Shown: piece by piece, positions 1-64,000 of the stretch
Layout of the letters: each line of letters opens with the position of its first letter
How positions within the stretch are numbered: position 1 is the stretch's first letter
NCBI RefSeq assembly: GCF_013449375.1
Contig: NZ_JACDRR010000020.1
Span: 62,001 to 126,000 of the forward strand
Length of the DNA: 64,000 bases
Source: Pectobacterium sp. CFBP8739
GTDB taxonomy: Bacteria > Pseudomonadota > Gammaproteobacteria > Enterobacterales > Enterobacteriaceae
Reading direction: 5' to 3'
Translations under genes and position numbers: made by a program
The notes under the pieces: model-generated
What the model was told of the DNA's origin: nothing
What the model saw: only the letters and a program-made list of their open reading frames with translations
The model's database searches: none

Positions 1-341
1 GTTAATGTCGCCAGTAACTCTAGCTTTTCTGCCCCAAAACCGATTTCTTCCATCAATTCGCGGTTAGCGGCTTCAAAGACCGTTTCACCGGGATCGATCA
101 GCCCTTTGGGGAAGCCTAATTCGTATTCTTCAATGCCGACGGCGTATTCACGAATCAACACCAATTCATCATCAATGACTGGGACAACCATCACCGCCTG
201 TCGGCCGCTTGAGCGCATCCGTTCATAAACCCGGTGAACCCCGTTGCTAAATTCAAGATCGACGGATTCCACATTGAACAGGCGCGAACGCGCTACCGTT
301 TCTACCTTGAGGATTTTAGGTTTTTGCAGGTTATGACTCAT
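1..341 (-). CDS. nudE: ADP compounds hydrolase NudE, partial (N-terminal part)
   Basis: The first about 113 codons of a Nudix hydrolase; the C-terminus lies beyond the window edge. The family hydrolyses ADP-ribose, NADH and related ADP compounds in the cytoplasm. The reading starts MSHNLQKPKILKVETVARSR and contains the Nudix box signature (about residues 83-104: GLIDPGE, then REL and EEIG), matching E. coli NudE (YrfE). It is divergent from igaA across a 437-bp gap, which is the order found in E. coli. Identification is firm; only the missing 3' end is unknown. Confidence 0.9.
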   Translation of the reverse strand, partial: MSHNLQKPKILKVETVARSRLFNVESVDLEFSNGVHRVYERMRSSGRQAVMVVPVIDDELVLIREYAVGIEEYELGFPKGLIDPGETVFEAANRELMEEIGFGAEKLELLATL

Positions 342-696
342 TGATGCCCCCAGAGCGTTACGACCAGAACGGCACCTTAACCCAACACGCATGAGAGACT
401 GCGCTTAATGCAACGTGGATATGGCATGCCGTTGGAATAAGAAGAGATCGTAAATATTCTTTTTTGATTCTGTTCACATTGTGCGTTAACAGTCACCTTC
501 GCTGCAACTATCGTGACGATGAATTTACGTATGAGCAACATGCAAGATACATCGTGTCTGGGAGATAACCACTGAAAGTCAATTACGTAAGAAAAATAGG
601 AATATCCTCATTCAAGCAGCGTTTTTTGCTTGTTACTATCATCACCTTATGCGATTAATTCCATTCACAATTACGTTATTAATCTAAGAAAACAAT

Positions 697-725
697 GCCA
701 TACGGGTTATCATCAATTGTATAAT
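697..725 (+). promoter_or_regulatory. Possible igaA promoter (-10 TATAAT)
   Basis: A perfect TATAAT lies at 720-725, about 53 bp before the igaA ATG. The -35 region (about 697-702) is a poor match, so the call rests mainly on the -10. The rest of the 342-778 gap is AT-rich and shows no other feature I can support. Confidence 0.35.
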
Positions 726-778
726 TTTGTTAAACTCCGACGCAAACAAGGAGCCTCGCGTTTTGGAAAGGAGATGAC

Positions 779-2926
779 ATGAGCACAATATTTACCTTAT
801 TGGCGATATTGCTTGCCTGTCTGATGGTGATCGGGGGTGTGATTGGCTACCGACTACGCCATCGTTTTTTATCCACTCCGCCATTACCCGTTTCGCAATC
901 GCTTCCCCGGCGACTAACTGAAGATGAACGGATCGCCGTTGAGCGTTATCTGGCTCAAGAAAACAGCCAGCAAACCACGCCGCTTGATACCCCGAATGCA
1001 CAGCCGAAACTGCCGCGTTCTCTGCAAAGTAATCGGGTTTACCCCATCACCCATACGATTACACGTTACGGCCTGAGCACCGATGCTCAGAATAAGTGGC
1101 GCTACTACATCGACACACAAGAGATCCATCTGCCACCCAGTTGGGAGCAGTTCATTACTGAAAATAACACCGTCGAACTGATAAAGACGCGCTCGATCCC
1201 GCTGGTTATTTCCCTGAATGGGCATTCGCTAACCGAGTGTCTTGATGCCAAGCCACTGGTACCGCTACCAAGCGAAACACCTGTCACAAATGCCTCTATC
1301 CGTCAGGAAGGCAGTGAGCATGCCGAGTTAGTCACGATCCGTAAGGAAACACGTGAAGAACACGCCATGCATCACTCTGGGGGCTTGAAGGAAACGGCGG
1401 TGCTCTGCGTGTCTTTTCTGCTCTTGTTCATCAGCCTGAATAGCCCTATCGCCCTTCTCCCCTGGCTGATCGGTACCGCATCCTTATTAGCAGGCTGGAG
1501 CTTATGGCAGCTTTTCCGCTCGCCATCCGCCCAGGAATTGCGGGACGTACACTGCCTTCACGGCACACCGCAAGGGTTGGGCTTGTTTGGCGAATCCAAT
1601 CAGGGGCCGCTCGGCAATATCTCGCTTGGTAATATCGATTTGATTTACCCGCCTCACTGGCAACCCTACATCACGCAAGATCTGGGCAAAAAAACGGATG
1701 TCGATATCTATCTCAATCGACAAGTCATCCGCCAGGGGGAACACCTTTCGCTGCATGATGAAGTGAAACATTTCCCGCTACAGCGCTGGGGCCGAAATCT
1801 GCTGCTGTCAGTTGGTTCACTGCTCAGCCTGATTTTACTGATTACCAACGTGCAACTTGAACTACCGCTCAAGCTCAGTCTGGCCTGGCTTCAGGGCGCA
1901 CAGCGTATTGAAGTCACGCAGGTCAGCGATCTGGAAAAAGCTCAGATCCACATTGGTGATACGCTAGCAGTGCGTGGCAGCGGTATGTGCTATGTGCCCG
2001 CAGGAATTCGTCCCGTCTCCACGCCGTCATCCTACGCATTCAGCCCGTTCGACTGCTCCGCCATTTACTGGAATAAAGCCGCACCGTTGCCCTTACCGGA
2101 ATCCGAAACCATTGAAAAAGCCTCTGCCTTGCTGAAATCCGTCAACAGCCAGCTCCACCCGCAGGCGGAAAAAGAAGGTCAGGTTAATTCCCAGCTAGCG
2201 TCCTCGATCCAGAAATCAGGGTTGATTCTGATGAAAAACTTCGCTGATGTTGTCCTGAGAACACAAGATCTGTGTAAACAGGAAAACGATTGCTCTCGGC
2301 TGAAAAATGCGCTGGTGAATCTGAGCGATGTCAAAAACTGGAATACGCTAGTCAAAGATGCCAACTCCGGCACGCTGAAAGGCATGAATGTGGTGCTGCC
2401 CGCCGTCAGCGCAGAAACGCTGGAAGCCTTGGTCAACAGCTCTACCGATCAATTCTTTTATCAGGAAATCAATAATGCGGCAGACTCGCTGAACAGCCCT
2501 CCGCCGGGTGGATTCTTGATTCGCAGCGACGAAGGACGACAGTTCGTGAACCACCCGCTCCCTCCGATACCGCTCAATGAGTATCGTCCATCGGATCAGT
2601 GGCAGGAACTCCAGCGGCTTTCCGCGATGCTGTTACATACGCCATTTAATGCCACGGGCGTGATCACCCAGCTCAGCGCCGATGCCAACGGGACGCAGCA
2701 TATCAGCCTGCATAGCGAGCCCGATGTGATTACCGTTTGGCGTTATCTCGGCACGTGTCTGCTGCTGCTGCTCTTTTCTGCAACGTTTATCGTTAATGCG
2801 GTTTTGAGCGGGATTAAGATGCGTAAAAGCCAGAAGCGAGTGGCCGACATTCAGCGCTATTACGCTTCTCGGTTCAACATGATGACGAGTGCGTTCCCAG
2901 GCAATCGTCCCTTGATCCCCCGCTAA
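779..2926 (+). CDS. igaA: Intracellular growth attenuator / Rcs inhibitor IgaA
   Basis: A 715-residue inner-membrane protein matching IgaA/YrfF/MucM in length and N-terminus (MSTIFTLLAILLACLMVIGG). Hydrophobic segments are visible near residues 3-23, 205-245, 335-360 and 650-675, with a large periplasmic part (about 360-645) between the last two. In enteric bacteria IgaA holds the Rcs phosphorelay (RcsC/RcsD/RcsB) in check and is often essential; that role is inferred from the family. The Shine-Dalgarno AAAGGAG lies just upstream of the ATG. yrfG follows about 130 bp later on the same strand, as in E. coli. Confidence 0.93.
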   Translation: MSTIFTLLAILLACLMVIGGVIGYRLRHRFLSTPPLPVSQSLPRRLTEDERIAVERYLAQENSQQTTPLDTPNAQPKLPRSLQSNRVYPITHTITRYGLSTDAQNKWRYYIDTQEIHLPPSWEQFITENNTVELIKTRSIPLVISLNGHSLTECLDAKPLVPLPSETPVTNASIRQEGSEHAELVTIRKETREEHAMHHSGGLKETAVLCVSFLLLFISLNSPIALLPWLIGTASLLAGWSLWQLFRSPSAQELRDVHCLHGTPQGLGLFGESNQGPLGNISLGNIDLIYPPHWQPYITQDLGKKTDVDIYLNRQVIRQGEHLSLHDEVKHFPLQRWGRNLLLSVGSLLSLILLITNVQLELPLKLSLAWLQGAQRIEVTQVSDLEKAQIHIGDTLAVRGSGMCYVPAGIRPVSTPSSYAFSPFDCSAIYWNKAAPLPLPESETIEKASALLKSVNSQLHPQAEKEGQVNSQLASSIQKSGLILMKNFADVVLRTQDLCKQENDCSRLKNALVNLSDVKNWNTLVKDANSGTLKGMNVVLPAVSAETLEALVNSSTDQFFYQEINNAADSLNSPPPGGFLIRSDEGRQFVNHPLPPIPLNEYRPSDQWQELQRLSAMLLHTPFNATGVITQLSADANGTQHISLHSEPDVITVWRYLGTCLLLLLFSATFIVNAVLSGIKMRKSQKRVADIQRYYASRFNMMTSAFPGNRPLIPR

Positions 2927-3053
2927 CGGCGTCGTGCCCGTTCTGTGGTTGTGCTAACCTAGCGGCATCGGTTTCCCATCGCTATTGTCACAATTGCATT
3001 GCGCGTCGCCTGCTTCTCCCTCCCTATAGCACGGCGCGATATCTGAAGTCGTT

Positions 3054-3740
3054 ATGAATCCCCACGTTAACTGGCACGACATCGACACCGTGATACTGGA
3101 TATGGATGGCACGCTGCTCGATCTGGCGTTTGACAGCTATTTCTGGCTTCAACTAGTGCCACAGTCACTCAGTGAAAAACGCCATATCAGCCTTGAGCAG
3201 GCACATAAACTTATCAAGCAAGAGTATCAGGCGGTTCAGCACACGCTAAACTGGTATTGCTTAGATTACTGGTCAGAACGTCTCGATCTGGATATCTATC
3301 AAATGACGACGGATATCGGCACACGTGCCCGCTTGCGCGATGACACCACGCCATTTTTAACGGCGCTGCGCGAGTGCGGTAAACAGACGATTCTGCTGAC
3401 CAACGCTCATCCACACAGTCTGGCGGTAAAAATCGAACATACTGGGCTGGATCAGCACCTTGATTTATTGCTTTCCACCCATACTTATGGGTATCCGAAA
3501 GAGAATCAGCGTTTGTGGCAGGCCGTCCAGCAGCAAACCGGTTTCGACCCTGCCAGAACATTATTCGTGGATGACAGCGAGCCGATTCTGGATGCTGCGA
3601 AAACCTTCGGCATCCATTACTGCCTGGGCGTGCGTAATCCGGATTCCGGCGAGCAGGAAAAGGTATTCCTGCAACATCCGTCAATGAACGACTACCTTGC
3701 GCTGCTACCCGCCCTGCGCCACTCCGTTAACGCAGGGTAA
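3054..3740 (+). CDS. yrfG: HAD-family GMP/IMP nucleotidase YrfG
   Basis: A 228-residue haloacid dehalogenase-type phosphatase. The motif I nucleophile is in DMDGTLLDL (about residues 17-25), motif II in LLTNAHP (about 113-119) and motif IV in FVDDSEPILDAA (about 171-182). E. coli YrfG dephosphorylates GMP and IMP, and that activity is assumed here from synteny and motifs. It sits between igaA and hslR as in E. coli, but the gap to hslR carries a dispersed repeat. Confidence 0.88.
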   Translation: MNPHVNWHDIDTVILDMDGTLLDLAFDSYFWLQLVPQSLSEKRHISLEQAHKLIKQEYQAVQHTLNWYCLDYWSERLDLDIYQMTTDIGTRARLRDDTTPFLTALRECGKQTILLTNAHPHSLAVKIEHTGLDQHLDLLLSTHTYGYPKENQRLWQAVQQQTGFDPARTLFVDDSEPILDAAKTFGIHYCLGVRNPDSGEQEKVFLQHPSMNDYLALLPALRHSVNAG

Positions 3741-3753
3741 TGCAGGTGGCCTG

Positions 3754-3843
3754 AGGGGGAAACACGGAGATGAGGTTCCCGCAGGGATGCCTCGCGCCGT
3801 GGTCGACCCCAGTAACGCGATCTTTAAACGATCGGCATTAGGG
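3754..3843 (-). repeat. Dispersed hairpin repeat, copy A
   Basis: Read on the minus strand this stretch begins with CCCTAATGCCGATCGTTTAA and ends with GTGTTTCCCCC. It matches two other intergenic stretches in the window (32110-32222 and 52648-52771). The core can fold as an outer stem (CACGG with CCGTG) around TCCCTGCGGGA. This copy is inverted relative to the other two and more diverged, but its outer stem stays paired. Confidence 0.75.
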
Positions 3844-3858
3844 TAATCAGGGGGATTG

Positions 3859-4269
3859 ATGGTGAAAGCTACCGAGCAGGCCGACGACGCCGTTCGTCTG
3901 GATAAATGGCTCTGGGCCGCCCGTTTCTATAAAACCCGAGCCATTGCCCGCGAAATGATCGACGGCGGCAAAGTGCACTATAACGGGCAACGCGGTAAGC
4001 CGAGCAAACAGGTCGAACGGAATGCCGAGGTGAAACTGCGTCAGGGCAATGATGAACGCACCGTGATTATTTTAGCCGTTAGCGGCCAGCGCAGAAGTGC
4101 GACAGAGGCGCAGGCGCTGTATCAGGAAACGGCTGCAAGCATTGAAAAACGAGAAAAGCTGGCGCTGGCGCGGAAAATGAATGCGCTAACGATGCCACAC
4201 CCCGATCGCCGCCCTGATAAAAAAGAGCGACGCGATCTGATTAAATTTAAATACAGCGATCAGGAATAA
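3859..4269 (+). CDS. hslR: Ribosome-associated heat shock protein Hsp15
   Basis: A 136-residue basic S4-domain RNA-binding protein. The S4 motif is at the N-terminus (VRLDKWLWAARFYKTRAIAR, about residues 11-30) and the C-terminus is highly charged. Hsp15 binds 50S subunits carrying stalled nascent peptidyl-tRNA. The ATG at 3859 follows a GGGGG stretch at suitable spacing; an in-frame TTG lies one codon earlier. It heads the heat-shock pair hslR-hslO (88-bp gap), conserved in enterobacteria. Confidence 0.92.
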   Translation: MVKATEQADDAVRLDKWLWAARFYKTRAIAREMIDGGKVHYNGQRGKPSKQVERNAEVKLRQGNDERTVIILAVSGQRRSATEAQALYQETAASIEKREKLALARKMNALTMPHPDRRPDKKERRDLIKFKYSDQE

Positions 4270-4357
4270 CGCTCCGCCCTTCATTTGTTGGTCATCAAAC
4301 TGATGACAATAGAGAGAAGACTCAGCGATCGCCGCACCATTACGACGAGAAAACATT

Positions 4358-5227
4358 ATGGCTCACGACCAATTACACCGTTACCTGTTTGAAAATTATG
4401 CCGTTCGTGGCGAACTGGTAACCGTTAACGAGACGTATCAACGTATTTTGACCAACCACGATTATCCGTCTGCGGTGCAAACGCTGCTGGGTGAAATGCT
4501 GGTTGCCACCAGCCTGTTGACGGCCACGCTAAAATTCAGCGGCGATATTACCGTTCAGCTTCAGGGCGATGGCCCACTGAAACTGGCAGTGATTAACGGC
4601 AACCACCAGCAGCAAATGCGCGGCGTTGCCCGCCTGCAAGGGGATATCGCACCTGGGAGTTCGTTGAAAGAAATGGTCGGCAATGGCTATCTGGTGATTA
4701 CCATTACGCCGACGGAAGGTGAACGTTATCAGGGCGTTGTTGGTTTAGAAGGTGAAACCGTTGCTGAATGTCTGGAAAGCTATTTCCAGCAGTCCGAACA
4801 GTTGCCGACGCGGCTGTTTATCCGTACCGGACAGCACGAAGGCAATCAGGCGGCCGCGGGGATGTTGCTTCAGGTGCTGCCTGCACAAGATGCCGATCGG
4901 AATGATTTTGATCATCTGGCGCAGCTCACCACCACGGTCAAAGCCGAAGAACTGTTTACCCTGCCTGCGACCGAGGTACTGTACCGTCTTTACCATCAGG
5001 AAGAGGTAACCGTGTACGAACCGCAGGATGTCGAATTCCGCTGCCACTGTTCACGCGATCGTTGCGCCGATGCATTAATGACGCTGTCCGATCAGGAAAT
5101 CAATGAAATGATCGAGCAAGATGGTGAAATCGATATGCACTGTGATTATTGTGGTACGCACTACTTGTTTAACTCGCTGGACATCCGCGCCATACGGCAC
5201 GATTCATCAGGAAATCTGTTGCATTAA
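4358..5227 (+). CDS. hslO: Redox-regulated chaperone Hsp33
   Basis: A 289-residue Hsp33. The four redox/zinc cysteines are visible near the C-terminus as CHC (in CHCSRDRC, about 232-239) and CDYC (about 264-267). When oxidised these form disulfides, release zinc and switch on the chaperone. Starts [20 protein letters not shown] as in E. coli. A strong hairpin terminator follows. The E. coli neighbour yhgE is missing between this gene and pckA. Confidence 0.95.
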
Positions 5228-5234
5228 TCGTTTT

Positions 5235-5262
5235 AACGGGTACGCAAGTACCCGTTTTATTT
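5235..5262 (+). terminator. Rho-independent terminator after hslO
   Basis: A perfect 9-bp stem AACGGGTAC / GTACCCGTT with a GCAA tetraloop, followed by TTATTTT. Confidence 0.85.
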
Positions 5263-5425
5263 TGCTTATTTTCCCATCTATAAACTGCCGTGATTATTTT
5301 TCAAACACCCTAAATAAGCAAAGTTATTAATGAATTTATTTAATTTTATGATTGCTATCGCGGTTAAAATAAGCTCACTCCCTACAATGTACTGGTAGTA
5401 TGGCTATCACTTGAGGAGTGGCAAC

Positions 5426-7045
5426 ATGCAGATCAACGGTATTACCCCGCAAGCCCTGACGGCTTATGGAATCCACGATGTCCGCGATATTGTCTACAAT
5501 CCCAGCTATGAACTGCTTTTTGAAGAAGAACGCTCTCTTACCCTACAAGGCTATGAACGCGGCATCGAAACCCAATTGGGTGCGGTAGCCGTCGATACCG
5601 GCATCTTTACCGGCCGCTCCCCGAAAGACAAATACATCGTGCGTGATGACGTCACCCGCGACACCGTGTGGTGGTCCGATCAAGGTAAAGGTAAGAACGA
5701 TAACCACCCACTGAGCCAGGAAACCTGGACGCACCTGAAGCAGCTCGTTACCACACAGCTTTCCGGCAAGCGGCTGTTCATTATCGATGCCTTCTGCGGC
5801 GCGAATCCAGATAGCCGTCTCAGCGTACGTTTCGTCACGGAAGTGGCGTGGCAGGCGCATTTCGTCAAAAACATGTTTATTCGCCCGAGTGATGAAGAAC
5901 TGGAAGGTTTTGAGCCAGACTTCATCGTGATGAACGGCGCAAAATGCACCAACCCGAACTGGCAGGAACAGGGGCTGAACTCCGAGAACTTTGTCGCATT
6001 CAACCTGACAGAGCGTATCCAGTTGATCGGCGGCACCTGGTACGGCGGCGAAATGAAGAAAGGGATGTTCTCCATCATGAACTACCTGCTGCCGCTGAAA
6101 GGCATCGCCTCCATGCACTGTTCGGCAAACGTCGGTGAAGAAGGCGACGTGGCGGTCTTCTTTGGTCTGTCCGGTACGGGCAAAACCACGCTGTCCACCG
6201 ATCCGAAACGCCAACTGATTGGCGATGACGAACACGGCTGGGACGACGACGGCGTCTTCAACTTTGAAGGCGGCTGCTATGCCAAAACCATCAAGCTCTC
6301 CAAAGAAGCCGAGCCGGATATTTACGGTGCGATCAAACGTGATGCCCTGCTGGAGAACGTCACCGTGCTGGCAGACGGATCCGTGGACTTCAACGACGGT
6401 TCCAAAACAGAGAACACCCGCGTCTCTTATCCGATTTATCACATCCAGAATATCGTTAAGCCCGTCTCTAAAGCGGGCCATGCCACGAAAGTAATCTTCC
6501 TGACGGCGGACGCGTTTGGTGTGTTGCCACCGGTTTCTCGTCTGACGTCCGATCAAACGCAGTATCACTTCCTGTCCGGCTTTACCGCCAAACTGGCAGG
6601 AACCGAGCGCGGCGTGACGGAACCGACACCGACCTTTTCCGCCTGCTTCGGCGCAGCCTTCCTGATGCTGCACCCGACGCAGTACGCTGAAGTGCTGGTG
6701 AAACGCATGAAGGCAGCGGGCGCACAGGCCTATCTGGTGAACACGGGCTGGAACGGCAGCGGTAAACGTATCTCCATTAAAGATACGCGCGGGATTATTG
6801 ATGCCATTCTGAACGGCAGCATTGATGATGCAGAAATGCAGACGTTGCCGGTCTTCGATTTGGCTATCCCGACCTCGCTGCCCGGCGTCAATCCTGACAT
6901 TCTCGACCCGCGTGATACCTACGCGGATGTTGCACAGTGGCAGGAAAAAGCGGACGATCTGGCACAGCGCTTTATCGCCAACTTCGATAAGTACACCGAT
7001 GCACCGGCGGGTGCCGCGCTGGTGAAAGCCGGACCGAAGCGGTAA
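5426..7045 (+). CDS. pckA: Phosphoenolpyruvate carboxykinase (ATP)
   Basis: A 539-residue PckA converting oxaloacetate plus ATP to PEP, CO2 and ADP in gluconeogenesis. The P-loop [10 protein letters not shown], the substrate-binding [10 protein letters not shown] near residue 65 and the metal/kinase-2 region [20 protein letters not shown] are all intact. The ATG at 5426 (MQINGITPQ) is preferred because AGGAG lies 8 bp upstream and it matches the family N-terminus; an in-frame TTG at 5411 overlaps that Shine-Dalgarno. Monocistronic, with its own terminator. Confidence 0.96.
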
Positions 7046-7071
7046 ACCGCTTGCAGGAAAACCCATAACGA

Positions 7072-7100
7072 AAAAGGCGCGGATTCCGCGCCTTTTAAGA
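7072..7100 (+). terminator. Terminator after pckA (probably bidirectional)
   Basis: GGCGCGG / CCGCGCC stem with an ATT loop, flanked by AAAAA on the left and TTTT on the right, so it could stop transcription on both strands. Confidence 0.85.
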
Positions 7101-7165
7101 TTGCTACAGGGACTGTCGAGCGGTAATAACGGATAGATCGTAAAGACGCTGTGAACACCTCCCTG

Positions 7166-7258
7166 TGCGCTCGGCTTGCGCAGATATGAATCTCATCCCT
7201 GAGATTCACTCTTTCAGAGCCGTCGCAAGCGACGTTCAAAAACGTTCCTGACGTTTTT
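7166..7258. repeat. Cluster of four consecutive short perfect hairpins
   Basis: In the 339-bp pckA-envZ gap four inverted repeats follow one another: TGCGC/GCGCA (7166-7182), GAATCTCA/TGAGATTC (7188-7207), CGTCGC/GCGACG (7221-7234) and AAAAACGT/ACGTTTTT (7238-7258). Loops are 2-7 nt and there is no open reading frame. It has the look of a dispersed intergenic element of soft-rot bacteria, but no second copy was noticed in this window. Confidence 0.6.
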
Positions 7259-7384
7259 GTCCATGGCGCAAACGCTTTACTCTTCTATTCCGTTACTACC
7301 GTTCCCGTTCGGCAAATAGATTGCCAACGGTCTGAAGACGTGGAATTACGCCTTTCCTCTTAATACTGAGACTGCACATAATAC

Positions 7385-9462
<2,078 letters not shown>

Positions 9463-9638
9463 TCTCTTTCTCCAAAGGCGTAATAGCGCCGACGCTGCTA
9501 TTGTTCAGAAACACACGAATGACTGACAGTCGTTTCTGGTATACATTCTAGGCAAAATTGTTACAAAGCATATTAAAATTCGTGTAATCAATCATTTCCT
9601 TTGCCGTCAGTCATAAAATAATCGGCGATTTACGGTGG

Positions 9639-9670
9639 TTGTCGCTCACGAAGATTGTCGTTTACGAAGA
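9639..9670. repeat. 16-bp tandem duplication inside an inverted repeat
   Basis: Two adjacent 16-bp units (TTGTCGCTCACGAAGA and TTGTCGTTTACGAAGA) are bracketed by CGGTGG (9633-9638) and CCACCG (9682-9687). They lie in the 333-bp gap upstream of ompR. No function is evident. Confidence 0.5.
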
Positions 9671-9741
9671 TTATAGTAACGCCACCGACAATAAAAAGGC
9701 ACGGTAGCGGCAAAAGCAGGAGAAAGAGAGAAAAGAGAGGA

Positions 9742-9770
9742 CGTTGCCACCCGGATCCAGAGTGGCAACG
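9742..9770 (-). terminator. Hairpin at the end of the siderophore operon
   Basis: Perfect 9-bp stem CGTTGCCAC / GTGGCAACG just downstream of the last minus-strand gene of the siderophore locus. The following minus-strand sequence is only moderately T-rich (CCTCTCTTTTCTC), so this is a probable rather than certain terminator. Confidence 0.55.
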
Positions 9771-9795
9771 CAAAGTGATTAACGCATCGCCGTAA

Positions 9796-10206
9796 TTAGC
9801 GCATCAGTTTATCCAGCACCACGCTCACCGACGGCAGCGCGGGCTGGAAAAGATGACGCGTGGTCTTGTAGGGAAACAAACCTTTTTCCGTCACAATGGT
9901 CTGCATAATCAGATTCTTGCAAAAAGGCTGTCCAGTCTTCCAGTGATAAACGGACACGCGAGGATCCTCATAATCGAGCAGCGCACAGGGGATGTGCTTT
10001 AACCCCAGCTCGGTGGCCGCACGTAGCCGATGGTTGCCATCCATAATAATCCCGGTCTCTTTCTCAATGGGTACCGGTGTCGTCCAGCAGCCACAGCGGC
10101 AAATATCCTCCATCAAACACTCCACGTTCGACATATCAACATTTTCAGAGGGAAGCAGGAACTGCACGGGCGTAAGGGCAATGTGGTAGCTCATACCTTC
10201 AAACAT
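9796..10206 (-). CDS. ParB/SbnI-like protein, putative serine kinase of the siderophore locus
   Basis: A 136-residue protein with a ParB-type nucleotidase/kinase fold signature: PVPIEKETGIIMDGNHRLRA (about 44-63), then GLKHIPCALLDYEDPRVSVYHWKTG. As I remember the SbnI sequence, the order of elements (DG-HR motif, VPV..., S-W-tryptophan segment) is the same. Family knowledge: S. aureus SbnI is a ParB-fold free serine kinase that supplies O-phosphoserine for staphyloferrin B, and it also regulates the sbn operon. This copy is about half SbnI length and lacks the C-terminal region. A strong Shine-Dalgarno (AGGAGGTGG) precedes the ATG. Last gene of the operon. Function is inference. Confidence 0.6.
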   Translation of the reverse strand: MFEGMSYHIALTPVQFLLPSENVDMSNVECLMEDICRCGCWTTPVPIEKETGIIMDGNHRLRAATELGLKHIPCALLDYEDPRVSVYHWKTGQPFCKNLIMQTIVTEKGLFPYKTTRHLFQPALPSVSVVLDKLMR

Positions 10207-10273
10207 TATCCACCTCCTGACGTAACGGTCTCGTGTAGCTCCGGTTTATGTACCGGAGCCGCCTCTTATTGAC

Positions 10274-11434
10274 TTACTGCGCAAGACTGACGAAATAGCC
10301 CGACTGATAATCAACCGGTAAAAACTGCTGATGAAGCTGGCGGAAAGTGTCATCCGCGTTGAGATCGCGGAATAGATCGGGATGGAACCACTCAGCCAGT
10401 TGCTGAATCGCGATGAAATCATAGGGGCCGTTGTAAAACTGATGCCAGATGGCATGGAATGCGCGTTTCTGTTTCGCAACGGTGTTGGTATACGCAGGCC
10501 GCCCCAAAAACCACTCAAGCCGCTTGCGCCCTTCCGTCATGTCCTGCCCCGGCCCCAACCCAATCCAGCGCCCACCGGGCACGAAGGCTTCAAAGTTGCC
10601 GCTGGTAATCACTACCACTTCCGGGTTTTCCACAATCACCTGTTCAGGGTGCATCTGCATAAAGGTGCTCGGCGCATTTTTTGCCGCAACGTTCTCGCCA
10701 CCGGCCAACTGCACGAATTTCCCGAAGTTATCCGGGCCGAACGTCAGGCAGCATTCATCGGTGTAGCCACCCAGTCGCTCAATGAACACGCGTGGTGAAC
10801 GCGGTTTTTTGGCCGCCAGCACGTCAGAAACGCGTTTCAGCTGCGCCTCACGAAACGCGAGAAAGGCTTCGGCGCGCGCTTCCTGATTAAACAGCTTGCC
10901 GAACAGGCGCATAGTCGGCGCGGTGTTTTCCAGCGGGTGATAGCGAAAATCGACATACATAATCGGAATACCGACGCTATCCAGTATCCGGTCATAGCCC
11001 GCATCGACAATCGACCGCTGCGCCTCAATGTTCATAATGATGACGTCCGGCTTCAGCGACACCGCCTGCTCCACGTCGAACGTGCCCTTTTCCGTGCCGT
11101 CAAACGTTGGGATTTTCGCCAGTTGAGGAAAACGATCGCGATACTGGTGCCACGTTGCCGGATCCGACTGAATCAGATCGCGCTTCCAGGCTACAATCCT
11201 TTTCGCCGGATCTTCCCGATCGAGCATCGCGACCAGATAAAGCTGACGCCCCTCGCCCAACATAACGCGCTGCACTGGCGTGTTGACTCTCACCTCACGC
11301 CCCAGCACGTCCTTGATGACAGTGGAGGTTTGTGCGGTTTGCTCAGCCTGCCCCACCAGCGGCGACAGGCCGACCATCAACAGCACACCCAGCAATAACC
11401 GACGGCAATGTTGCCGCGTCCAACGATTACACAT
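10274..11434 (-). CDS. Periplasmic iron-siderophore ABC substrate-binding protein
   Basis: About 386 residues. The Arg-rich N-terminus and hydrophobic stretch ending VGQAEQ look like a Sec signal peptide; the rest has the FepB/BtuF-type fold, with the family opening VIKDVLGREVRVNTPVQRVM, then ...LKPDVIIMN and an expected Trp/Arg-rich ligand site. It should carry ferric siderophore across the periplasm. No permease or ATPase gene is near, so it must use a transporter encoded elsewhere. The ATG at 11434 overlaps the MFS stop codon by 8 bp; an in-frame ATG at 11467 would add 11 residues. Confidence 0.8.
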   Translation of the reverse strand: MCNRWTRQHCRRLLLGVLLMVGLSPLVGQAEQTAQTSTVIKDVLGREVRVNTPVQRVMLGEGRQLYLVAMLDREDPAKRIVAWKRDLIQSDPATWHQYRDRFPQLAKIPTFDGTEKGTFDVEQAVSLKPDVIIMNIEAQRSIVDAGYDRILDSVGIPIMYVDFRYHPLENTAPTMRLFGKLFNQEARAEAFLAFREAQLKRVSDVLAAKKPRSPRVFIERLGGYTDECCLTFGPDNFGKFVQLAGGENVAAKNAPSTFMQMHPEQVIVENPEVVVITSGNFEAFVPGGRWIGLGPGQDMTEGRKRLEWFLGRPAYTNTVAKQKRAFHAIWHQFYNGPYDFIAIQQLAEWFHPDLFRDLNADDTFRQLHQQFLPVDYQSGYFVSLAQ

Positions 11435-12677
11435 TTTCGATATTTCCCTTCGTCGAGAGAGAGTCATGTTTTTCCGCCTGTCTCCGCAGGCGTCGTAGCA
11501 GCATCAGCGAGACCAGGAAGGTCACCAGATAGGCTGCTCCAACGCAGAAGAACAGCGAACGTAGTCCAGGGGAGTAGAGAACCACTCCGCCCAAAGCAAT
11601 GCCCAGAATCGAGGCAAACTGGCTGACGCTTTGCGCCACGCCGAGTAGGTAACCCTGCTGCCCATCCCCCGCGGCGCGGGAAATCAGCGCCATCAGAACC
11701 GGCGTCGTCGCCCCCAACAGCACGCCCCACAGGAAATACAACGGGATAAAAATCGCAATATTCAGGATCGTGGCGGCCGTCAACGTCACGATGGCGCAGG
11801 CCAGCATCACCACACACAGGCGGCTCAGCGTCTGCGACAGCGAGAGGTTTTCAAAATAGCGCGCCCATAGCGACGCAGAGACAATCACGCCGGTCGCCTG
11901 CAAGCCATAGCACAGGCCGATAATCCATTTATCCACCTGAAAGACGCCGTCCATATAGAGGGAAAACGGCGTTTGCGGAATCATGCGGCTGGTCAGCAGC
12001 AGGCCAGAAATCAGCAGCAGACCGGAAATCGGCGACAGTGCCCAGAGCCGCCTGCGGGGAGCGTTGTCCTGTGACGTCGTCTCAGGTGGAACAACAGGCA
12101 CCACCGGCGCAACATGGGGCAGGAACAGCGCCACGGTCATGCCGCACAGCGCACACAGGATCGCGGCACTCAGGTTGATCCAGAAGAAGTTCAGGTAATC
12201 GAGGATCAGCCCGCCGACAATCGCGCCCAGCAACGAGCCCACGTTGGTAGACACCTGAAGCCAGGCGAACAGCCGCGTACGCTGTAACGGACTGACGACC
12301 GCGACGCCGTAGGCCTGCGCGGGCGCGATATACCCCGCACAGGCACCCTGAATAAAACGCAGCGCGACGATCGTCCAGATGTCATTGGCCCACGCCAGCC
12401 CGAGCTGAGTTAACGCCAGCCCAAACAGCGCGCGGATCATCATGGCTTTGTTGCCCAGCCGATCGCCCATCCGTCCCCAGAAGGCGCTGGTCAGCATGAT
12501 GCCCAGCATCGGCCCGATGTACACGGCAACCCCCGCGATACTCAGTTCCGCACCGGACGACATACTTTCCAGATGCAGCGGCCAAAACGGCCCGCTCATC
12601 TCCATCGCCCCCATCGCCACCAGTTGCACGACAAACATAAAGTGGATGATGAACGCCACCTGCCCGCTTAAGCGCAT
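11427..12677 (-). CDS. MFS transporter, putative siderophore exporter (SbnD-like)
   Basis: A 416-residue major facilitator with about 12 hydrophobic segments and the MFS motif A variant FWGRMGDRLGNKAMM in the loop after TM2 (about residues 64-78). Its place between the biosynthetic genes and the binding protein matches the role of SbnD in staphyloferrin B export. Translationally coupled to the binding-protein gene. Substrate direction is inferred from context. Confidence 0.8.
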   Translation of the reverse strand: MRLSGQVAFIIHFMFVVQLVAMGAMEMSGPFWPLHLESMSSGAELSIAGVAVYIGPMLGIMLTSAFWGRMGDRLGNKAMMIRALFGLALTQLGLAWANDIWTIVALRFIQGACAGYIAPAQAYGVAVVSPLQRTRLFAWLQVSTNVGSLLGAIVGGLILDYLNFFWINLSAAILCALCGMTVALFLPHVAPVVPVVPPETTSQDNAPRRRLWALSPISGLLLISGLLLTSRMIPQTPFSLYMDGVFQVDKWIIGLCYGLQATGVIVSASLWARYFENLSLSQTLSRLCVVMLACAIVTLTAATILNIAIFIPLYFLWGVLLGATTPVLMALISRAAGDGQQGYLLGVAQSVSQFASILGIALGGVVLYSPGLRSLFFCVGAAYLVTFLVSLMLLRRLRRQAEKHDSLSTKGNIENV

Positions 12678-12714
12678 GTGTCAGCTCCTTCTGCGTCCAC
12701 AGCGTCACCCCGCC

Positions 12715-13872
12715 TCATTTCAGCCACTGCGGCGGGAAATAGTCAGGACGATCCTGCGTGGAGGCGCCCATGTAATCGCTGCACCACCGGTAGGTTTCCT
12801 CAATATACGGCACGCTAACCGCCAGATTCTCCGCGATGGTCACCAGCAGGCTCAGGCCGTAGGCAATATCTTCCTGAAACACCCGATGCTGCGTATCAAA
12901 CACGTACCCACCCGCATCATGCTGTCGCAGCGGCAGACCGATGCCGTGGTAAGCCTGATTGGTGCGCAGTACCGAGAGCATCGTGTGCGCATCGGCAATC
13001 TGATCGCCATAGGCATCGATAATCTCCTGCTTGAGCGGCAGTACCGAGTCCAACCGCACGCCGAGTCGCGTTTCCAGCGCCGCACACAGCTGCTGGTTCT
13101 CTTCATCCATGCGTTCCAGATAATAGGCACCGAGTTCCGGGCAATCATTCCACCAGCACAGCGGCTGCGGGAAAGGTCGAGCGTGCCACTGCCCATAGGG
13201 GCCGATCAGGCCATAAATCACCGCACTGTGCATAATCGGGTTACCCGGCGTCAGCGTGATTTCCAGATAATCCGGCAATAGCACCACGGGCGCGGAATAA
13301 AGCCGTTGCAACAGCGCCATCAGCGCCTGCTGGCGCGCTGCCGTTTCACGCCGATGCGTAGCCACATACAACGTGGATTTTTCGCCGCCCATTTTGATCG
13401 ACTGACCTGGCAGCAAATCAAACGCAATGTGTGCAACGTCCTTCATTCCCCAAATCACCGCGTTTGGCCGAGCGGCCAATTCACGTTCAGCGAGCCAGTC
13501 AAAGCCACAAAAACCGGGAATGGCGCCAACGTAAACCGGCTTGTCGACAGGCAGATGGGGAACGATCCGCGCCAGAAGATCGGAGCGGAAGTTGGCGGGA
13601 ACGGTGATAATCACGACATCCGCGTCGCGGCAGGCTTGCGCCGGATCGCAGGTGACGCAGTCCGGAGTCGCCGTTAGCGTCTCGCCATCCGGCAGCAGCG
13701 CGTGTAGCCGCTTACCGTGCTGTTGATAGGCTTCCGGCAGGCGCGGATGGCTGCCCAGCAGCGTCACCTTGACGTCCGGCAGTTGCTTAAACAGTACCGT
13801 GGTGAGATGGCCGGTCTTGCCGGCCCCGCAAATCACCACGTTAAGCGGCTGCCCGCTTAGCGCTTCGGTCAT
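12715..13872 (-). CDS. Opine (octopine/nopaline) dehydrogenase-family enzyme in the siderophore operon
   Basis: A 385-residue NAD(P)-dependent oxidoreductase. N-terminal Rossmann fold with CGAGKTGH (about 15-22) and DADVVIITVPA (about 83-93); C-terminal octopine-dehydrogenase helical domain with NPIMH (about 211-215, the expected catalytic His in the family's N-P-x-x-H) and QEDIAYGL. Opine dehydrogenases join or split an amino acid and a 2-oxo acid through a secondary amine. sbn clusters have SbnB at this step, an ornithine-cyclodeaminase-family protein that oxidises the SbnA product to 2,3-diaminopropionate and 2-oxoglutarate. An opine dehydrogenase run in reverse would do the same chemistry. 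Start at 13872 has AAGGAG at good spacing and lies 10 bp after the SbnA-like stop. The replacement idea is inference. Confidence 0.78.
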   Translation of the reverse strand: MTEALSGQPLNVVICGAGKTGHLTTVLFKQLPDVKVTLLGSHPRLPEAYQQHGKRLHALLPDGETLTATPDCVTCDPAQACRDADVVIITVPANFRSDLLARIVPHLPVDKPVYVGAIPGFCGFDWLAERELAARPNAVIWGMKDVAHIAFDLLPGQSIKMGGEKSTLYVATHRRETAARQQALMALLQRLYSAPVVLLPDYLEITLTPGNPIMHSAVIYGLIGPYGQWHARPFPQPLCWWNDCPELGAYYLERMDEENQQLCAALETRLGVRLDSVLPLKQEIIDAYGDQIADAHTMLSVLRTNQAYHGIGLPLRQHDAGGYVFDTQHRVFQEDIAYGLSLLVTIAENLAVSVPYIEETYRWCSDYMGASTQDRPDYFPPQWLK

Positions 13873-13882
13873 CCTTGACTCC

Positions 13883-14899
13883 TTAGCTTGCCTGCTCCAG
13901 AGCAATCGCGTTGCCCAACCAGCGATCCAGATCGTGCCATACGCCGCTATCTGTCAGATTACGCGCCGCCAGCCACTCTTCGTTAAACACCGTGTGCAGG
14001 TATTTTTCACCGCCGTCGGCGATCGCCAGCACGACGTTACCGCCGATACGATCCTGATAGATCAGTTCCAGCGCTTTATAGATCACCCCACCCGTCGAGC
14101 CGCCGACCAGCAGGCCGTAATGACGTGCGATATAGCGTGCCGTTTCAAATGCCTGCGTATCCGAAACCTGCTCGCCGCAGTCGATGCAGCTGTAATCCAG
14201 TACCAGCCCTACGGTATCTCCCGCGGGCGTACCAGTGCCGGACTGATAGTAAGGTTTGCCGGGGTGGCCGAAGACGATAGAGCCCACCGGTTCAACGGCA
14301 ATGGTCGTAATATCCGGGTTATGGACTTTCAGGCCGTGCGAAATACCGGTCATCGATCCGCCGGTGCCCACGCAGCCGACAAACGCATCGATCTTGCCAA
14401 TCTGGCTGAACAGCTCACGCACAAAATCAGCGTATCCGCCCGCATTCGCCGCGTTGTCCGACTGGTTCATAAACACCGCGCCGGGTATTTCCTGCGCCAG
14501 CTGTGCCGCCATACGCTGGCGTTCCACCACCGCCACTTCATCTTCACCGTAGTCGCCGGAGACATAGCGAATTTCCGCGCCGAGCGCGCGCATGATGGCA
14601 ATTTTGTCCTGTGCCGCGTGGTGATCGACCACGGCGATAAAGCGCAGGCCGTATTCGATCGACGCCAGCGCCAGCCCGATACCGGTATTCCCCGATGACG
14701 ACTCGACAATGGTGCCGCCGGGGCGGATTTTGCCTGACTTCAGCCCGGCAACAATCATGTTGCGCGCCATGCGATCCTTCATGCTGCCGCCGGGATTGTT
14801 CTTCTCCACTTTTAAAAACAAACGCGTATCCCCATAGGGAACCGGAATTTGTATAACGGGGGTATTACCAATCAAATCAGTTACTTTATTCAGGATCAT
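13883..14899 (-). CDS. PLP-dependent cysteine synthase-like enzyme (SbnA-like)
   Basis: A 338-residue fold-type II PLP enzyme. PLP lysine is K41 in GGSMKDRMARNM; the substrate loop is SSSGNTG (67-73) and the phosphate-binding loop is GCVGTGGSMTG. SbnA condenses O-phosphoserine with glutamate to give N-(1-amino-1-carboxyl-2-ethyl)-glutamate, a precursor of 2,3-diaminopropionate; the cluster context makes this more likely than cysteine synthesis. The ATG at 14899 (GGAG 8 bp upstream) starts 13 bp after the decarboxylase stop. It could still be an ordinary cysteine synthase or 2,3-DAP synthase. Confidence 0.82.
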   Translation of the reverse strand: MILNKVTDLIGNTPVIQIPVPYGDTRLFLKVEKNNPGGSMKDRMARNMIVAGLKSGKIRPGGTIVESSSGNTGIGLALASIEYGLRFIAVVDHHAAQDKIAIMRALGAEIRYVSGDYGEDEVAVVERQRMAAQLAQEIPGAVFMNQSDNAANAGGYADFVRELFSQIGKIDAFVGCVGTGGSMTGISHGLKVHNPDITTIAVEPVGSIVFGHPGKPYYQSGTGTPAGDTVGLVLDYSCIDCGEQVSDTQAFETARYIARHYGLLVGGSTGGVIYKALELIYQDRIGGNVVLAIADGGEKYLHTVFNEEWLAARNLTDSGVWHDLDRWLGNAIALEQAS

Positions 14900-14912
14900 G
14901 GTTCTGCTCCAT

Positions 14913-16316
14913 TCAGTTATCACTGGAAAAAATCAGCTCACCTTTCTTACCTTTGAACGCACACAAGCGCGCAGGCAGCGGATGTCGATGAAACGCGTTC
15001 TCCAGCAGGTCCATCTGGTATCCCGCCGTATTCGCGTAAATCAGTAAATCACCTGGCTGCGGCACGGTTCGAAAATGAATCAATCGGTTCGTAATGACAT
15101 CGTCGTCCAGACAGCTGTGTCCGGCGATCCAGGCCTTGCCCGGCATCGGAGGGGTGTCTTTTTTGACGGAAAAAACATGCAGAGGATCAATCAAAAACTC
15201 AGAGTTAAACCAGGTTTCACAGGCGCTGAAACTACTCCCTTCCACAAACACGACGTGGTTGCCATCCGGCTGGCGGCGCGTGCGCGTGACGCGAAACACC
15301 GTAATCGCACTTTGGTCAGCCAGACTACGTCCCGGCTCTATCGCCAGAATCAGGCCGTGCTGCTTGAGCACGTCTGCCACGCGTTTCCCCCCGATTGAGG
15401 CTGACAGAAATGCCTCAAGATAGTCAGCTGCTGAACGCTCGCCACCATACGGATAAAACGAGGCCGGCACCTGACCGTGGCGGTAGTCTGCCCCACTCTG
15501 CTTCGCTAAATAGTCCTGATAGCGTGAAGCCGGAAGATATTGAATCGGCAATCCCCCACCGATATCAATAATGGCGGGCTGTAATCCCTTTGAGCGCGCC
15601 CGCTCCAGCAACGGCAGCACCTCAGCCAATGCGGCCACGCGGGTGTCGGGCTCATAGCCGCCCAGATGGAAATGGAAACCCTCCAGATGAAGCGCATTCA
15701 GTCTGGTACTCAACGTCTTCAGGCAAATAGCGATCTCATCAGCCAGCATGCCAAACCGGCTGGCCTGAGCGAACGACGGGCGATAGCGCAGCAAAACCCG
15801 CACCGGCTCCGTCACACGCAGCAAATCTGCCAGCGCGAGCAACTCGTCGAACTCTTCCGGCGAATCCAGCACGATAAGAGCGCGGTGATAAACCAGCGCC
15901 GTCAGAAATTCGCGCGTCTTCGCCGGACCGGTGGCGCACAGCCGCGTGCCGTCACAGCCTGCCCGCAGTGCATCTTTCAGTTCCTGTAAGCTGGAAACAT
16001 CCACGCCGACGCCCGCGTTAACGGCCGCCTGTACCAGCCCCGGTGATTTGTTCACCTTGGCACCGTAGTACAGACGGCAGTCCACATCATGACGCTGCAA
16101 CACGGTTCGCAATGCTGCGATATTGTTGGCAACTGTGTGCGGCCAGACAATATTCAGCGGCGACCCATACTGCTCAACCAGCCATGACAACCTTTGCGGC
16201 GAGTTGAAAAGAAACTGCTCAATCTCACTATCCAGATAAGGCGTCAGTCTCTCAGGCCAGTGGGCCTGTGCGACAGAGGGGGAAGACACTGCGGCAAAGC
16301 TAAACAGGTTGCTCAT
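14913..16316 (-). CDS. PLP-dependent decarboxylase (SbnH / diaminopimelate-decarboxylase fold)
   Basis: A 467-residue fold-type III (alanine racemase-like) decarboxylase. PLP lysine is K87 in YYGAKVNKSP; HFHLGG and DIGGGLPIQY are the usual glycine-rich and beta-barrel motifs; GHSCLDDDVI near the C-terminus carries the expected active-site Cys. In staphyloferrin B, SbnH decarboxylates the citryl-diaminopropionate intermediate. Lies between the receptor and the SbnA-like gene with tight spacing (41 and 13 bp). Substrate is inferred from context. Confidence 0.8.
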   Translation of the reverse strand: MSNLFSFAAVSSPSVAQAHWPERLTPYLDSEIEQFLFNSPQRLSWLVEQYGSPLNIVWPHTVANNIAALRTVLQRHDVDCRLYYGAKVNKSPGLVQAAVNAGVGVDVSSLQELKDALRAGCDGTRLCATGPAKTREFLTALVYHRALIVLDSPEEFDELLALADLLRVTEPVRVLLRYRPSFAQASRFGMLADEIAICLKTLSTRLNALHLEGFHFHLGGYEPDTRVAALAEVLPLLERARSKGLQPAIIDIGGGLPIQYLPASRYQDYLAKQSGADYRHGQVPASFYPYGGERSAADYLEAFLSASIGGKRVADVLKQHGLILAIEPGRSLADQSAITVFRVTRTRRQPDGNHVVFVEGSSFSACETWFNSEFLIDPLHVFSVKKDTPPMPGKAWIAGHSCLDDDVITNRLIHFRTVPQPGDLLIYANTAGYQMDLLENAFHRHPLPARLCAFKGKKGELIFSSDN

Positions 16317-16357
16317 CGCTATCTCCTTAACGTTCGGTTCCTGAAAAATGCCTATCC

Positions 16358-18571
16358 TTAGAAATCAACCGCAACGGACAGCATCAGCGTCCGCGGAGTT
16401 CCTTGCGATACCGTGCTGAACGATGTCACGCCAGACCAGTAATTGCGGTCAAAGGCGTTGAGTACATCCGCACGGAACGTGGTGGGTGCGTTGTAGATTC
16501 GCGTCTTGTAGCGCGCGCCGAAATCAACGGTGGTCCAGGAAGGAATCGACTGGGTATTGATGGTGTTAACGTTCTGCTTCCCGTTATGGACGACGTTGGC
16601 ATTGAGCGTCAGATCGCGCAGGAACGGCAGGTCATATTCCACCCCGGCGTTAGCCTGAAAACGCGATGTGCCCGGCGCGCGCTTGCCCTGCGCACCCGGC
16701 GTCACGCTTTTGGTTAGCTCGGCATCCAGCAGCATCACGCCACCGGTCAGACGCAGATCCTCCAGCGGTGAACCAACCACATCCAGCTCGATACCCCGAT
16801 TGCGCTGTTCGTTAGCGGTAACGAACTCACTACCTGGGCCATTAACCAGCGCGCCGCTCGGCTTGGTGATCTGGAAGACACTCAGCGTAGAGATCGTCCC
16901 CAGCGCGTCCACTTTCACCCCAGCTTCGTACTGTTTGCTCTTATACGGTGACAGCACTTGACCGGCGTTGCTCGCATTCGCAGGCGCAATATCTCCTTTG
17001 CTCAGCCCTTCAATATAATTGGCGTAGAGCGAGACGTGCTGCCAGGGTTTCACCACCACACCGACCATCGGCGTGATTGCATTTTTGTCGTAGGACGATG
17101 ATGGCGCGCTATTACCAGGAACAAAGTTATCCGACTTGATCTGCTGATAACGCAGCCCGCCCGTGACTTGCAGCGCATCGTTCCAGAAGCCGAGCGTATC
17201 CGCCAGCGCGATACCTGACAGCGCAGTGGAAGAGCGTTTGCTAATCGTTGCAGGGGCGGGAATGTCAACGGGAGACATATATACGGGGTTGTAGATATTA
17301 GTATTGAGGTCTGGACCAATTACACTCGTTGTTGCATGACGATCCCGGTAATAACTTGTTTGGGCTGATAGTTTGTGTGTCACCGAGCCCGTTTCAACGT
17401 CAGCTCTAATACCCGTAGCTAAATTATAACGACTAACGGCGGCGCGGTAATTTACGAGATAGGAGGCATTACTACTCGTTCTACTCACATCGCCATTATT
17501 GTTGGTTACTTGCGGTACTTGCTCTGATAAACGACTGACATGTGCACCAGAACCGCCCAGATCGCTAAACCAGGTGACGTTATCCGCTAAATCGTATTCG
17601 GTATGCAGCAACACCGACTGATCTTTGGAATGCCAGAAGCCCCACGGCTGAGAGATATTGGTGTTGCCATCCGGCGCATCGGGCACGGTCACGCCAGCCG
17701 CAAACGAATAGGGTCGCGACGGCGCTCGGGTTTTCAGATGCTGGGTGATGAGATCCAATGTGGCGCGGAAACGTTCTGACGAGAAATCCAGCCCGAGTGA
17801 GCCCACCTGCGTGCGTTTGTCGCTACCATCCCATACCGTATCGCCGTAGCCGTAATTGCCGTTAAAACGCACGCCGAGCAGATTGTTATTTTCCAGCGCA
17901 TAGACGCGGGAAATATCCGCATGCTGGGTGAGTTGGGAATCAGACTGCCAGCTGGTAGTGAGGCGGGTCAAATTGCCGACAGTGGTCGGGCGTTTGGTGA
18001 CGGCGTTAATCACGCCGCCCACGCTGCTGTTCGGCGACAGCCCATACAGCAGCGCCGACGGCCCTTTCAGCACTTCCACCCGCTCGATGTAGTCAGTCAT
18101 CAGCTGGTAGTTGGGCGCAACACCGTAGACGCCGTTCATGGCGATGTCGCTCAGGTTTCCTTCATTGAGTGGAAAACCGCGAATGTAGTAGGAATCCAGC
18201 AGACCGCCCTGAGAACTGCTCACTCGCACCGATGCGTCGTGCGCAACCACCTGCCCCAGCGTCTGTGCCTGTTTATTTTCAATAAACGATGAGGTCATGT
18301 TGCTGACGTTAAACGGCGTATCCATCACGTCCTTTTTGCCCAGCAGCCCGGTGCTGGACGACCGCGCAGACATGCCGCCCGCGACCAGTCCCTGTACGGC
18401 ATCCGCGTCTTTGGCTTCCACCACGATAGTGGAATCATCGCGCTCGCCCGTTGCAGACTGCGCAGGTATCGCGATGCCGCTTAGCACAGCCGTGACGGCG
18501 ATGGCCAACGCGGAGGGAATAGGAAAACGAGTCTTCCCGATAGGTGGAGTGAAGTTCTTCCTGGCGTTCAT
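16358..18571 (-). CDS. TonB-dependent ferric siderophore receptor
   Basis: A 737-residue outer-membrane receptor. Signal peptide, probable TonB box DDSTIVVEA just after it, a plug domain (VEVLKGPSALLYG and SVGGVINAVTKRP), and a 22-strand-type barrel ending with Phe (LSVAVDF), the signal for BAM insertion. FhuE/FpvA-like in general appearance. Start taken at 18571 (MNARKNFTPP), which gives the best signal peptide; a longer in-frame opening reaches 18649. Located second in the operon, 81 bp after the NIS synthetase. Confidence 0.88.
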   Translation of the reverse strand: MNARKNFTPPIGKTRFPIPSALAIAVTAVLSGIAIPAQSATGERDDSTIVVEAKDADAVQGLVAGGMSARSSSTGLLGKKDVMDTPFNVSNMTSSFIENKQAQTLGQVVAHDASVRVSSSQGGLLDSYYIRGFPLNEGNLSDIAMNGVYGVAPNYQLMTDYIERVEVLKGPSALLYGLSPNSSVGGVINAVTKRPTTVGNLTRLTTSWQSDSQLTQHADISRVYALENNNLLGVRFNGNYGYGDTVWDGSDKRTQVGSLGLDFSSERFRATLDLITQHLKTRAPSRPYSFAAGVTVPDAPDGNTNISQPWGFWHSKDQSVLLHTEYDLADNVTWFSDLGGSGAHVSRLSEQVPQVTNNNGDVSRTSSNASYLVNYRAAVSRYNLATGIRADVETGSVTHKLSAQTSYYRDRHATTSVIGPDLNTNIYNPVYMSPVDIPAPATISKRSSTALSGIALADTLGFWNDALQVTGGLRYQQIKSDNFVPGNSAPSSSYDKNAITPMVGVVVKPWQHVSLYANYIEGLSKGDIAPANASNAGQVLSPYKSKQYEAGVKVDALGTISTLSVFQITKPSGALVNGPGSEFVTANEQRNRGIELDVVGSPLEDLRLTGGVMLLDAELTKSVTPGAQGKRAPGTSRFQANAGVEYDLPFLRDLTLNANVVHNGKQNVNTINTQSIPSWTTVDFGARYKTRIYNAPTTFRADVLNAFDRNYWSGVTSFSTVSQGTPRTLMLSVAVDF

Positions 18572-18652
18572 CAACAAAGTTATCCATCTCAAAATGAGGA
18601 GTGAAAAAGATGCTCCCGTTTTCAGCCTGTGAGGCGGGAGCATCGCCATACA

Positions 18653-20554
18653 TCACGATCCGATGCGGGTTTCTTCCTCTTCAATGAGGAAGGGATTGCT
18701 CAGACCGTGCTGAATCCGATAGTCGCGATATTCCTGGATGTGCATGCGCAGCAGCGAACGCGTATACCAGGGCTGCGTCAAAAACATGTCGCGTTCGGTC
18801 TGCCACAGCTCGTCATCAACGCGCGACTTCACGGCGTCAAACGCCGCGGCGGTTTCTTCTTTCATCACCTGCCACAACCGGGCATCGGCAAAGCCGTATT
18901 CCGCGCTGAGCGCCAGCGCCAGTTCGTGCAGGTGGCTGACAAAGCAGGCATCGACGACAAACATCCGCACGGGTTCGATGTCGTCTTCAAAGACCGTGGG
19001 CAGAATGCCGGGCCAGACGTAGGGTTGCAGATGATGACCGCGCTGACGCAGCAGCGGTGCATAAGTGCGCCCGTCGCCGAAATCACGGATTAATAATCCC
19101 TGCGCGACACCTTCCGGTGAAAAGAGGATCTGACTGTTCTGCTGATGCGCTTCCAGCCCGATGCCGTACAGCAGATAGATCGCGATAACAGGCCGGGTTA
19201 CGGCGCGGACGTATTGGCGGAACCACGCATCAGGGCCAAGCCCGGACAGCGTCACCAGCTCGGTGAACAGCGGCTGGTCGCGGTGAGGCAGTGCCGTAAA
19301 CAGCGTGGCGACGGTCACGGGCAGCGCGCCGTCAGTGCGTTCATAAATTCGAGCATCGCGGAAAACAACGGAGAGATGTTTGCCCGGCGCGTCATCCTGA
19401 TGAACTGCGTGCTTGTAGTGGAACGCCGTCTCTTCGCGGAAAAACGCCAGCCGCTGCTCAAACCCGCCTTCCTGCGCCAGAATCGCTTCGATAATGGTGC
19501 TGATACGTGGCCCCATGTGGATGGATTTCGCCTGTAGGCTGCGCATTTCGCTAGTCATCCAGATGGCGACGGGGAGTTTGATGAAAGGGGAAGAAGGCGG
19601 TTCAACGGGCAAAACGGTACGGAACGACATACCCGGTAGCGTGATGAGATCGGGGCCGTCGGTAAGCAGAATCCCTTCGGCGATCTCATCCGCATAGTGG
19701 GATTTCACCCAGTTTTCCAGATGCCAACTGTGGATGGGCAGCGGGAGCCACTGCGTCTCATCCAGCCCTTGTTGATTCAGGCGCTGCTTCCAGTCCTGCC
19801 AGAGCGCGGGGAATGCCTGAGCAAACCACGAATGAAAATCATCGACGTGCGGCATGGATTCCACATACGCCATATCGCGGCGCAACGCGGTAATACGCAG
19901 CGGCACGCGGGCGTTAAATTCGGGTGACAGCTGCTGGACGTCTTCGTCACTCAGTCCGGGGCGGGATTTCCAGGTCGGGTAGTAAGGGTGGCCTTCCAGC
20001 GATCCCCACTGATCGAGAAACATGGCGGCATCGCGAATGCTGAGCTGCCGACGCAGCCACGGCGTGAAAGCGTTCTGCCCGTCCTGCTGCATGGCATCGG
20101 CCACCTCAGCACGCCACTGGCAACGATAGCGCCGGGCGTTGGTATCATTACGAATGCTGTTACCGACGTCTTTTTTCAGGCCACTGATGCCGCTCTCGTC
20201 AGGATGAAAATCGAAATTGTCGCGAAGTAAATCAATCAATCGCTCGTGGCTGGTAACGGGAAAAGACGCTCCATCTGAATGAATGAGATAAATATTTCCA
20301 TTATTAATATAGGTGTTTGCCGGTGCTGGCGAAATATCATCAAATTTCAATATACCTTTGCCACCCTGCAAAGCCAGCGTTGCTGCCCTGGAATTACCCT
20401 CAATAAATATCAGGTTATTTTTATTCAAAATTCCTTCTGCGAAAAAGCAGCGAATCAATCGCCTTAACGCATTTTTATTTGAGTAATCAGAGAGAAAATC
20501 ATCTACATCCTGATGTATATCCCTGTGTTTAATTTCGTCAGCCTTGATATTCAT
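18653..20554 (-). CDS. NRPS-independent siderophore (NIS) synthetase, IucA/IucC family
   Basis: A 633-residue IucA/IucC-type synthetase. The ATP-binding signature EGHPYYPTWKSRPG is near residues 187-200 and the conserved YGIGLEAHQQNS lies in the C-terminal half, followed by a FhuF-like region. Such enzymes adenylate a citrate carboxylate and join it to an amine or alcohol. It is the only synthetase in the locus, whereas staphyloferrin B uses three. The ATG at 20554 has GAGGAG upstream. The first about 110 codons are markedly AT-rich against the rest of the operon. First gene after a Fur-box-like site. Confidence 0.88.
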   Translation of the reverse strand: MNIKADEIKHRDIHQDVDDFLSDYSNKNALRRLIRCFFAEGILNKNNLIFIEGNSRAATLALQGGKGILKFDDISPAPANTYINNGNIYLIHSDGASFPVTSHERLIDLLRDNFDFHPDESGISGLKKDVGNSIRNDTNARRYRCQWRAEVADAMQQDGQNAFTPWLRRQLSIRDAAMFLDQWGSLEGHPYYPTWKSRPGLSDEDVQQLSPEFNARVPLRITALRRDMAYVESMPHVDDFHSWFAQAFPALWQDWKQRLNQQGLDETQWLPLPIHSWHLENWVKSHYADEIAEGILLTDGPDLITLPGMSFRTVLPVEPPSSPFIKLPVAIWMTSEMRSLQAKSIHMGPRISTIIEAILAQEGGFEQRLAFFREETAFHYKHAVHQDDAPGKHLSVVFRDARIYERTDGALPVTVATLFTALPHRDQPLFTELVTLSGLGPDAWFRQYVRAVTRPVIAIYLLYGIGLEAHQQNSQILFSPEGVAQGLLIRDFGDGRTYAPLLRQRGHHLQPYVWPGILPTVFEDDIEPVRMFVVDACFVSHLHELALALSAEYGFADARLWQVMKEETAAAFDAVKSRVDDELWQTERDMFLTQPWYTRSLLRMHIQEYRDYRIQHGLSNPFLIEEEETRIGS

Positions 20555-20719
20555 AACCACTCCTCATACCGATAAAACCAGTAAAAACCGATTGCAGTAA
20601 CGTATAAAAGGGTGTCGTTAAATCTCGGGTTAACACGTTCCGAAATTTAATAAAAATGTCGTGATAGATGGATTGAAAAATAATGAACGGAAAGCTAGCA
20701 TATTAACCACTGTAATGTA

Positions 20720-20738
20720 AATAGCTATCATTCTTATT
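20720..20738. promoter_or_regulatory. Candidate Fur box between divergent siderophore genes
   Basis: AATAGCTATCATTCTTATT agrees at 14 of 19 positions with the classic enteric Fur site AATGATAATCATTCTCATT. It sits in the 250-bp AT-rich gap between the NIS synthetase operon and the divergent CitE-like gene, placed to repress both. Confidence 0.6.
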
Positions 20739-20804
20739 CGCAATTAATGAGTTAAATTTTAATAAAACTGCATTTAATCAATTAATTAACAGAAGGAGAG
20801 CAGC

Positions 20805-21686
20805 ATGGAACACGCTAAAACCTATCTCTTTGTGCCTGGTAATGCGCCCCACCGCTTTCAACAAGCCGTCTGCTGCGGTGCCGATGCCGTGATATTTGAT
20901 TTAGAAGATGCTGTTCATCCTGATGAAAAAAACCAGGCTAGAGAAAATATTATCCAATGGGATAAAAACGATACTCCCGTCTCTGAAATAAATTGCAAAA
21001 GATATATACGTTTAAACAAATTTGGTTCAGTGGAGTTCAGTGAAGATATCGAGTTTCTGAATAGGCTAAATAATAAAGAAAAATTAAGAAATAACGCCCC
21101 ACCCAAACATAAAACAGCCAAATGGGAAATTGTTTTACCTAAAATAGAATCCGCAGAAATGCTGCATGATGCGCGGGAAATGATAAATCGTAATAGATCG
21201 GAAGCGGTTCATATTATTGCGATAATTGAAACCGCGCAGGGGTTGCATCATGCAGAAGAGATTTGTGCAGCAGGGGTAGAAAGAGTCGCATTTGGCTCAT
21301 TGGATTTCTCACTCGATATTCATTGCGATCAATCCTTGTATGCCTTGCTGTATGCCAGAAGCCGCATTGTATTAGCCTCCAGACTGGCCGACTTGCCACC
21401 ACCGATAGATTGCGTCAATCCTGACTTCACGCATCACGATCGGGTGTTAGCTGACGCATTACATGCACGCTCGCTCGGCTTCTCAGCCAAACTCTGTATT
21501 CATCCCTCGCAGATCGATGCCGTTCAGCAGGCATTCGCTACGGATCGCAGCAAAATAGACTGGGCAAAGCAGGTTCTGAAAGCAGCCGAACACAGCTACG
21601 CTTTCCAGATAAACGGTGAGATGGTGGATTTACCCGTCATTGAGCAGGCCAGACAGCTATTGCGGGCGCAAAATGTAGATGACTAA
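20805..21686 (+). CDS. HpcH/HpaI-CitE family lyase/aldolase of the siderophore locus
   Basis: A 293-residue CitE-like TIM-barrel enzyme: LFVPGNAPHRFQQA at the N-terminus, GADAVIFDLEDAVHPDEK (acyl-CoA/metal site), IIAIIETAQGLHHAEEI, AFGSLDFSLDI and CIHPSQIDAV are all family hallmarks. sbn clusters carry SbnG, an HpcH/HpaI-family enzyme making citrate from oxaloacetate and acetyl-CoA for the siderophore. This protein belongs to the same superfamily but resembles CitE/malyl-CoA lyases, so it may be an SbnG analogue. Preceded by AGAAGGAGAGC. The first half is AT-rich. Reaction is inferred. Confidence 0.72.
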   Translation: MEHAKTYLFVPGNAPHRFQQAVCCGADAVIFDLEDAVHPDEKNQARENIIQWDKNDTPVSEINCKRYIRLNKFGSVEFSEDIEFLNRLNNKEKLRNNAPPKHKTAKWEIVLPKIESAEMLHDAREMINRNRSEAVHIIAIIETAQGLHHAEEICAAGVERVAFGSLDFSLDIHCDQSLYALLYARSRIVLASRLADLPPPIDCVNPDFTHHDRVLADALHARSLGFSAKLCIHPSQIDAVQQAFATDRSKIDWAKQVLKAAEHSYAFQINGEMVDLPVIEQARQLLRAQNVDD

Positions 21687-21769
21687 ACCTCTTGCGCCAA
21701 TAGGACACGAAGGGGGATACGCTCGCCCGGCTTGCTGTGTGCTTCCCCCGCGTGCCGCTGCCGGGCCGC

Positions 21770-22249
21770 TTATGACTGAACGTACTCAATCGAATTAACA
21801 AACCACTCGCGCGGGCCGTCTGGCGTGTTCACGGTGAACTCCTCATCAACCGCTTTTTTCAGCATGGCGCGCGCCATCGGGGAATCGATCGAAATATAGT
21901 CTTTATTGTCGCCGTAGATCTCGTCCGGGCCGACAATCCGAAAACGCTTCACCTCACCTTGTTCATTCTCGATCTCTACCCAGGCGCCAAAGAATACGCT
22001 GCCATCCTGCTGCGGCGAATAATCAACGATTTTCAATTCCGTCAGGCATTTTCTGAGGTAGCGCACACGCCTGTCGATCTGGCGCAATAAACGCTTGTTA
22101 TAGGTGTAATCCGCATTTTCTGAACGATCCCCCAGGCTCGCAGCCCAGGAGACAATTTTCGTAATTTCCGGGCGCTTTACATTCCAGAGATGGTCATGCT
22201 CTGCCCGCAGTTTGTCATACCCCTCGCGGGTAATCAGATTGGTTTTCAA
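21770..22249 (-). CDS. greB: Transcript cleavage factor GreB (TTG start)
   Basis: A 159-residue GreB: N-terminal coiled coil with the basic patch and acidic tip (LGDRSENADYTYNKRLLRQIDRRVRYL) and a C-terminal FKBP-like domain (YSPQQDGSVFFGAWVEIE ... DYISIDSPMARAML). It rescues backtracked RNA polymerase by stimulating cleavage of the nascent RNA. The family N-terminus MKTxLxTREGY aligns with a reading that begins at TTG (22247-22249); no ATG or GTG is available in frame before the upstream stop. The TTG overlaps the hipA stop as TTGA, so translation is probably coupled. Orientation relative to ompR is reversed from E. coli. Confidence 0.9.
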   Translation of the reverse strand: MKTNLITREGYDKLRAEHDHLWNVKRPEITKIVSWAASLGDRSENADYTYNKRLLRQIDRRVRYLRKCLTELKIVDYSPQQDGSVFFGAWVEIENEQGEVKRFRIVGPDEIYGDNKDYISIDSPMARAMLKKAVDEEFTVNTPDGPREWFVNSIEYVQS

Positions 22250-23544
22250 GTCATTAACCCCGTTAGGCTCTTAGTGCGTAAGCTGTCCGGCGTACCTTCA
22301 AAAATAAAAGGGTTGAAAAACATCCGGCCCCAAAACAGCTTACGATCCACTTCGCTCAATGCGACTTCATCGCAGATGCTTTCCCAGCATACACGCACCG
22401 TTTCTATCTGATGCATGATGATCTCAATAGCTTCAGCTTCGCTCAGCAGAAATTTAGGTGCAGCCGCCAGACAGACAGCGAAATTGCTCATCCTGTTTTC
22501 ACCCGTGATCAACATTGCCTGCGTCGCCTCATTGCCCGCCCGATTCTGCGGGCAAATATCATAGGCTGGAGTCAGCTTTAGTGTTCGGCCATCCCAGAAT
22601 GCCGCGTGGTTTCGGGCATGATCGTCGGTGTTTCCGCAGATGATGTTGAAGACCAGACGGCCAAACAGCTCACGCAGCGTCGCTTTCGGTTCGTCGAAAC
22701 GTTGCCGGATGATGTCCGAGAATTCTTCGTAGCTCGCATATCTCGCCATCATTTCATCAAGGCCGAAAAGCGTCAGTGCAGAGACCATTAGCCTGCGTTT
22801 CCAGCCACCTTCTGTTTTCATACGGTCAAAACGTTCTATCAGAATAACGTCCTTCCCCGCCGTCTGGCGAAAGTGCACCGGAGCCACATTTAAACCAATA
22901 CTCGCAGCCAGCCGCATAGCAATGTATTCAGCTTTAACGACGTTATAGGTATCCGTCGAGGACGAAAATTTTGCGATGAACTTATGGTTCTCATCTTCGA
23001 TCATCGCTTTCGGCCGAGCCCCCCCCAACGAACTCCCATGGAAAAGTGCTTGATCAAGCTCAGGCGTCAACAAGACACCGTTTTCCACCATAGTGGCCGC
23101 AATCATCAACTCTTCAAGAGAAGCATTTTGAGCTGAACGTGGGACATACTCTGTCGGCGACGCCTGAAAATCGAGCCCGCCAATTCTGTTTGAACCGGAC
23201 TCAAGCAAATATGTCAATTCATCCAGCGTACTGCTATCTGCTCCCCTGCCTCTGACACCCATAAGTCGATTAAGGATGACCCTGCGTCCCCATGCGTCAG
23301 GCGCGGCATCGCGTAATGCACTCGCCTGCCATAGGCCCGCCGCTGGCGGTATAGCACCACGCATTAACGGCAGTTCAGGTTCATAGATAGGGATCGCGTC
23401 TTTTCGCTCCAAATAGTTACGACCATAATTGAAAATGAGTCGGTCGCCGTCCCGGCTCAATAAACCGGCCACAACAGGCTTCGTCGCATCAGGCAACCAG
23501 ATCCATACATAGGCTTTGTCGACAGCGTTATCAGAAGTCATCAT
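22246..23544 (-). CDS. HipA-like serine/threonine kinase toxin
   Basis: A 432-residue HipA-fold kinase. Visible motifs: GSSLGGARPKAMIED (glycine-rich ATP loop, about 170-184), IERFDR, catalytic loop NTDDHARNHAAFW and metal-binding PAYDICP. HipA-type kinases phosphorylate translation components (GltX in the E. coli case) and are neutralised by a partner HTH protein. The start (MMTSDN) overlaps the hipB-like 3' end by 14 bp, the usual antitoxin-first arrangement. The stop overlaps the greB start. All kinase motifs look intact. The exact target is unknown. Confidence 0.85.
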   Translation of the reverse strand: MMTSDNAVDKAYVWIWLPDATKPVVAGLLSRDGDRLIFNYGRNYLERKDAIPIYEPELPLMRGAIPPAAGLWQASALRDAAPDAWGRRVILNRLMGVRGRGADSSTLDELTYLLESGSNRIGGLDFQASPTEYVPRSAQNASLEELMIAATMVENGVLLTPELDQALFHGSSLGGARPKAMIEDENHKFIAKFSSSTDTYNVVKAEYIAMRLAASIGLNVAPVHFRQTAGKDVILIERFDRMKTEGGWKRRLMVSALTLFGLDEMMARYASYEEFSDIIRQRFDEPKATLRELFGRLVFNIICGNTDDHARNHAAFWDGRTLKLTPAYDICPQNRAGNEATQAMLITGENRMSNFAVCLAAAPKFLLSEAEAIEIIMHQIETVRVCWESICDEVALSEVDRKLFWGRMFFNPFIFEGTPDSLRTKSLTGLMT

Positions 23545-23869
23545 TCACGACCTTTTTAGAATGATGTACAGCGCGCGGCAGAAGAGAAAGTGTTTTCTCC
23601 GTGTTGGCAATATGAAGTGCCATTGCGGATTGGTCTGCGGTAAAAAGAGGGACACCAACAAGGGTAGCCAGCTCAAAAACCGCGCCAATTGAACATCCCA
23701 TATCTCCTTCCTCTGCGCGATAGACTAAGCCCCGTGATACACCTGCCCGTTCAGCTAATTCTTCCACTGTCATATTACGTTCGATCCTCGCGCTGCGAAG
23801 CATCAACCCGAGTAAACGAGCTGCGTCACGGCTGTAGCGAGAATATGTTCGAGCAGAAGGTTTCGCCAT
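23531..23869 (-). CDS. HipB-like XRE-family antitoxin/repressor
   Basis: A 112-residue protein with a helix-turn-helix of the XRE type: LRSARIERNMTVEELAERAG, then VSRGLVYRAEEGD (about 26-60). Its place upstream of and overlapping the HipA-like kinase gene marks it as the cognate antitoxin and autorepressor. The C-terminal about 25 residues extend past the HTH and could contact the kinase. Four matching palindromic sites upstream are its likely operators. Confidence 0.82.
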   Translation of the reverse strand: MAKPSARTYSRYSRDAARLLGLMLRSARIERNMTVEELAERAGVSRGLVYRAEEGDMGCSIGAVFELATLVGVPLFTADQSAMALHIANTEKTLSLLPRAVHHSKKVVNDDF

Positions 23870-23881
23870 CGCTATATTCCT

Positions 23882-23928
23882 GTTCCATTAATGGGGCATA
23901 CCCCATACTTAACACCTATTTATAGAAC
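23882..23928. promoter_or_regulatory. HipB-like operator pair 1
   Basis: GTTCCATTAATGGGGCATA (23882-23900, plus strand) faces GTTCTATAAATAGGTGTTA (23910-23928, minus strand) with a 9-bp spacer. Each site has a near-palindromic core of the form CYATTAATRG. The pair begins 13 bp upstream of the hipB-like start codon. Confidence 0.7.
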
Positions 23929-23964
23929 ATGATGCGTCTGCAATGAAGGAAATACAAGATTTTC

Positions 23965-24011
23965 GTTCTATTAATAGGTCATATTGGCAAGCTATGCCTC
24001 ATTAATGAAAC
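23965..24011. promoter_or_regulatory. HipB-like operator pair 2
   Basis: GTTCTATTAATAGGTCATA (23965-23983, plus) faces GTTTCATTAATGAGGCATA (23993-24011, minus), again with a 9-bp spacer and the same geometry as pair 1. The two pairs are 83 bp apart, close to eight helical turns. Confidence 0.7.
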
Positions 24012-24224
24012 ACGGAAAACAACTCTGCATTGAATAACAGCGGCAACAGATCTGTCCTAGCGAGCTTTTTCCACAGCTAATCAGCATGCTGGGTTGGTAA
24101 TAGCCCGAAAAAATCACACGTTCATTACCCCGATTTACAATTTTGGCTAAAAATCTGTCAACAGACATAAATATGTCATTTCTATCCCGTACTTTTAGCC
24201 ACGGAGAGCTACGGAGAACGATTT

Positions 24225-26045
<1,821 letters not shown>

Positions 26046-26191
26046 TCAGCGACAGCGCTTCTTGATTGACCAGTGCGTTAGCCTCTAAAGGGGCTCTCGC
26101 ACCACCCGCATTACCCCACGCCATAAACCTCGTATTTTGTCTCTCAGATCACACATTTCATATGAAATCCCGCTTACCGTAATTTACGTGA

Positions 26192-26218
26192 TCAACAGAA
26201 CGCTTTTCTTGCCGATAT
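26192..26218 (+). promoter_or_regulatory. Candidate sigma-28 (FliA) promoter for the chemoreceptor gene
   Basis: TCAACAGA, 11 bp, GCCGATAT. The -10 agrees at 7 of 8 positions with GCCGATAA and the spacer is exactly the expected 11 bp; the -35 (consensus TAAAGTTT) is weak. The leader to the ATG would be about 150 nt. The remainder of 26046-26377 shows nothing else I can name. Confidence 0.4.
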
Positions 26219-26377
26219 TAAAGATATTCTTATCGATATGTTTTTAAGCGCGGGAGTTACCGATGTATCCCGAAAATGCAAAAAATAGCTATAATGCCTT
26301 GTCATTACTTGCATCGATTACGATAGCAAGCCCCCTCCGTTATGCCTTCATAGCATGTCAAAAAATTAAGGATGTTT

Positions 26378-28045
26378 ATGAATATGCTGAACAGAATCAA
26401 ACTCAGCAAGATGCTGGGTATGGGATTTTCTCTGGTTATCATCATCAGCCTGATGGTGGCATTCTTCGGACGACTCCAACTGGTTGGGCTGGGTAACGAT
26501 ATCAACCGACTTTCCGGCACTACGCTAGCGAATATGCTATTGATTCAGGAAGTGAAAGCCGGTTTTGACGCCAATGCTCGCCTGATCCGCAACATTGCAA
26601 TCAGCACCGACCCTGAGCAAATCAGGCAGGAAAAACAGTTCGTTGATGAGCAAATCGCCCGCAACACCGCCAATCTGAAAAAGCTGGGGCAACAGCTGGA
26701 TACCGAAGGCACCAGCGCGCTGCTGAAACAGTTTCAGGATACCCGTCCGCCGTACCTCGCGGCTTTTTTGAAAGCGATGGATCTGGTGCAGTCGACTGAT
26801 CCACAGAAGCGCCAACAGGGCAACGAGATTATCCTCACGGAGATGCAGACGGCACAAAACGCGCTGTTCAAAGTGCTGGACGCGATGATGGCCTCACAGC
26901 AGCAGGATACTAACGAGATCGTCAGCGGGGCACAGCAGGATGCACAGTCCGGCAGCGTGATTATGCTGATTCTCGCCCTTGCCGCCGCCGCGATGGCCGC
27001 GGTCGTGGCTTGGCTGATTACCCGCACGTTGAAAAACCAGTTGGGTGGTGAACCGCTCTATGCCACCCACGTTGCCCGTCAGGTGGCCGATGGCGATCTG
27101 GCCGTTGATATCCACATCAATCCGGACGACCACAGCAGCCTGTTAGCCACCATGCGTCATATGAGCAATAACTTGGGTGACATCGTCGAACAGGTACGGG
27201 AGAGCAGTGAAGCTATTGCGTCTGGCTCCAGCCAAATCGCCGCCGGCAGTGAAAACCTGAGCCAGCGTACAGAAGAACAGGCAGCCAGCCTACAGCAGAC
27301 CGCAGCGTCGATGGAACAGATGAGTCAGGCGATTCGTCAGAATGCGCATACCGTGCGTAGTGTCACTCAGCTTGCCAGCCAGGCCAGCGAAACGGCGACC
27401 AAGGGCGGCGAGGCCATCGGCGACATGGTGACGACCATGAAAGAGATCTCCGACAGCTCACATAAAATCCGCGATATCATCAGCGTCATTGATGGCATTG
27501 CCTTCCAGACCAACATTCTGGCGCTGAATGCGGCGGTCGAAGCCGCACGCGCGGGTGAACAAGGTCGCGGCTTCGCCGTGGTAGCGGGAGAGGTGCGTTC
27601 ACTGGCTCAGCGTTCCGCCTCCGCCGCTAAAGAGATCGCGGCGCTGATTAACACTAGCGTCGAAAAAGTCGAAGCGGGGAACCGTCTGGTCGAAGACACC
27701 GGCAGCACCATTGATGAACTGGTGCGTCAGGCACGCAGCGTGGCAGAGTTAATCAGCGAGATCGGGACAACCACGCAGGAACAGGAATCCGGTATTTCGC
27801 AAATTCATGACGCGGTGAACCAGCTCGATCAGGTTACCCAGCAGAACGCGACGCTGGTGGAAGAGTCCGCCAATGCGGCAACCAGCCTGCGCGAGCAATC
27901 ATCCCACTTGGTTACGCTCATGAACCATTTCCACCTGCGCGGCACGCCGGCAGTCCGTCCGGCACCGATAGAGAAGAAAGCGCAACCGACTCGTTTAGCC
28001 CTCGCGCCAGTCGGCAACACACAGGATAACTGGGAAAAATTCTAG
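26378..28045 (+). CDS. Methyl-accepting chemotaxis protein
   Basis: A 555-residue chemoreceptor. TM1 at about 10-32, periplasmic four-helix-bundle-like ligand domain (about 33-190), TM2 at about 192-213, HAMP, then a long signalling domain with the hairpin tip [33 protein letters not shown]. It ends in NWEKF, the pentapeptide that docks CheR/CheB, as in Tsr and Tar, so it is a high-abundance-type receptor. The ligand cannot be read from the sequence. The ATG at 26378 is preferred because AAGGA lies 5 bp upstream; the ATG two codons earlier overlaps that site. Confidence 0.92.
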
Positions 28046-28062
28046 GCTTATCCCTGTCAGCT

Positions 28063-28098
28063 ATCACCATGATGCCACAACGTAGGCATCATGGTGAT
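28063..28098. terminator. Strong hairpin between the chemoreceptor and citrate synthase genes
   Basis: Perfect 14-bp stem ATCACCATGATGCC / GGCATCATGGTGAT with an 8-nt loop, between convergent genes. No clear T-run follows, so its terminator role is probable only. Confidence 0.6.
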
Positions 28099-28156
28099 CG
28101 TCACATCATTGCTCTAATTGGAAGATTTTTGGCAATATTAGTCTTTTTTGGAGACA

Positions 28157-29440
28157 TTAGTCTTTTTTAGAAACATAGTCACGGCGCGGCTGCCCAGTAT
28201 AAATTTGGCGCGGACGGTAGATGCTGATTTCATCCTGCTTGTGCATCTCATCCCAATGTGCAATCCAGCCGATCGTTCTGCCGACGGTGGAAATCACCGT
28301 AAACATGGACGGCGGTAGCCCCATCGCTTTTAGAATGACCGACGTATAGAAATCGACACTCGGATAAAGCCTATTCTCCAGAAAATACGCATCGGTCATG
28401 GCGATATGCTCCAGCTCCATCGCCACCTGCAACAGACTGTCTTCCGTACCCAGTTCATTGAGCACTTCGTAACAGGTTTTACGCAGAATCGCCGCGCGGG
28501 GATCAAAATGCTGGTAGATCGAGTTACCGAATCCCATCAGGCGGAATGAATCGCAGCGGTCTTTCGCACGTCGTACAAATTCAGGGACGCGATCGACCGT
28601 TTTGATCTCTTCCAGCATGCGCATACAGGCTTCGTTCGCCCCACCGTGCAACGGCCCCCACATCGATGCCAGCCCAGCAGCAATGCAGGCAAACGGGTTC
28701 GCGCCGGAAGACCCCGACGCTCTGACCGCCATCGTAGACGGGCACTGACCATGATCGGCATGCAGAATCAGGATGCGGTTCATCGCCCGTTCCAGCACCG
28801 GATTGACTTCATATTTTTCCGCCGGAATTGAAAACAGCATGTGCAGGAAGTTGCCGGTATAGGAGAGTGAATTGCGGGGATACACGGACGGCTGTTCGAT
28901 GGAATACTTGTAGCACATCGCCGCCAGCGTCGGCATTTTCGACAGTAGCCGCACGGCCGCCAGCTCGCGATGCTCCGCATTATGGATATCCAATACATCG
29001 TGATAGAACGCAGCCAGCGCACCCACCACCGCGCACATCAGCGCCATCGGGTGGGAATCGCGACGAAAGCCGCTGAACATCCGGGTAATTTGCTCATGAA
29101 CCAGCGTATGGCGGGTAATGTTGTCGGCAAATTTCGCATACGCCTCTGCCGAAGGCGCTTCGCCATGCAGCAGGATGTAACAGACTTCGGTAAAGTCGCA
29201 CTGCTCAGCAAGCTGTTCGACAGGGAAGCCCCGATGCAGCAGCACGCTATTCACCGCATCAATATAGGTAATCGCCGACTCACATCCTGCCGTATTGGCA
29301 AAACCGGGATCATAGCTACACAGCCCATTTTCACCAAGCGGGCGAATATCCACCGCCGCTTTCCCCAGTACGCCGGAACGCATGTCCAGCGTGATACTCT
29401 CCTGCCCTTCTGTCGTCAACGTGGACGTTCTGACTGTCAT
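28157..29440 (-). CDS. Citrate synthase paralogue with catalytic His replaced by Asn
   Basis: A 427-residue type II (hexameric) citrate synthase, collinear without gaps with remembered E. coli GltA. HADH (227-230), His265 (GPLHGG) and Asp363 (YPSVDFYTS) are kept. The residue equal to E. coli His305, which polarises the oxaloacetate carbonyl, is Asn306 here ([14 protein letters not shown]; codon AAC confirmed in the DNA). It stands alone, far from an sdh/suc locus, so it is probably a second copy besides a housekeeping gltA. Start at 29440 has AGGAG upstream. It may be slow, act on another 2-oxo acid, or be regulatory. Confidence 0.85.
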
Positions 29441-29772
29441 GAACTTTTCTCCTGCCCGAATAATGATGTTGTTCTCGTTCGCTCTCACGGGCTTCTGGAT
29501 AGGTCATTCCGTGCTACACACCCTGATTAACGCGACGTTCAATACAAAACGGCATTCAATTCACCGTGAAACAAGCCAACGTATGTCATACGCTAAAATT
29601 GTGCATGGGTTGCAAGAATCTGACGGAATATTGATTTAGGTAAATTTTGTTGTACTGAACAACGCGAGATCATCCGCGTTTTCCAGACGGCAGCGGCTGG
29701 CATTTTGCACGCTCAATCCGTATAACTGTCCTCACTTATTTAATTCACTTGATGACGACTGATATCAGACCC
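29441..29772. other. Divergent intergenic region, citrate synthase paralogue / tex
   Basis: 332 bp containing the start regions of both genes. No convincing promoter, operator or hairpin was recognised. Confidence 0.5.
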
Positions 29773-32106
29773 ATGAATGATTCATTAAGCCACATCATCG
29801 CCAGCGAATTGCAGGCGCGTACGGAGCAGGTGGACGCGGCAGTCCGCCTGCTGGACGAAGGAAATACCGTCCCTTTTATCGCCCGTTACCGCAAAGAAGT
29901 GACTGGCGGGCTGGATGACACCCAACTGCGCCAGCTCGAAACGCGCCTCAGCTACCTGCGAGAACTGGAAGATCGGCGCCAGACTATTCTGAAATCCATC
30001 GATGAGCAGGGGAAGTTAACGCCACAGCTCGCCAGCGCCATTAACGGCACGCTGAGCAAAACCGAGCTGGAAGATCTCTACCTGCCGTATAAACCGAAGC
30101 GCCGCACGCGCGGCCAAATCGCGATTGAAGCCGGTCTGGAACCGTTGGCCGACGGCCTGTGGCAAGACCCAAGCCAGGATCCGGAGCTGACGGCACAGGC
30201 TTATGTCGATGCCGAGAAAGGCGTAGCGGATGTGAAAGCCGCGCTGGACGGCGCACGTTACATCCTGATGGAACGCTTTGCCGAAGACGCCACCCTGCTG
30301 GCAAAAGTGCGTAACTACCTGTGGAAAAACGCGCATCTGGTTTCCCGTGTCGTGGAAGGGAAAGAAGAAGAAGGCGCGAAGTTCCGCGACTATTTCGATC
30401 ATCACGAACCGATTGCTCAGGTGCCTTCACACCGCGCACTGGCGATGTTCCGTGGTCGTAACGAAGGTGTACTGCAACTGGCGCTGAACGCCGACCCGCA
30501 GCATGAAGAAGCGCCGCGTGAGAGCTACTGCGAACAGATTATTATCGACCACCTGAACCTGCGTTTGGGGAATGCGGCAGCGGACAGTTGGCGACGTGCC
30601 GTGATTAGCTGGACGTGGCGTATTAAAGTGCTGCTGCACCTTGAAACCGAACTGATGGGCAGCGTGCGTGAAAAAGCCGAAGATGAAGCGATTAACGTCT
30701 TCGCCCGCAACATGCACGACCTGCTGATGGCCGCTCCGGCGGGCATGCGTGCCACGATGGGTCTCGATCCCGGCCTGCGTACTGGCGTAAAAGTCGCGGT
30801 GGTGGATGCCACCGGCAAGCTGGTCGCGACCGACACCATTTATCCGCACACGGGTCAGGCAGCTAAAGCGGCTACGGCTGTGGCCGCGCTATGCCTCAAA
30901 CATCAGGTTGAGCTGGTGGCGATTGGCAACGGCACCGCCTCACGTGAAACCGAGCGTTTCTTCCTCGACACACAGAAGCAATTCCCGGATATCAAGGCGC
31001 AGAAAGTGATCGTCAGCGAAGCAGGCGCGTCGGTGTATTCCGCGTCCGAACTGGCCGCACAAGAATTCCCCGATTTGGATGTGTCGCTGCGCGGTGCGGT
31101 ATCCATCGCCCGTCGTTTGCAGGATCCGCTGGCAGAGCTGGTGAAGATCGACCCGAAATCCATCGGCGTTGGCCAGTATCAGCATGATGTAAGCCAGAGC
31201 CTGCTGGCGAAGAAACTGGATGCAGTGGTCGAAGACTGCGTAAACGCCGTCGGCGTTGACCTGAACACCGCGTCCGTGGCGCTGCTGACGCGGGTTGCAG
31301 GGCTGACACGCATGATGGCGCAAAATATTGTGACCTGGCGTGATGAAAATGGCCGCTTCCATAATCGCGAGCAATTGCTGAAAGTCAGCCGTCTGGGGCC
31401 AAAAGCCTTTGAACAGTGTGCAGGTTTCCTGCGCATCAACCACGGCGATAACCCGCTGGATGCCTCTACCGTTCACCCAGAAGCGTATCCGGTCGTAGAA
31501 CGCATTCTGGCCGCGACGGAACAGGCGTTGCAGGCGCTGATGGGGAACCCAAACGCACTGCGTAATCTGAAACCGTCGGACTTCACCGATGCGCGTTTCG
31601 GTGTACCGACAGTGACCGACATCATCAAAGAGCTGGAGAAACCGGGTCGCGATCCGCGCCCTGAGTTCAAAACCGCCAGCTTCGCCGACGGCGTAGAAAC
31701 CTTAAACGATCTGCTGCCGGGCATGATTCTGGAAGGCTCAGTCACCAACGTCACCAACTTTGGCGCGTTTGTGGATATCGGCGTCCATCAGGACGGTTTG
31801 GTCCACATTTCATCATTGGCCGATCATTTCGTCGACGATCCGCATAAGGTCGTAAAAGCGGGCGATATCGTGAAAGTGAAAGTGATGGAAGTGGATCTGC
31901 AACGTAAGCGCATCGCGCTAACCATGCGTCTGGACGAGCAGCCGGGTGAGACGGCATCACGCCGTGGCGGCGGCAATGCACGTGGCGATAGCAATACTTC
32001 ATCGCGTCAGCCAGCCGGTAAATCACGTCCTCGCCCCGCTAACGCTCCTGTCACTGGCAACAGCGCGATGGGTGATGCGCTGGCTGCCGCCTTTAAAAAG
32101 CGCTAA
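29773..32106 (+). CDS. tex: Tex family RNA-binding protein (YhgF)
   Basis: A 777-residue Tex protein. N-terminal helical domain, YqgF-like RNase H-fold domain ([20 protein letters not shown], about 328-347), helix-hairpin-helix repeats ([20 protein letters not shown]), and a C-terminal S1 domain ([26 protein letters not shown]) with a Gly/Arg-rich tail. Associated with transcription and nucleic-acid quality control. The ATG at 29773 (MNDSLSH) matches E. coli YhgF; an in-frame ATG at 29752 would add seven residues. feoABC, which follows in E. coli, is absent here. Confidence 0.94.
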
Positions 32107-32109
32107 TCA

Positions 32110-32222
32110 CCTCATGCCGATCGTTTAAGCATCGAGATACACGGGGTGACCACAGGGGTGAGGTCTCCTGCGGGAACCTCCCCTGTGTTTCCCCTAATAA
32201 CGGGCTTAAGTGACCAATATTC
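32110..32222 (+). repeat. Dispersed hairpin repeat, copy B
   Basis: Begins TGCCGATCGTTTAAGCATCG and ends CGGGCTTAAGTGACCAATAT. Its core folds as CACAGGGG / CCCCTGTG around TCCTGCGGGA. Nearly identical to 52648-52771 and related to the inverted copy at 3754-3843. The hairpin just downstream of tex may also end tex transcription. Confidence 0.85.
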
Positions 32223-32411
32223 ACTAATAACCGTTCTACTATTAGCCAGACCTTATTTTCATAAGGTCTGGCATCTTTCTCTTTCCCGCCCAAATATCGC
32301 CATTTTGTTTCCCTAATAAAACTACGTTTTAATTATATTGAAATATTCAACCATTTCGAGATTATTTTGTGATCTGTATCTAGGTAAATAAATTACCGTT
32401 GCGTTATTATT

Positions 32412-32447
32412 GTTCTATATAGGAAACCATAGTTTTATATATAGAAC
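32412..32447. promoter_or_regulatory. Inverted repeat before the IclR-type gene
   Basis: Perfect 10-bp arms GTTCTATATA and TATATAGAAC separated by 16 bp, ending 4 bp before the regulator's ATG. It could be an autoregulatory operator or an RNA hairpin at the ribosome binding site. Confidence 0.55.
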
Positions 32448-32451
32448 AACC

Positions 32452-33240
32452 ATGAATATATTCCAACAGCTCGAACACAGTAAAGCGCCAGCAGCCGTCC
32501 GTTTGGTGATGATTATTGACTACATCGCTAAGCATGATGAAGCCAGCTTTACTGAGATTTGCACAGATTTGTCTATCCCCAAAAGCAGCGTGCACCATCT
32601 ATTAGAGGTGCTGGTTGTCACGCAATTGCTGCGCCAACGCGCAGACGGACGTTATGTTTTGGGATTAAGGCTATTCGAGCTGGGCGGTCTGGTCATAAAG
32701 AATATCGATCTGCGTAAAGACACCATTAACTTTATGCATGAGTTGGTCAAAGAAACGGAATTGACCTGCCATCTCGGCATTCTGGACGGCGATAACGGTT
32801 TCTTTCTGAGTAAAGTGGAATCTCCCAAGGCTATTGTAAAAACATCCTGGGAAGGGAAGAAAATTGTTTTTAACCGTATGTCTCTGGGAAAAGTGTTATT
32901 AGCCTGGCTGCCACAGGAAAGAATTGACGCCTTGATTGCTGATTGTACTTTTGAATATTTAACACCCCGAACCATTACCAAAAAAGAAGATTTCCTCGAG
33001 CACCTGAAAACCGTCAAGGAACAAGGCTGGGCAATCGACGACGGCGAAGATATCGAAGAGATCTGCTGCATGGCCGCGCCGATTTTTAACCAAAACGGTG
33101 AGGTCATCGCCGCCATCGGTGTTAACGGTATGCAATCACAATATGCGAATGGAAAAAAAGAGAAGCATCTGGCAAGCCTGATTAAAACCAGCAAAGCGAT
33201 TACCGCGCATATTAACAGTAGGAATATTGATATCAGATAA
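32452..33240 (+). CDS. IclR-family transcriptional regulator
   Basis: A 262-residue IclR protein: N-terminal winged HTH (FTEICTDLSIPKSSVHHLLEVL) and C-terminal effector domain (MSLGKVLLAWLPQER, WAIDDGEDIEEICCMAAPIF, IAAIGVNG). It is not KdgR itself, whose N-terminus differs, but it precedes kdgT-kduI on the same strand and is probably their local regulator sensing a pectin-derived sugar acid. The ATG at 32452 has no clear Shine-Dalgarno and lies right behind a 10-bp inverted repeat. Confidence 0.82.
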   Translation: MNIFQQLEHSKAPAAVRLVMIIDYIAKHDEASFTEICTDLSIPKSSVHHLLEVLVVTQLLRQRADGRYVLGLRLFELGGLVIKNIDLRKDTINFMHELVKETELTCHLGILDGDNGFFLSKVESPKAIVKTSWEGKKIVFNRMSLGKVLLAWLPQERIDALIADCTFEYLTPRTITKKEDFLEHLKTVKEQGWAIDDGEDIEEICCMAAPIFNQNGEVIAAIGVNGMQSQYANGKKEKHLASLIKTSKAITAHINSRNIDIR

Positions 33241-33539
33241 AACATTCATCGTCGCTTTTCATAATTAAAAACTCTGGCTTATTAAAACAATCCAGAAATA
33301 ATGACACGCAAAAAGCGTGACGGACACGCATGACATAATTACCTGTAAATGCTAATACGCATTACGGGAAGGCCATTTATACCTGAAAAATGGCTAAAAC
33401 CATAAAAATCAAGATAACGAAGAGTATTCATTATCAATTTAGTAATAAGGGTAACCATCTTCACTATTTAATGAAATCGGGTAATAACCGCTTAGGTTTT
33501 ATTTACCTCTATTTATTATTTTATATCAATCATCTCTCT

Positions 33540-33554
33540 GCTTTCACTGAAAGC
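33540..33554. promoter_or_regulatory. Short palindrome upstream of kdgT
   Basis: GCTTTCACTGAAAGC has 7-bp arms about one base and lies 37 bp before the kdgT ATG in a 351-bp AT-rich gap. It could be an operator for the neighbouring IclR-type regulator. No KdgR-like or other known site was recognised in the rest of the gap. Confidence 0.35.
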
Positions 33555-33591
33555 GGGCTGAATATCTTTTTATTTTTAAATGAGGTCTGTT

Positions 33592-34548
33592 ATGAAAATC
33601 AAACAAGCTATTGATAAAATCCCAGGGGGATTAATGCTGGTGCCGCTCTTTTTGGGCGCGATCTGTAATACCTTTACGCCAGGGGCGGGGAAATATTTAG
33701 GGTCTTTCAGCAACGGCCTGATTACTGGCACGATTCCTATTTTGGCGGTCTGGTTTTTCTGCATGGGCGCGTCCATTGAACTTAAAGCGACGGGAACGAT
33801 GTTGAAAAAATCAGGCGTTCTGGTGATAACCAAACTCGCCACCGCCTGGGTGGTCGCGCTGATTGCAGGTACATTCTTGCCGGGAGACGGTATCCAAAAC
33901 GGTATGCTGGCTGGAATTTCCGTACTGGCTCTGGTCGCGGCAATGGACATGACAAACGGCGGTTTGTACGCGGCATTGATGAACCAATACGGCTCGAAAG
34001 AAGAGGCAGGCGCGTTTGTGCTGATGTCTCTGGAATCCGGCCCGTTAATGACTATGGTTATTCTGGGAGCCAGCGGTATCGCGACCTTTGAACCTCAGCT
34101 ATTTGTCGGTGCCGTCCTGCCTTTCCTGATTGGCTTTACACTGGGTAACCTCGACCCGGACCTGAGAAAACTGTTCGGTAATTCCGTACAAACGCTGATT
34201 CCTTTCTTCGCCTTTGCGTTGGGCAACACGATTAATTTAGCGGTGATCCTCCAAACGGGCTTCGCAGGAATCTTCCTCGGCGTATTGGTCATTGTTGTTA
34301 CCGGTATTCCGTTGATTCTGGCGGATAAATTTATCGGCGGCGGTAATGGCACCGCAGGTGTAGCGGCATCCAGCAGCGCAGGCGCTGCCGTCGCCACACC
34401 GCTGCTCATCGCCAATATGGCGCCAGAATTCGCGCCGGTCGCTCAACAAGCGACAGCGCTCGTCGCCACCAGTGTGATCGTGACATCAGTATTGGTGCCC
34501 ATCATCACGGCATTATGGGCAAAACGCTTTTCACCTAAACACGCATAA
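33592..34548 (+). CDS. kdgT: 2-keto-3-deoxygluconate permease
   Basis: A 318-residue multi-spanning membrane protein (about 10 hydrophobic segments) matching Kdg[54 protein letters not shown]-like segment and the Gly/Ala-rich [15 protein letters not shown] near the C-terminus. It imports 2-keto-3-deoxygluconate, the end product of pectate breakdown, by proton symport. GAGG precedes the ATG. kduI follows 12 bp later in the same operon. Confidence 0.92.
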
Positions 34549-34560
34549 AAAGGTAACAAA

Positions 34561-35397
34561 ATGGACGTACGACAAAGTGTACACAGTGAACACGCGAAAA
34601 CGCTTGATACCACTGAGCTGAGAAAGAAATTTCTGATTGAGCAGATATTTACGCCAAATCAGTACACCATGACTTACAGCCATATCGACCGTATTGTGGT
34701 GGGCGGAATTATGCCCGTGGATGGCGAGATCACGTTTGACGACGGTATCGGCAAACAGTTTGGCGTGAGCTATTTTCTCGAGCGGCGCGAGCTGGGGCTG
34801 ATTAATATCGGCGGCCCAGCCAACATTGTTATCGACGGCACAAGCTATCAGGTTGGCAATGAAGAAGCGCTCTATGTTGGAAAAGGTGCCAAAGCCTTAG
34901 CATTCAGCAGCCTGGACAAAGCCAGGCCAGCCAAACTGTATTATAACAGCGCCCCAGCGCATGCCGTTTACCCGACACGCATCATCACGCAGGATGACGC
35001 GATCAAAGCCCCGCTGGGCGATGTGAAAACCTGCAACAAGCGGACGATTTGCAAATACCTGGTGCCGGAAGTGCTGGACACCTGCCAGTTGAGCATGGGA
35101 TTAACGCGTCTAGCGGAAGGCAGCAACTGGAACTCCATGCCGACACATACCCATGAACGCAGAATGGAAGTGTACTTCTATTTTGATATGGCGGAAGACA
35201 CCATTATCTTCCACATGATGGGTGAACCGCATGAAACACGCCATCTGGTGATGCATAACGAGCAGGCGGTGATCTCCCCCAGTTGGTCGATTCACACCGG
35301 CGTCGGTACGAAAAACTACGCCTTCATCTGGGGTATGATCGGCGAAAACCTGACGTTTGACGATATGGACCATATCGCGATGTTGGATTTACGCTAA
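34561..35397 (+). CDS. kduI: 5-dehydro-4-deoxy-D-glucuronate isomerase (KduI)
   Basis: A 278-residue cupin-type zinc isomerase converting 5-keto-4-deoxyuronate to 2,5-diketo-3-deoxygluconate in pectin catabolism. The metal-binding [15 protein letters not shown] (about 195-209) and the later SWSIHTGVG His are intact. The neighbour kdgT feeds the same pathway one step later, so the two genes form a small pectin-use operon ended by a hairpin. Confidence 0.94.
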
Positions 35398-35430
35398 TCC
35401 GCCAGCGGTTACCGCGATCGTAAAATACAG

Positions 35431-35457
35431 CAGGGTGAGCCTCGTTCACCCTGTTTT
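35431..35457 (+). terminator. Terminator after kduI
   Basis: 8-bp stem CAGGGTGA / TCACCCTG, 7-nt loop, followed by TTTT. The following 240 bp to ansB shows no other feature. Confidence 0.85.
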
Positions 35458-35695
35458 AATACCGCGTCAGTAGGACGTTTCATGACGTCATTCCGGGTTA
35501 TCAACACCCGTCGCCCCTCTCCCCCCTTCACTGCCGCTGCGCTCACCATTGCGGTGCAATTTAGCCGCCAACGCCCCACGCGGTGCACCAAACCAAAGAC
35601 TCTCCGTGATTAATTAGCAGGGTAATAGATGAATACGCATTGGTATAGAAGTTGCTTTGTTCTTATTTTCCCATACCAAAAACAAGGATCTGCGA

Positions 35696-36745
35696 ATGCA
35701 ACTCTCATCTATCGCCCGCACCATCACCGCCGCCTGTCTGATGCTGTCGTCTCATGCGCTATTGGCCGATGACGTCAAACCTGGCGTCACGATATACGCG
35801 ACAGGGGGGACCATCGCCGGAAAGGCAGAATCCAATACGGCTACGACAGGCTATCAGGCTGGCGCGATCGGCATTCAGGAGTTGCTGAACGCCGTGCCGG
35901 CTATTGGCGATGTCGCGACGGTGACAGGCGAACAGATCGCCAACACCGCCAGCGGCAATATCGACCAGGCCATTTTGTTGAAGCTATCCAAAGCAATTAA
36001 CAAACAGTTAGGTGATGCCAATACGCATGGCGTCGTCATCACTCACGGCACCGACACGTTGGAAGAAACGGCATTCTTTTTGGATCTGACGGTAAAAAGC
36101 GAGAAACCAGTGGTTATCGTCGGTGCAATGCGCCCTGCCACCGCCATCAGCGCGGACGGCTCCATGAACCTGCTGGAAGCGGTCACGCTGGCGTCGAGCA
36201 AGAACGCAGAAAAACGCGGCGCGATGGTGCTGCTGAACGATCGCATCGGCTCCGCCTTCTACACCACCAAAACCAATGCCACCTCGTTGGACACGTTCAA
36301 AGCCAATGAACAAGGCTATCTGGGCGCATTCTACGGCGGCGTACCGCGCTTCTTCTACCAGCCAGCCGCCCCCGAGAACAAGCCATTCTTTGACGTAAGT
36401 AATAAGGAAGCGCTGGCGAAGGTCGACATTCTGTACAGCTATCAGGATCAAGACAGCGGCCTGCTGAATGCCGCGATTGAACAGGGCGCAAAAGGCATCA
36501 TTATCGCGGGTAGCGGTAACGGCTCTACGCCAACGCGTATCAAAGAAGACATCAAGAAAGCCGTCGCGAAAGGCATTCCCGTGGTGATCAGCACCCGTAC
36601 TGGCAACGGCTATGTGACCGATAAGAAGAAAGACGGCGCTATCGGCAGTGGATTCTACAACCCGCAGAAAGCACGCATTCTGCTTTCACTGGCACTGTCT
36701 AACGGCGACGACATCGAGAAAATCCGCAGCTATTTCGAGCAGTAA
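35696..36745 (+). CDS. ansB: Periplasmic type II L-asparaginase
   Basis: A 349-residue asparaginase with a Sec signal peptide ending near ALLADD. The active-site motifs are YATGGTIAGKAES (first catalytic Thr) and VVITHGTDTLEETAFFL (second Thr, Asp). It hydrolyses asparagine to aspartate and ammonia in the periplasm. The ATG at 35696 has AAGGA 7 bp upstream; in-frame codons before it lack a signal-peptide logic. Single gene with its own terminator. Confidence 0.92.
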   Translation: MQLSSIARTITAACLMLSSHALLADDVKPGVTIYATGGTIAGKAESNTATTGYQAGAIGIQELLNAVPAIGDVATVTGEQIANTASGNIDQAILLKLSKAINKQLGDANTHGVVITHGTDTLEETAFFLDLTVKSEKPVVIVGAMRPATAISADGSMNLLEAVTLASSKNAEKRGAMVLLNDRIGSAFYTTKTNATSLDTFKANEQGYLGAFYGGVPRFFYQPAAPENKPFFDVSNKEALAKVDILYSYQDQDSGLLNAAIEQGAKGIIIAGSGNGSTPTRIKEDIKKAVAKGIPVVISTRTGNGYVTDKKKDGAIGSGFYNPQKARILLSLALSNGDDIEKIRSYFEQ

Positions 36746-36771
36746 TCGCAGGGTTAGGCGGTAGTAATAAA

Positions 36772-36807
36772 GTATCCCGCAGTGTGAATCTGTCGGGATA
36801 CCTTTTT
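36772..36807 (+). terminator. Terminator after ansB
   Basis: GTATCCCG / CGGGATAC stem followed by CTTTTT. Confidence 0.85.
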
Positions 36808-36838
36808 AAAACAACGAATTATTTTCACGATGGCCGCG

Positions 36839-37393
36839 TTAGTAATCCAGTTCTACCGGTACGGGGTAATCCTGCAATTTGGCCGCCCCGCCTAACGTCT
36901 CACGAATCGTGGCAGAATAGCGCGTGGTTTCCATTCCACCGACAAGATTATCCAGCTCGCTAAAGGCAAAGCGTAATGAACGGTTATGCGCCCAACGTTC
37001 CAACGGTGCCAGATGATAGGTGAAATACACCACCGTCAGTTCCTGATTCACACGATCGATTTTCTCAATACGGCTCACCTGCATACGCCCGTAGCACAGG
37101 TCACCGTTCTGATGCCAATTCTTCTCACCGACAGGCGATAACCGATAGACCTTGCCTGTACCTTCCGGCGTCGCGTGTGCCAACCCCGCGTCCACCAGCG
37201 CGTGTAAACGTCCACGGTTCCAGGGCGCATCCCCTTTAGGGCTATGAACCGGCCACTGTTTCTCACCTAAACACAGCGGTGGCTCAGCATCAAAAAATTC
37301 CTGTATGCGTTGCAGGTAGTCCTGCTCACTGTGCTGCGCCCATGCTGAGGAGGATGCCAATAACCCCAATGCCATCAATACCGATATTTTCAT
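36839..37393 (-). CDS. Secreted protein of unknown function, third gene of the CarG-like operon
   Basis: A 184-residue protein with a clear signal peptide (MKISVLMALGLLASSSAWAQ). The mature part has two cysteines (PLCLGEKQW and GDLCYGRMQ) that could form a disulfide, and a conserved-looking YFTYHLAPLERWAHNRSLRFAF. I do not recognise the family. The start overlaps the CarG-like stop (ATGA type), so the proteins are made together and probably act in the same compartment. Confidence 0.7.
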   Translation of the reverse strand: MKISVLMALGLLASSSAWAQHSEQDYLQRIQEFFDAEPPLCLGEKQWPVHSPKGDAPWNRGRLHALVDAGLAHATPEGTGKVYRLSPVGEKNWHQNGDLCYGRMQVSRIEKIDRVNQELTVVYFTYHLAPLERWAHNRSLRFAFSELDNLVGGMETTRYSATIRETLGGAAKLQDYPVPVELDY

Positions 37394-37923
37394 TTTGTCA
37401 GCATTGCCTCATCCACTTCCTTGTAGGCCTCATCAGCTGATTGATAAGACTGCTGCGTGACGACCCGCTTACGCACCGACCATTCATAGAGCGGCACACC
37501 GGGATCATCCTGTGAAGATTTAAAATCATGAATCGTTAGCATGACTTTTGTGAAATCAAAGATGTTCTCACCCTGCTTACTGGCCGTGACCAAAAAATAA
37601 CGCTTTCCCGACAAAAACAAGCGATTATCTTGCACGAGGAAATCCGCCGTAGCGGACAAACGATAATCAAACCAAGTAAAGGTGTCACTGTTAGCGACGG
37701 GCATGATGCTATGCCCGCCATCTGGACGTTGGACAAAAAACGTCATACCAAGATTAGGGTGGGATGTATTGTTATCAAACTGGGCAACGACAACATAGTC
37801 TTCCCCGTCGTCCTGATTGAGATCGAGGCGGTTGATGCCGTCTTTCAATGTCACAGGAGAGAATGCGGCAGCCGCGCCACTGATAGCACAAAACAGCAGC
37901 CCCCCAACAAATTTATTTTGCAT
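37390..37923 (-). CDS. CarG-like periplasmic protein (carbapenem self-resistance family)
   Basis: A 177-residue secreted protein: signal peptide, then DGINRLDLNQDDGEDYVVVAQ, FFVQRPDGG, FDYRLSATADFLVQ and YEWSVRK. The order of these elements resembles CarG of Pectobacterium, one of two periplasmic proteins giving intrinsic resistance to the organism's own carbapenem. No car biosynthetic gene is in the window, so it would be an orphan immunity-type protein. Overlaps both neighbours (11 bp and 4 bp). Family assignment is from memory of the CarG pattern and is moderate. Confidence 0.55.
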   Translation of the reverse strand: MQNKFVGGLLFCAISGAAAAFSPVTLKDGINRLDLNQDDGEDYVVVAQFDNNTSHPNLGMTFFVQRPDGGHSIMPVANSDTFTWFDYRLSATADFLVQDNRLFLSGKRYFLVTASKQGENIFDFTKVMLTIHDFKSSQDDPGVPLYEWSVRKRVVTQQSYQSADEAYKEVDEAMLTK

Positions 37924-38806
37924 CCAGCGTCCTTACTAAGCGAAAACCAATATCTGGCATGAAAAAGCCGGGCGTATGCAGATCGCAACTTGCCAGGCTG
38001 TGCGTCAATTCCAGATAACTTCCGCCGCAAAAGTAATACATCGTTTTGCCGCCCTCCACCGCATAAGACGCATTCAACCATTCGGCCACATTACCGCTCA
38101 TGTCGTAAAGCCCCAGCGCGTTGGGGCGTTTCGATGCCACAGGCACCGTACCAAACGAGGATGAATCAGCGGGAAATTGCCCCACACGCTCCGGCTGTTC
38201 ACTGCCAGCATAGCGCTGCCCGTACGTCCCTTGCGCCAGTCCTTTGCTACCCCCTCTGGCCGCAATTTGCCATTCCGCCAGCGTTGGCAAACGGTAGCCC
38301 GAAGCCTGTGGGTTCTCATGTATCACTTTTTCACTGCTATCATCCGGCGCGCGTTTTAACGTTTCGCCGTCTGCTGTCAGATAGTAAGGTGGCAGTCGTT
38401 TCTGTTCACTCAGTGCATTAGCGAAAATCAGCGCATCCCACCACGACACATTGGTGACAGGGTGAAGTCCACCGTCCTGTTCAGGCGGCAGGCAATCTTC
38501 AAAGCTAGCACCATTACAACCACCACTTAACTGGTAACCGTGCGCGTCAGCCCACACCAGCAAAGCATGGTATTGCTGATAGGTGATTTCCGTTTTCGTC
38601 ATGGCAAAAGAAGCGACTGAGGTGTTGGCATGGGCGGCATAATCTTCCACACCGAAGACCGTTCCGACATAGAAATGGCCTCCGTTGACGACAACTTCCT
38701 CCATGCCTTTGGGCTTCACATCGGTAACAGGAAGAGACGCGCTACGAGCGGTGGTAAACGCTAACCCTAAACACAAACCTAAAAAGATAAAACGGTTCTT
38801 AAACAT
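37913..38806 (-). CDS. Secreted SUMF1/FGE-sulfatase-domain protein
   Basis: A 297-residue protein: signal peptide to about residue 24, then a formylglycine-generating-enzyme-type domain (MTKTEITYQQYHALLVW, HPVTNVSWWDALIFANALS, GYRLPTLAEWQIAARGGS, NALGLYDMSGNVAEWLNASY, PDIGFRLVR). The SYLC-HxSYC copper-binding pair of true FGE is not present (GGSYLELTHSLASC), so it is probably a non-catalytic C-type-lectin-fold relative. First gene of a three-gene secreted-protein operon. ATG at 38806 has GGATGG upstream; 38812 is an alternative. Confidence 0.82.
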   Translation of the reverse strand: MFKNRFIFLGLCLGLAFTTARSASLPVTDVKPKGMEEVVVNGGHFYVGTVFGVEDYAAHANTSVASFAMTKTEITYQQYHALLVWADAHGYQLSGGCNGASFEDCLPPEQDGGLHPVTNVSWWDALIFANALSEQKRLPPYYLTADGETLKRAPDDSSEKVIHENPQASGYRLPTLAEWQIAARGGSKGLAQGTYGQRYAGSEQPERVGQFPADSSSFGTVPVASKRPNALGLYDMSGNVAEWLNASYAVEGGKTMYYFCGGSYLELTHSLASCDLHTPGFFMPDIGFRLVRTLDAK

Positions 38807-39030
38807 AACCATCCATGTTGCGTGTACTAAAAAGAGACTATCGTCTTGTAATTGATTACCTAAGTCTACGCCTCTGTCGAAGGTTTGTGCTAGCGACACG
38901 TTTCATTACCGTAGGCGTCAACGTGACCTGTTGTTGATAGGAAAGAATACGATAGAAAAAAACATGATAGGAAAAGCAGCATCGGACGCCAAAACAGCAC
39001 GTCCGATGCGAGTACCGCTAACGTAGTGGT

Positions 39031-40302
39031 TTACTCCCCACGCAGCGCGGTAGCAGGTGATTGACGGTAAGACAACATCGCCGGAATCGTGAGGACGACA
39101 GCGGCGACCAGCAACAGGAGCAGAACGAAATGGAGGTCTTCCCATTCCAACGTCACTGGCAGGACGAAACCGCTTTTCTCGCTCATGACCACCGCAATCG
39201 CACGGGCGGCAAGGTAGCCCAGACCGACACCCAGCAGTACGCCGACACTCACCAGCGACATCAGTCCGCTCCAAATCAGCGTGAAAATGCCGTAGCGCGG
39301 TGCGCCAAAGGCACGCAGTGCGCCGATCTGTTTCTGCCGCTGACGCAGATGAATCACCGCCACCATCGCCACCGCGACGCCCACTAATCCCTGTGTTCCC
39401 AGTGAGATATAGGTCAGCAATTCACGAATGTCGCCCAGCATCGAGTAGAGTTTCACCAGCACTTCACCGGGGAACACCGCCAGCGTCGTGTTGCTGCGAT
39501 ACAGCGACCGCAACTGATAGGCACCTGCAATGGTTTTCGGTTTCACCACAATCGCGGGCAATCCCGCCTGATGCACATGGTCGTGCTCTTCTGCCTCGTC
39601 GTGATCATCGGCATGCGGCTCGCCTTCTGCATGTGCTGTTTCCTGCTTATCATGCTCGTCATGCGCATCGTCCGCGCCATGTGGTGGATGGATGCCATGT
39701 ACCCGCCATACCGCGTTCACCGGCACCAGAATCGCTTTATCCCACGCGCTGCCGTCAGCAGGTAACACGCCGACCACGGTGTAGGTGACGTCATCGTGCG
39801 CATGTGCCCCTTCCGTCCCCACCTGACCATGAATCGGGCTGAACGTGCTCCCCACTCTCAGCCCCGTTTGCTCGCCGACTACGGCTTCAAAGTCATCGTT
39901 GAACACGCGTCCGGCGATGAGCTGCCGCTTACCGTTATCCGTAACCAGCGGTGGCGTGGTACCGACAATCGGCATTCCCTGATAGAAATCACCAAACGCG
40001 ACCGGGGCCGCCCAGGCCACCAGCGGGTTCTTTTCCAGATCGGCCAGCACCTGCGCAGGAATCAGCGTCAGCGCGGACGGTTGCAAAAACACAGATGACA
40101 GCACCAGTTGGGTTTCACTCCCCGGCGCGCCGATCACCAAATCGAAACGGTCAGCGGCTTTGGCACTGCCCATGCGCAACGCCCTTTCTTGCAAGCTCAC
40201 CGAAATACTTAATGCTGTCGCCACCGCGATCAGTAATACCACGACCAGCACACCCGGCCAGAGCCGACGCCAGTCGATCCAAATAAGACGCCATGGAATC
40301 AT
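39031..40302 (-). CDS. ABC transporter permease (MacB/FtsX type) with His-rich loop
   Basis: A 423-residue FtsX-type permease with TM1 near 15-37 and three C-terminal TMs (about 295-320, 345-375, 385-410). The large periplasmic region (about 40-290) contains a His/Asp/Glu-rich stretch from about residue 203 to 247 (for example HAEGEPHADDHDEAEEHDH), a likely metal-binding loop. It pairs with the ATPase upstream (4-bp overlap). This class moves lipoproteins, peptides or metals' carriers rather than small solutes across the inner membrane; the metal link is inferred. Confidence 0.85.
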   Translation of the reverse strand: MIPWRLIWIDWRRLWPGVLVVVLLIAVATALSISVSLQERALRMGSAKAADRFDLVIGAPGSETQLVLSSVFLQPSALTLIPAQVLADLEKNPLVAWAAPVAFGDFYQGMPIVGTTPPLVTDNGKRQLIAGRVFNDDFEAVVGEQTGLRVGSTFSPIHGQVGTEGAHAHDDVTYTVVGVLPADGSAWDKAILVPVNAVWRVHGIHPPHGADDAHDEHDKQETAHAEGEPHADDHDEAEEHDHVHQAGLPAIVVKPKTIAGAYQLRSLYRSNTTLAVFPGEVLVKLYSMLGDIRELLTYISLGTQGLVGVAVAMVAVIHLRQRQKQIGALRAFGAPRYGIFTLIWSGLMSLVSVGVLLGVGLGYLAARAIAVVMSEKSGFVLPVTLEWEDLHFVLLLLLVAAVVLTIPAMLSYRQSPATALRGE

Positions 40303-40991
40303 GTACGACCCTCCTGATACGGCGTGTCCGCCACAAGGCGCCCTTTTTCCAGTTTAATACAGCGCGACATCTGTGAAGCCAGACGCGCATCGTGCGTAAT
40401 GGCAATAAGCGTGGCGCGATTCTCACGCGCTAGCGTCACCAGCAGATCGGCAATCTGCTCGCCGCTCTGCGCATCCAGACTGGCTGTTGGTTCATCGGCG
40501 ACGATGATGTCGGGCTGGCTGAGCAACGCTCTCGCGACGGCAACCCGCTGCTTCTCGCCGCGTGATAGCACTTCAATAGGACGTTTCGCGGTATTCAGCC
40601 CCACCTGTGCCAGCAAATCCGCTGCCCGCTGCCTGAGCGACGCGGGTATCCGCCAGTGGTGAAACTGTGCAGGCAACAAGACGTTCTCCAACGCATTCAG
40701 ACCGGGAAAAAGGTGGAAATCCTGCATCACCAACCCAATATGCTGTGCCCGCCAGCGGTCACGTTCCGCTTCGTTCATCTGCCAAATATCCTGCTTTTCC
40801 CACTGTACACAGCCCGTTCCGCTGTGATCCATCCCAGTAATGGCATTCACCAGTGTGGTTTTGCCAGAACCGGAAGGACCCATCACCGCGACCCGCTCAC
40901 CAGACCGAATAGATAACGCGGGAATATCCAGCACGGCCTCGGATGTATCCGGGAAGGTCACACTTAGGTGTTGAATCAATAACTCCGCCAT
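40299..40991 (-). CDS. ABC transporter ATP-binding protein (LolD/MacB type)
   Basis: A 230-residue ATPase: Walker A GPSGSGKTTLV (about 38-48), signature LSRGEKQRVAVARALL, Walker B DIIVADEPTASLDA and the switch His in ITHDA. The LolD-like length fits an MacB-type transporter. Overlaps the permease gene by 4 bp. Confidence 0.92.
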   Translation of the reverse strand: MAELLIQHLSVTFPDTSEAVLDIPALSIRSGERVAVMGPSGSGKTTLVNAITGMDHSGTGCVQWEKQDIWQMNEAERDRWRAQHIGLVMQDFHLFPGLNALENVLLPAQFHHWRIPASLRQRAADLLAQVGLNTAKRPIEVLSRGEKQRVAVARALLSQPDIIVADEPTASLDAQSGEQIADLLVTLARENRATLIAITHDARLASQMSRCIKLEKGRLVADTPYQEGRT

Positions 40992-40999
40992 CAGCGCTC

Positions 41000-41479
41000 C
41001 TAAAGGGTATCGAACGTGGCTTCACGCAATCGCAGCAGGCTAACAAAACCTGTTTCAGGATCGGTCCACGATCCGTGCTCCAGCACGCCTTCTACCTCAA
41101 TCATGGTGTTGTTCTGTACGAAAGTCTGACGTTTAGCGAGATAGACAACGACAATATCTTCAGGCCAGTCCGCATCAGACGAACAGAAGGGGCACAGCGC
41201 CATCGGCATTTTGGTTAAAACAAAGAATTGTGACTCCGCCTTGAGGGGCGGTGCCATAAAGCCGCGCATCTTGACCTGTTTACCGGAGAGCGCTTTGACA
41301 TCATTGGAGAATTCCAGGCCCAGCACGCCGTAAGAGGCGTACAGCTTATCGAAGGAGAGTTCAGACTGCACGGCTTTCACTGGGGCAATACCGCCGAGAA
41401 GGAGGAGCACCAGCACCGCGCGCAGCCAGGAGAATAAAAGCGGGGTTGCCCCCGCTTTGCTGCATTTCGCATTATTCAT
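41000..41479 (-). CDS. Secreted protein with CPFC motif, metal-module partner
   Basis: A 159-residue protein with an N-terminal signal sequence or anchor (LLFSWLRAVLVLLLLGGIA) and a probable OB-like domain (GKQVKMRGFMAPPL ... CPFCSSDADWPEDIVVVY). The layout recalls DUF3299-type proteins found next to His-rich ABC transporters in zinc-responsive operons, as I recall for Pseudomonas. CPFC could bind metal or be redox-active. Located between the ABC genes (8 bp) and the phosphatase (12 bp). Confidence 0.65.
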   Translation of the reverse strand: MNNAKCSKAGATPLLFSWLRAVLVLLLLGGIAPVKAVQSELSFDKLYASYGVLGLEFSNDVKALSGKQVKMRGFMAPPLKAESQFFVLTKMPMALCPFCSSDADWPEDIVVVYLAKRQTFVQNNTMIEVEGVLEHGSWTDPETGFVSLLRLREATFDTL

Positions 41480-41491
41480 CGCGTTATCGGA

Positions 41492-43237
41492 TTACTTTTT
41501 GTCCTGCGGTTTCACCGCAAGCGCGTCCACAATCACTCGGAACAGGTCGGTGTTTTCCATGTAACCACGGATACGTTCTGCACCTGGGCCGCTCGCCTGA
41601 ATCACCATATCGTCAACAGCATGAACGCCAGTATCGGAAGAGCGTGGCAGGATCCCTTCACGGAATACCGCACCCGGCACTTTCTCGTAGGCTTTGTTGG
41701 CAACGTATTGATCTTTTTCGTTCTTGATAGCAGGAACGAACTGGCCATCCAGCTTCGGACGGAACGTTTCGTAATAGTCAGGGAAGTTGTTGAAGAACAC
41801 TGCCAGACGTTTTGAAACGTTCAGATCATCGGGATAGCCGTCTTTGTTAGCGTCTTTATAGTTCGGGTAGCCCGCTTCTTCATACACACCGATCTTCTCA
41901 CGCATCTCGGTGCCCGGTTTGTCATCATCCACCGTACCGATGATAGACAGACCGTGCGTATGGTCACCTGCCACGACAATCATCGTATCTGGGTTTTTCT
42001 CAGCGAACTTTTTCGCGATAGCCACAGACTGATCCAACATGATGGTACTCATGAAAGCACGTTCCCAATCCAGCGGGTGCGAGGCCTTGTCAATCAATGC
42101 GGATTCCACCATCAGGAAGAAGCCGTCTTTGTTTTTGGACAGCACATCCAATGCTGCTTGCGTCATATCCGTCAGATCGGGTTGGTTCGGGAATTTCTTG
42201 GTCACGTCATTTTTCAGGAAACGGCGATCCAACACGCTATCCATATTGCTAGTATGGAACAGTCCCAGTAGCTTGGTGGCCTGCGCGGCATTTTTCTTCA
42301 GTGAATCCGCATCAGTCACCAGTGAGTAGCCCGCCTGCTGGAATTTCTCAACGTAGTTAGTTTCGTCTTTACGTTTTGAACCTGGCGTACTTTTCGGCAG
42401 GAAGTAGGCTGAGCCGCCGCCCAGCATGACAGTCGGCTGTACGTTGTAGAACATCTCAACGATTTCAGCTTTGTCCGCACGACGACGCGTGTGAGAGACG
42501 ACCGCCGCTGGCGTGGCGTCCTCAAGTTCCGCATCGCTGACGACGCCGACAGACATCTTGGTAGAACGGGTTAACAGCTCACCCAGCGTTTCCTGCTTCG
42601 GGTGATCCAGTGAATTTTTGCTACGGCTGACGTACACACCCAGTGCGTTCACACCGGATTTGTGACCGGTCATGTAGGCGCTCATGGTGTTGGCGCTATC
42701 GGCCGCGATAGAGTCGGTACTGGACGTACCGGCAAACGCCATATATTGCAGGTCATCAATCGCCAGACGGCCGTCTGCCTTCCCTTCCGTTACGCCTTTA
42801 GACAGGATGCGCGCACCGGTGCGGTGTGCAACGGACAGGCCATCGCCGATGAACAGAATCACGTTCTTGGCTTTACGCGTACCGGACGCGGAATAAACCT
42901 CCCAGCTCACCTGTGTTTTTTTGCCTTTGGCTTCCGCTTCAACGACATATTTGCCTGCTTCTGGCAGGTTTACATCTCGCAGCCAGATCGTGGAGGCGTT
43001 GCCGCCGTCTTCGCGCTCAACAAACGAGGCCGTTTTGCCCAGCACCTGCTGGTAATCTTTGCCGTTGATCAGAATGCGGATATCTTCCGGCTTGAGCACT
43101 TCATCAAACTCGACTTTAAAATCGAATTTTCCGCCTGCCAGCATCGTGGCACGGTCAATGGGATAAATAGCCTGAGCCTGTACCATCCCCGGTAAAGCAG
43201 CAGAAATCAGTAAAGGCAGTAACCAGCGAGCTTTCAT
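41492..43237 (-). CDS. Periplasmic alkaline phosphatase
   Basis: A 581-residue alkaline phosphatase with signal peptide (cleavage near VQAQA). It has an N-terminal extension domain (about 25-115) and then the catalytic core: FIGDGLS (metal Asp), DSIAADSANTMSAYMTG (nucleophilic Ser region), ESALIDKASHP, VAGDHTHG and the C-terminal His in DTGVHAVDDM. It is a zinc/magnesium enzyme releasing phosphate from monoesters. It leads the operon phosphatase - CPFC protein - ABC ATPase - His-rich permease, suggesting coupled metal handling. The Shine-Dalgarno AAGGA lies inside a hairpin. Confidence 0.85.
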   Translation of the reverse strand: MKARWLLPLLISAALPGMVQAQAIYPIDRATMLAGGKFDFKVEFDEVLKPEDIRILINGKDYQQVLGKTASFVEREDGGNASTIWLRDVNLPEAGKYVVEAEAKGKKTQVSWEVYSASGTRKAKNVILFIGDGLSVAHRTGARILSKGVTEGKADGRLAIDDLQYMAFAGTSSTDSIAADSANTMSAYMTGHKSGVNALGVYVSRSKNSLDHPKQETLGELLTRSTKMSVGVVSDAELEDATPAAVVSHTRRRADKAEIVEMFYNVQPTVMLGGGSAYFLPKSTPGSKRKDETNYVEKFQQAGYSLVTDADSLKKNAAQATKLLGLFHTSNMDSVLDRRFLKNDVTKKFPNQPDLTDMTQAALDVLSKNKDGFFLMVESALIDKASHPLDWERAFMSTIMLDQSVAIAKKFAEKNPDTMIVVAGDHTHGLSIIGTVDDDKPGTEMREKIGVYEEAGYPNYKDANKDGYPDDLNVSKRLAVFFNNFPDYYETFRPKLDGQFVPAIKNEKDQYVANKAYEKVPGAVFREGILPRSSDTGVHAVDDMVIQASGPGAERIRGYMENTDLFRVIVDALAVKPQDKK

Positions 43238-43239
43238 TA

Positions 43240-43274
43240 TTATGTCCTTGGTTGCGTAGTTTGACAGGACATAA
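43240..43274 (-). promoter_or_regulatory. Leader hairpin covering the phosphatase ribosome binding site
   Basis: On the mRNA strand TTATGTCCT pairs perfectly with AGGACATAA across a 17-nt loop. The 3' arm contains the AGGA Shine-Dalgarno and ends 2 nt before the ATG. This could be an RNA switch/thermometer or, as DNA, a protein operator. Confidence 0.5.
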
Positions 43275-43336
43275 CGTAGTTACCTTTTTTTACAGTTTGA
43301 TGAATTTCACCATAAATTATTTCACTTATATCTAAC

Positions 43337-43501
43337 CTATTCAGGCTTCTCTTTTAACGGCAAACGACGCCGAACAACGCCCAAGAACAGCGGCACGAAG
43401 AAAATAGTGAGGAAGGTTGCGGCCAGCATACCGCCGATCACCCCCGTTCCCACCGCCTGCTGGCTGGCCGAGCCCGCGCCGCTGCTGGTCGCTATCAGCT
43501 A
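43337..43501 (-). pseudogene. Remnant: C-terminal end of an RND efflux pump (AcrB/MexB family)
   Basis: The minus strand reads about 54 residues, from [20 protein letters not shown] through [20 protein letters not shown] to LPLKEKPE and a stop. This is the last transmembrane helix and tail of AcrB-type transporters. A stop codon in frame lies directly upstream and no further RND sequence is present, so only the 3' end of a lost gene remains. Confidence 0.85.
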
Positions 43502-43542
43502 AATCGTGGAAAAATTGAGGAGAAAATGTAAATTATCGTCGG

Positions 43543-44310
43543 CTAGGCCTGAGCGAACGCGATCACCTGTTCGGAAAAGGCCTCAGGGTGCGAGATAAAC
43601 GGCGCATGCGCGGCTTTTGGCATCACCACCGAAGTTGAGTTCGGCCACTGGTCATCCAGCAATCGGGCAACCTTGCGCGGCACCAGCCCGTCTAACGCAC
43701 CATAGAGCCGCAAGAACGGCACGACCAAGTCGGCTAACGGCTGACGTAAATCCGCTTCGCGCAAAATGGCCAACCCACCGTTTAGTACCTCGACGGACGG
43801 CATGGGCTGTTCCAGCACCACGCTTTTTAACAATCGGGCATCCTGCCGTGCGCTCTCCGTTCCCAGCGTTTGCAACGCCAGAAATCGCTCGACCGTACGC
43901 TGAAAATCTTCACTGAGCTGCTGCTGGAACCCCTGTAAGACGTCTGGCTTGATACCCGGCCAGCCATCCTGTGCGCTGAAACAGGGGGATGACGCCACGG
44001 TAATCAGCTTGTCCACCCGCGCAGGGGCGCACTGCGCAATCTGGCTGGCAACCAGTCCCCCCAGCGACCACCCTAGCCAGACGGCGTGTTCTGGTGCCTG
44101 CGCCAGCACGATATTCGCCATATCACTCAGCGACATTGCCCCAAATCCCTGACTTCTGCCATAGCCCGGCAGATCGACCAGATGCAGACGAAAATGCGGG
44201 GAGAGTCGCACAATCATGCTTTGCCATACCTGCGCATTCAATCCCCATCCGTGCAACAACACAAGATCCGTATTTCCTGCACCTTCGGTCTGCCAATACA
44301 ACGCTGCCAT
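43543..44310 (-). CDS. bioH: Pimeloyl-ACP methyl ester carboxylesterase BioH
   Basis: A 255-residue alpha/beta hydrolase. Nucleophile Ser82 in GWSLGG, catalytic Asp in [10 protein letters not shown] and His in [11 protein letters not shown]; oxyanion residues in LHGWGLN. BioH frees pimeloyl-ACP from its methyl ester in biotin synthesis. Divergent from gntX with a 44-bp gap, as in E. coli. Confidence 0.95.
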
Positions 44311-44354
44311 CCGTTATCTTCCTTACTCAGGGAAAAACATTTTTAGGGAAAAAT

Positions 44355-45056
44355 ATGTTAACCATCACCGCCCGCTGCTGGCTATGTTTATTACCGCTTC
44401 ATCGTAGTCGGCAAGGTATTTGCTCGTACTGCCAGCGCCATTTGCCGCGTCTGCCCGCCTGCTGCCCACGTTGTGGCTTGCCCTCCGGCGACACAACGCA
44501 TCAGTGCGGGCGCTGCCTGCAAGACCCACCTCCCTGGCAATCACTCACCTTTATCAGTGACTACGTGCCGCCGCTTAACACGCTGCTGAAACAGTTTAAA
44601 TTCCACGGTAAAACCGAGCTGGCAGCGGTGCTCGCCCGGCAGCTATTACTGCGCTGGCTGACGTCCTACCGCGAGCGAAAACTCACCAGACACGTTCGCC
44701 TGCTCCGTCCTGACCGGCTGTTCACCGTTCCCCTGCACCGGAACCGCCAGTGGTATCGTGGTTTCAACCAAACCGAGTTGCTCGCCCGTCCTCTCGCCCA
44801 CTGGCTGGGTTGTGCTTACGATCCACGCGAATTGCAGCGCACGCGACGCACGCCGCTACAGCAAACGCTCAGCGCCAGCGCACGGCGTCGGAACCTACGG
44901 GGCGCATTCTCGTGTGACATTTCGTTGTCTGGGCAACAGGTGGTGTTACTGGATGATGTGGTGACGACAGGCAGCACTGCTGCGGAAATCAGCAGGCTAC
45001 TGTTGGCTCAAGGTGCGGCAGGCGTTCAAGTTTGGTGTGTGTGCCGCACCTTGTAG
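44355..45056 (+). CDS. gntX: ComF family protein GntX (YhgH)
   Basis: A 233-residue ComF-type protein: two N-terminal zinc-ribbon-like CxxC pairs (CWLCL, CSYCQ, CCPRCG, CGRC) and a C-terminal phosphoribosyltransferase domain with VVLLDDVVTTGSTAAEI (PRPP loop). Role in DNA uptake/use is suggested for relatives. ATG at 44355 matches the family start (MLTITARCWLC). Confidence 0.9.
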   Translation: MLTITARCWLCLLPLHRSRQGICSYCQRHLPRLPACCPRCGLPSGDTTHQCGRCLQDPPPWQSLTFISDYVPPLNTLLKQFKFHGKTELAAVLARQLLLRWLTSYRERKLTRHVRLLRPDRLFTVPLHRNRQWYRGFNQTELLARPLAHWLGCAYDPRELQRTRRTPLQQTLSASARRRNLRGAFSCDISLSGQQVVLLDDVVTTGSTAAEISRLLLAQGAAGVQVWCVCRTL

Positions 45057-45116
45057 TCGGGGGGAGGATGGGCGTATTATAACCGACAAGTGCAGTCAAC
45101 TATTGAGCTTACTATT

Positions 45117-45692
45117 ATGATCCGTATTACCGATGCTGCTCAGGAGCATTTCCTGAAACTGTTGGCAAAACAGGAAGAAGGCACACAGATTCGCGTATTT
45201 GTTATCAATCCAGGTACGCCGAACGCCGAGTGTGGCGTGTCTTACTGTCCGCCGGATGCGGTAGAAGCCAGCGATACCGAACTGAAGTTTGAAAAGATTT
45301 CCGCTTACGTAGACGAACTCAGCGCACCTTATCTGGAAGACGCTGAAATCGACTTCGTGACTGACCAGTTAGGTTCTCAGCTCACGCTGAAAGCGCCGAA
45401 CGCCAAAATGCGTAAAGTGGACGACAGCGCCCCGCTGATGGAACGCGTCGAGTATGTGCTGCAATCGCAAATCAACCCACAGCTGGCTGGCCACGGCGGC
45501 CGCGTAACGCTGATGGAAATTACCGACGACGGCATGGCGATTCTGCAATTTGGTGGCGGCTGTAACGGCTGTTCGATGGTCGATTACACACTGAAAGAAG
45601 GGATCGAGAAAGAGCTACTGGAAAAATTCCCTGAGCTGAAAGGCGTGAGAGATCTCACCGAACATCAGCGCGGCGAACACTCCTACTATTAA
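45117..45692 (+). CDS. nfuA: Fe-S biogenesis protein NfuA
   Basis: A 191-residue protein with an N-terminal degenerate A-type domain and a C-terminal Nfu domain holding the cluster-binding CxxC (GGGCNGCSM, about 147-155). It carries [4Fe-4S] clusters to target proteins under stress. ATG at 45117 gives the exact E. coli length; an in-frame extension upstream is not needed. E. coli gntT, which follows there, is absent. Confidence 0.96.
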
Positions 45693-45734
45693 TTTTCCAA
45701 TCCTCTAATCCTCTTTTCTACTGATTTCTCCTTC

Positions 45735-45764
45735 CGCTTCTTCCCCCACTCAGGGGAGGAAGCG
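45735..45764. terminator. Bidirectional terminator between nfuA and malQ
   Basis: Stem CGCTTC-TTCCCC / GGGGAG-GAAGCG with one mismatch, lying between two convergent genes; T-rich sequence flanks it on both sides. Confidence 0.7.
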
Positions 45765-45777
45765 TATTCGTCTTGGT

Positions 45778-47862
45778 TTAGGTTTTCTGCGTTTTCATCG
45801 GCCCGCCACGGCGCAAATCCATATCCCGAACCAGCCGTTCAAGGCAGCGGTCAGCGAAGATCGACTCTAGCGGGCGCGTAAGCTTGCGCCGCCAATTGGG
45901 GTATTCACGATTGGTGCCCGGCACATTGACCGGTGTCGCCATGTCCAGCCAGTCTTCCAGTTGGAACCCGACCAGTGCGCTTGCGCTATCGGCGACATAG
46001 CGATGAACACCGCGACTCAGCGGCGCGCCCATCGTCGTCAGCGCCGAGTTGCGGCCAACCCGCTGCGGCAATAGCCCGAATTCATGCAACGCGTTGAGCA
46101 GTCCCTGCTTCGCTTTCTCACGCTGCTGCATTTGTTCTTGCAGTAACGCTTCTGTCGGGTACAGCCCCAATTCCCGCCCCAGCGATAAATCCACGGTTTG
46201 CCAGTAGCCGCGTAGCGTCGGGAGATCGTGCGTCGTAATGGTTGTCATGGCCTGACGTGGGTAATCTTCCGGTGCGCGGAAGTGATTCTCCTCGTCCTTT
46301 TCAAAGAACAGCACTTTGTAAGAATAGATACCGTAATCATGCAGCTTGCTGACAATTTCCGGCGGCACCGTACCTAAATCCTCACCGATAATCAGGCAGC
46401 GATGACGCTGGCTTTCCAGCGCCAGTACCGCCAGCAGATCGTCGACCGGATAATGCACGTAAGCCCCGTTGCCCGCCGACTCCGCCTTGGGTATCCACCA
46501 CAGACGCAAGAGCGCCATCACGTGGTCGAGTCGCAACGCGCCACAGTGCGCCATGTTGCTACGCAGGACGTCGATAAACGGTTGATAGCCACGTAGCTGA
46601 AGCATGGTGGGGTTCATCGGGGCAAGCTGCCAGTCTTGTCCCTGTGGCCCAAGCGGATCCGGCGGTGCGCCGATAGAAGCATCAAGGCAATAGAGCTGCC
46701 GTTCGTCCCAGGTTTCCGCGCCACCCTGTGCGACCCCAACGGCTAAATCGCGATACAGACCGAGCGGCAGGCCAAGCTGTTTACTGTGCGCATAGCACTC
46801 CGCCAGTTGCTCATGCGCCACCCATTGCAGCCAGCTGTAGAAGGTAATCTCATCGCTGTTTTCACGGCGGAATGACTTCACGGTTTCGCTGTGCACGTCA
46901 TGGTAACTTGCTGGCCATTGGTGCCAGTCCGCGTAATTCTCACCCTGCTTTTTCAGGTAGGCCTGCAACGCATCAAACGTCGCCTGAAGTTGCAGGCTCT
47001 GCCCGCCGCTGACGACAAACTGGCGAAAGGCGCTAATACGCGGATCCAGCGCACTGCGCCTCGTAAAGTAGCGGAACGCCAGCCGCAAAGCGGTCAGTTT
47101 AAGCGCCGTCACCGGTTCATAATCGACCCAGCGCCCTGCCCGTAACGCGGCAACCGCGCTTTGTGTATCTTCACGGTGCCACCATGCCTGCGCTTCCTCG
47201 CTCTGCTGAAAATCATCAATGCGATTCACGTCGATATAAATGATGTTCAACCAGTGTCGGGAGGACGGACTGTAAGGGCTTGCGGCTTCTGGCTGTGCGG
47301 GATACAGCGAATGCAGCGGATTCAGCCCCACAAAGGCACCGCCGCGTCGGGCAATTTGCTCAACCAGTTGGCGCAGGTCGCCAAAGTCCCCGACGCCCCA
47401 GTTGTTCTGCGAGCGCAGGGTATAAAGCTGGACGGTCACACCCCACCAGCGTTTTCCCTGCTGTAAGGCTTCAGGCTCATAGCAGCGGTGCGGCGCGACA
47501 ATAATGCGGCAGCTCCAGCGCTGATCAGCCTGCGTCAGCGTCAGGTGGTGGTAACCCAGCGGCAGCACGCCCGGCAGCGCCAACGTTGAGCCGCCCGTGA
47601 TCTCTCCTTGAATTTGACCGCCGTTTTCATACATCAGCGTCCAGAGGAATTCACCGTGACCAGCAAGCTCAATGACCGCGTCCCTGCCCTGCAAAAAGAC
47701 ACGAACAGGCGGCAAGGGCGCATTGCCGCTGTCAGAAACGTCCATCATTGCCTGAATCTGGTTTCTGATTGCGGCCGCAACAATGTGCTCTTTGCCATAG
47801 GCATCGGTATAGCTTTCCGCGATGCCTGTCTGCTGGCTTGCCAGTTTATCCACCTTGAACAC
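45778..47862 (-). CDS. malQ: 4-alpha-glucanotransferase (amylomaltase)
   Basis: A 694-residue GH77 enzyme that transfers maltosyl/maltodextrin units between chains. GH77 landmarks: SPYSPSSRHWLN near 195, ALRLDHVMALLRLWW (nucleophile Asp), IIGEDLGTVP (acid Glu) and TTHDLPTLRGYW. It follows malP by 12 bp and works with it on imported maltodextrins. Confidence 0.95.
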   Translation of the reverse strand: MFKVDKLASQQTGIAESYTDAYGKEHIVAAAIRNQIQAMMDVSDSGNAPLPPVRVFLQGRDAVIELAGHGEFLWTLMYENGGQIQGEITGGSTLALPGVLPLGYHHLTLTQADQRWSCRIIVAPHRCYEPEALQQGKRWWGVTVQLYTLRSQNNWGVGDFGDLRQLVEQIARRGGAFVGLNPLHSLYPAQPEAASPYSPSSRHWLNIIYIDVNRIDDFQQSEEAQAWWHREDTQSAVAALRAGRWVDYEPVTALKLTALRLAFRYFTRRSALDPRISAFRQFVVSGGQSLQLQATFDALQAYLKKQGENYADWHQWPASYHDVHSETVKSFRRENSDEITFYSWLQWVAHEQLAECYAHSKQLGLPLGLYRDLAVGVAQGGAETWDERQLYCLDASIGAPPDPLGPQGQDWQLAPMNPTMLQLRGYQPFIDVLRSNMAHCGALRLDHVMALLRLWWIPKAESAGNGAYVHYPVDDLLAVLALESQRHRCLIIGEDLGTVPPEIVSKLHDYGIYSYKVLFFEKDEENHFRAPEDYPRQAMTTITTHDLPTLRGYWQTVDLSLGRELGLYPTEALLQEQMQQREKAKQGLLNALHEFGLLPQRVGRNSALTTMGAPLSRGVHRYVADSASALVGFQLEDWLDMATPVNVPGTNREYPNWRRKLTRPLESIFADRCLERLVRDMDLRRGGPMKTQKT

Positions 47863-47874
47863 CCTCTCCTTTTC

Positions 47875-50415
47875 CTAACGATGCGCCTGCCAAATGCGCG
47901 TCTGGTAATCATGAATCGCCCGATCCGAACTGAACATCCCCATTTTGGCGGTATTCAACACACAGCGGCGCGTCCATTCATCCGGCTCACGGTAAAGCGC
48001 ATCAACACGTTGCTGCACCTCGCAATACGGTGCGAAATCGGCCATTAACATATAGGGGTCTCCCAGCTTTAGCAGGCTATCTAACAACGGGGCAAACGCG
48101 TTTTTATCCCCCTGACTGAACGCGCCGCTCGCAAGTTCATTCAGCACTTCACGCAGCAGCGGCGTCACGGCAAGGTAGTCAGACGGCTCATAGCCCTGCG
48201 CCTGTAGCGCTTTGACCTGTTCGACGGTGTGACCAAAAATGAACAGATTGTCTTCACCGACCTGCTGTGCCATTTCCACATTCGCACCGTCCAGCGTGCC
48301 GACGGTCAACGCACCGTTCAGTGCCAGCTTCATGTTACCCGTGCCGGACGCCTCTTTACCTGCGGTTGAAATCTGCTCAGACACATCTGCGGCAGGGATC
48401 ATCCGTTCGGCCAGTGATACGCGATAGTCCGGCGGGAAGACGACCTTCAGGCGATCGTTAACGCGGCGATCCTGATTAATGACCGTAGCGACCCGGTTAA
48501 TGGCATAAATAATGTTTTTCGCTAATACATAGCCCGGCGCCGCTTTGGCACCGAACAAAAAGACGTGCGGCACTATATCCAGATGCGGATTGTCACGCAA
48601 TTGACGATATAGCGCGAGGATATGCAGCAGATTCAAATGCTGGCGTTTGTACTCATGCAATCGCTTGATTTGCACATCAAACAGCGCGTGCGGATCGATC
48701 ACGATGTCGTACTGCTGGCGCAGGTAGGTTGCCAACTGCGTTTTATTATCGGCCTTGATTTGTCGATAGCGCTCACGAAAGCCGGCATCGTCAGCATAGG
48801 GCTCCAGCCCTTTCAACGCGGGCAGATCATTCACCCACGGCGTGTGCAGCGTGTCGTCAATGAGCGCGGACAACGCCGGATTACACTGCTTTAGCCACCG
48901 GCGTGGTGTAATGCCGTTGGTGACGTTATGGAATTTGGTCGGCCACAGTTGGTGATATTCCGGGAACAGATCTTTCACCACCAGTTCCGAATGCAGTGCC
49001 GCCACGCCGTTGACCGCAAAGCAACTAACCACGCATAGGTTTGCCATGCGAATCTGACGCTGATGGCGAATCGCGAGTTTCGCCCACACCTGCCGATCGC
49101 CGGGCCACTTGTCCTCGACCTGCGCCTTAAACTGCGTATCAATTTGCCGGATGATCGACAGGTGGCGAGGTAGCAGGCGGCCAAACAGCCGTTCGTCCCA
49201 GCGCTCAAGTGCTTCCGGCATCAGCGTGTGGTTGGTATAGGCAAAGGTGCGTCCGGTTATCGACCAGGCTTCATCCCACGGTATCTGATGCTCATCCAGC
49301 AGCAGACGCATCAATTCGGGGATCGCCAACGTCGGGTGGGTATCATTAAGCTGGATGACTTCGTAATCCGGCAGCGTGGACAGCGCGCGACCCGCATTAA
49401 GATGACGGCGCAGAATGTCGGCTACCGAACAGGCACAGTGGAAATACTGCTGCATCAGGCGCAGGCGTTTGCCCGCCGCGTGATTGTCATTCGGATAGAG
49501 CACGCTGGTCAGGCTGCTGGCGGAAATGCCCGCCTGAGCCGCGCGCAGATAGTGCCCTTCGTTGAATAGCGTCAAATCAAACGGATCGCGATGCGTCGCG
49601 CGCCACAGACGCAGCGGCTGTGCGGCGCCGTTGTGATAGCCAATCACCGGCAGGTCACAGGCTTCGCCTCTGAAAACGGTATCCGGCAGCCAGCGCAGGG
49701 TGCCGTCCGTCTGGGGTTGCAGACGCCCGCCAAACCCGACATCCACCGCCAGCTCCGCACGCGGTACAAACCACGGATAGGCGTCGCGCTGCCAGTCATC
49801 GGCGGTTTCTTGCTGCTTTTCTTGCGCAAAGTGCTGGCGAAACAGCCCGTATTGGTAGTTAAGGCCGTAACCCGTTGCAGGCTGCCCCACCGTGGCCATC
49901 GAATCCAGAAAGCAGGACGCCAGCCGACCTAGCCCACCATTGCCTAAACCCGGATCGGTTTCCTGTTCGAGGATATCGCTCAAATTCAGCCCCTGCTCCG
50001 TCAACACGGCAGCCACCGCGTCATACCATCCCAGATTCAGCAGGTTGTTGCCCGTCAGACGACCGGGCAGAAACTCCATCGACAGATAGTTCACATGGCG
50101 CTGAGGCGTATGAGCAGTGGACGGCGTTGGCGACGCAGTATGCATCAGCAATTGCTCAGACAGCGCCAGGCTGACGGCACGCCAGCACTGTACTGGCGTC
50201 ATCGCGTTAAGCAACGTGACGCCAGCGAGTCGCTGTTGGCGTCGCAGCGCGGCAGCAAATTCTGCGGCATCAAAGGCGACAGCAGGATGAGCGGAAGAAA
50301 CGGGCTGCGTTAAAGCATCTGGCTTTTTTGCAGCCGCTGAACGTTTTGACGATCCGGATACTTTTGCAGAACCCGACGTTCTTAAAGAATCTGACTTTTT
50401 TGTTGAATCTGACAT
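47875..50415 (-). CDS. malP: Maltodextrin phosphorylase with an added low-complexity N-terminus
   Basis: An 846-residue glycogen/maltodextrin phosphorylase; the PLP lysine is in [14 protein letters not shown] and the glycogen-phosphorylase signature [18 protein letters not shown] is intact. It releases glucose-1-phosphate from maltodextrins. It is about 50 residues longer than E. coli MalP because of a Ser/Lys/Ala-rich N-terminus (residues about 2-45, e.g. [18 protein letters not shown]). The ATG at 50415 has GGAGG upstream. It begins 42 bp after glpR with no malT between, unlike E. coli, so it may be read from the glp operon. Confidence 0.93.
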
Positions 50416-50457
50416 CGTGCCTCCTCCGTTGTCCATCATGGAAAAGGCACATCGGGT

Positions 50458-51216
50458 TCAACACAACTCCAACTGTACCTTATGTTGTTCAATGATTTTC
50501 AGTACGCTGGCTGGTGGTGACTGATCGGTAAAAAGATAGTCGATCAAATCCATGTTGCCCAAATTCACCATCGCATTACGGCCGAATTTGGAATGATCCG
50601 TCACCAGCATGACGCAGCGAGAATTTTCAATAATCGCCCGTTTTGTGCGCACTTCATGGTAATCAAACTCCAGTAATGATCCATCCATGTCAATACCGCT
50701 GATACCCAAAATGCCGAAATCCAGACGGAACTGAGAGATAAAATCCAGCGTCGCCTCGCCCATGATACCGCCATCACGGGTACGCACTTCACCACCGGCC
50801 AAAATCAGGCGAAAATCCTCTTTTGCCGTCAGCAGCGTTGCCACGTTCAGGTTATTGGTCACCACGCGCAGATCCCTATGTTGCATGAGCGCATAGGCCA
50901 CCGCTTCAGGCGTGGTGCCGATATCGATAAACAAGGTGGCACCGTCTGGAATCTGGCTCGCGACTCGACGAGCAATACGCGCTTTTTCGTCCGACCACAT
51001 CATTTTGCGGTCATGGTAGGCCGTATTCACTGAACTGGACGGCAACGCCGCGCCGCCGTGGTGGCGATGGATTTTATTCTGCTCAGCTAAATCGTTCAGA
51101 TCGCGACGGATGGTTTGCGGGCTCACCGCAAAATGATCCACTAGCTCTTCAGTGCTGACATAGCCTTGCCGACGCACCAGTTCAATAATGGCGTCATGCC
51201 GTTGTGTCTGCTTCAC
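50458..51216 (-). CDS. glpR: Glycerol-3-phosphate regulon repressor GlpR
   Basis: A 252-residue DeoR-family repressor: HTH YVSTEELVDHFAVSPQTIRRDLNDL and a sugar-phosphate-binding domain (GATLFIDIGTTPEAVA, VVTNNLNVA, RTRDGGIMG). Glycerol-3-phosphate is the inducer. Third gene of glpEGR; a good GlpR operator lies in front of divergent glpD. Confidence 0.95.
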   Translation of the reverse strand: MKQTQRHDAIIELVRRQGYVSTEELVDHFAVSPQTIRRDLNDLAEQNKIHRHHGGAALPSSSVNTAYHDRKMMWSDEKARIARRVASQIPDGATLFIDIGTTPEAVAYALMQHRDLRVVTNNLNVATLLTAKEDFRLILAGGEVRTRDGGIMGEATLDFISQFRLDFGILGISGIDMDGSLLEFDYHEVRTKRAIIENSRCVMLVTDHSKFGRNAMVNLGNMDLIDYLFTDQSPPASVLKIIEQHKVQLELC

Positions 51217-51240
51217 ATTAATCCCCTAAGACGCCTCAGT

Positions 51241-52074
51241 TTACCGAGGGTTTGTTTTATTATACGTGTCCCAAAAGGCCATCAATAGCCCGACAACCAG
51301 TCCGGCCACATGCGCCGCGTTCGCGATCGACATACCTAAAATATCGAAATATCCCGCGACCAGCCACAGTAAAGCGAAGGCCATCAGACTGCGCGGCATC
51401 GATAAGTCGCCATCTGGCTCCCTTTCCCCGCGCAGCCAGACGTAGCCCATCAGGGCATAAACTACGCCAGACAGACCACCGAAATGGGTGCCGCTAAACC
51501 AGGACTGCGCCCAGCCGCTCACCAGCGCGGAAACCAGCGTGATGACCAACAACTTTCCGGTTCCCAGCACTTTTTCAACCGGGCCGCCCAGATACCACCA
51601 CCACATCAGATTGAACAAAATGTGCAGCAGGGAAAAGTGCAACAAAGCATGGCTGAACCAGCGCCACACCTCTATCTGTTGTCCCTCAGCCGGGAATGCC
51701 AGCCACGTCATCACGCTCTCATAGCCCGAGATTTGCATCAGGATGAACACCGCGATCGTCACGACCATCAGGGAGAGCGTCAGCGGGCCTGCTTTTTGCT
51801 TCAGCGTTTGCAGGTAAGAGTAACGTTGGTATTGAATACCGGTGTCCATCGATCCGGTTTGCCAACTGGCCGCCAAATAGCGCGGGTTCGTCGGGTCACG
51901 CAGAAAAATCTCCAGCGCTTCCTGAACCTTACCGAGTTGGGTTTCATCCTCCAGCCATAGCTCAGCGTCATGCCCCTGAGGCCGCATTTCCAGATGAACC
52001 TGCTGCGTACACATGTAATCAACAAATGCCTGAGCCAGACGCGGGTTGGAGAGAGCAATAACACGGATTGTCAT
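51241..52074 (-). CDS. glpG: Rhomboid intramembrane serine protease GlpG
   Basis: A 277-residue rhomboid: cytoplasmic N-terminal domain, six TMs, nucleophile Ser in [11 protein letters not shown] and His in [11 protein letters not shown], with [14 protein letters not shown] in the second TM region. It cleaves transmembrane segments. Between glpE and glpR as in E. coli. Confidence 0.95.
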
Positions 52075-52140
52075 AACAGGAAGCGCCAGCGAGTGGGGTG
52101 AGTAAGAAACATGATAATAAAAATGCTAATTGTCATGCGT

Positions 52141-52515
<375 letters not shown>

Positions 52516-52647
52516 TCATGGCAACCCGAGGCGTCATTGTAACTCGCCTTCAGCGGCATAAAACCTATGTGACTATAAGGTTATTTATAAAAACAGTGCT
52601 TCACTAGCGCAAAGTGTGACGACAAAACAGCACAACCCCAACCCAAT

Positions 52648-52771
52648 CCCCTAATGCCGATCGTTTAAGCATCGAGATACATGGGGTGGCCACAGGGGTG
52701 AGGCCTCCCTGCGGGAACCTTCCCCTGTGTTTCCCCTAATAACGGGCTTAAGTGACCAGTATTAGCCCAAT
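52648..52771 (+). repeat. Dispersed hairpin repeat, copy C
   Basis: Starts CCCTAATGCCGATCGTTTAA, ends near AAGTGACCAGTATTAG, with CACAGGGG / CCCCTGTG around TCCCTGCGGGA. Nearly the same as copy B (32110-32222) in the same orientation. It lies in the glpE-glpD divergent gap. Confidence 0.85.
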
Positions 52772-52785
52772 ACCCCTTACTTTAA

Positions 52786-52801
52786 TGTGACAATTATCAT
52801 C
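52786..52801. promoter_or_regulatory. Possible CRP site between glpE and glpD
   Basis: TGTGACAATTATCATC: one perfect half-site (TGTGA) with the right 6-bp spacing and a weak second half. glp genes are CRP-activated in E. coli, so position and context fit. Confidence 0.4.
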
Positions 52802-52877
52802 ATATTGTTAGCTTCATCACGCATAAATGTTTTTATTTGGTTAACCATTGGCTGATTTGTTTGTTTTCGATTATTAT

Positions 52878-52897
52878 AATGCTCGAAAACGAACATT
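52878..52897. promoter_or_regulatory. GlpR operator upstream of glpD
   Basis: TAATGCTCGAAAACGAACAT matches the GlpR consensus WATGTTCGWTWWCGAACATW closely and lies about 30 bp before the glpD start. A weaker related stretch (TTTTCGATTATTA) lies just upstream. Confidence 0.75.
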
Positions 52898-52926
52898 TTG
52901 ATTTATTCGAGGGTGGAGGAAGAAGC

Positions 52927-54426
52927 GTGGAAACCAAAGATCTCATCGTTATCGGCGGCGGAATTAACGGTGCAGGCATCGCCGCAGATGCGGCTGGACG
53001 GGGGTTATCAGTCCTGTTGTTGGAAGCGCAGGATCTTGCCTGTGCCACGTCCTCCGCCAGCTCCAAGCTGATTCACGGCGGCCTGCGTTACCTTGAGCAC
53101 TATGAGTTTCGTTTGGTCAGCGAAGCGCTGTCAGAGCGCGAAACGCTGCTGAAAATGGCTCCGCACATTATTTTCCCGATGCGCTTTCGTTTGCCTCATC
53201 AACCGCACCTACGCCCAGCTTGGATGATTCGCATCGGCCTGTTCATGTACGACAACATTGGCAAACGCGTCAGCCTGCCTGCCAGTAAGGGATTGAAATT
53301 CGGCGCAGATTCTGTGCTTAAGCCAGAACTGAAGCAAGGCTTTGAATATTCAGACTGCTGGGTAGACGATGCGCGTCTGGTGGTGTTAAACGCGCAGGAA
53401 GTGGCAAAACGTGGTGGTGAAGTTCGTACCCGCACCAAAGTCACCCGCGCACGTCGTGAGCAAGGCGTGTGGATTGTGGATGCAGTTGATTCACTAACCG
53501 GTGAAACCTTCACCTGGCGCGCCAAAGGCCTGGTGAACGCCACCGGCCCGTGGGTGAAAGAATTCTTTGATGACGGCCTGCAACTGAAATCGCCTTACGG
53601 CATTCGTTTGATCAAGGGCAGCCACATCGTGGTACCAAAAGTTCATAACCAGCCGCAGGCGTACATTCTGCAAAACAAAGATCACCGTATTGTGTTCGTG
53701 ATCCCGTGGCAGGATGACTACTCAATCATCGGTACGACCGACGTGGAATACAAAGGCAATCCACACGATGTGAAGATCGACGATAACGAAGTCGGCTACC
53801 TGCTGGATGTGTATAACGACCATTTCAAACAGCAGTTGACGCGTGACGACATCGTCTGGACTTACTCTGGTGTGCGTCCACTGTGTGATGACGAGTCCGA
53901 TTCTCCGCAGGCAATTACCCGTGATTACACGCTGTCTGTCGATGATGATAACGGTCAGGCTCCACTGCTTTCCGTGTTTGGCGGCAAGCTGACGACGTAC
54001 CGTAAGTTGGCAGAACACGCGCTGGAGAAGCTGCACAAATACTATCCACAAGCGGGTAAAGCCTGGACGAAAGATGCAGTATTGCCGGGTGGTGATATCG
54101 CTGGCACGCGTGATGACTACGCCGCCGCGCTGCGTCGTCGTTTCAACCTGCCGGAATCACTGGCGCGCCGTTACAGCCGCACCTACGGTTCAAACAGCGA
54201 GCTGGTTCTGACCAACGTGAAAGGCCTGAGCGACCTAGGTGAAGATTTCGGTCATGACCTGTATGAAGCGGAGCTGCGCTACCTGGTCGAGAAAGAGTGG
54301 GCCGTCACACTGGACGACGTTATCTGGCGCCGCACCAAGCTGGGCATGCGCCTGAATGACGCACAGAAACAACGTATCAGCGACTGGCTGGCAAACCATT
54401 ACCAGCAGATGGCGAAAGCGGGTTAA
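52927..54426 (+). CDS. glpD: Aerobic glycerol-3-phosphate dehydrogenase GlpD (GTG start)
   Basis: A 499-residue FAD-dependent membrane-associated dehydrogenase oxidising glycerol-3-phosphate to dihydroxyacetone phosphate with quinone as acceptor. The N-terminal FAD site is VIGGGINGAGIAADAAGRG; HGGLRYLEHYEFRLVSEAL and VFGGKLTTYRKLAEHALEKL are family blocks. GTG at 52927 (METKDLIVIGGG) follows GGAGGAAGAAGC; a longer in-frame reading back to 52837 would run through the GlpR operator and is unlikely. Confidence 0.95.
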   Translation: METKDLIVIGGGINGAGIAADAAGRGLSVLLLEAQDLACATSSASSKLIHGGLRYLEHYEFRLVSEALSERETLLKMAPHIIFPMRFRLPHQPHLRPAWMIRIGLFMYDNIGKRVSLPASKGLKFGADSVLKPELKQGFEYSDCWVDDARLVVLNAQEVAKRGGEVRTRTKVTRARREQGVWIVDAVDSLTGETFTWRAKGLVNATGPWVKEFFDDGLQLKSPYGIRLIKGSHIVVPKVHNQPQAYILQNKDHRIVFVIPWQDDYSIIGTTDVEYKGNPHDVKIDDNEVGYLLDVYNDHFKQQLTRDDIVWTYSGVRPLCDDESDSPQAITRDYTLSVDDDNGQAPLLSVFGGKLTTYRKLAEHALEKLHKYYPQAGKAWTKDAVLPGGDIAGTRDDYAAALRRRFNLPESLARRYSRTYGSNSELVLTNVKGLSDLGEDFGHDLYEAELRYLVEKEWAVTLDDVIWRRTKLGMRLNDAQKQRISDWLANHYQQMAKAG

Positions 54427-54441
54427 TTGCTCCAGCCTCTA

Positions 54442-54470
54442 CTTCTCGATCAGGCCTCCTGATCGAGAAG
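54442..54470 (+). terminator. Hairpin after glpD
   Basis: Perfect 13-bp stem CTTCTCGATCAGG / CCTGATCGAGAAG with a 3-nt loop 15 bp after the glpD stop. The following sequence is pyrimidine-rich rather than a pure T-run. Confidence 0.7.
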
Positions 54471-55002
54471 CCTTCCTACTATAAATAGTAGACGTCTAAC
54501 ATCCGCAACATACTCTTATCGCACCCGGTTCCTCGATGAGGATTGAATCTTTTTGATTCGCTCTCTAATTTATTCACCATGAGATTATTTCAATATTAAT
54601 CAATTGGCTTGCTTAGTTTTAGTCCTTTTTTGTGCTATTGACTCTGAAAAAATCTTGTTATCCTTTACGCGTACTTTCTTAAAAGGAATAGCGTCAAAGA
54701 TGCCACATGGAACGTTTTCATTACTCTTCACACCGCTTCAACCCTGCAACCTTATTGTCTCCCACGACGTGAACACACCGACTCTCTGCTCAACCTAAAT
54801 GTTTTGCGCTTTTCATACACGCTGCGTTTTTAGCCAACATGGCATCTTATCAACGTAACGCCTTATCAACATAAACGTTGGCGTGAGCAGACTCAGACCA
54901 CAGCTCAGGTTTTCATTTTAATCAGGATAGCGACGTGCCGCTCCGGGAGAACCCGAGGCGTGCGGTAGCCATGGCAACGGCGAAGGAAGAAGGAGAGGAC
55001 GG
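54471..55002. other. Non-coding leader region of the T6SS island
   Basis: About 530 bp with no supported gene. Two 9-bp direct repeats CTTATCAAC occur 16 bp apart (54846 and 54862). I searched for a sigma-54 type TGGCAC-N5-TTGC element and found none convincing. Confidence 0.5.
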
Positions 55003-56973
55003 GTGGCAAACAGTACAGGATTACAGTTCACCGTAAAGGTCGGTGCCCTGGAAGCAGGCACTTTCGCGGTGGTGGATTTCAGGCTGGATGAAGGGCTGAG
55101 CCGGCCTTTCAGTCTGTCTCTGGGTCTGGCGAGCGCGTTGCAGGATGTGGATTTCGGCGCGGTGCTGGACCAGCCGTGCGAGCTGATGATTTGGTATGAA
55201 GGCGAACTGAAGCGTCGGCTCAGCGGGATTGTCAGTGGCTTCACGCAGGGCGATACCGGATTTCGGCGCACGCGCTATCAGATGGAAGTCCGTCCGGCGC
55301 TGTGGCGGCTGGGATTACGCACCAACGCCCGTATCTTTCAGGCGCAGAAGCCGGAAGCGATTATCGGTGCGCTGCTGGAAGAAGCCGGGATTACCGACTA
55401 CGCCTTTGCGTTGCGTAACGAGCACGCAGTGCGCGAATACTGCGTGCAGTATCGGGAAAGTGATTTAGCCTTTATCACCCGGCTGGCCGCTGAGGAGGGA
55501 ATGTACTTCTTCCACGAATACGAAGAGGGAAAACACCGCGTGGTGTTTGCCGACGATGCGGGTGCGCTGACCAAAGGCCCCGAGCTGTTCTTCAATCTGG
55601 CGACGCAGGGACTGAGTGAAGGCGAATATGTCCGGCGTTTCCACTACGCAGAGCGGGTGAGCACATCGGACGTGGAGCTGAAGGACTACAGCTTCAAGAC
55701 GCCAGCTTACGGGCTGTCGCACAAGAAGATGAGCGGCGAGCTGGCGCATCAGCGTGAAAGCTATCAGCACTACGACTATCCGGGTCGCTATAAGCAAGAC
55801 CCGAGCGGTAAGGCATTCAGCGGCTACCGGCTGGATGCGCTGCGCTCAGGGGCGGTAACGAGCGAAGGGGAATCCAACTGCGCCGGGCTGATGCCGGGTA
55901 ACACCTTCACGCTGACGGAGCATCCGAATACGACGTTGAATGCGGTGTGGCAGACGGTGAGCGTGACGCACGTCGGGCAGCAGCCGCAGGCGCTGGAAGA
56001 GGAAAGCGGCGGCGAACCGACGACCATGAGCAACAGTTTTGCCGTGGTGAAAGGCACGACGACATGGCGCGCAGCCATGCCCTACAAACCGATGGTGGAC
56101 GGCCCGCAAATCGCCACCGTCGTCGGCCCGACGGGGGAAGAAATCTACTGCGACCAGTATGGTCGGGTAAAACTGCAATTCCCGTGGGATCGCTACGGTG
56201 CGAGCAATGACCAGAGCTCCTGCTGGGTGCGCGTCAGTCAGGGCTGGGCGGGCGGCCAGTACGGCATGATCGCCATCCCGCGTATCGGCCATGAAGTGAT
56301 CGTCAGCTTCCTTGAAGGCGATCCGGATCAGCCGATTGTGACCGGGCGTACTTTCCACGTCACCAATCCGTCCCCCTATCCGCTGCCCGCTAACAAAACG
56401 CGCACCACGCTTCGCTCCAAGACTCACAAAGGCAAAGGATTTAACGAACTCAGCTTTGAGGATGCGACCGATAACGAAGAGATCTTCCTTCACGCCCAGA
56501 AAAATATGGCAGTGCGGGTGCTCAATTCCAAAGATGAGCGCGTGGACTATAACCGCACAACAAGCATCGGACATGATGAAGAGCTGGTGGTCGCCAACGA
56601 TCGTAAAGTCACGGTAGAAGGCAATCAGGATCACAAAACCACAGGCAATCATTTATCGCTGACCGAAGGCGATCGGGGCACACAGGTTAAGGGCGATCTG
56701 ACGCAGAAAATCAGCGGCGTATTCAGCGTGGACAGCAACGGTGATCTAACGCTGCAAAGCGGCAGCAAATTAACGCTAAGAGTCGGAGGCAGCTTTGTGG
56801 TTATCCACGCCGGCGGGGTGGACATCAAAGGACCGGCGATTAACCTGAACTCAGGCGGCAGCCCGGGCGATGTGGCACTCCCTGCCGATCCGGCGATATT
56901 GAAAGCGGCCGCTGCCGCAGGGACGATGTTTGTCGCGCACTGTCCGGCAAAGGAGAAAGAAAACCGTGAGTGA
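55003..56973 (+). CDS. vgrG: Type VI secretion spike protein VgrG
   Basis: A 656-residue VgrG. The N-terminal gp27-like part (about 1-380) includes [22 protein letters not shown] and [28 protein letters not shown]; the gp5/OB part has [16 protein letters not shown] and [26 protein letters not shown]; a beta-helix needle follows to about 620. No extra C-terminal toxin domain is seen. GTG start with GGAGAGGAC upstream. It overlaps the DUF4123 gene by 8 bp, so its effector is loaded by that adaptor. No structural T6SS genes are in the window. Confidence 0.95.
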
Positions 56974-57862
56974 GATAACACGCTGGGCAATAGTGGATGC
57001 AGCGGTAGAGCCTGAATTATTTTCGATGCTGGAACAATTAGATCCACCCCATGCCAGTTTATACGCGGAGCCAGTACCGGAAGATATTGGGCGATTGGCA
57101 CCGCACCTGGTGCAGGTAGATGACAGGGTCTTTCACTGGCTGAATCGAAGGAAAACACCTTGGGGTATCTTGTTGGAAACAACGTCTGAGATGAAAGTAT
57201 TGCGGCAACACTTGCGTAAATATCTACATGTACAGATCCCCAATGAAGAAAAACCTGTATTTTTCCGTTTTTATGATCCGAGAAATATTTGGTCTTTTTG
57301 CGATGTGATGACGGAGTGGGAACTGTTCTGCTTCATGGGGCCAATCGAAAAAATCATGACCATTTATGATGGAGTACTACGAGAAGAGACGTTTAATTCC
57401 GTTCGTGCTCAGTTTCCTCTCACAGCTAAGAGCAGGATGAAACTTCTAAAATTTAGTCAATCACAACTTGATGTTCTCAATAACTACTCCGAAGTGAGAT
57501 ATATTGATGAGGTTTTTTCTAAAATACTTGTTAAATATAAAGAAAAAATACATCACATTTCTCACAGCAGTAACCAAAGTGATCCTGAAAAGGATTTTTA
57601 TTTCTATAAAGACTCTCAGGAAAACTCGACAACTTTCTCAGTAAAACATATTGTCAGTGAGTGTTATTATTTTTGTAAAGAGCATAACATTAATGATGAC
57701 CGCTCAATTCGTGAGTTAATTCATTTGTTAATAGAAAAGGATTATTATTCATTAGAACAAGCCCCTGAATTTTGGCGGGATTCTTTGCTCCGTGAAGAAT
57801 TACCTGGTTACTATCGTGTTAGTAATTTATTAAAAGATGTTCTAGATGAATATTCTGCTTGA
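56966..57862 (+). CDS. DUF4123 T6SS effector adaptor/chaperone
   Basis: A 298-residue protein with an N-terminal DUF4123 domain ([30 protein letters not shown], then [11 protein letters not shown]-like [15 protein letters not shown]). DUF4123 proteins bind a VgrG tip and deliver a specific effector. The GTG at 56966 overlaps the VgrG stop region; AAGGAG lies upstream. The first about 70 codons have ordinary GC content, whereas the rest is strongly AT-rich, as if the effector-specific half had been exchanged. I do not recognise the C-terminal part. Confidence 0.85.
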
Positions 57863-57873
57863 GAGGGATAGGC

Positions 57874-57927
57874 ATGACTGGAGCATCGTACTTATCCACG
57901 GTTGAGTGGGCGTATAAAGTGCGGTAA
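57874..57927 (+). pseudogene. 17-codon orphan reading frame, possible effector N-terminal remnant
   Basis: ATGACTGGAGCATCG... reads MTGASYLSTVEWAYKVR then stop, preceded by GAGGGATAGGC, a good ribosome binding site. It stands where an effector gene would begin after the adaptor. It may be the leftover 5' end of an older effector gene or a leader; evidence is only position, signal and compositional break. Confidence 0.3.
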
Positions 57928-57976
57928 TTTTGACGAAAGGACTTGTGTCTTTCATTCTATCATATAGGGATATGTA

Positions 57977-58348
57977 ATGAATAAATCATCTACTATTGGC
58001 ATCTTTTTAATACCCACATTTATTTGGTTATCACTATCATTTGTATATGCTTTTTTTTGTGGTGATAGGGATGTGGATACGTATTTTTTTAATAGCTGGG
58101 ATTTTGCCGCATGGATTATTTTTGCAATCTACAAAATAATTTGTAGTGTTGTTTCCATCTTTTTTTTCTTAATAATGAAAAAATATTATATCGTTACAAT
58201 GACAATCATTATTTTTATGTTTTCTATTACAGCCACAGATTTTGATTACATATATTCATCTTTATTTTTTATTATTATGTTAAGCATTCCACTCTTTGGT
58301 TCATTGACCTTACGGTATCTGCGTAACAAACAGGCTCATCATGAGTAG
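57977..58348 (+). CDS. Small four-helix membrane protein, candidate immunity protein
   Basis: A 123-residue very AT-rich gene encoding about four transmembrane segments (near 7-29, 41-67, 70-88 and 92-114). It lies between the T6SS adaptor and the putative effector. Membrane immunity proteins guard against periplasmic effectors in many T6SS islands, so this is a reasonable guess; such genes usually follow rather than precede the effector. No known domain recognised. Confidence 0.6.
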   Translation: MNKSSTIGIFLIPTFIWLSLSFVYAFFCGDRDVDTYFFNSWDFAAWIIFAIYKIICSVVSIFFFLIMKKYYIVTMTIIIFMFSITATDFDYIYSSLFFIIMLSIPLFGSLTLRYLRNKQAHHE

Positions 58349-58551
58349 GCCAGCGATGGGGACAATGAACATTAATGCAGTTCATTAGGAATTCTTAAAA
58401 TAATCATTTCACATCAAACTCAACCAATTAGATTTCTCATCTGTAATTTTTAGACATGGCATCGTTAAAAAATGAAAAAAAATTATTACTTATAGGTATT
58501 TTACCAGGATAATTTCATATTAGAAGAATTGAAATAAAAAGGAATTTTAAT

Positions 58552-59442
58552 ATGCACCCTGAAAATAAAACTGAAGAATTACTCGAGTATATTTCAAAAA
58601 AAGATTCTTTAACTGTAGAACAAAAGAAACAAGAAATTGAAAAATTTGCACATCCTGATAAAAATTCGAATTATAATGCTGGTCAAGCTTGCGCCACATG
58701 CCCGCCATCCCATGCCAGAAAAGAGTTTGTAGATGAGCTTATTAACTCTTTAGAATCTAGATATGCTGTCACTATTTATACCGCTTACCCAGGAACGCCT
58801 TTAAATGATAACGATGGAAAACCAGAATTTAAAGAAGGAAAAAGAGTCGTATCTGAAGCTGGTCATATGTGGTTAGAGATATCTAAAATTCAAAAAAACA
58901 ATATTAACACTTCAAAGTCTTATGGCTTTGCACCAAAAAAATCAGGAATTACAGGTGCTGGATCAGTCACAGACAAAGATACTCATCATTATGAAAACCC
59001 CTATTACAGAAGAAAAATAGAAATAAAAAAAGACCAATACAATAGATTAAAAGAATTTGGAGACACCGCAACCAAGGAATCTGAAAAATATTTCGATCTT
59101 TATTATAACGGAGCAACAAATAGTTGTATCGATTTCACATGGCAAGCATTACGCCACGCAGGATTAATTCCAGAAAGTACATGGAATGATTTTAGTCGTT
59201 ATAATAAGGAGAAGAAAAAAGCAGGCAAATTTGACGGCGATCTTAAGGTCATTAATAACATTCCACATATAAAATCTATTCCCACACCATTTCCTGATAG
59301 TGAATTAAACTCAGAGAAATATAACCAAAAACCAGATAGAACAATGCTGCAATGGATTTTATCTAAAAATGATGACGATAAAAATGGTGATAGTGTCGAA
59401 GTTGCCAACAGGAAACACGACAGCGCGCCCAACCATGTTTGA
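58552..59442 (+). CDS. Putative T6SS effector, permuted papain/NlpC-like hydrolase
   Basis: A 296-residue AT-rich protein. GHMWLEIS (His105) comes first and NSCIDFTWQALRHAGL (Cys192) later, with a polar spacer and PYYRRKIEIKKDQYNRL between. The His-before-Cys order and the helix after Cys are what permuted NlpC/P60 or LRAT-type papain-like enzymes show; relatives cut peptidoglycan peptides, lipids or proteins. No signal peptide, as expected for T6SS cargo. It lies between VgrG/DUF4123 and PAAR. ATG with AAAGGA upstream. Enzyme class is inference from motif order. Confidence 0.65.
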   Translation: MHPENKTEELLEYISKKDSLTVEQKKQEIEKFAHPDKNSNYNAGQACATCPPSHARKEFVDELINSLESRYAVTIYTAYPGTPLNDNDGKPEFKEGKRVVSEAGHMWLEISKIQKNNINTSKSYGFAPKKSGITGAGSVTDKDTHHYENPYYRRKIEIKKDQYNRLKEFGDTATKESEKYFDLYYNGATNSCIDFTWQALRHAGLIPESTWNDFSRYNKEKKKAGKFDGDLKVINNIPHIKSIPTPFPDSELNSEKYNQKPDRTMLQWILSKNDDDKNGDSVEVANRKHDSAPNHV

Positions 59443-59531
59443 CAACTACAGATAAGCTGAAAAAACAACGCTGAGCCTGAATGGGCAAATCGTATTTGCA
59501 ACAGAAAGTACCCTACGAAAAGGAACGCAAT

Positions 59532-59798
59532 GTGGGTAACGCAGTTAAATTAGGCGATAGCGACACGGGGCATGGGAGCCATCCACCGACACCTGTCGCA
59601 GCGGGTTCATCAACGGTTAAGGTTGATGGCTTGCCATTGGCTCGTCAGGACGATCCTCTGGTTCCTCACGGTCATAGTAGGAGCATCAGCGGTGGCTCAT
59701 CCAGTGTGTTCATTGATGGCAAACCCGCGGCTCGTTCTGGGGATGGAGTAAGTTGTGGTGGCGTGTTGATTGGTGGAGGAAGCGTGAATATTGGCTGA
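59532..59798 (+). CDS. PAAR-domain T6SS spike tip protein
   Basis: An 88-residue PAAR protein: GDSDTGHGSHPPTPVAAGSS, VKVDGLPLARQDD, HGHSRSISGGSSSVFIDGKPAARSGD and VSCGGVLIGGGSVNIG, forming the zinc-bound cone that caps VgrG. GTG at 59532 (AGGAA upstream) gives the typical PAAR opening; an in-frame ATG at 59481 would add 17 unrelated residues. Confidence 0.9.
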   Translation: MGNAVKLGDSDTGHGSHPPTPVAAGSSTVKVDGLPLARQDDPLVPHGHSRSISGGSSSVFIDGKPAARSGDGVSCGGVLIGGGSVNIG

Positions 59799-59836
59799 TA
59801 CACTCCAAATACACGGCTCTCCCCCAACCTTAGTAA

Positions 59837-59869
59837 ACAGGCGCTCATTGAACGCCTGTTGTCTTTTTA
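59837..59869 (+). terminator. Terminator closing the T6SS island
   Basis: AACAGGCG / CGCCTGTT stem, 9-nt loop, followed by GTCTTTTTA. Confidence 0.85.
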
Positions 59870-59902
59870 AAAATTAACTCTCAATTGAGAGGTCTTCTCT
59901 CA

Positions 59903-62350
59903 TCACAATCGTATCGGTTTGATATTCCAGATATCTTCTGCATATTCGCCAATGGTGCGGTCAGACGAGAAATAGCCCATGTTGGCAATATTCTGGACGG
60001 CACAGCGCGCCCATTCGTCCTTGTTCTCATACAGTTCATCCACCCGATCCTGGGTATCCACATAGCTACGATAGTCCGCCAGAAGCTGGTAGTAATCACC
60101 AAAATTCACCAGTGAATCAAACAGATCGCTGTAACGTCGGCTGTCATCAGGGCTGAAGACACCTGTAGTAATTTGCGTCAGCACGCGGTGTAGCTCTTCG
60201 TCCTGATCGTAATATTGCCGTGGGTTGTAGCCATTCTGACGCAGCGCTTCGACCTGCTCGGCCGTGTTGCCGAAGATGAACATATTCTCTTCGCCAATAT
60301 GTTCCAGCATTTCAACATTCGCCCCATCCAGCGTGCCGATCGTCAGTGCACCGTTCAAGGCAAACTTCATATTACTGGTGCCGGAGGCTTCCGTACCCGC
60401 CAGCGAGATCTGTTCAGAAAGATCCGCCGCTGGGATGATAATCTGTGCCAAACTCACACTGTAGTTCGGGATGAAGACCACTTTCAGCCGATCGTGCACG
60501 CTCGGATCGTTGTTGATCACCTTCGCGACGTCGTTGATCAAGTTAATAATGTGCTTCGCCATGTAATAGGCTGATGCGGCTTTACCCGCAAAAATGACGA
60601 CACGCGGCACACGCTCGACCTCGGGATCATCCTTAATGCGGTTATAGAGTGTGATGACGTGCAACACGTTCAGCAGCTGCCGCTTGTATTCGTGAATACG
60701 CTTAATCTGCACATCAAACAGCGATTCCGGGTTAACCACAATATTCAGGTTTTCCGCCATATAGGTCGCTAAACGCACCTTGTTATTCAGCTTCACCTTA
60801 CGAATTTTCTGCACAAATGCCGGATAATCGATGTGCTGTTTCAATTCGCTCAACTGACTCAGATCGGTGCGCCAGTTGTGGCCTATGGTGTCGTCCAGCA
60901 GTTTGGAGAGTCCAGGGTTAGCCAATCCCAACCAACGACGTGGTGTTACGCCATTGGTTTTATTGCAGAATCGATTAGGGAAAAGACGGGAAAAATCGGC
61001 AAACAGAGACTGCACCATCAGATCCGAGTGCAGCTCCGATACCCCATTGACCTTATGGCTGGCGACCACAGCTAGCCACGCCATACGGACTTTACGCCCG
61101 TGGTTTTCATCAATAATGGACACCCGTGCCAGCAGATCGTTGTCATTGGGAACTTCTTTCTGAACGTATTCCAGAAAATGTTCGTTAATTTCGAAAATCA
61201 ATTGCAGATGGCGCGGCAGGATTTTACCCAGCATGTCGACAGGCCAGGTTTCCAGTGCTTCCTGCATCAGCGTGTGGTTGGTGTAGGAGAACACTTTCCT
61301 CACCACGGTCCACGCCTCTATCCACTTGAATTTATGCTCATCGATCAGCAAACGCATCAGCTCAGGGATGGCCAGCACCGGATGCGTATCGTTCAGGTGG
61401 ATGGCGAATTTCTCCGCCAGATTGTTGTACGTTTTATGCATCATCCAGTGGCGATTCAGGATGTCCTGTACCGTGGCGGAAACCAGGAAATACTCCTGAC
61501 GCAAACGCAGCTCGCGGCCAGAATAGGTGGAATCATCGGGATACAACACGCGCGATACGTTTTCTGAGTGGTTTTTATCCTCTACCGCCGCAAAATAGTC
61601 GCCCTGATTGAATTTACCCAGATTGATTTCGTTACTGGCCTGCGCGCCCCACAGACGCAGTGTATTGGTGGCATCGGTATCGAAACCGGGAATAATTTGG
61701 TCGTACGCACAGGCAATAACCTCTTCCGTTTCCAGCCAGCGCACTTTTTTGCCTTCTTGCTGAATACGTCCACCAAAGCGCACTTTGTAGCGCGTACTGT
61801 GGCGCGGGAACTCCCACGCATTACCGTATTCCAACCAGTAGTCCGGCGATTCTGCCTGCCTGCCGTTAACAATATTCTGCTTGAACATGCCGTACTCATA
61901 GCGAATACCGTAACCTCGCCCCGGCAGCGCCATCGTCGCCAACGAATCCAAGAAGCAAGCCGCCAGACGCCCCAAACCACCGTTGCCTAAACCGGGATCG
62001 TTTTCTTCCTGTAGCAGATCGTCCAGTTCCAGCCCCATACCATCCAGCGCCGCTTTCAGATCGTCATACAACCCCATCGCCAGCAGCGCATTCGACAACG
62101 TCCGTCCCAGCAAAAATTCCATCGACAGGTAATAGACCTGCCGCACATCCTGAGAAAGCTGTGCACGATTCGAGCGCAACCAGCGCTCTACCATCCGGTC
62201 ACGCACGGCCAGCAACGTGGCATTCAGCCAGTCATGCTTATTTGCAATGGAAGGATCTTTCCCCACGCTAAACATGAGCTTGTAAGCAATAGAGTGTTTC
62301 AGCGCTTCCACACTGAGCGTTGGTGAAGTATAGATAAACGGCGAGTTCAT
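59903..62350 (-). CDS. glgP: Glycogen phosphorylase
   Basis: An 815-residue phosphorylase, the same length as E. coli GlgP. PLP lysine in [23 protein letters not shown] and the glycogen-phosphorylase blocks are intact. It degrades stored glycogen to glucose-1-phosphate. The ATG at 62350 matches [19 protein letters not shown]. Last gene of the glgBXCAP order. Confidence 0.95.
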
Positions 62351-62425
62351 AATATTCATTCCCAAGTGAGTGTTACCCTACCCTGTCGTTTTCAGGTTGC
62401 ACGCCGATGACGCGCAACGAGAAAA

Positions 62426-63865
62426 TTAGTGGGTATACAAGCGTTGATAAAGCGCCCCATAAGCCTGAGCAGCAACCTGCCAACCAAAGTCCATCGCCAT
62501 CGCCTGACGCTGCACATAACGCCATAGCGCGGGTCGAGACCACAGCACAAACACGCGACGAATCGCCCGAGAGAGCGACCCTACACTGCAATCGTTAAAG
62601 ACAAATCCACTCGCTAGCCCATCCGCCAGATTCTCCAACGAACAGTCTGATACCGTATCGGCTAGCCCGCCAGTTCGGCGCACCAGCGGCAACGTGCCAT
62701 ATTTCAAGCCATAGAGCTGCGTTAACCCACAAGGCTCAAATCGGCTGGGCACCATGATGACATCCGCACCGCCAATAATGCGGTGTGAAAAGGCTTCGTG
62801 ATAGCCAATCTGTACCCCAACCTGACCGTGGTATTCAGCCGCCGCCGCCAAAAAGCCTTCTTGCAATTCGGCATCTCCCGCCCCCAGCACCACCAGTTGT
62901 CCGCCCTGTTCCAGTAAATCCGGTATCACACTGAGTGCAATGTCGAGGCCTTTCTGGCTGGTCAAACGGCTGACGATGGCAAAAACCGGTGCTTTTTCAT
63001 CCACCTTCAATCCCATCGCCGTTTGCAGATGGCGCTTATTTTCTGCTTTATTCGCCAGCGCATCACGGCTGTAATGGCTCGTTAATAAAGGATCGTGCGC
63101 GGGATTCCAAATCACTTCGTCTACACCATTAAGGATGCCGGACAAACGGCCTTCCTCTTCACGCGTTTTCAGCAAGCCTTCCATGCCATAACCATACGCA
63201 GGCAGCGTAATCTCATGAGCATAAGTCGGGCTCACGGTCGTAATATGGTCAGCGTAGTACAACCCAGCTTTGAGGTAGGAAATCTGGCCATAGAATTCCA
63301 AACCATGCACTTGAAAGAAGTCGTTCGGTAACTGGATATCCACCATGTGGCGAGCATCAAACAACCCTTGATAGGCTAGGTTATGAACCGTGAAAATCGA
63401 TTTTACCGGACGGTTGCGTGCCGCCAGATAGGCGCAGGTCAGCCCGGCGTGCCAGTCATGAGCGTGCACGATGTCAGGCTGCCAATGATCATCCAGACCG
63501 CACGCCATTTCGCATCCCATCCACCCCAACAGTGCAAAGCGCAGATAGTTATCGGCATAAGCATAGAGCACCGTGTCGTGGTAAGGGCTACCCGCACGTT
63601 CATACAGTTCGGGCACATCTATCAAATAAATACCGACACCTTTGAAATGGCCGAATAGCAGTGTGACATGCCCAGCGAAGGTATCCCGCTCACACACAGT
63701 CTGTAGGTTGGCAATGCCTTTTTTCAGATCGGGGAAGGCAGGAAGGATGACGCGGACATCCATCCCCGCTGCAATCTGCGCACCGGGTAACGCACCAACC
63801 ACATCCGCCAGTCCACCGGTTTTCAGTAGTGGAAAAAGCTCTGAACAAACATGTAAGACCCGCAT
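62426..63865 (-). CDS. glgA: Glycogen synthase
   Basis: A 479-residue GT5 synthase using ADP-glucose. The ADP-glucose Lys motif is [13 protein letters not shown] (residues about 15-27; E. coli has KVGGL), with HAHDWHAGL in the middle and [31 protein letters not shown] at the C-terminal catalytic site. 75 bp ahead of glgP and 32 bp after glgC. Confidence 0.95.
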
Positions 63866-63897
63866 TGTGACTCCCGTTTTATTCTTATCTCTAGTAT

Positions 63898-64000
63898 TTA
63901 AAGCTTTTCCAACATCGAACGCGTGACCAGCACGATCCCTTCTTCTGAGCGGTAAAAACGGCGGCTATCCTCTTCGGCGTTTTCACCAATCACCATGCCT
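63898..64000 (-). CDS. glgC: Glucose-1-phosphate adenylyltransferase, partial (C-terminal end)
   Basis: The last 34 codons: [20 protein letters not shown], then [13 protein letters not shown] and stop. This matches the C-terminal end of GlgC, which makes ADP-glucose. The upstream part lies beyond the window. Confidence 0.92.

Follow-up and report, generated by a model that had tools for sequence, protein, structure and literature searches.

Judging from gene content, conservation, co-occurrence, presence in Pseudomonas sp. FEN and mass balance, the product of the operon described here is probably a rhizobactin-family aminopolycarboxylate siderophore; for Pectobacterium, rhizobactin together with rhizobactin B is the most likely outcome. 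With slightly less assurance, we also think it likely that this operon type encodes the rhizobactin pathway, in which serine and lysine would form an ethylenediamine bridge with decarboxylation and an opine dehydrogenase (ODH) would add the cap, and that proteobactin, the Pectobacterium product and those of the rhizobial plasmid systems all belong to one compound family.

Between positions 9796 and 21686 of the window, the whole stretch of 64,000 nucleotides of Pectobacterium sp. CFBP8739 DNA that was analyzed, all genes named in an earlier sequence-only reading are present, uninterrupted and in the order given there (Table 1). The NIS synthetase, TonB receptor, PLP decarboxylase, SbnA-like synthase, ODH, MFS exporter, binding protein and SbnI-like genes form a single Pectobacterium operon, as that reading had proposed, with a CitE-like gene divergent from it. 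The 10 bp gap that it placed between the SbnA-like gene and the ODH is likewise correct, as the stop codon of the former lies at 13883-13885 and the ATG of the latter at 13872. The MFS transporter is the likely siderophore exporter.

Table 1 Features of the siderophore operon and its divergent flank, with window coordinates
Feature	Position	Strand	Evidence
SbnI/SerK-like protein	9796..10206	-	SerK model E 1.1e-10, 41.1 bits < cut-off 380
Periplasmic siderophore-binding protein	10274..11467	-	PF01497 E 6.4e-12; ferrichrome/ferrioxamine B periplasmic transporter model 221.1 bits < cut-off 374
MFS transporter, FslB (rhizoferrin exporter)-like	11427..12677	-	MFS_1 E 2.7e-45; NF041040 FslB 181.9 bits < cut-off 600
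Octopine/opine dehydrogenase family enzyme	12715..13905	-	PF02317 E 1.8e-29; likely start ATG 13872, 385 aa
SbnA-like PLP beta-replacement enzyme	13883..14923	-	PALP E 1.7e-65; TIGR03945 (SbnA) 237.5 bits < cut-off 349.95
PLP decarboxylase, relative of Y4yA type	14913..16316	-	PF02784 E 5.9e-22
TonB-dependent siderophore receptor	16358..18649	-	TIGR01783 337.3 bits > cut-off 223.5
NIS synthetase, IucA/IucC + FhuF domains, 635 aa	18653..20560	-	PF04183 E 2.8e-55, PF06276 E 1.2e-34
Divergent intergenic region, possible Fur-like motif	20561..20804	.	alignment of window + 10 loci
CitE-like HpcH/HpaI lyase, divergent	20805..21686	+	PF03328 E 7.1e-33; best NCBIfam RipC 152.5 bits < cut-off 375

This operon type occurs in 80 named genome records that range from enterobacteria to Burkholderiales and rhizobia. 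The NIS synthetase, decarboxylase, SbnA-like and ODH genes stand together in 79 of these loci, and in the remaining one the contig starts within the ODH; such joint occurrence argues that the combination is not due to chance. Across 77 loci, the distances among the ODH proteins track those of four further proteins of the operon (r 0.91-0.97).

The ODH is assigned to the opine/octopine dehydrogenase family PF02317 by its Octopine_DH helical domain (103.1 bits) and by its predicted catalytic His and Asp. Its nearest solved sequence is Pecten octopine dehydrogenase (3c7a, E 1.5e-21), with which H215, R330 and D335 align; all three residues are invariant across the 79 rows, and their Pecten counterparts presumably have a catalytic role. 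The passages of PMC10787698 cited here name a His-Asp dyad for the family, report R-selectivity as a trend and strong specificity for L-amino acids as amine donors, and describe pyruvate as the substrate of several ODHs, some using 2-oxoglutarate instead.

We infer a pathway of five steps. The SbnI/SerK-like protein would make O-phosphoserine, the three-carbon unit of which the SbnA-like enzyme would couple with the alpha-amine of L-lysine to give N2-(2-amino-2-carboxyethyl)-lysine. The PLP decarboxylase would take the carboxyl group off this intermediate, leaving an ethylenediamine bridge, and the ODH would then condense the free primary amine reductively with pyruvate, giving an N-(1-carboxyethyl) 'alanine' end in opine linkage. 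Decarboxylation should come before the ODH acts, since PLP requires an amine that is still free. In the last step, the NIS synthetase would form an amide of lysine N6 with malate, yielding rhizobactin, or with citramalate from the CitE-like enzyme, yielding rhizobactin B.

A link to a product comes from Pseudomonas sp. FEN, which secretes rhizobactin (C15H27O8N3) and rhizobactin B (C16H29O8N3), as established by MS and NMR with alanine and citramalic acid signals. The FEN siderophore carries an alanine unit on ethylenediamine, and its building blocks are ethylenediamine, alanine, lysine, and malate or citramalate, which match the enzyme set of the operon. FEN (L042) has the whole operon gene set, and the one IucA_IucC gene found in its genome lies within the operon. 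By presence and exclusion, the operon and the compounds thus appear linked in this strain; that FEN carries the operon with the only NIS gene found there, and secretes both rhizobactins, supports the assignment of the operon to rhizobactin. The proposed addition of a serine unit onto lysine, decarboxylation, reductive addition of pyruvate and amide formation with malate or citramalate give exactly both published formulae, with computed [M+H]+ of 378.1871 and 392.2027 against observed values of 378.1866 and 392.2020 for rhizobactin and rhizobactin B, respectively. The agreement of the formulae, the invariant ODH residues, the existence of pyruvate-using ODHs, the decarboxylase residues described below and the correlation of ODH distances with those of other operon proteins all support the same assignment. 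The sequence-only reading had weighed two roles for the ODH, and the one favored here is its alternative, addition of a 2-oxo acid to make an opine-type end group, as the operon is found in a strain with just such an alanine unit in its siderophore; its main proposal, replacement of SbnB, is not favored.

Some observations weaken the assignment to rhizobactin. ODHs favor L-amino acid donors, whereas the proposed donor is a primary amine without an alpha-carboxylate of its own, and some ODHs take 2-oxoglutarate and not pyruvate. Kuegler et al. tied the FEN compound to rhbAB homologues only. A search for the genome of S. meliloti strain DM4 did not find one, and no assay of any enzyme of the operon was found in the open-licence PMC literature searched. 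That search also found no assignment of rhizobactin genes and no paper connecting rhizobactin with either proteobactin or an opine dehydrogenase, although an assignment may exist elsewhere in print; the cited parts of PMC10609062 and PMC7849696 contribute nothing on this pathway. In favor of the assignment, the ODH is encoded on four S. meliloti plasmid records, and both plasmids of strain 1021 are in the searched collection without being among the 46 records matching the ODH. Also in its favor, the CitE-like gene is present in FEN, where citramalate is found, and is absent from the part displayed of the plasmid operon of S. meliloti AK83, the rhizobactin of DM4 containing malate.

The 'SbnA-type' and 'SbnH-type' genes of the sequence-only reading are indeed present, but both labels are loose. 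The synthase falls short of the SbnA cut-off, which the control SbnA of L129, beside a true SbnB, exceeds (430.5 bits), and its identity to L101, a member of the cysteine synthase family encoded in the same genome, is 33%, about the level seen with two SbnAs adjoining SbnB (34% and 31%). It keeps K49 and R135, while S155 and G186 occupy the positions of SbnA Y152 and S185 (79 of 79 rows). Of the three SbnA residues that confer selectivity for O-phosphoserine, two are thus altered (Y152 to S and S185 to G); serine may therefore be donated by a different ester, which weakens the O-phosphoserine step. The decarboxylase is 21% identical to SbnH of an SbnB-bearing cluster, and its K87, taken as the PLP lysine, is present in 80 of 80 rows. 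The SbnH residues near the citryl carboxylates are R304, S308, W309, K347 and H379 (PMC7857480); at these positions the family of the decarboxylase has S, T, W, D/E and E, with W alone kept, and in the window S364, D405 and E439 stand at R304, K347 and H379, a pairing also given by profile alignment. With S, D/E and E in place of three basic residues near citrate, the site would be suited to lysine, a cationic substrate. The Pectobacterium genome yielded one IucA_IucC gene, inside the operon; the nearest solved sequence of its product is AsbB (E 6e-32). Residues of AcsD, as given in the cited part of PMC3323832, were set aside as a guide to the NIS substrate in view of the weak similarity (E 1.8e-6).

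It is rather unlikely that Pectobacterium makes a different aminopolycarboxylate of the same architecture, for instance with citrate in place of malate or citramalate, or with another amino acid in place of lysine. The window and FEN ODHs are only 61% identical, and the best NCBIfam model for the NIS synthetase is FslA, the rhizoferrin enzyme (267.3 bits, cut-off 1000), both of which would allow for such a difference; against it, the CitE-like gene, a candidate source of citramalate or malate, is common to Pectobacterium and FEN, and the compared decarboxylase residues are identical in the two.

The operon lacks an SbnB of the ornithine-cyclodeaminase (OCD) family, as the sequence-only reading had noted, none being present among the nine proteins scanned. 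That reading had the ODH run backwards on the SbnA product N-(2-amino-2-carboxyethyl)-L-glutamate, freeing L-2,3-diaminopropionate and 2-oxoglutarate; on this view the NIS synthetase and decarboxylase would lead on to a citryl-ethylenediamine siderophore. ODH reactions are reversible, the SbnA-like gene ends less than 100 bp from the ODH in 73 of the 80 loci (L099 included), and 77 of the 80 ODH-bearing genomes have no SbnB above the cut-off. An SbnB was looked for elsewhere in the Pectobacterium genome and none was found: its sole OCD-family gene found scores 93.9 bits against an SbnB cut-off of 326.9, has BhcD iminosuccinate reductase as its best NCBIfam model (221.6 bits, cut-off 500) and adjoins a threo-3-hydroxyaspartate ammonia-lyase gene. 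We nevertheless regard the replacement of SbnB as very improbable, since the SbnA product has an L-Glu center, at odds with the R-selectivity reported for ODHs; the synthase fails the SbnA model; W309 is the only SbnH residue near the citryl group to be kept; and there is one NIS gene, against two in a true SbnB locus. Moreover, the reported building blocks of the FEN siderophore include neither diaminopropionate nor citrate. Profile comparison of the ODH with a true SbnB gave no similarity (probability 0.3%). The ion of bis-citryl-ethylenediamine, m/z 409.1089, considered as a product, is absent from the FEN masses.

Equally hard to credit is the mirror arrangement, in which alanine would be the nucleophile of the SbnA-like enzyme and, after decarboxylation, the ODH would couple the product with a 2-oxo acid made from lysine. 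R-selectivity would then give a D-lysine center, whereas rhizobactin contains L-lysine and D-alanine, and the required oxo-acid-making enzyme is not among the nine proteins. In its favor, the final formula and mass balance are identical, and the oxo-acid partner varies among the ODHs covered in the cited part of PMC10787698.

Among known systems, the proteobactin (pbt) locus of Proteus mirabilis has the gene set of this operon. As described in the cited parts of PMC11026637, the pbt locus has the NIS synthetase pbtA, a TonB receptor, a decarboxylase, a PLP enzyme, an octopine/opine/tauropine dehydrogenase, an MFS transporter, a binding protein, a hypothetical protein and the divergent CitE-like pbtI, and two ABC transporter genes are also counted in; it is iron-repressed, with its closest NIS homologue in Pectobacterium. 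The window holds a pbt-type operon, having the same genes with a divergent CitE, and the gene order is the same in P. mirabilis ATCC 29906 (L069). Those parts of PMC11026637 predict proteobactin to be of the hydroxycarboxylate class, with a type B NIS synthetase and CitE as an idea for an oxaloacetate source, and give no structure or stepwise pathway. The placement of the pbt NIS synthetase in the type B clade, of 2-oxoglutarate users, and the oxaloacetate idea weaken the assignment to rhizobactin. Staphyloferrin B (sbn) similarly combines a PLP beta-replacement enzyme, a PLP decarboxylase of the same fold family, NIS chemistry, an SbnI/SerK-like gene and an MFS exporter, but it has SbnB and three NIS synthetase activities (SbnC, SbnE and SbnF), whereas the operon has a CitE-type lyase, a single NIS synthetase and no SbnB. 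With the SbnA cut-off missed and the citrate-side residues of SbnH mostly changed, the operon would fall outside the staphyloferrin B type and is unlikely to produce a precursor of that siderophore. Rhizoferrin operons (FslA/FigA, FslC/FigC) share the pattern of one NIS synthetase, one decarboxylase and an FslB-like MFS exporter, but the FslA, FslB and FslC models score far below cut-off, and the synthase, ODH and CitE are extra. Staphylopine and pseudopaline depend on nicotianamine-synthase-like enzymes and an ODH of another family. In these opine metallophores, too, an opine dehydrogenase finishes the metal chelator, there by condensation of an oxo acid with an amino acid resembling nicotianamine (PMC10787698, cited part). 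The backbone of the compound proposed here would instead be built by a PLP beta-replacement enzyme together with a decarboxylase, with an NIS amide. The 'sbn' genes of Methylobacterium aquaticum 22A, considered as the same type, are described in the cited part of PMC9301485 with two NIS genes and sbnB, and hence belong to a different cluster type.

The nearest NCBIfam model of the CitE-like protein is a citramalyl-CoA lyase model, scored below cut-off, and among solved sequences it matches the acyl-CoA lyase beta chain 8khl (E 5.3e-39) and the mitochondrial citrate lyase beta-like 5vxc (E 1.2e-24). It would combine acetyl-CoA with pyruvate or glyoxylate to form citramalate or malate, and could be the supplier of citramalate. 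The SbnI/SerK-like protein matches free serine kinase sequences 5x0b to 5x0e (E 9.3e-7 to 4.1e-6) and is likely a serine kinase that supplies O-phosphoserine. No CitE was found in 45 of the 80 loci and no SbnI-like gene in 7, and such loci may accordingly differ in how precursors are supplied or in the acyl unit. The divergent intergenic region holds a possible Fur-like motif. Among the window and the 10 aligned loci, the best match to the typed Fur consensus is 16/19, in Budvicia (L095); the window's own best match, 12/19, was equalled or exceeded by 260 of 500 single-base shuffles and lies within chance, so the support comes from the alignment position common to the loci. A strict search found no Fur box, and a 13-base pattern at 3 mismatches was uninformative.

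Rhizobactin is a siderophore reportedly described in 1984-85. If the pathway proposed here is correct, it would provide the genes and a route for an aminopolycarboxylate siderophore known since the 1980s, indicate the likely identity of proteobactin and caution against 'staphyloferrin B-like' labels on such operons. It would further extend the natural routes to ethylenediamine chelators by one that uses an opine linkage.

The operon stands as the sequence-only reading described it, with eight genes and a divergent ninth, all uninterrupted, and with the octopine/opine dehydrogenase (ODH) start 10 bp behind the SbnA-like gene. The encoded ODH matches the nearest named loci, P. carotovorum and P. 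brasiliense, at 96% and 95%, respectively, and the surrounding genome resembles that of a Pectobacterium.

Coordinates of the operon and of other features observed
Feature	Location	Strand
Eight-gene siderophore operon	window 9796–20560	-
ODH gene (PF02317)	window 12715–13905	-
Divergent CitE-like gene	window 20805–21686	
HipA-type protein and overlapping upstream helix-turn-helix gene, likely a HipBA pair, near the operon	window 22246–23869	-
Two carbohydrate phosphorylases, one adjoining a 4-alpha-glucanotransferase	window 47875–50439; 59903–62365	
BhcB/BhcC/BhcD-like beta-hydroxyaspartate cluster elsewhere in the window's genome	L001 317–3456	
Same operon type on a symbiosis plasmid, Sinorhizobium fredii NGR234 pNGR234a	L134 4192–11237	

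ODH matches at E ≤0.001 occur in 9 of 295 same-family genomes, window genome counted (E <1e-12 in six of the nine), and in 3 of 369 genomes of the same class, of which one is the window genome and the other two match weakly. A contig scan with the ODH alignment gave a set of the best 80 of 89 relatives, whose taxa include Pectobacterium, Samsonia, Budvicia, Proteus, Providencia, Arsenophonus, Pseudomonas, Burkholderiales, Methylobacterium, Thalassospira and rhizobia. In 79 of these 80 loci, genes for the NIS synthetase, decarboxylase, SbnA-like protein and ODH are all present, intact or fragmented; the exception is L077, a contig that starts inside the ODH. In 72 loci, as counted by script, no more than 100 bp separate the end of the SbnA-like gene from the ODH match; L099 also belongs here, but the script missed it by assuming the ODH at 10001 (it lies at 3453). 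The other seven comprise a broken locus (L058), a rearranged one (L074), the cut L077, and L046, L056, L066 and L068, where an intervening SbnI/SerK-like gene may tie serine phosphorylation to that step. Pairwise distances of the ODH correlate with those of the SbnA-like, decarboxylase, NIS and MFS proteins (r 0.91–0.97; 77 loci with all five near full length), to which shared host ancestry contributes. Some operon copies have genes in pieces, namely those of L018, L019, L023, L058 and L090, the hosts being two small genomes, Pectobacterium sp. PL152, an Arsenophonus endosymbiont and Providencia stuartii NCTC11800.

That the ODH, run backwards, replaces SbnB within a staphyloferrin B-like locus is not favoured, since ODHs are reported, in the accessible text of PMC10787698, to be R-selective and the SbnA product has an L-Glu centre. 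The comparison cluster L129 contains a true SbnB (407.8 bits) and an SbnA (430.5 bits), each above its cut-off, two NIS genes and a decarboxylase whose match to 6knh, the structure sequence of S. aureus SbnH, reaches E 1.6e-103, whereas the window operon has no SbnB, one NIS gene, a synthase below the SbnA cut-off (237.5 vs 349.95 bits) and a decarboxylase matching 6knh at only E 4.7e-5. No SbnB was found elsewhere in the window genome, where the single ornithine-cyclodeaminase family gene found by genome search scores far under the SbnB cut-off; it sits in a beta-hydroxyaspartate-type cluster. SbnB exceeds the cut-off in 2 of 398 genomes across the phylum and in 3 of the 80 ODH-bearing genomes (1/30 and 2/50; best 80 of 89 relatives), with coordinates outside the ODH locus ranges, contig numbers not being matched to names.

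The product is most likely of the rhizobactin type, here extended from Pseudomonas sp. FEN to Pectobacterium. By MS and NMR, Kuegler et al. 2020 (PMC7676072) established that FEN secretes rhizobactin together with rhizobactin B, where citramalic acid takes the place of malic acid; the main text of that paper, as accessible, contains none of the words 'dehydrogenase', 'octopine', 'NIS' and 'synthetase'. The FEN genome (L042) carries the operon genes, CitE included, and the one IucA_IucC gene found in it lies inside the operon; likewise, the one NIS synthetase gene found by search of the window genome is the operon's own. In the proposed route, lysine would be joined to a serine-derived unit, CO2 would then be lost, pyruvate would be added by reductive amination, and a malate or citramalate amide would be formed last. 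The mass balance of these reactions gives C15H27N3O8 and C16H29N3O8, with [M+H]+ of 378.1871 and 392.2027, the compounds observed in FEN. Gene content, conservation, residue differences, occurrence in a known producer and this mass balance are direct results, while the individual reactions, the sequence of steps, the Pectobacterium product and what proteobactin is are inferences. Rhizobactin contains D-alanine and L-lysine. The accessible part of a 2022 siderophore review (PMC9694258) places rhizobactin under hydroxamates, yet lists it as a catechol in a table; both conflict with its aminopolycarboxylate structure.

The residues around the citryl group of SbnH are R304, S308, W309, K347 and H379 (PMC7857480, accessible text). 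Aligned decarboxylases from the window and 79 loci (one locus, with no near-full-length decarboxylase, was dropped) have S at R304 in 79/79 rows with a letter, T at S308 (79/79), W at W309 (78/79), D or E at K347 (76/78) and E at H379 (78/78), and a profile comparison gave the identical pairing. Because the three basic residues of SbnH are S or acidic here, a cationic substrate would fit better than a citryl one, as judged across a comparison of low sequence identity. The accessible part of PMC12414870 names R132, Y152 and S185 as the SbnA residues behind O-phosphoserine selectivity; the SbnA-like proteins keep R132, with S replacing Y152 and G replacing S185 in 79/79 rows.

The CitE-like protein is nearest to the model for RipC, the C-C lyase of itaconate degradation, though under cut-off, and is also near acyl-CoA lyase and mitochondrial citrate-lyase-beta-like sequences. 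RipC acts on citramalyl-CoA. These similarities make the protein a plausible candidate for a citramalate source within the operon. CitE was found in 35 of the 80 loci scanned (all enterobacterial loci but L036, those of Pseudomonas and one from Bosea) and not in Burkholderiales or other alphaproteobacteria loci, 5 of the 45 negative loci being short.

S. meliloti DM4 is the strain in which rhizobactin was originally discovered (PMC7676072, accessible text); no genome of DM4 was found, the taxonomy having no entry under that name. In a plasmid collection, 46 records match the ODH, four of them from S. meliloti (256–316 kb). AK83 pSINME01 encodes SbnI-like, Y4yA decarboxylase, cysteine synthase-like, ODH, IucA/IucC, MFS, binding and TonB receptor proteins, with no CitE in the operon stretch examined. 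Strain 1021, named as a rhizobactin 1021 maker in the accessible text of PMC9694258, has no ODH match on its plasmids pSymA and pSymB, which are in the collection. In NGR234 the operon has nolW/nopX on one side and nopL on the other; these are annotated as nodulation and effector genes, in a secretion region.

The gene list of the P. mirabilis proteobactin (pbt) operon, as it appears in the accessible text of PMC11026637, is that of the window operon; among its entries are a divergent gene for a citrate lyase beta subunit and one for an octopine/opine/tauropine dehydrogenase. The same text gives Pectobacterium as the home of the nearest homologues of the pbt NIS synthetase and groups that synthetase with Y4xN of Sinorhizobium in a type B clade. 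This operon type is therefore already on record as one for a siderophore, and proteobactin may itself be of the rhizobactin type. Within open-licence PMC, we found no papers joining rhizobactin with opine dehydrogenase or proteobactin with rhizobactin. What the analysis adds for this known operon type is its likely product and a putative role for each of its enzymes.
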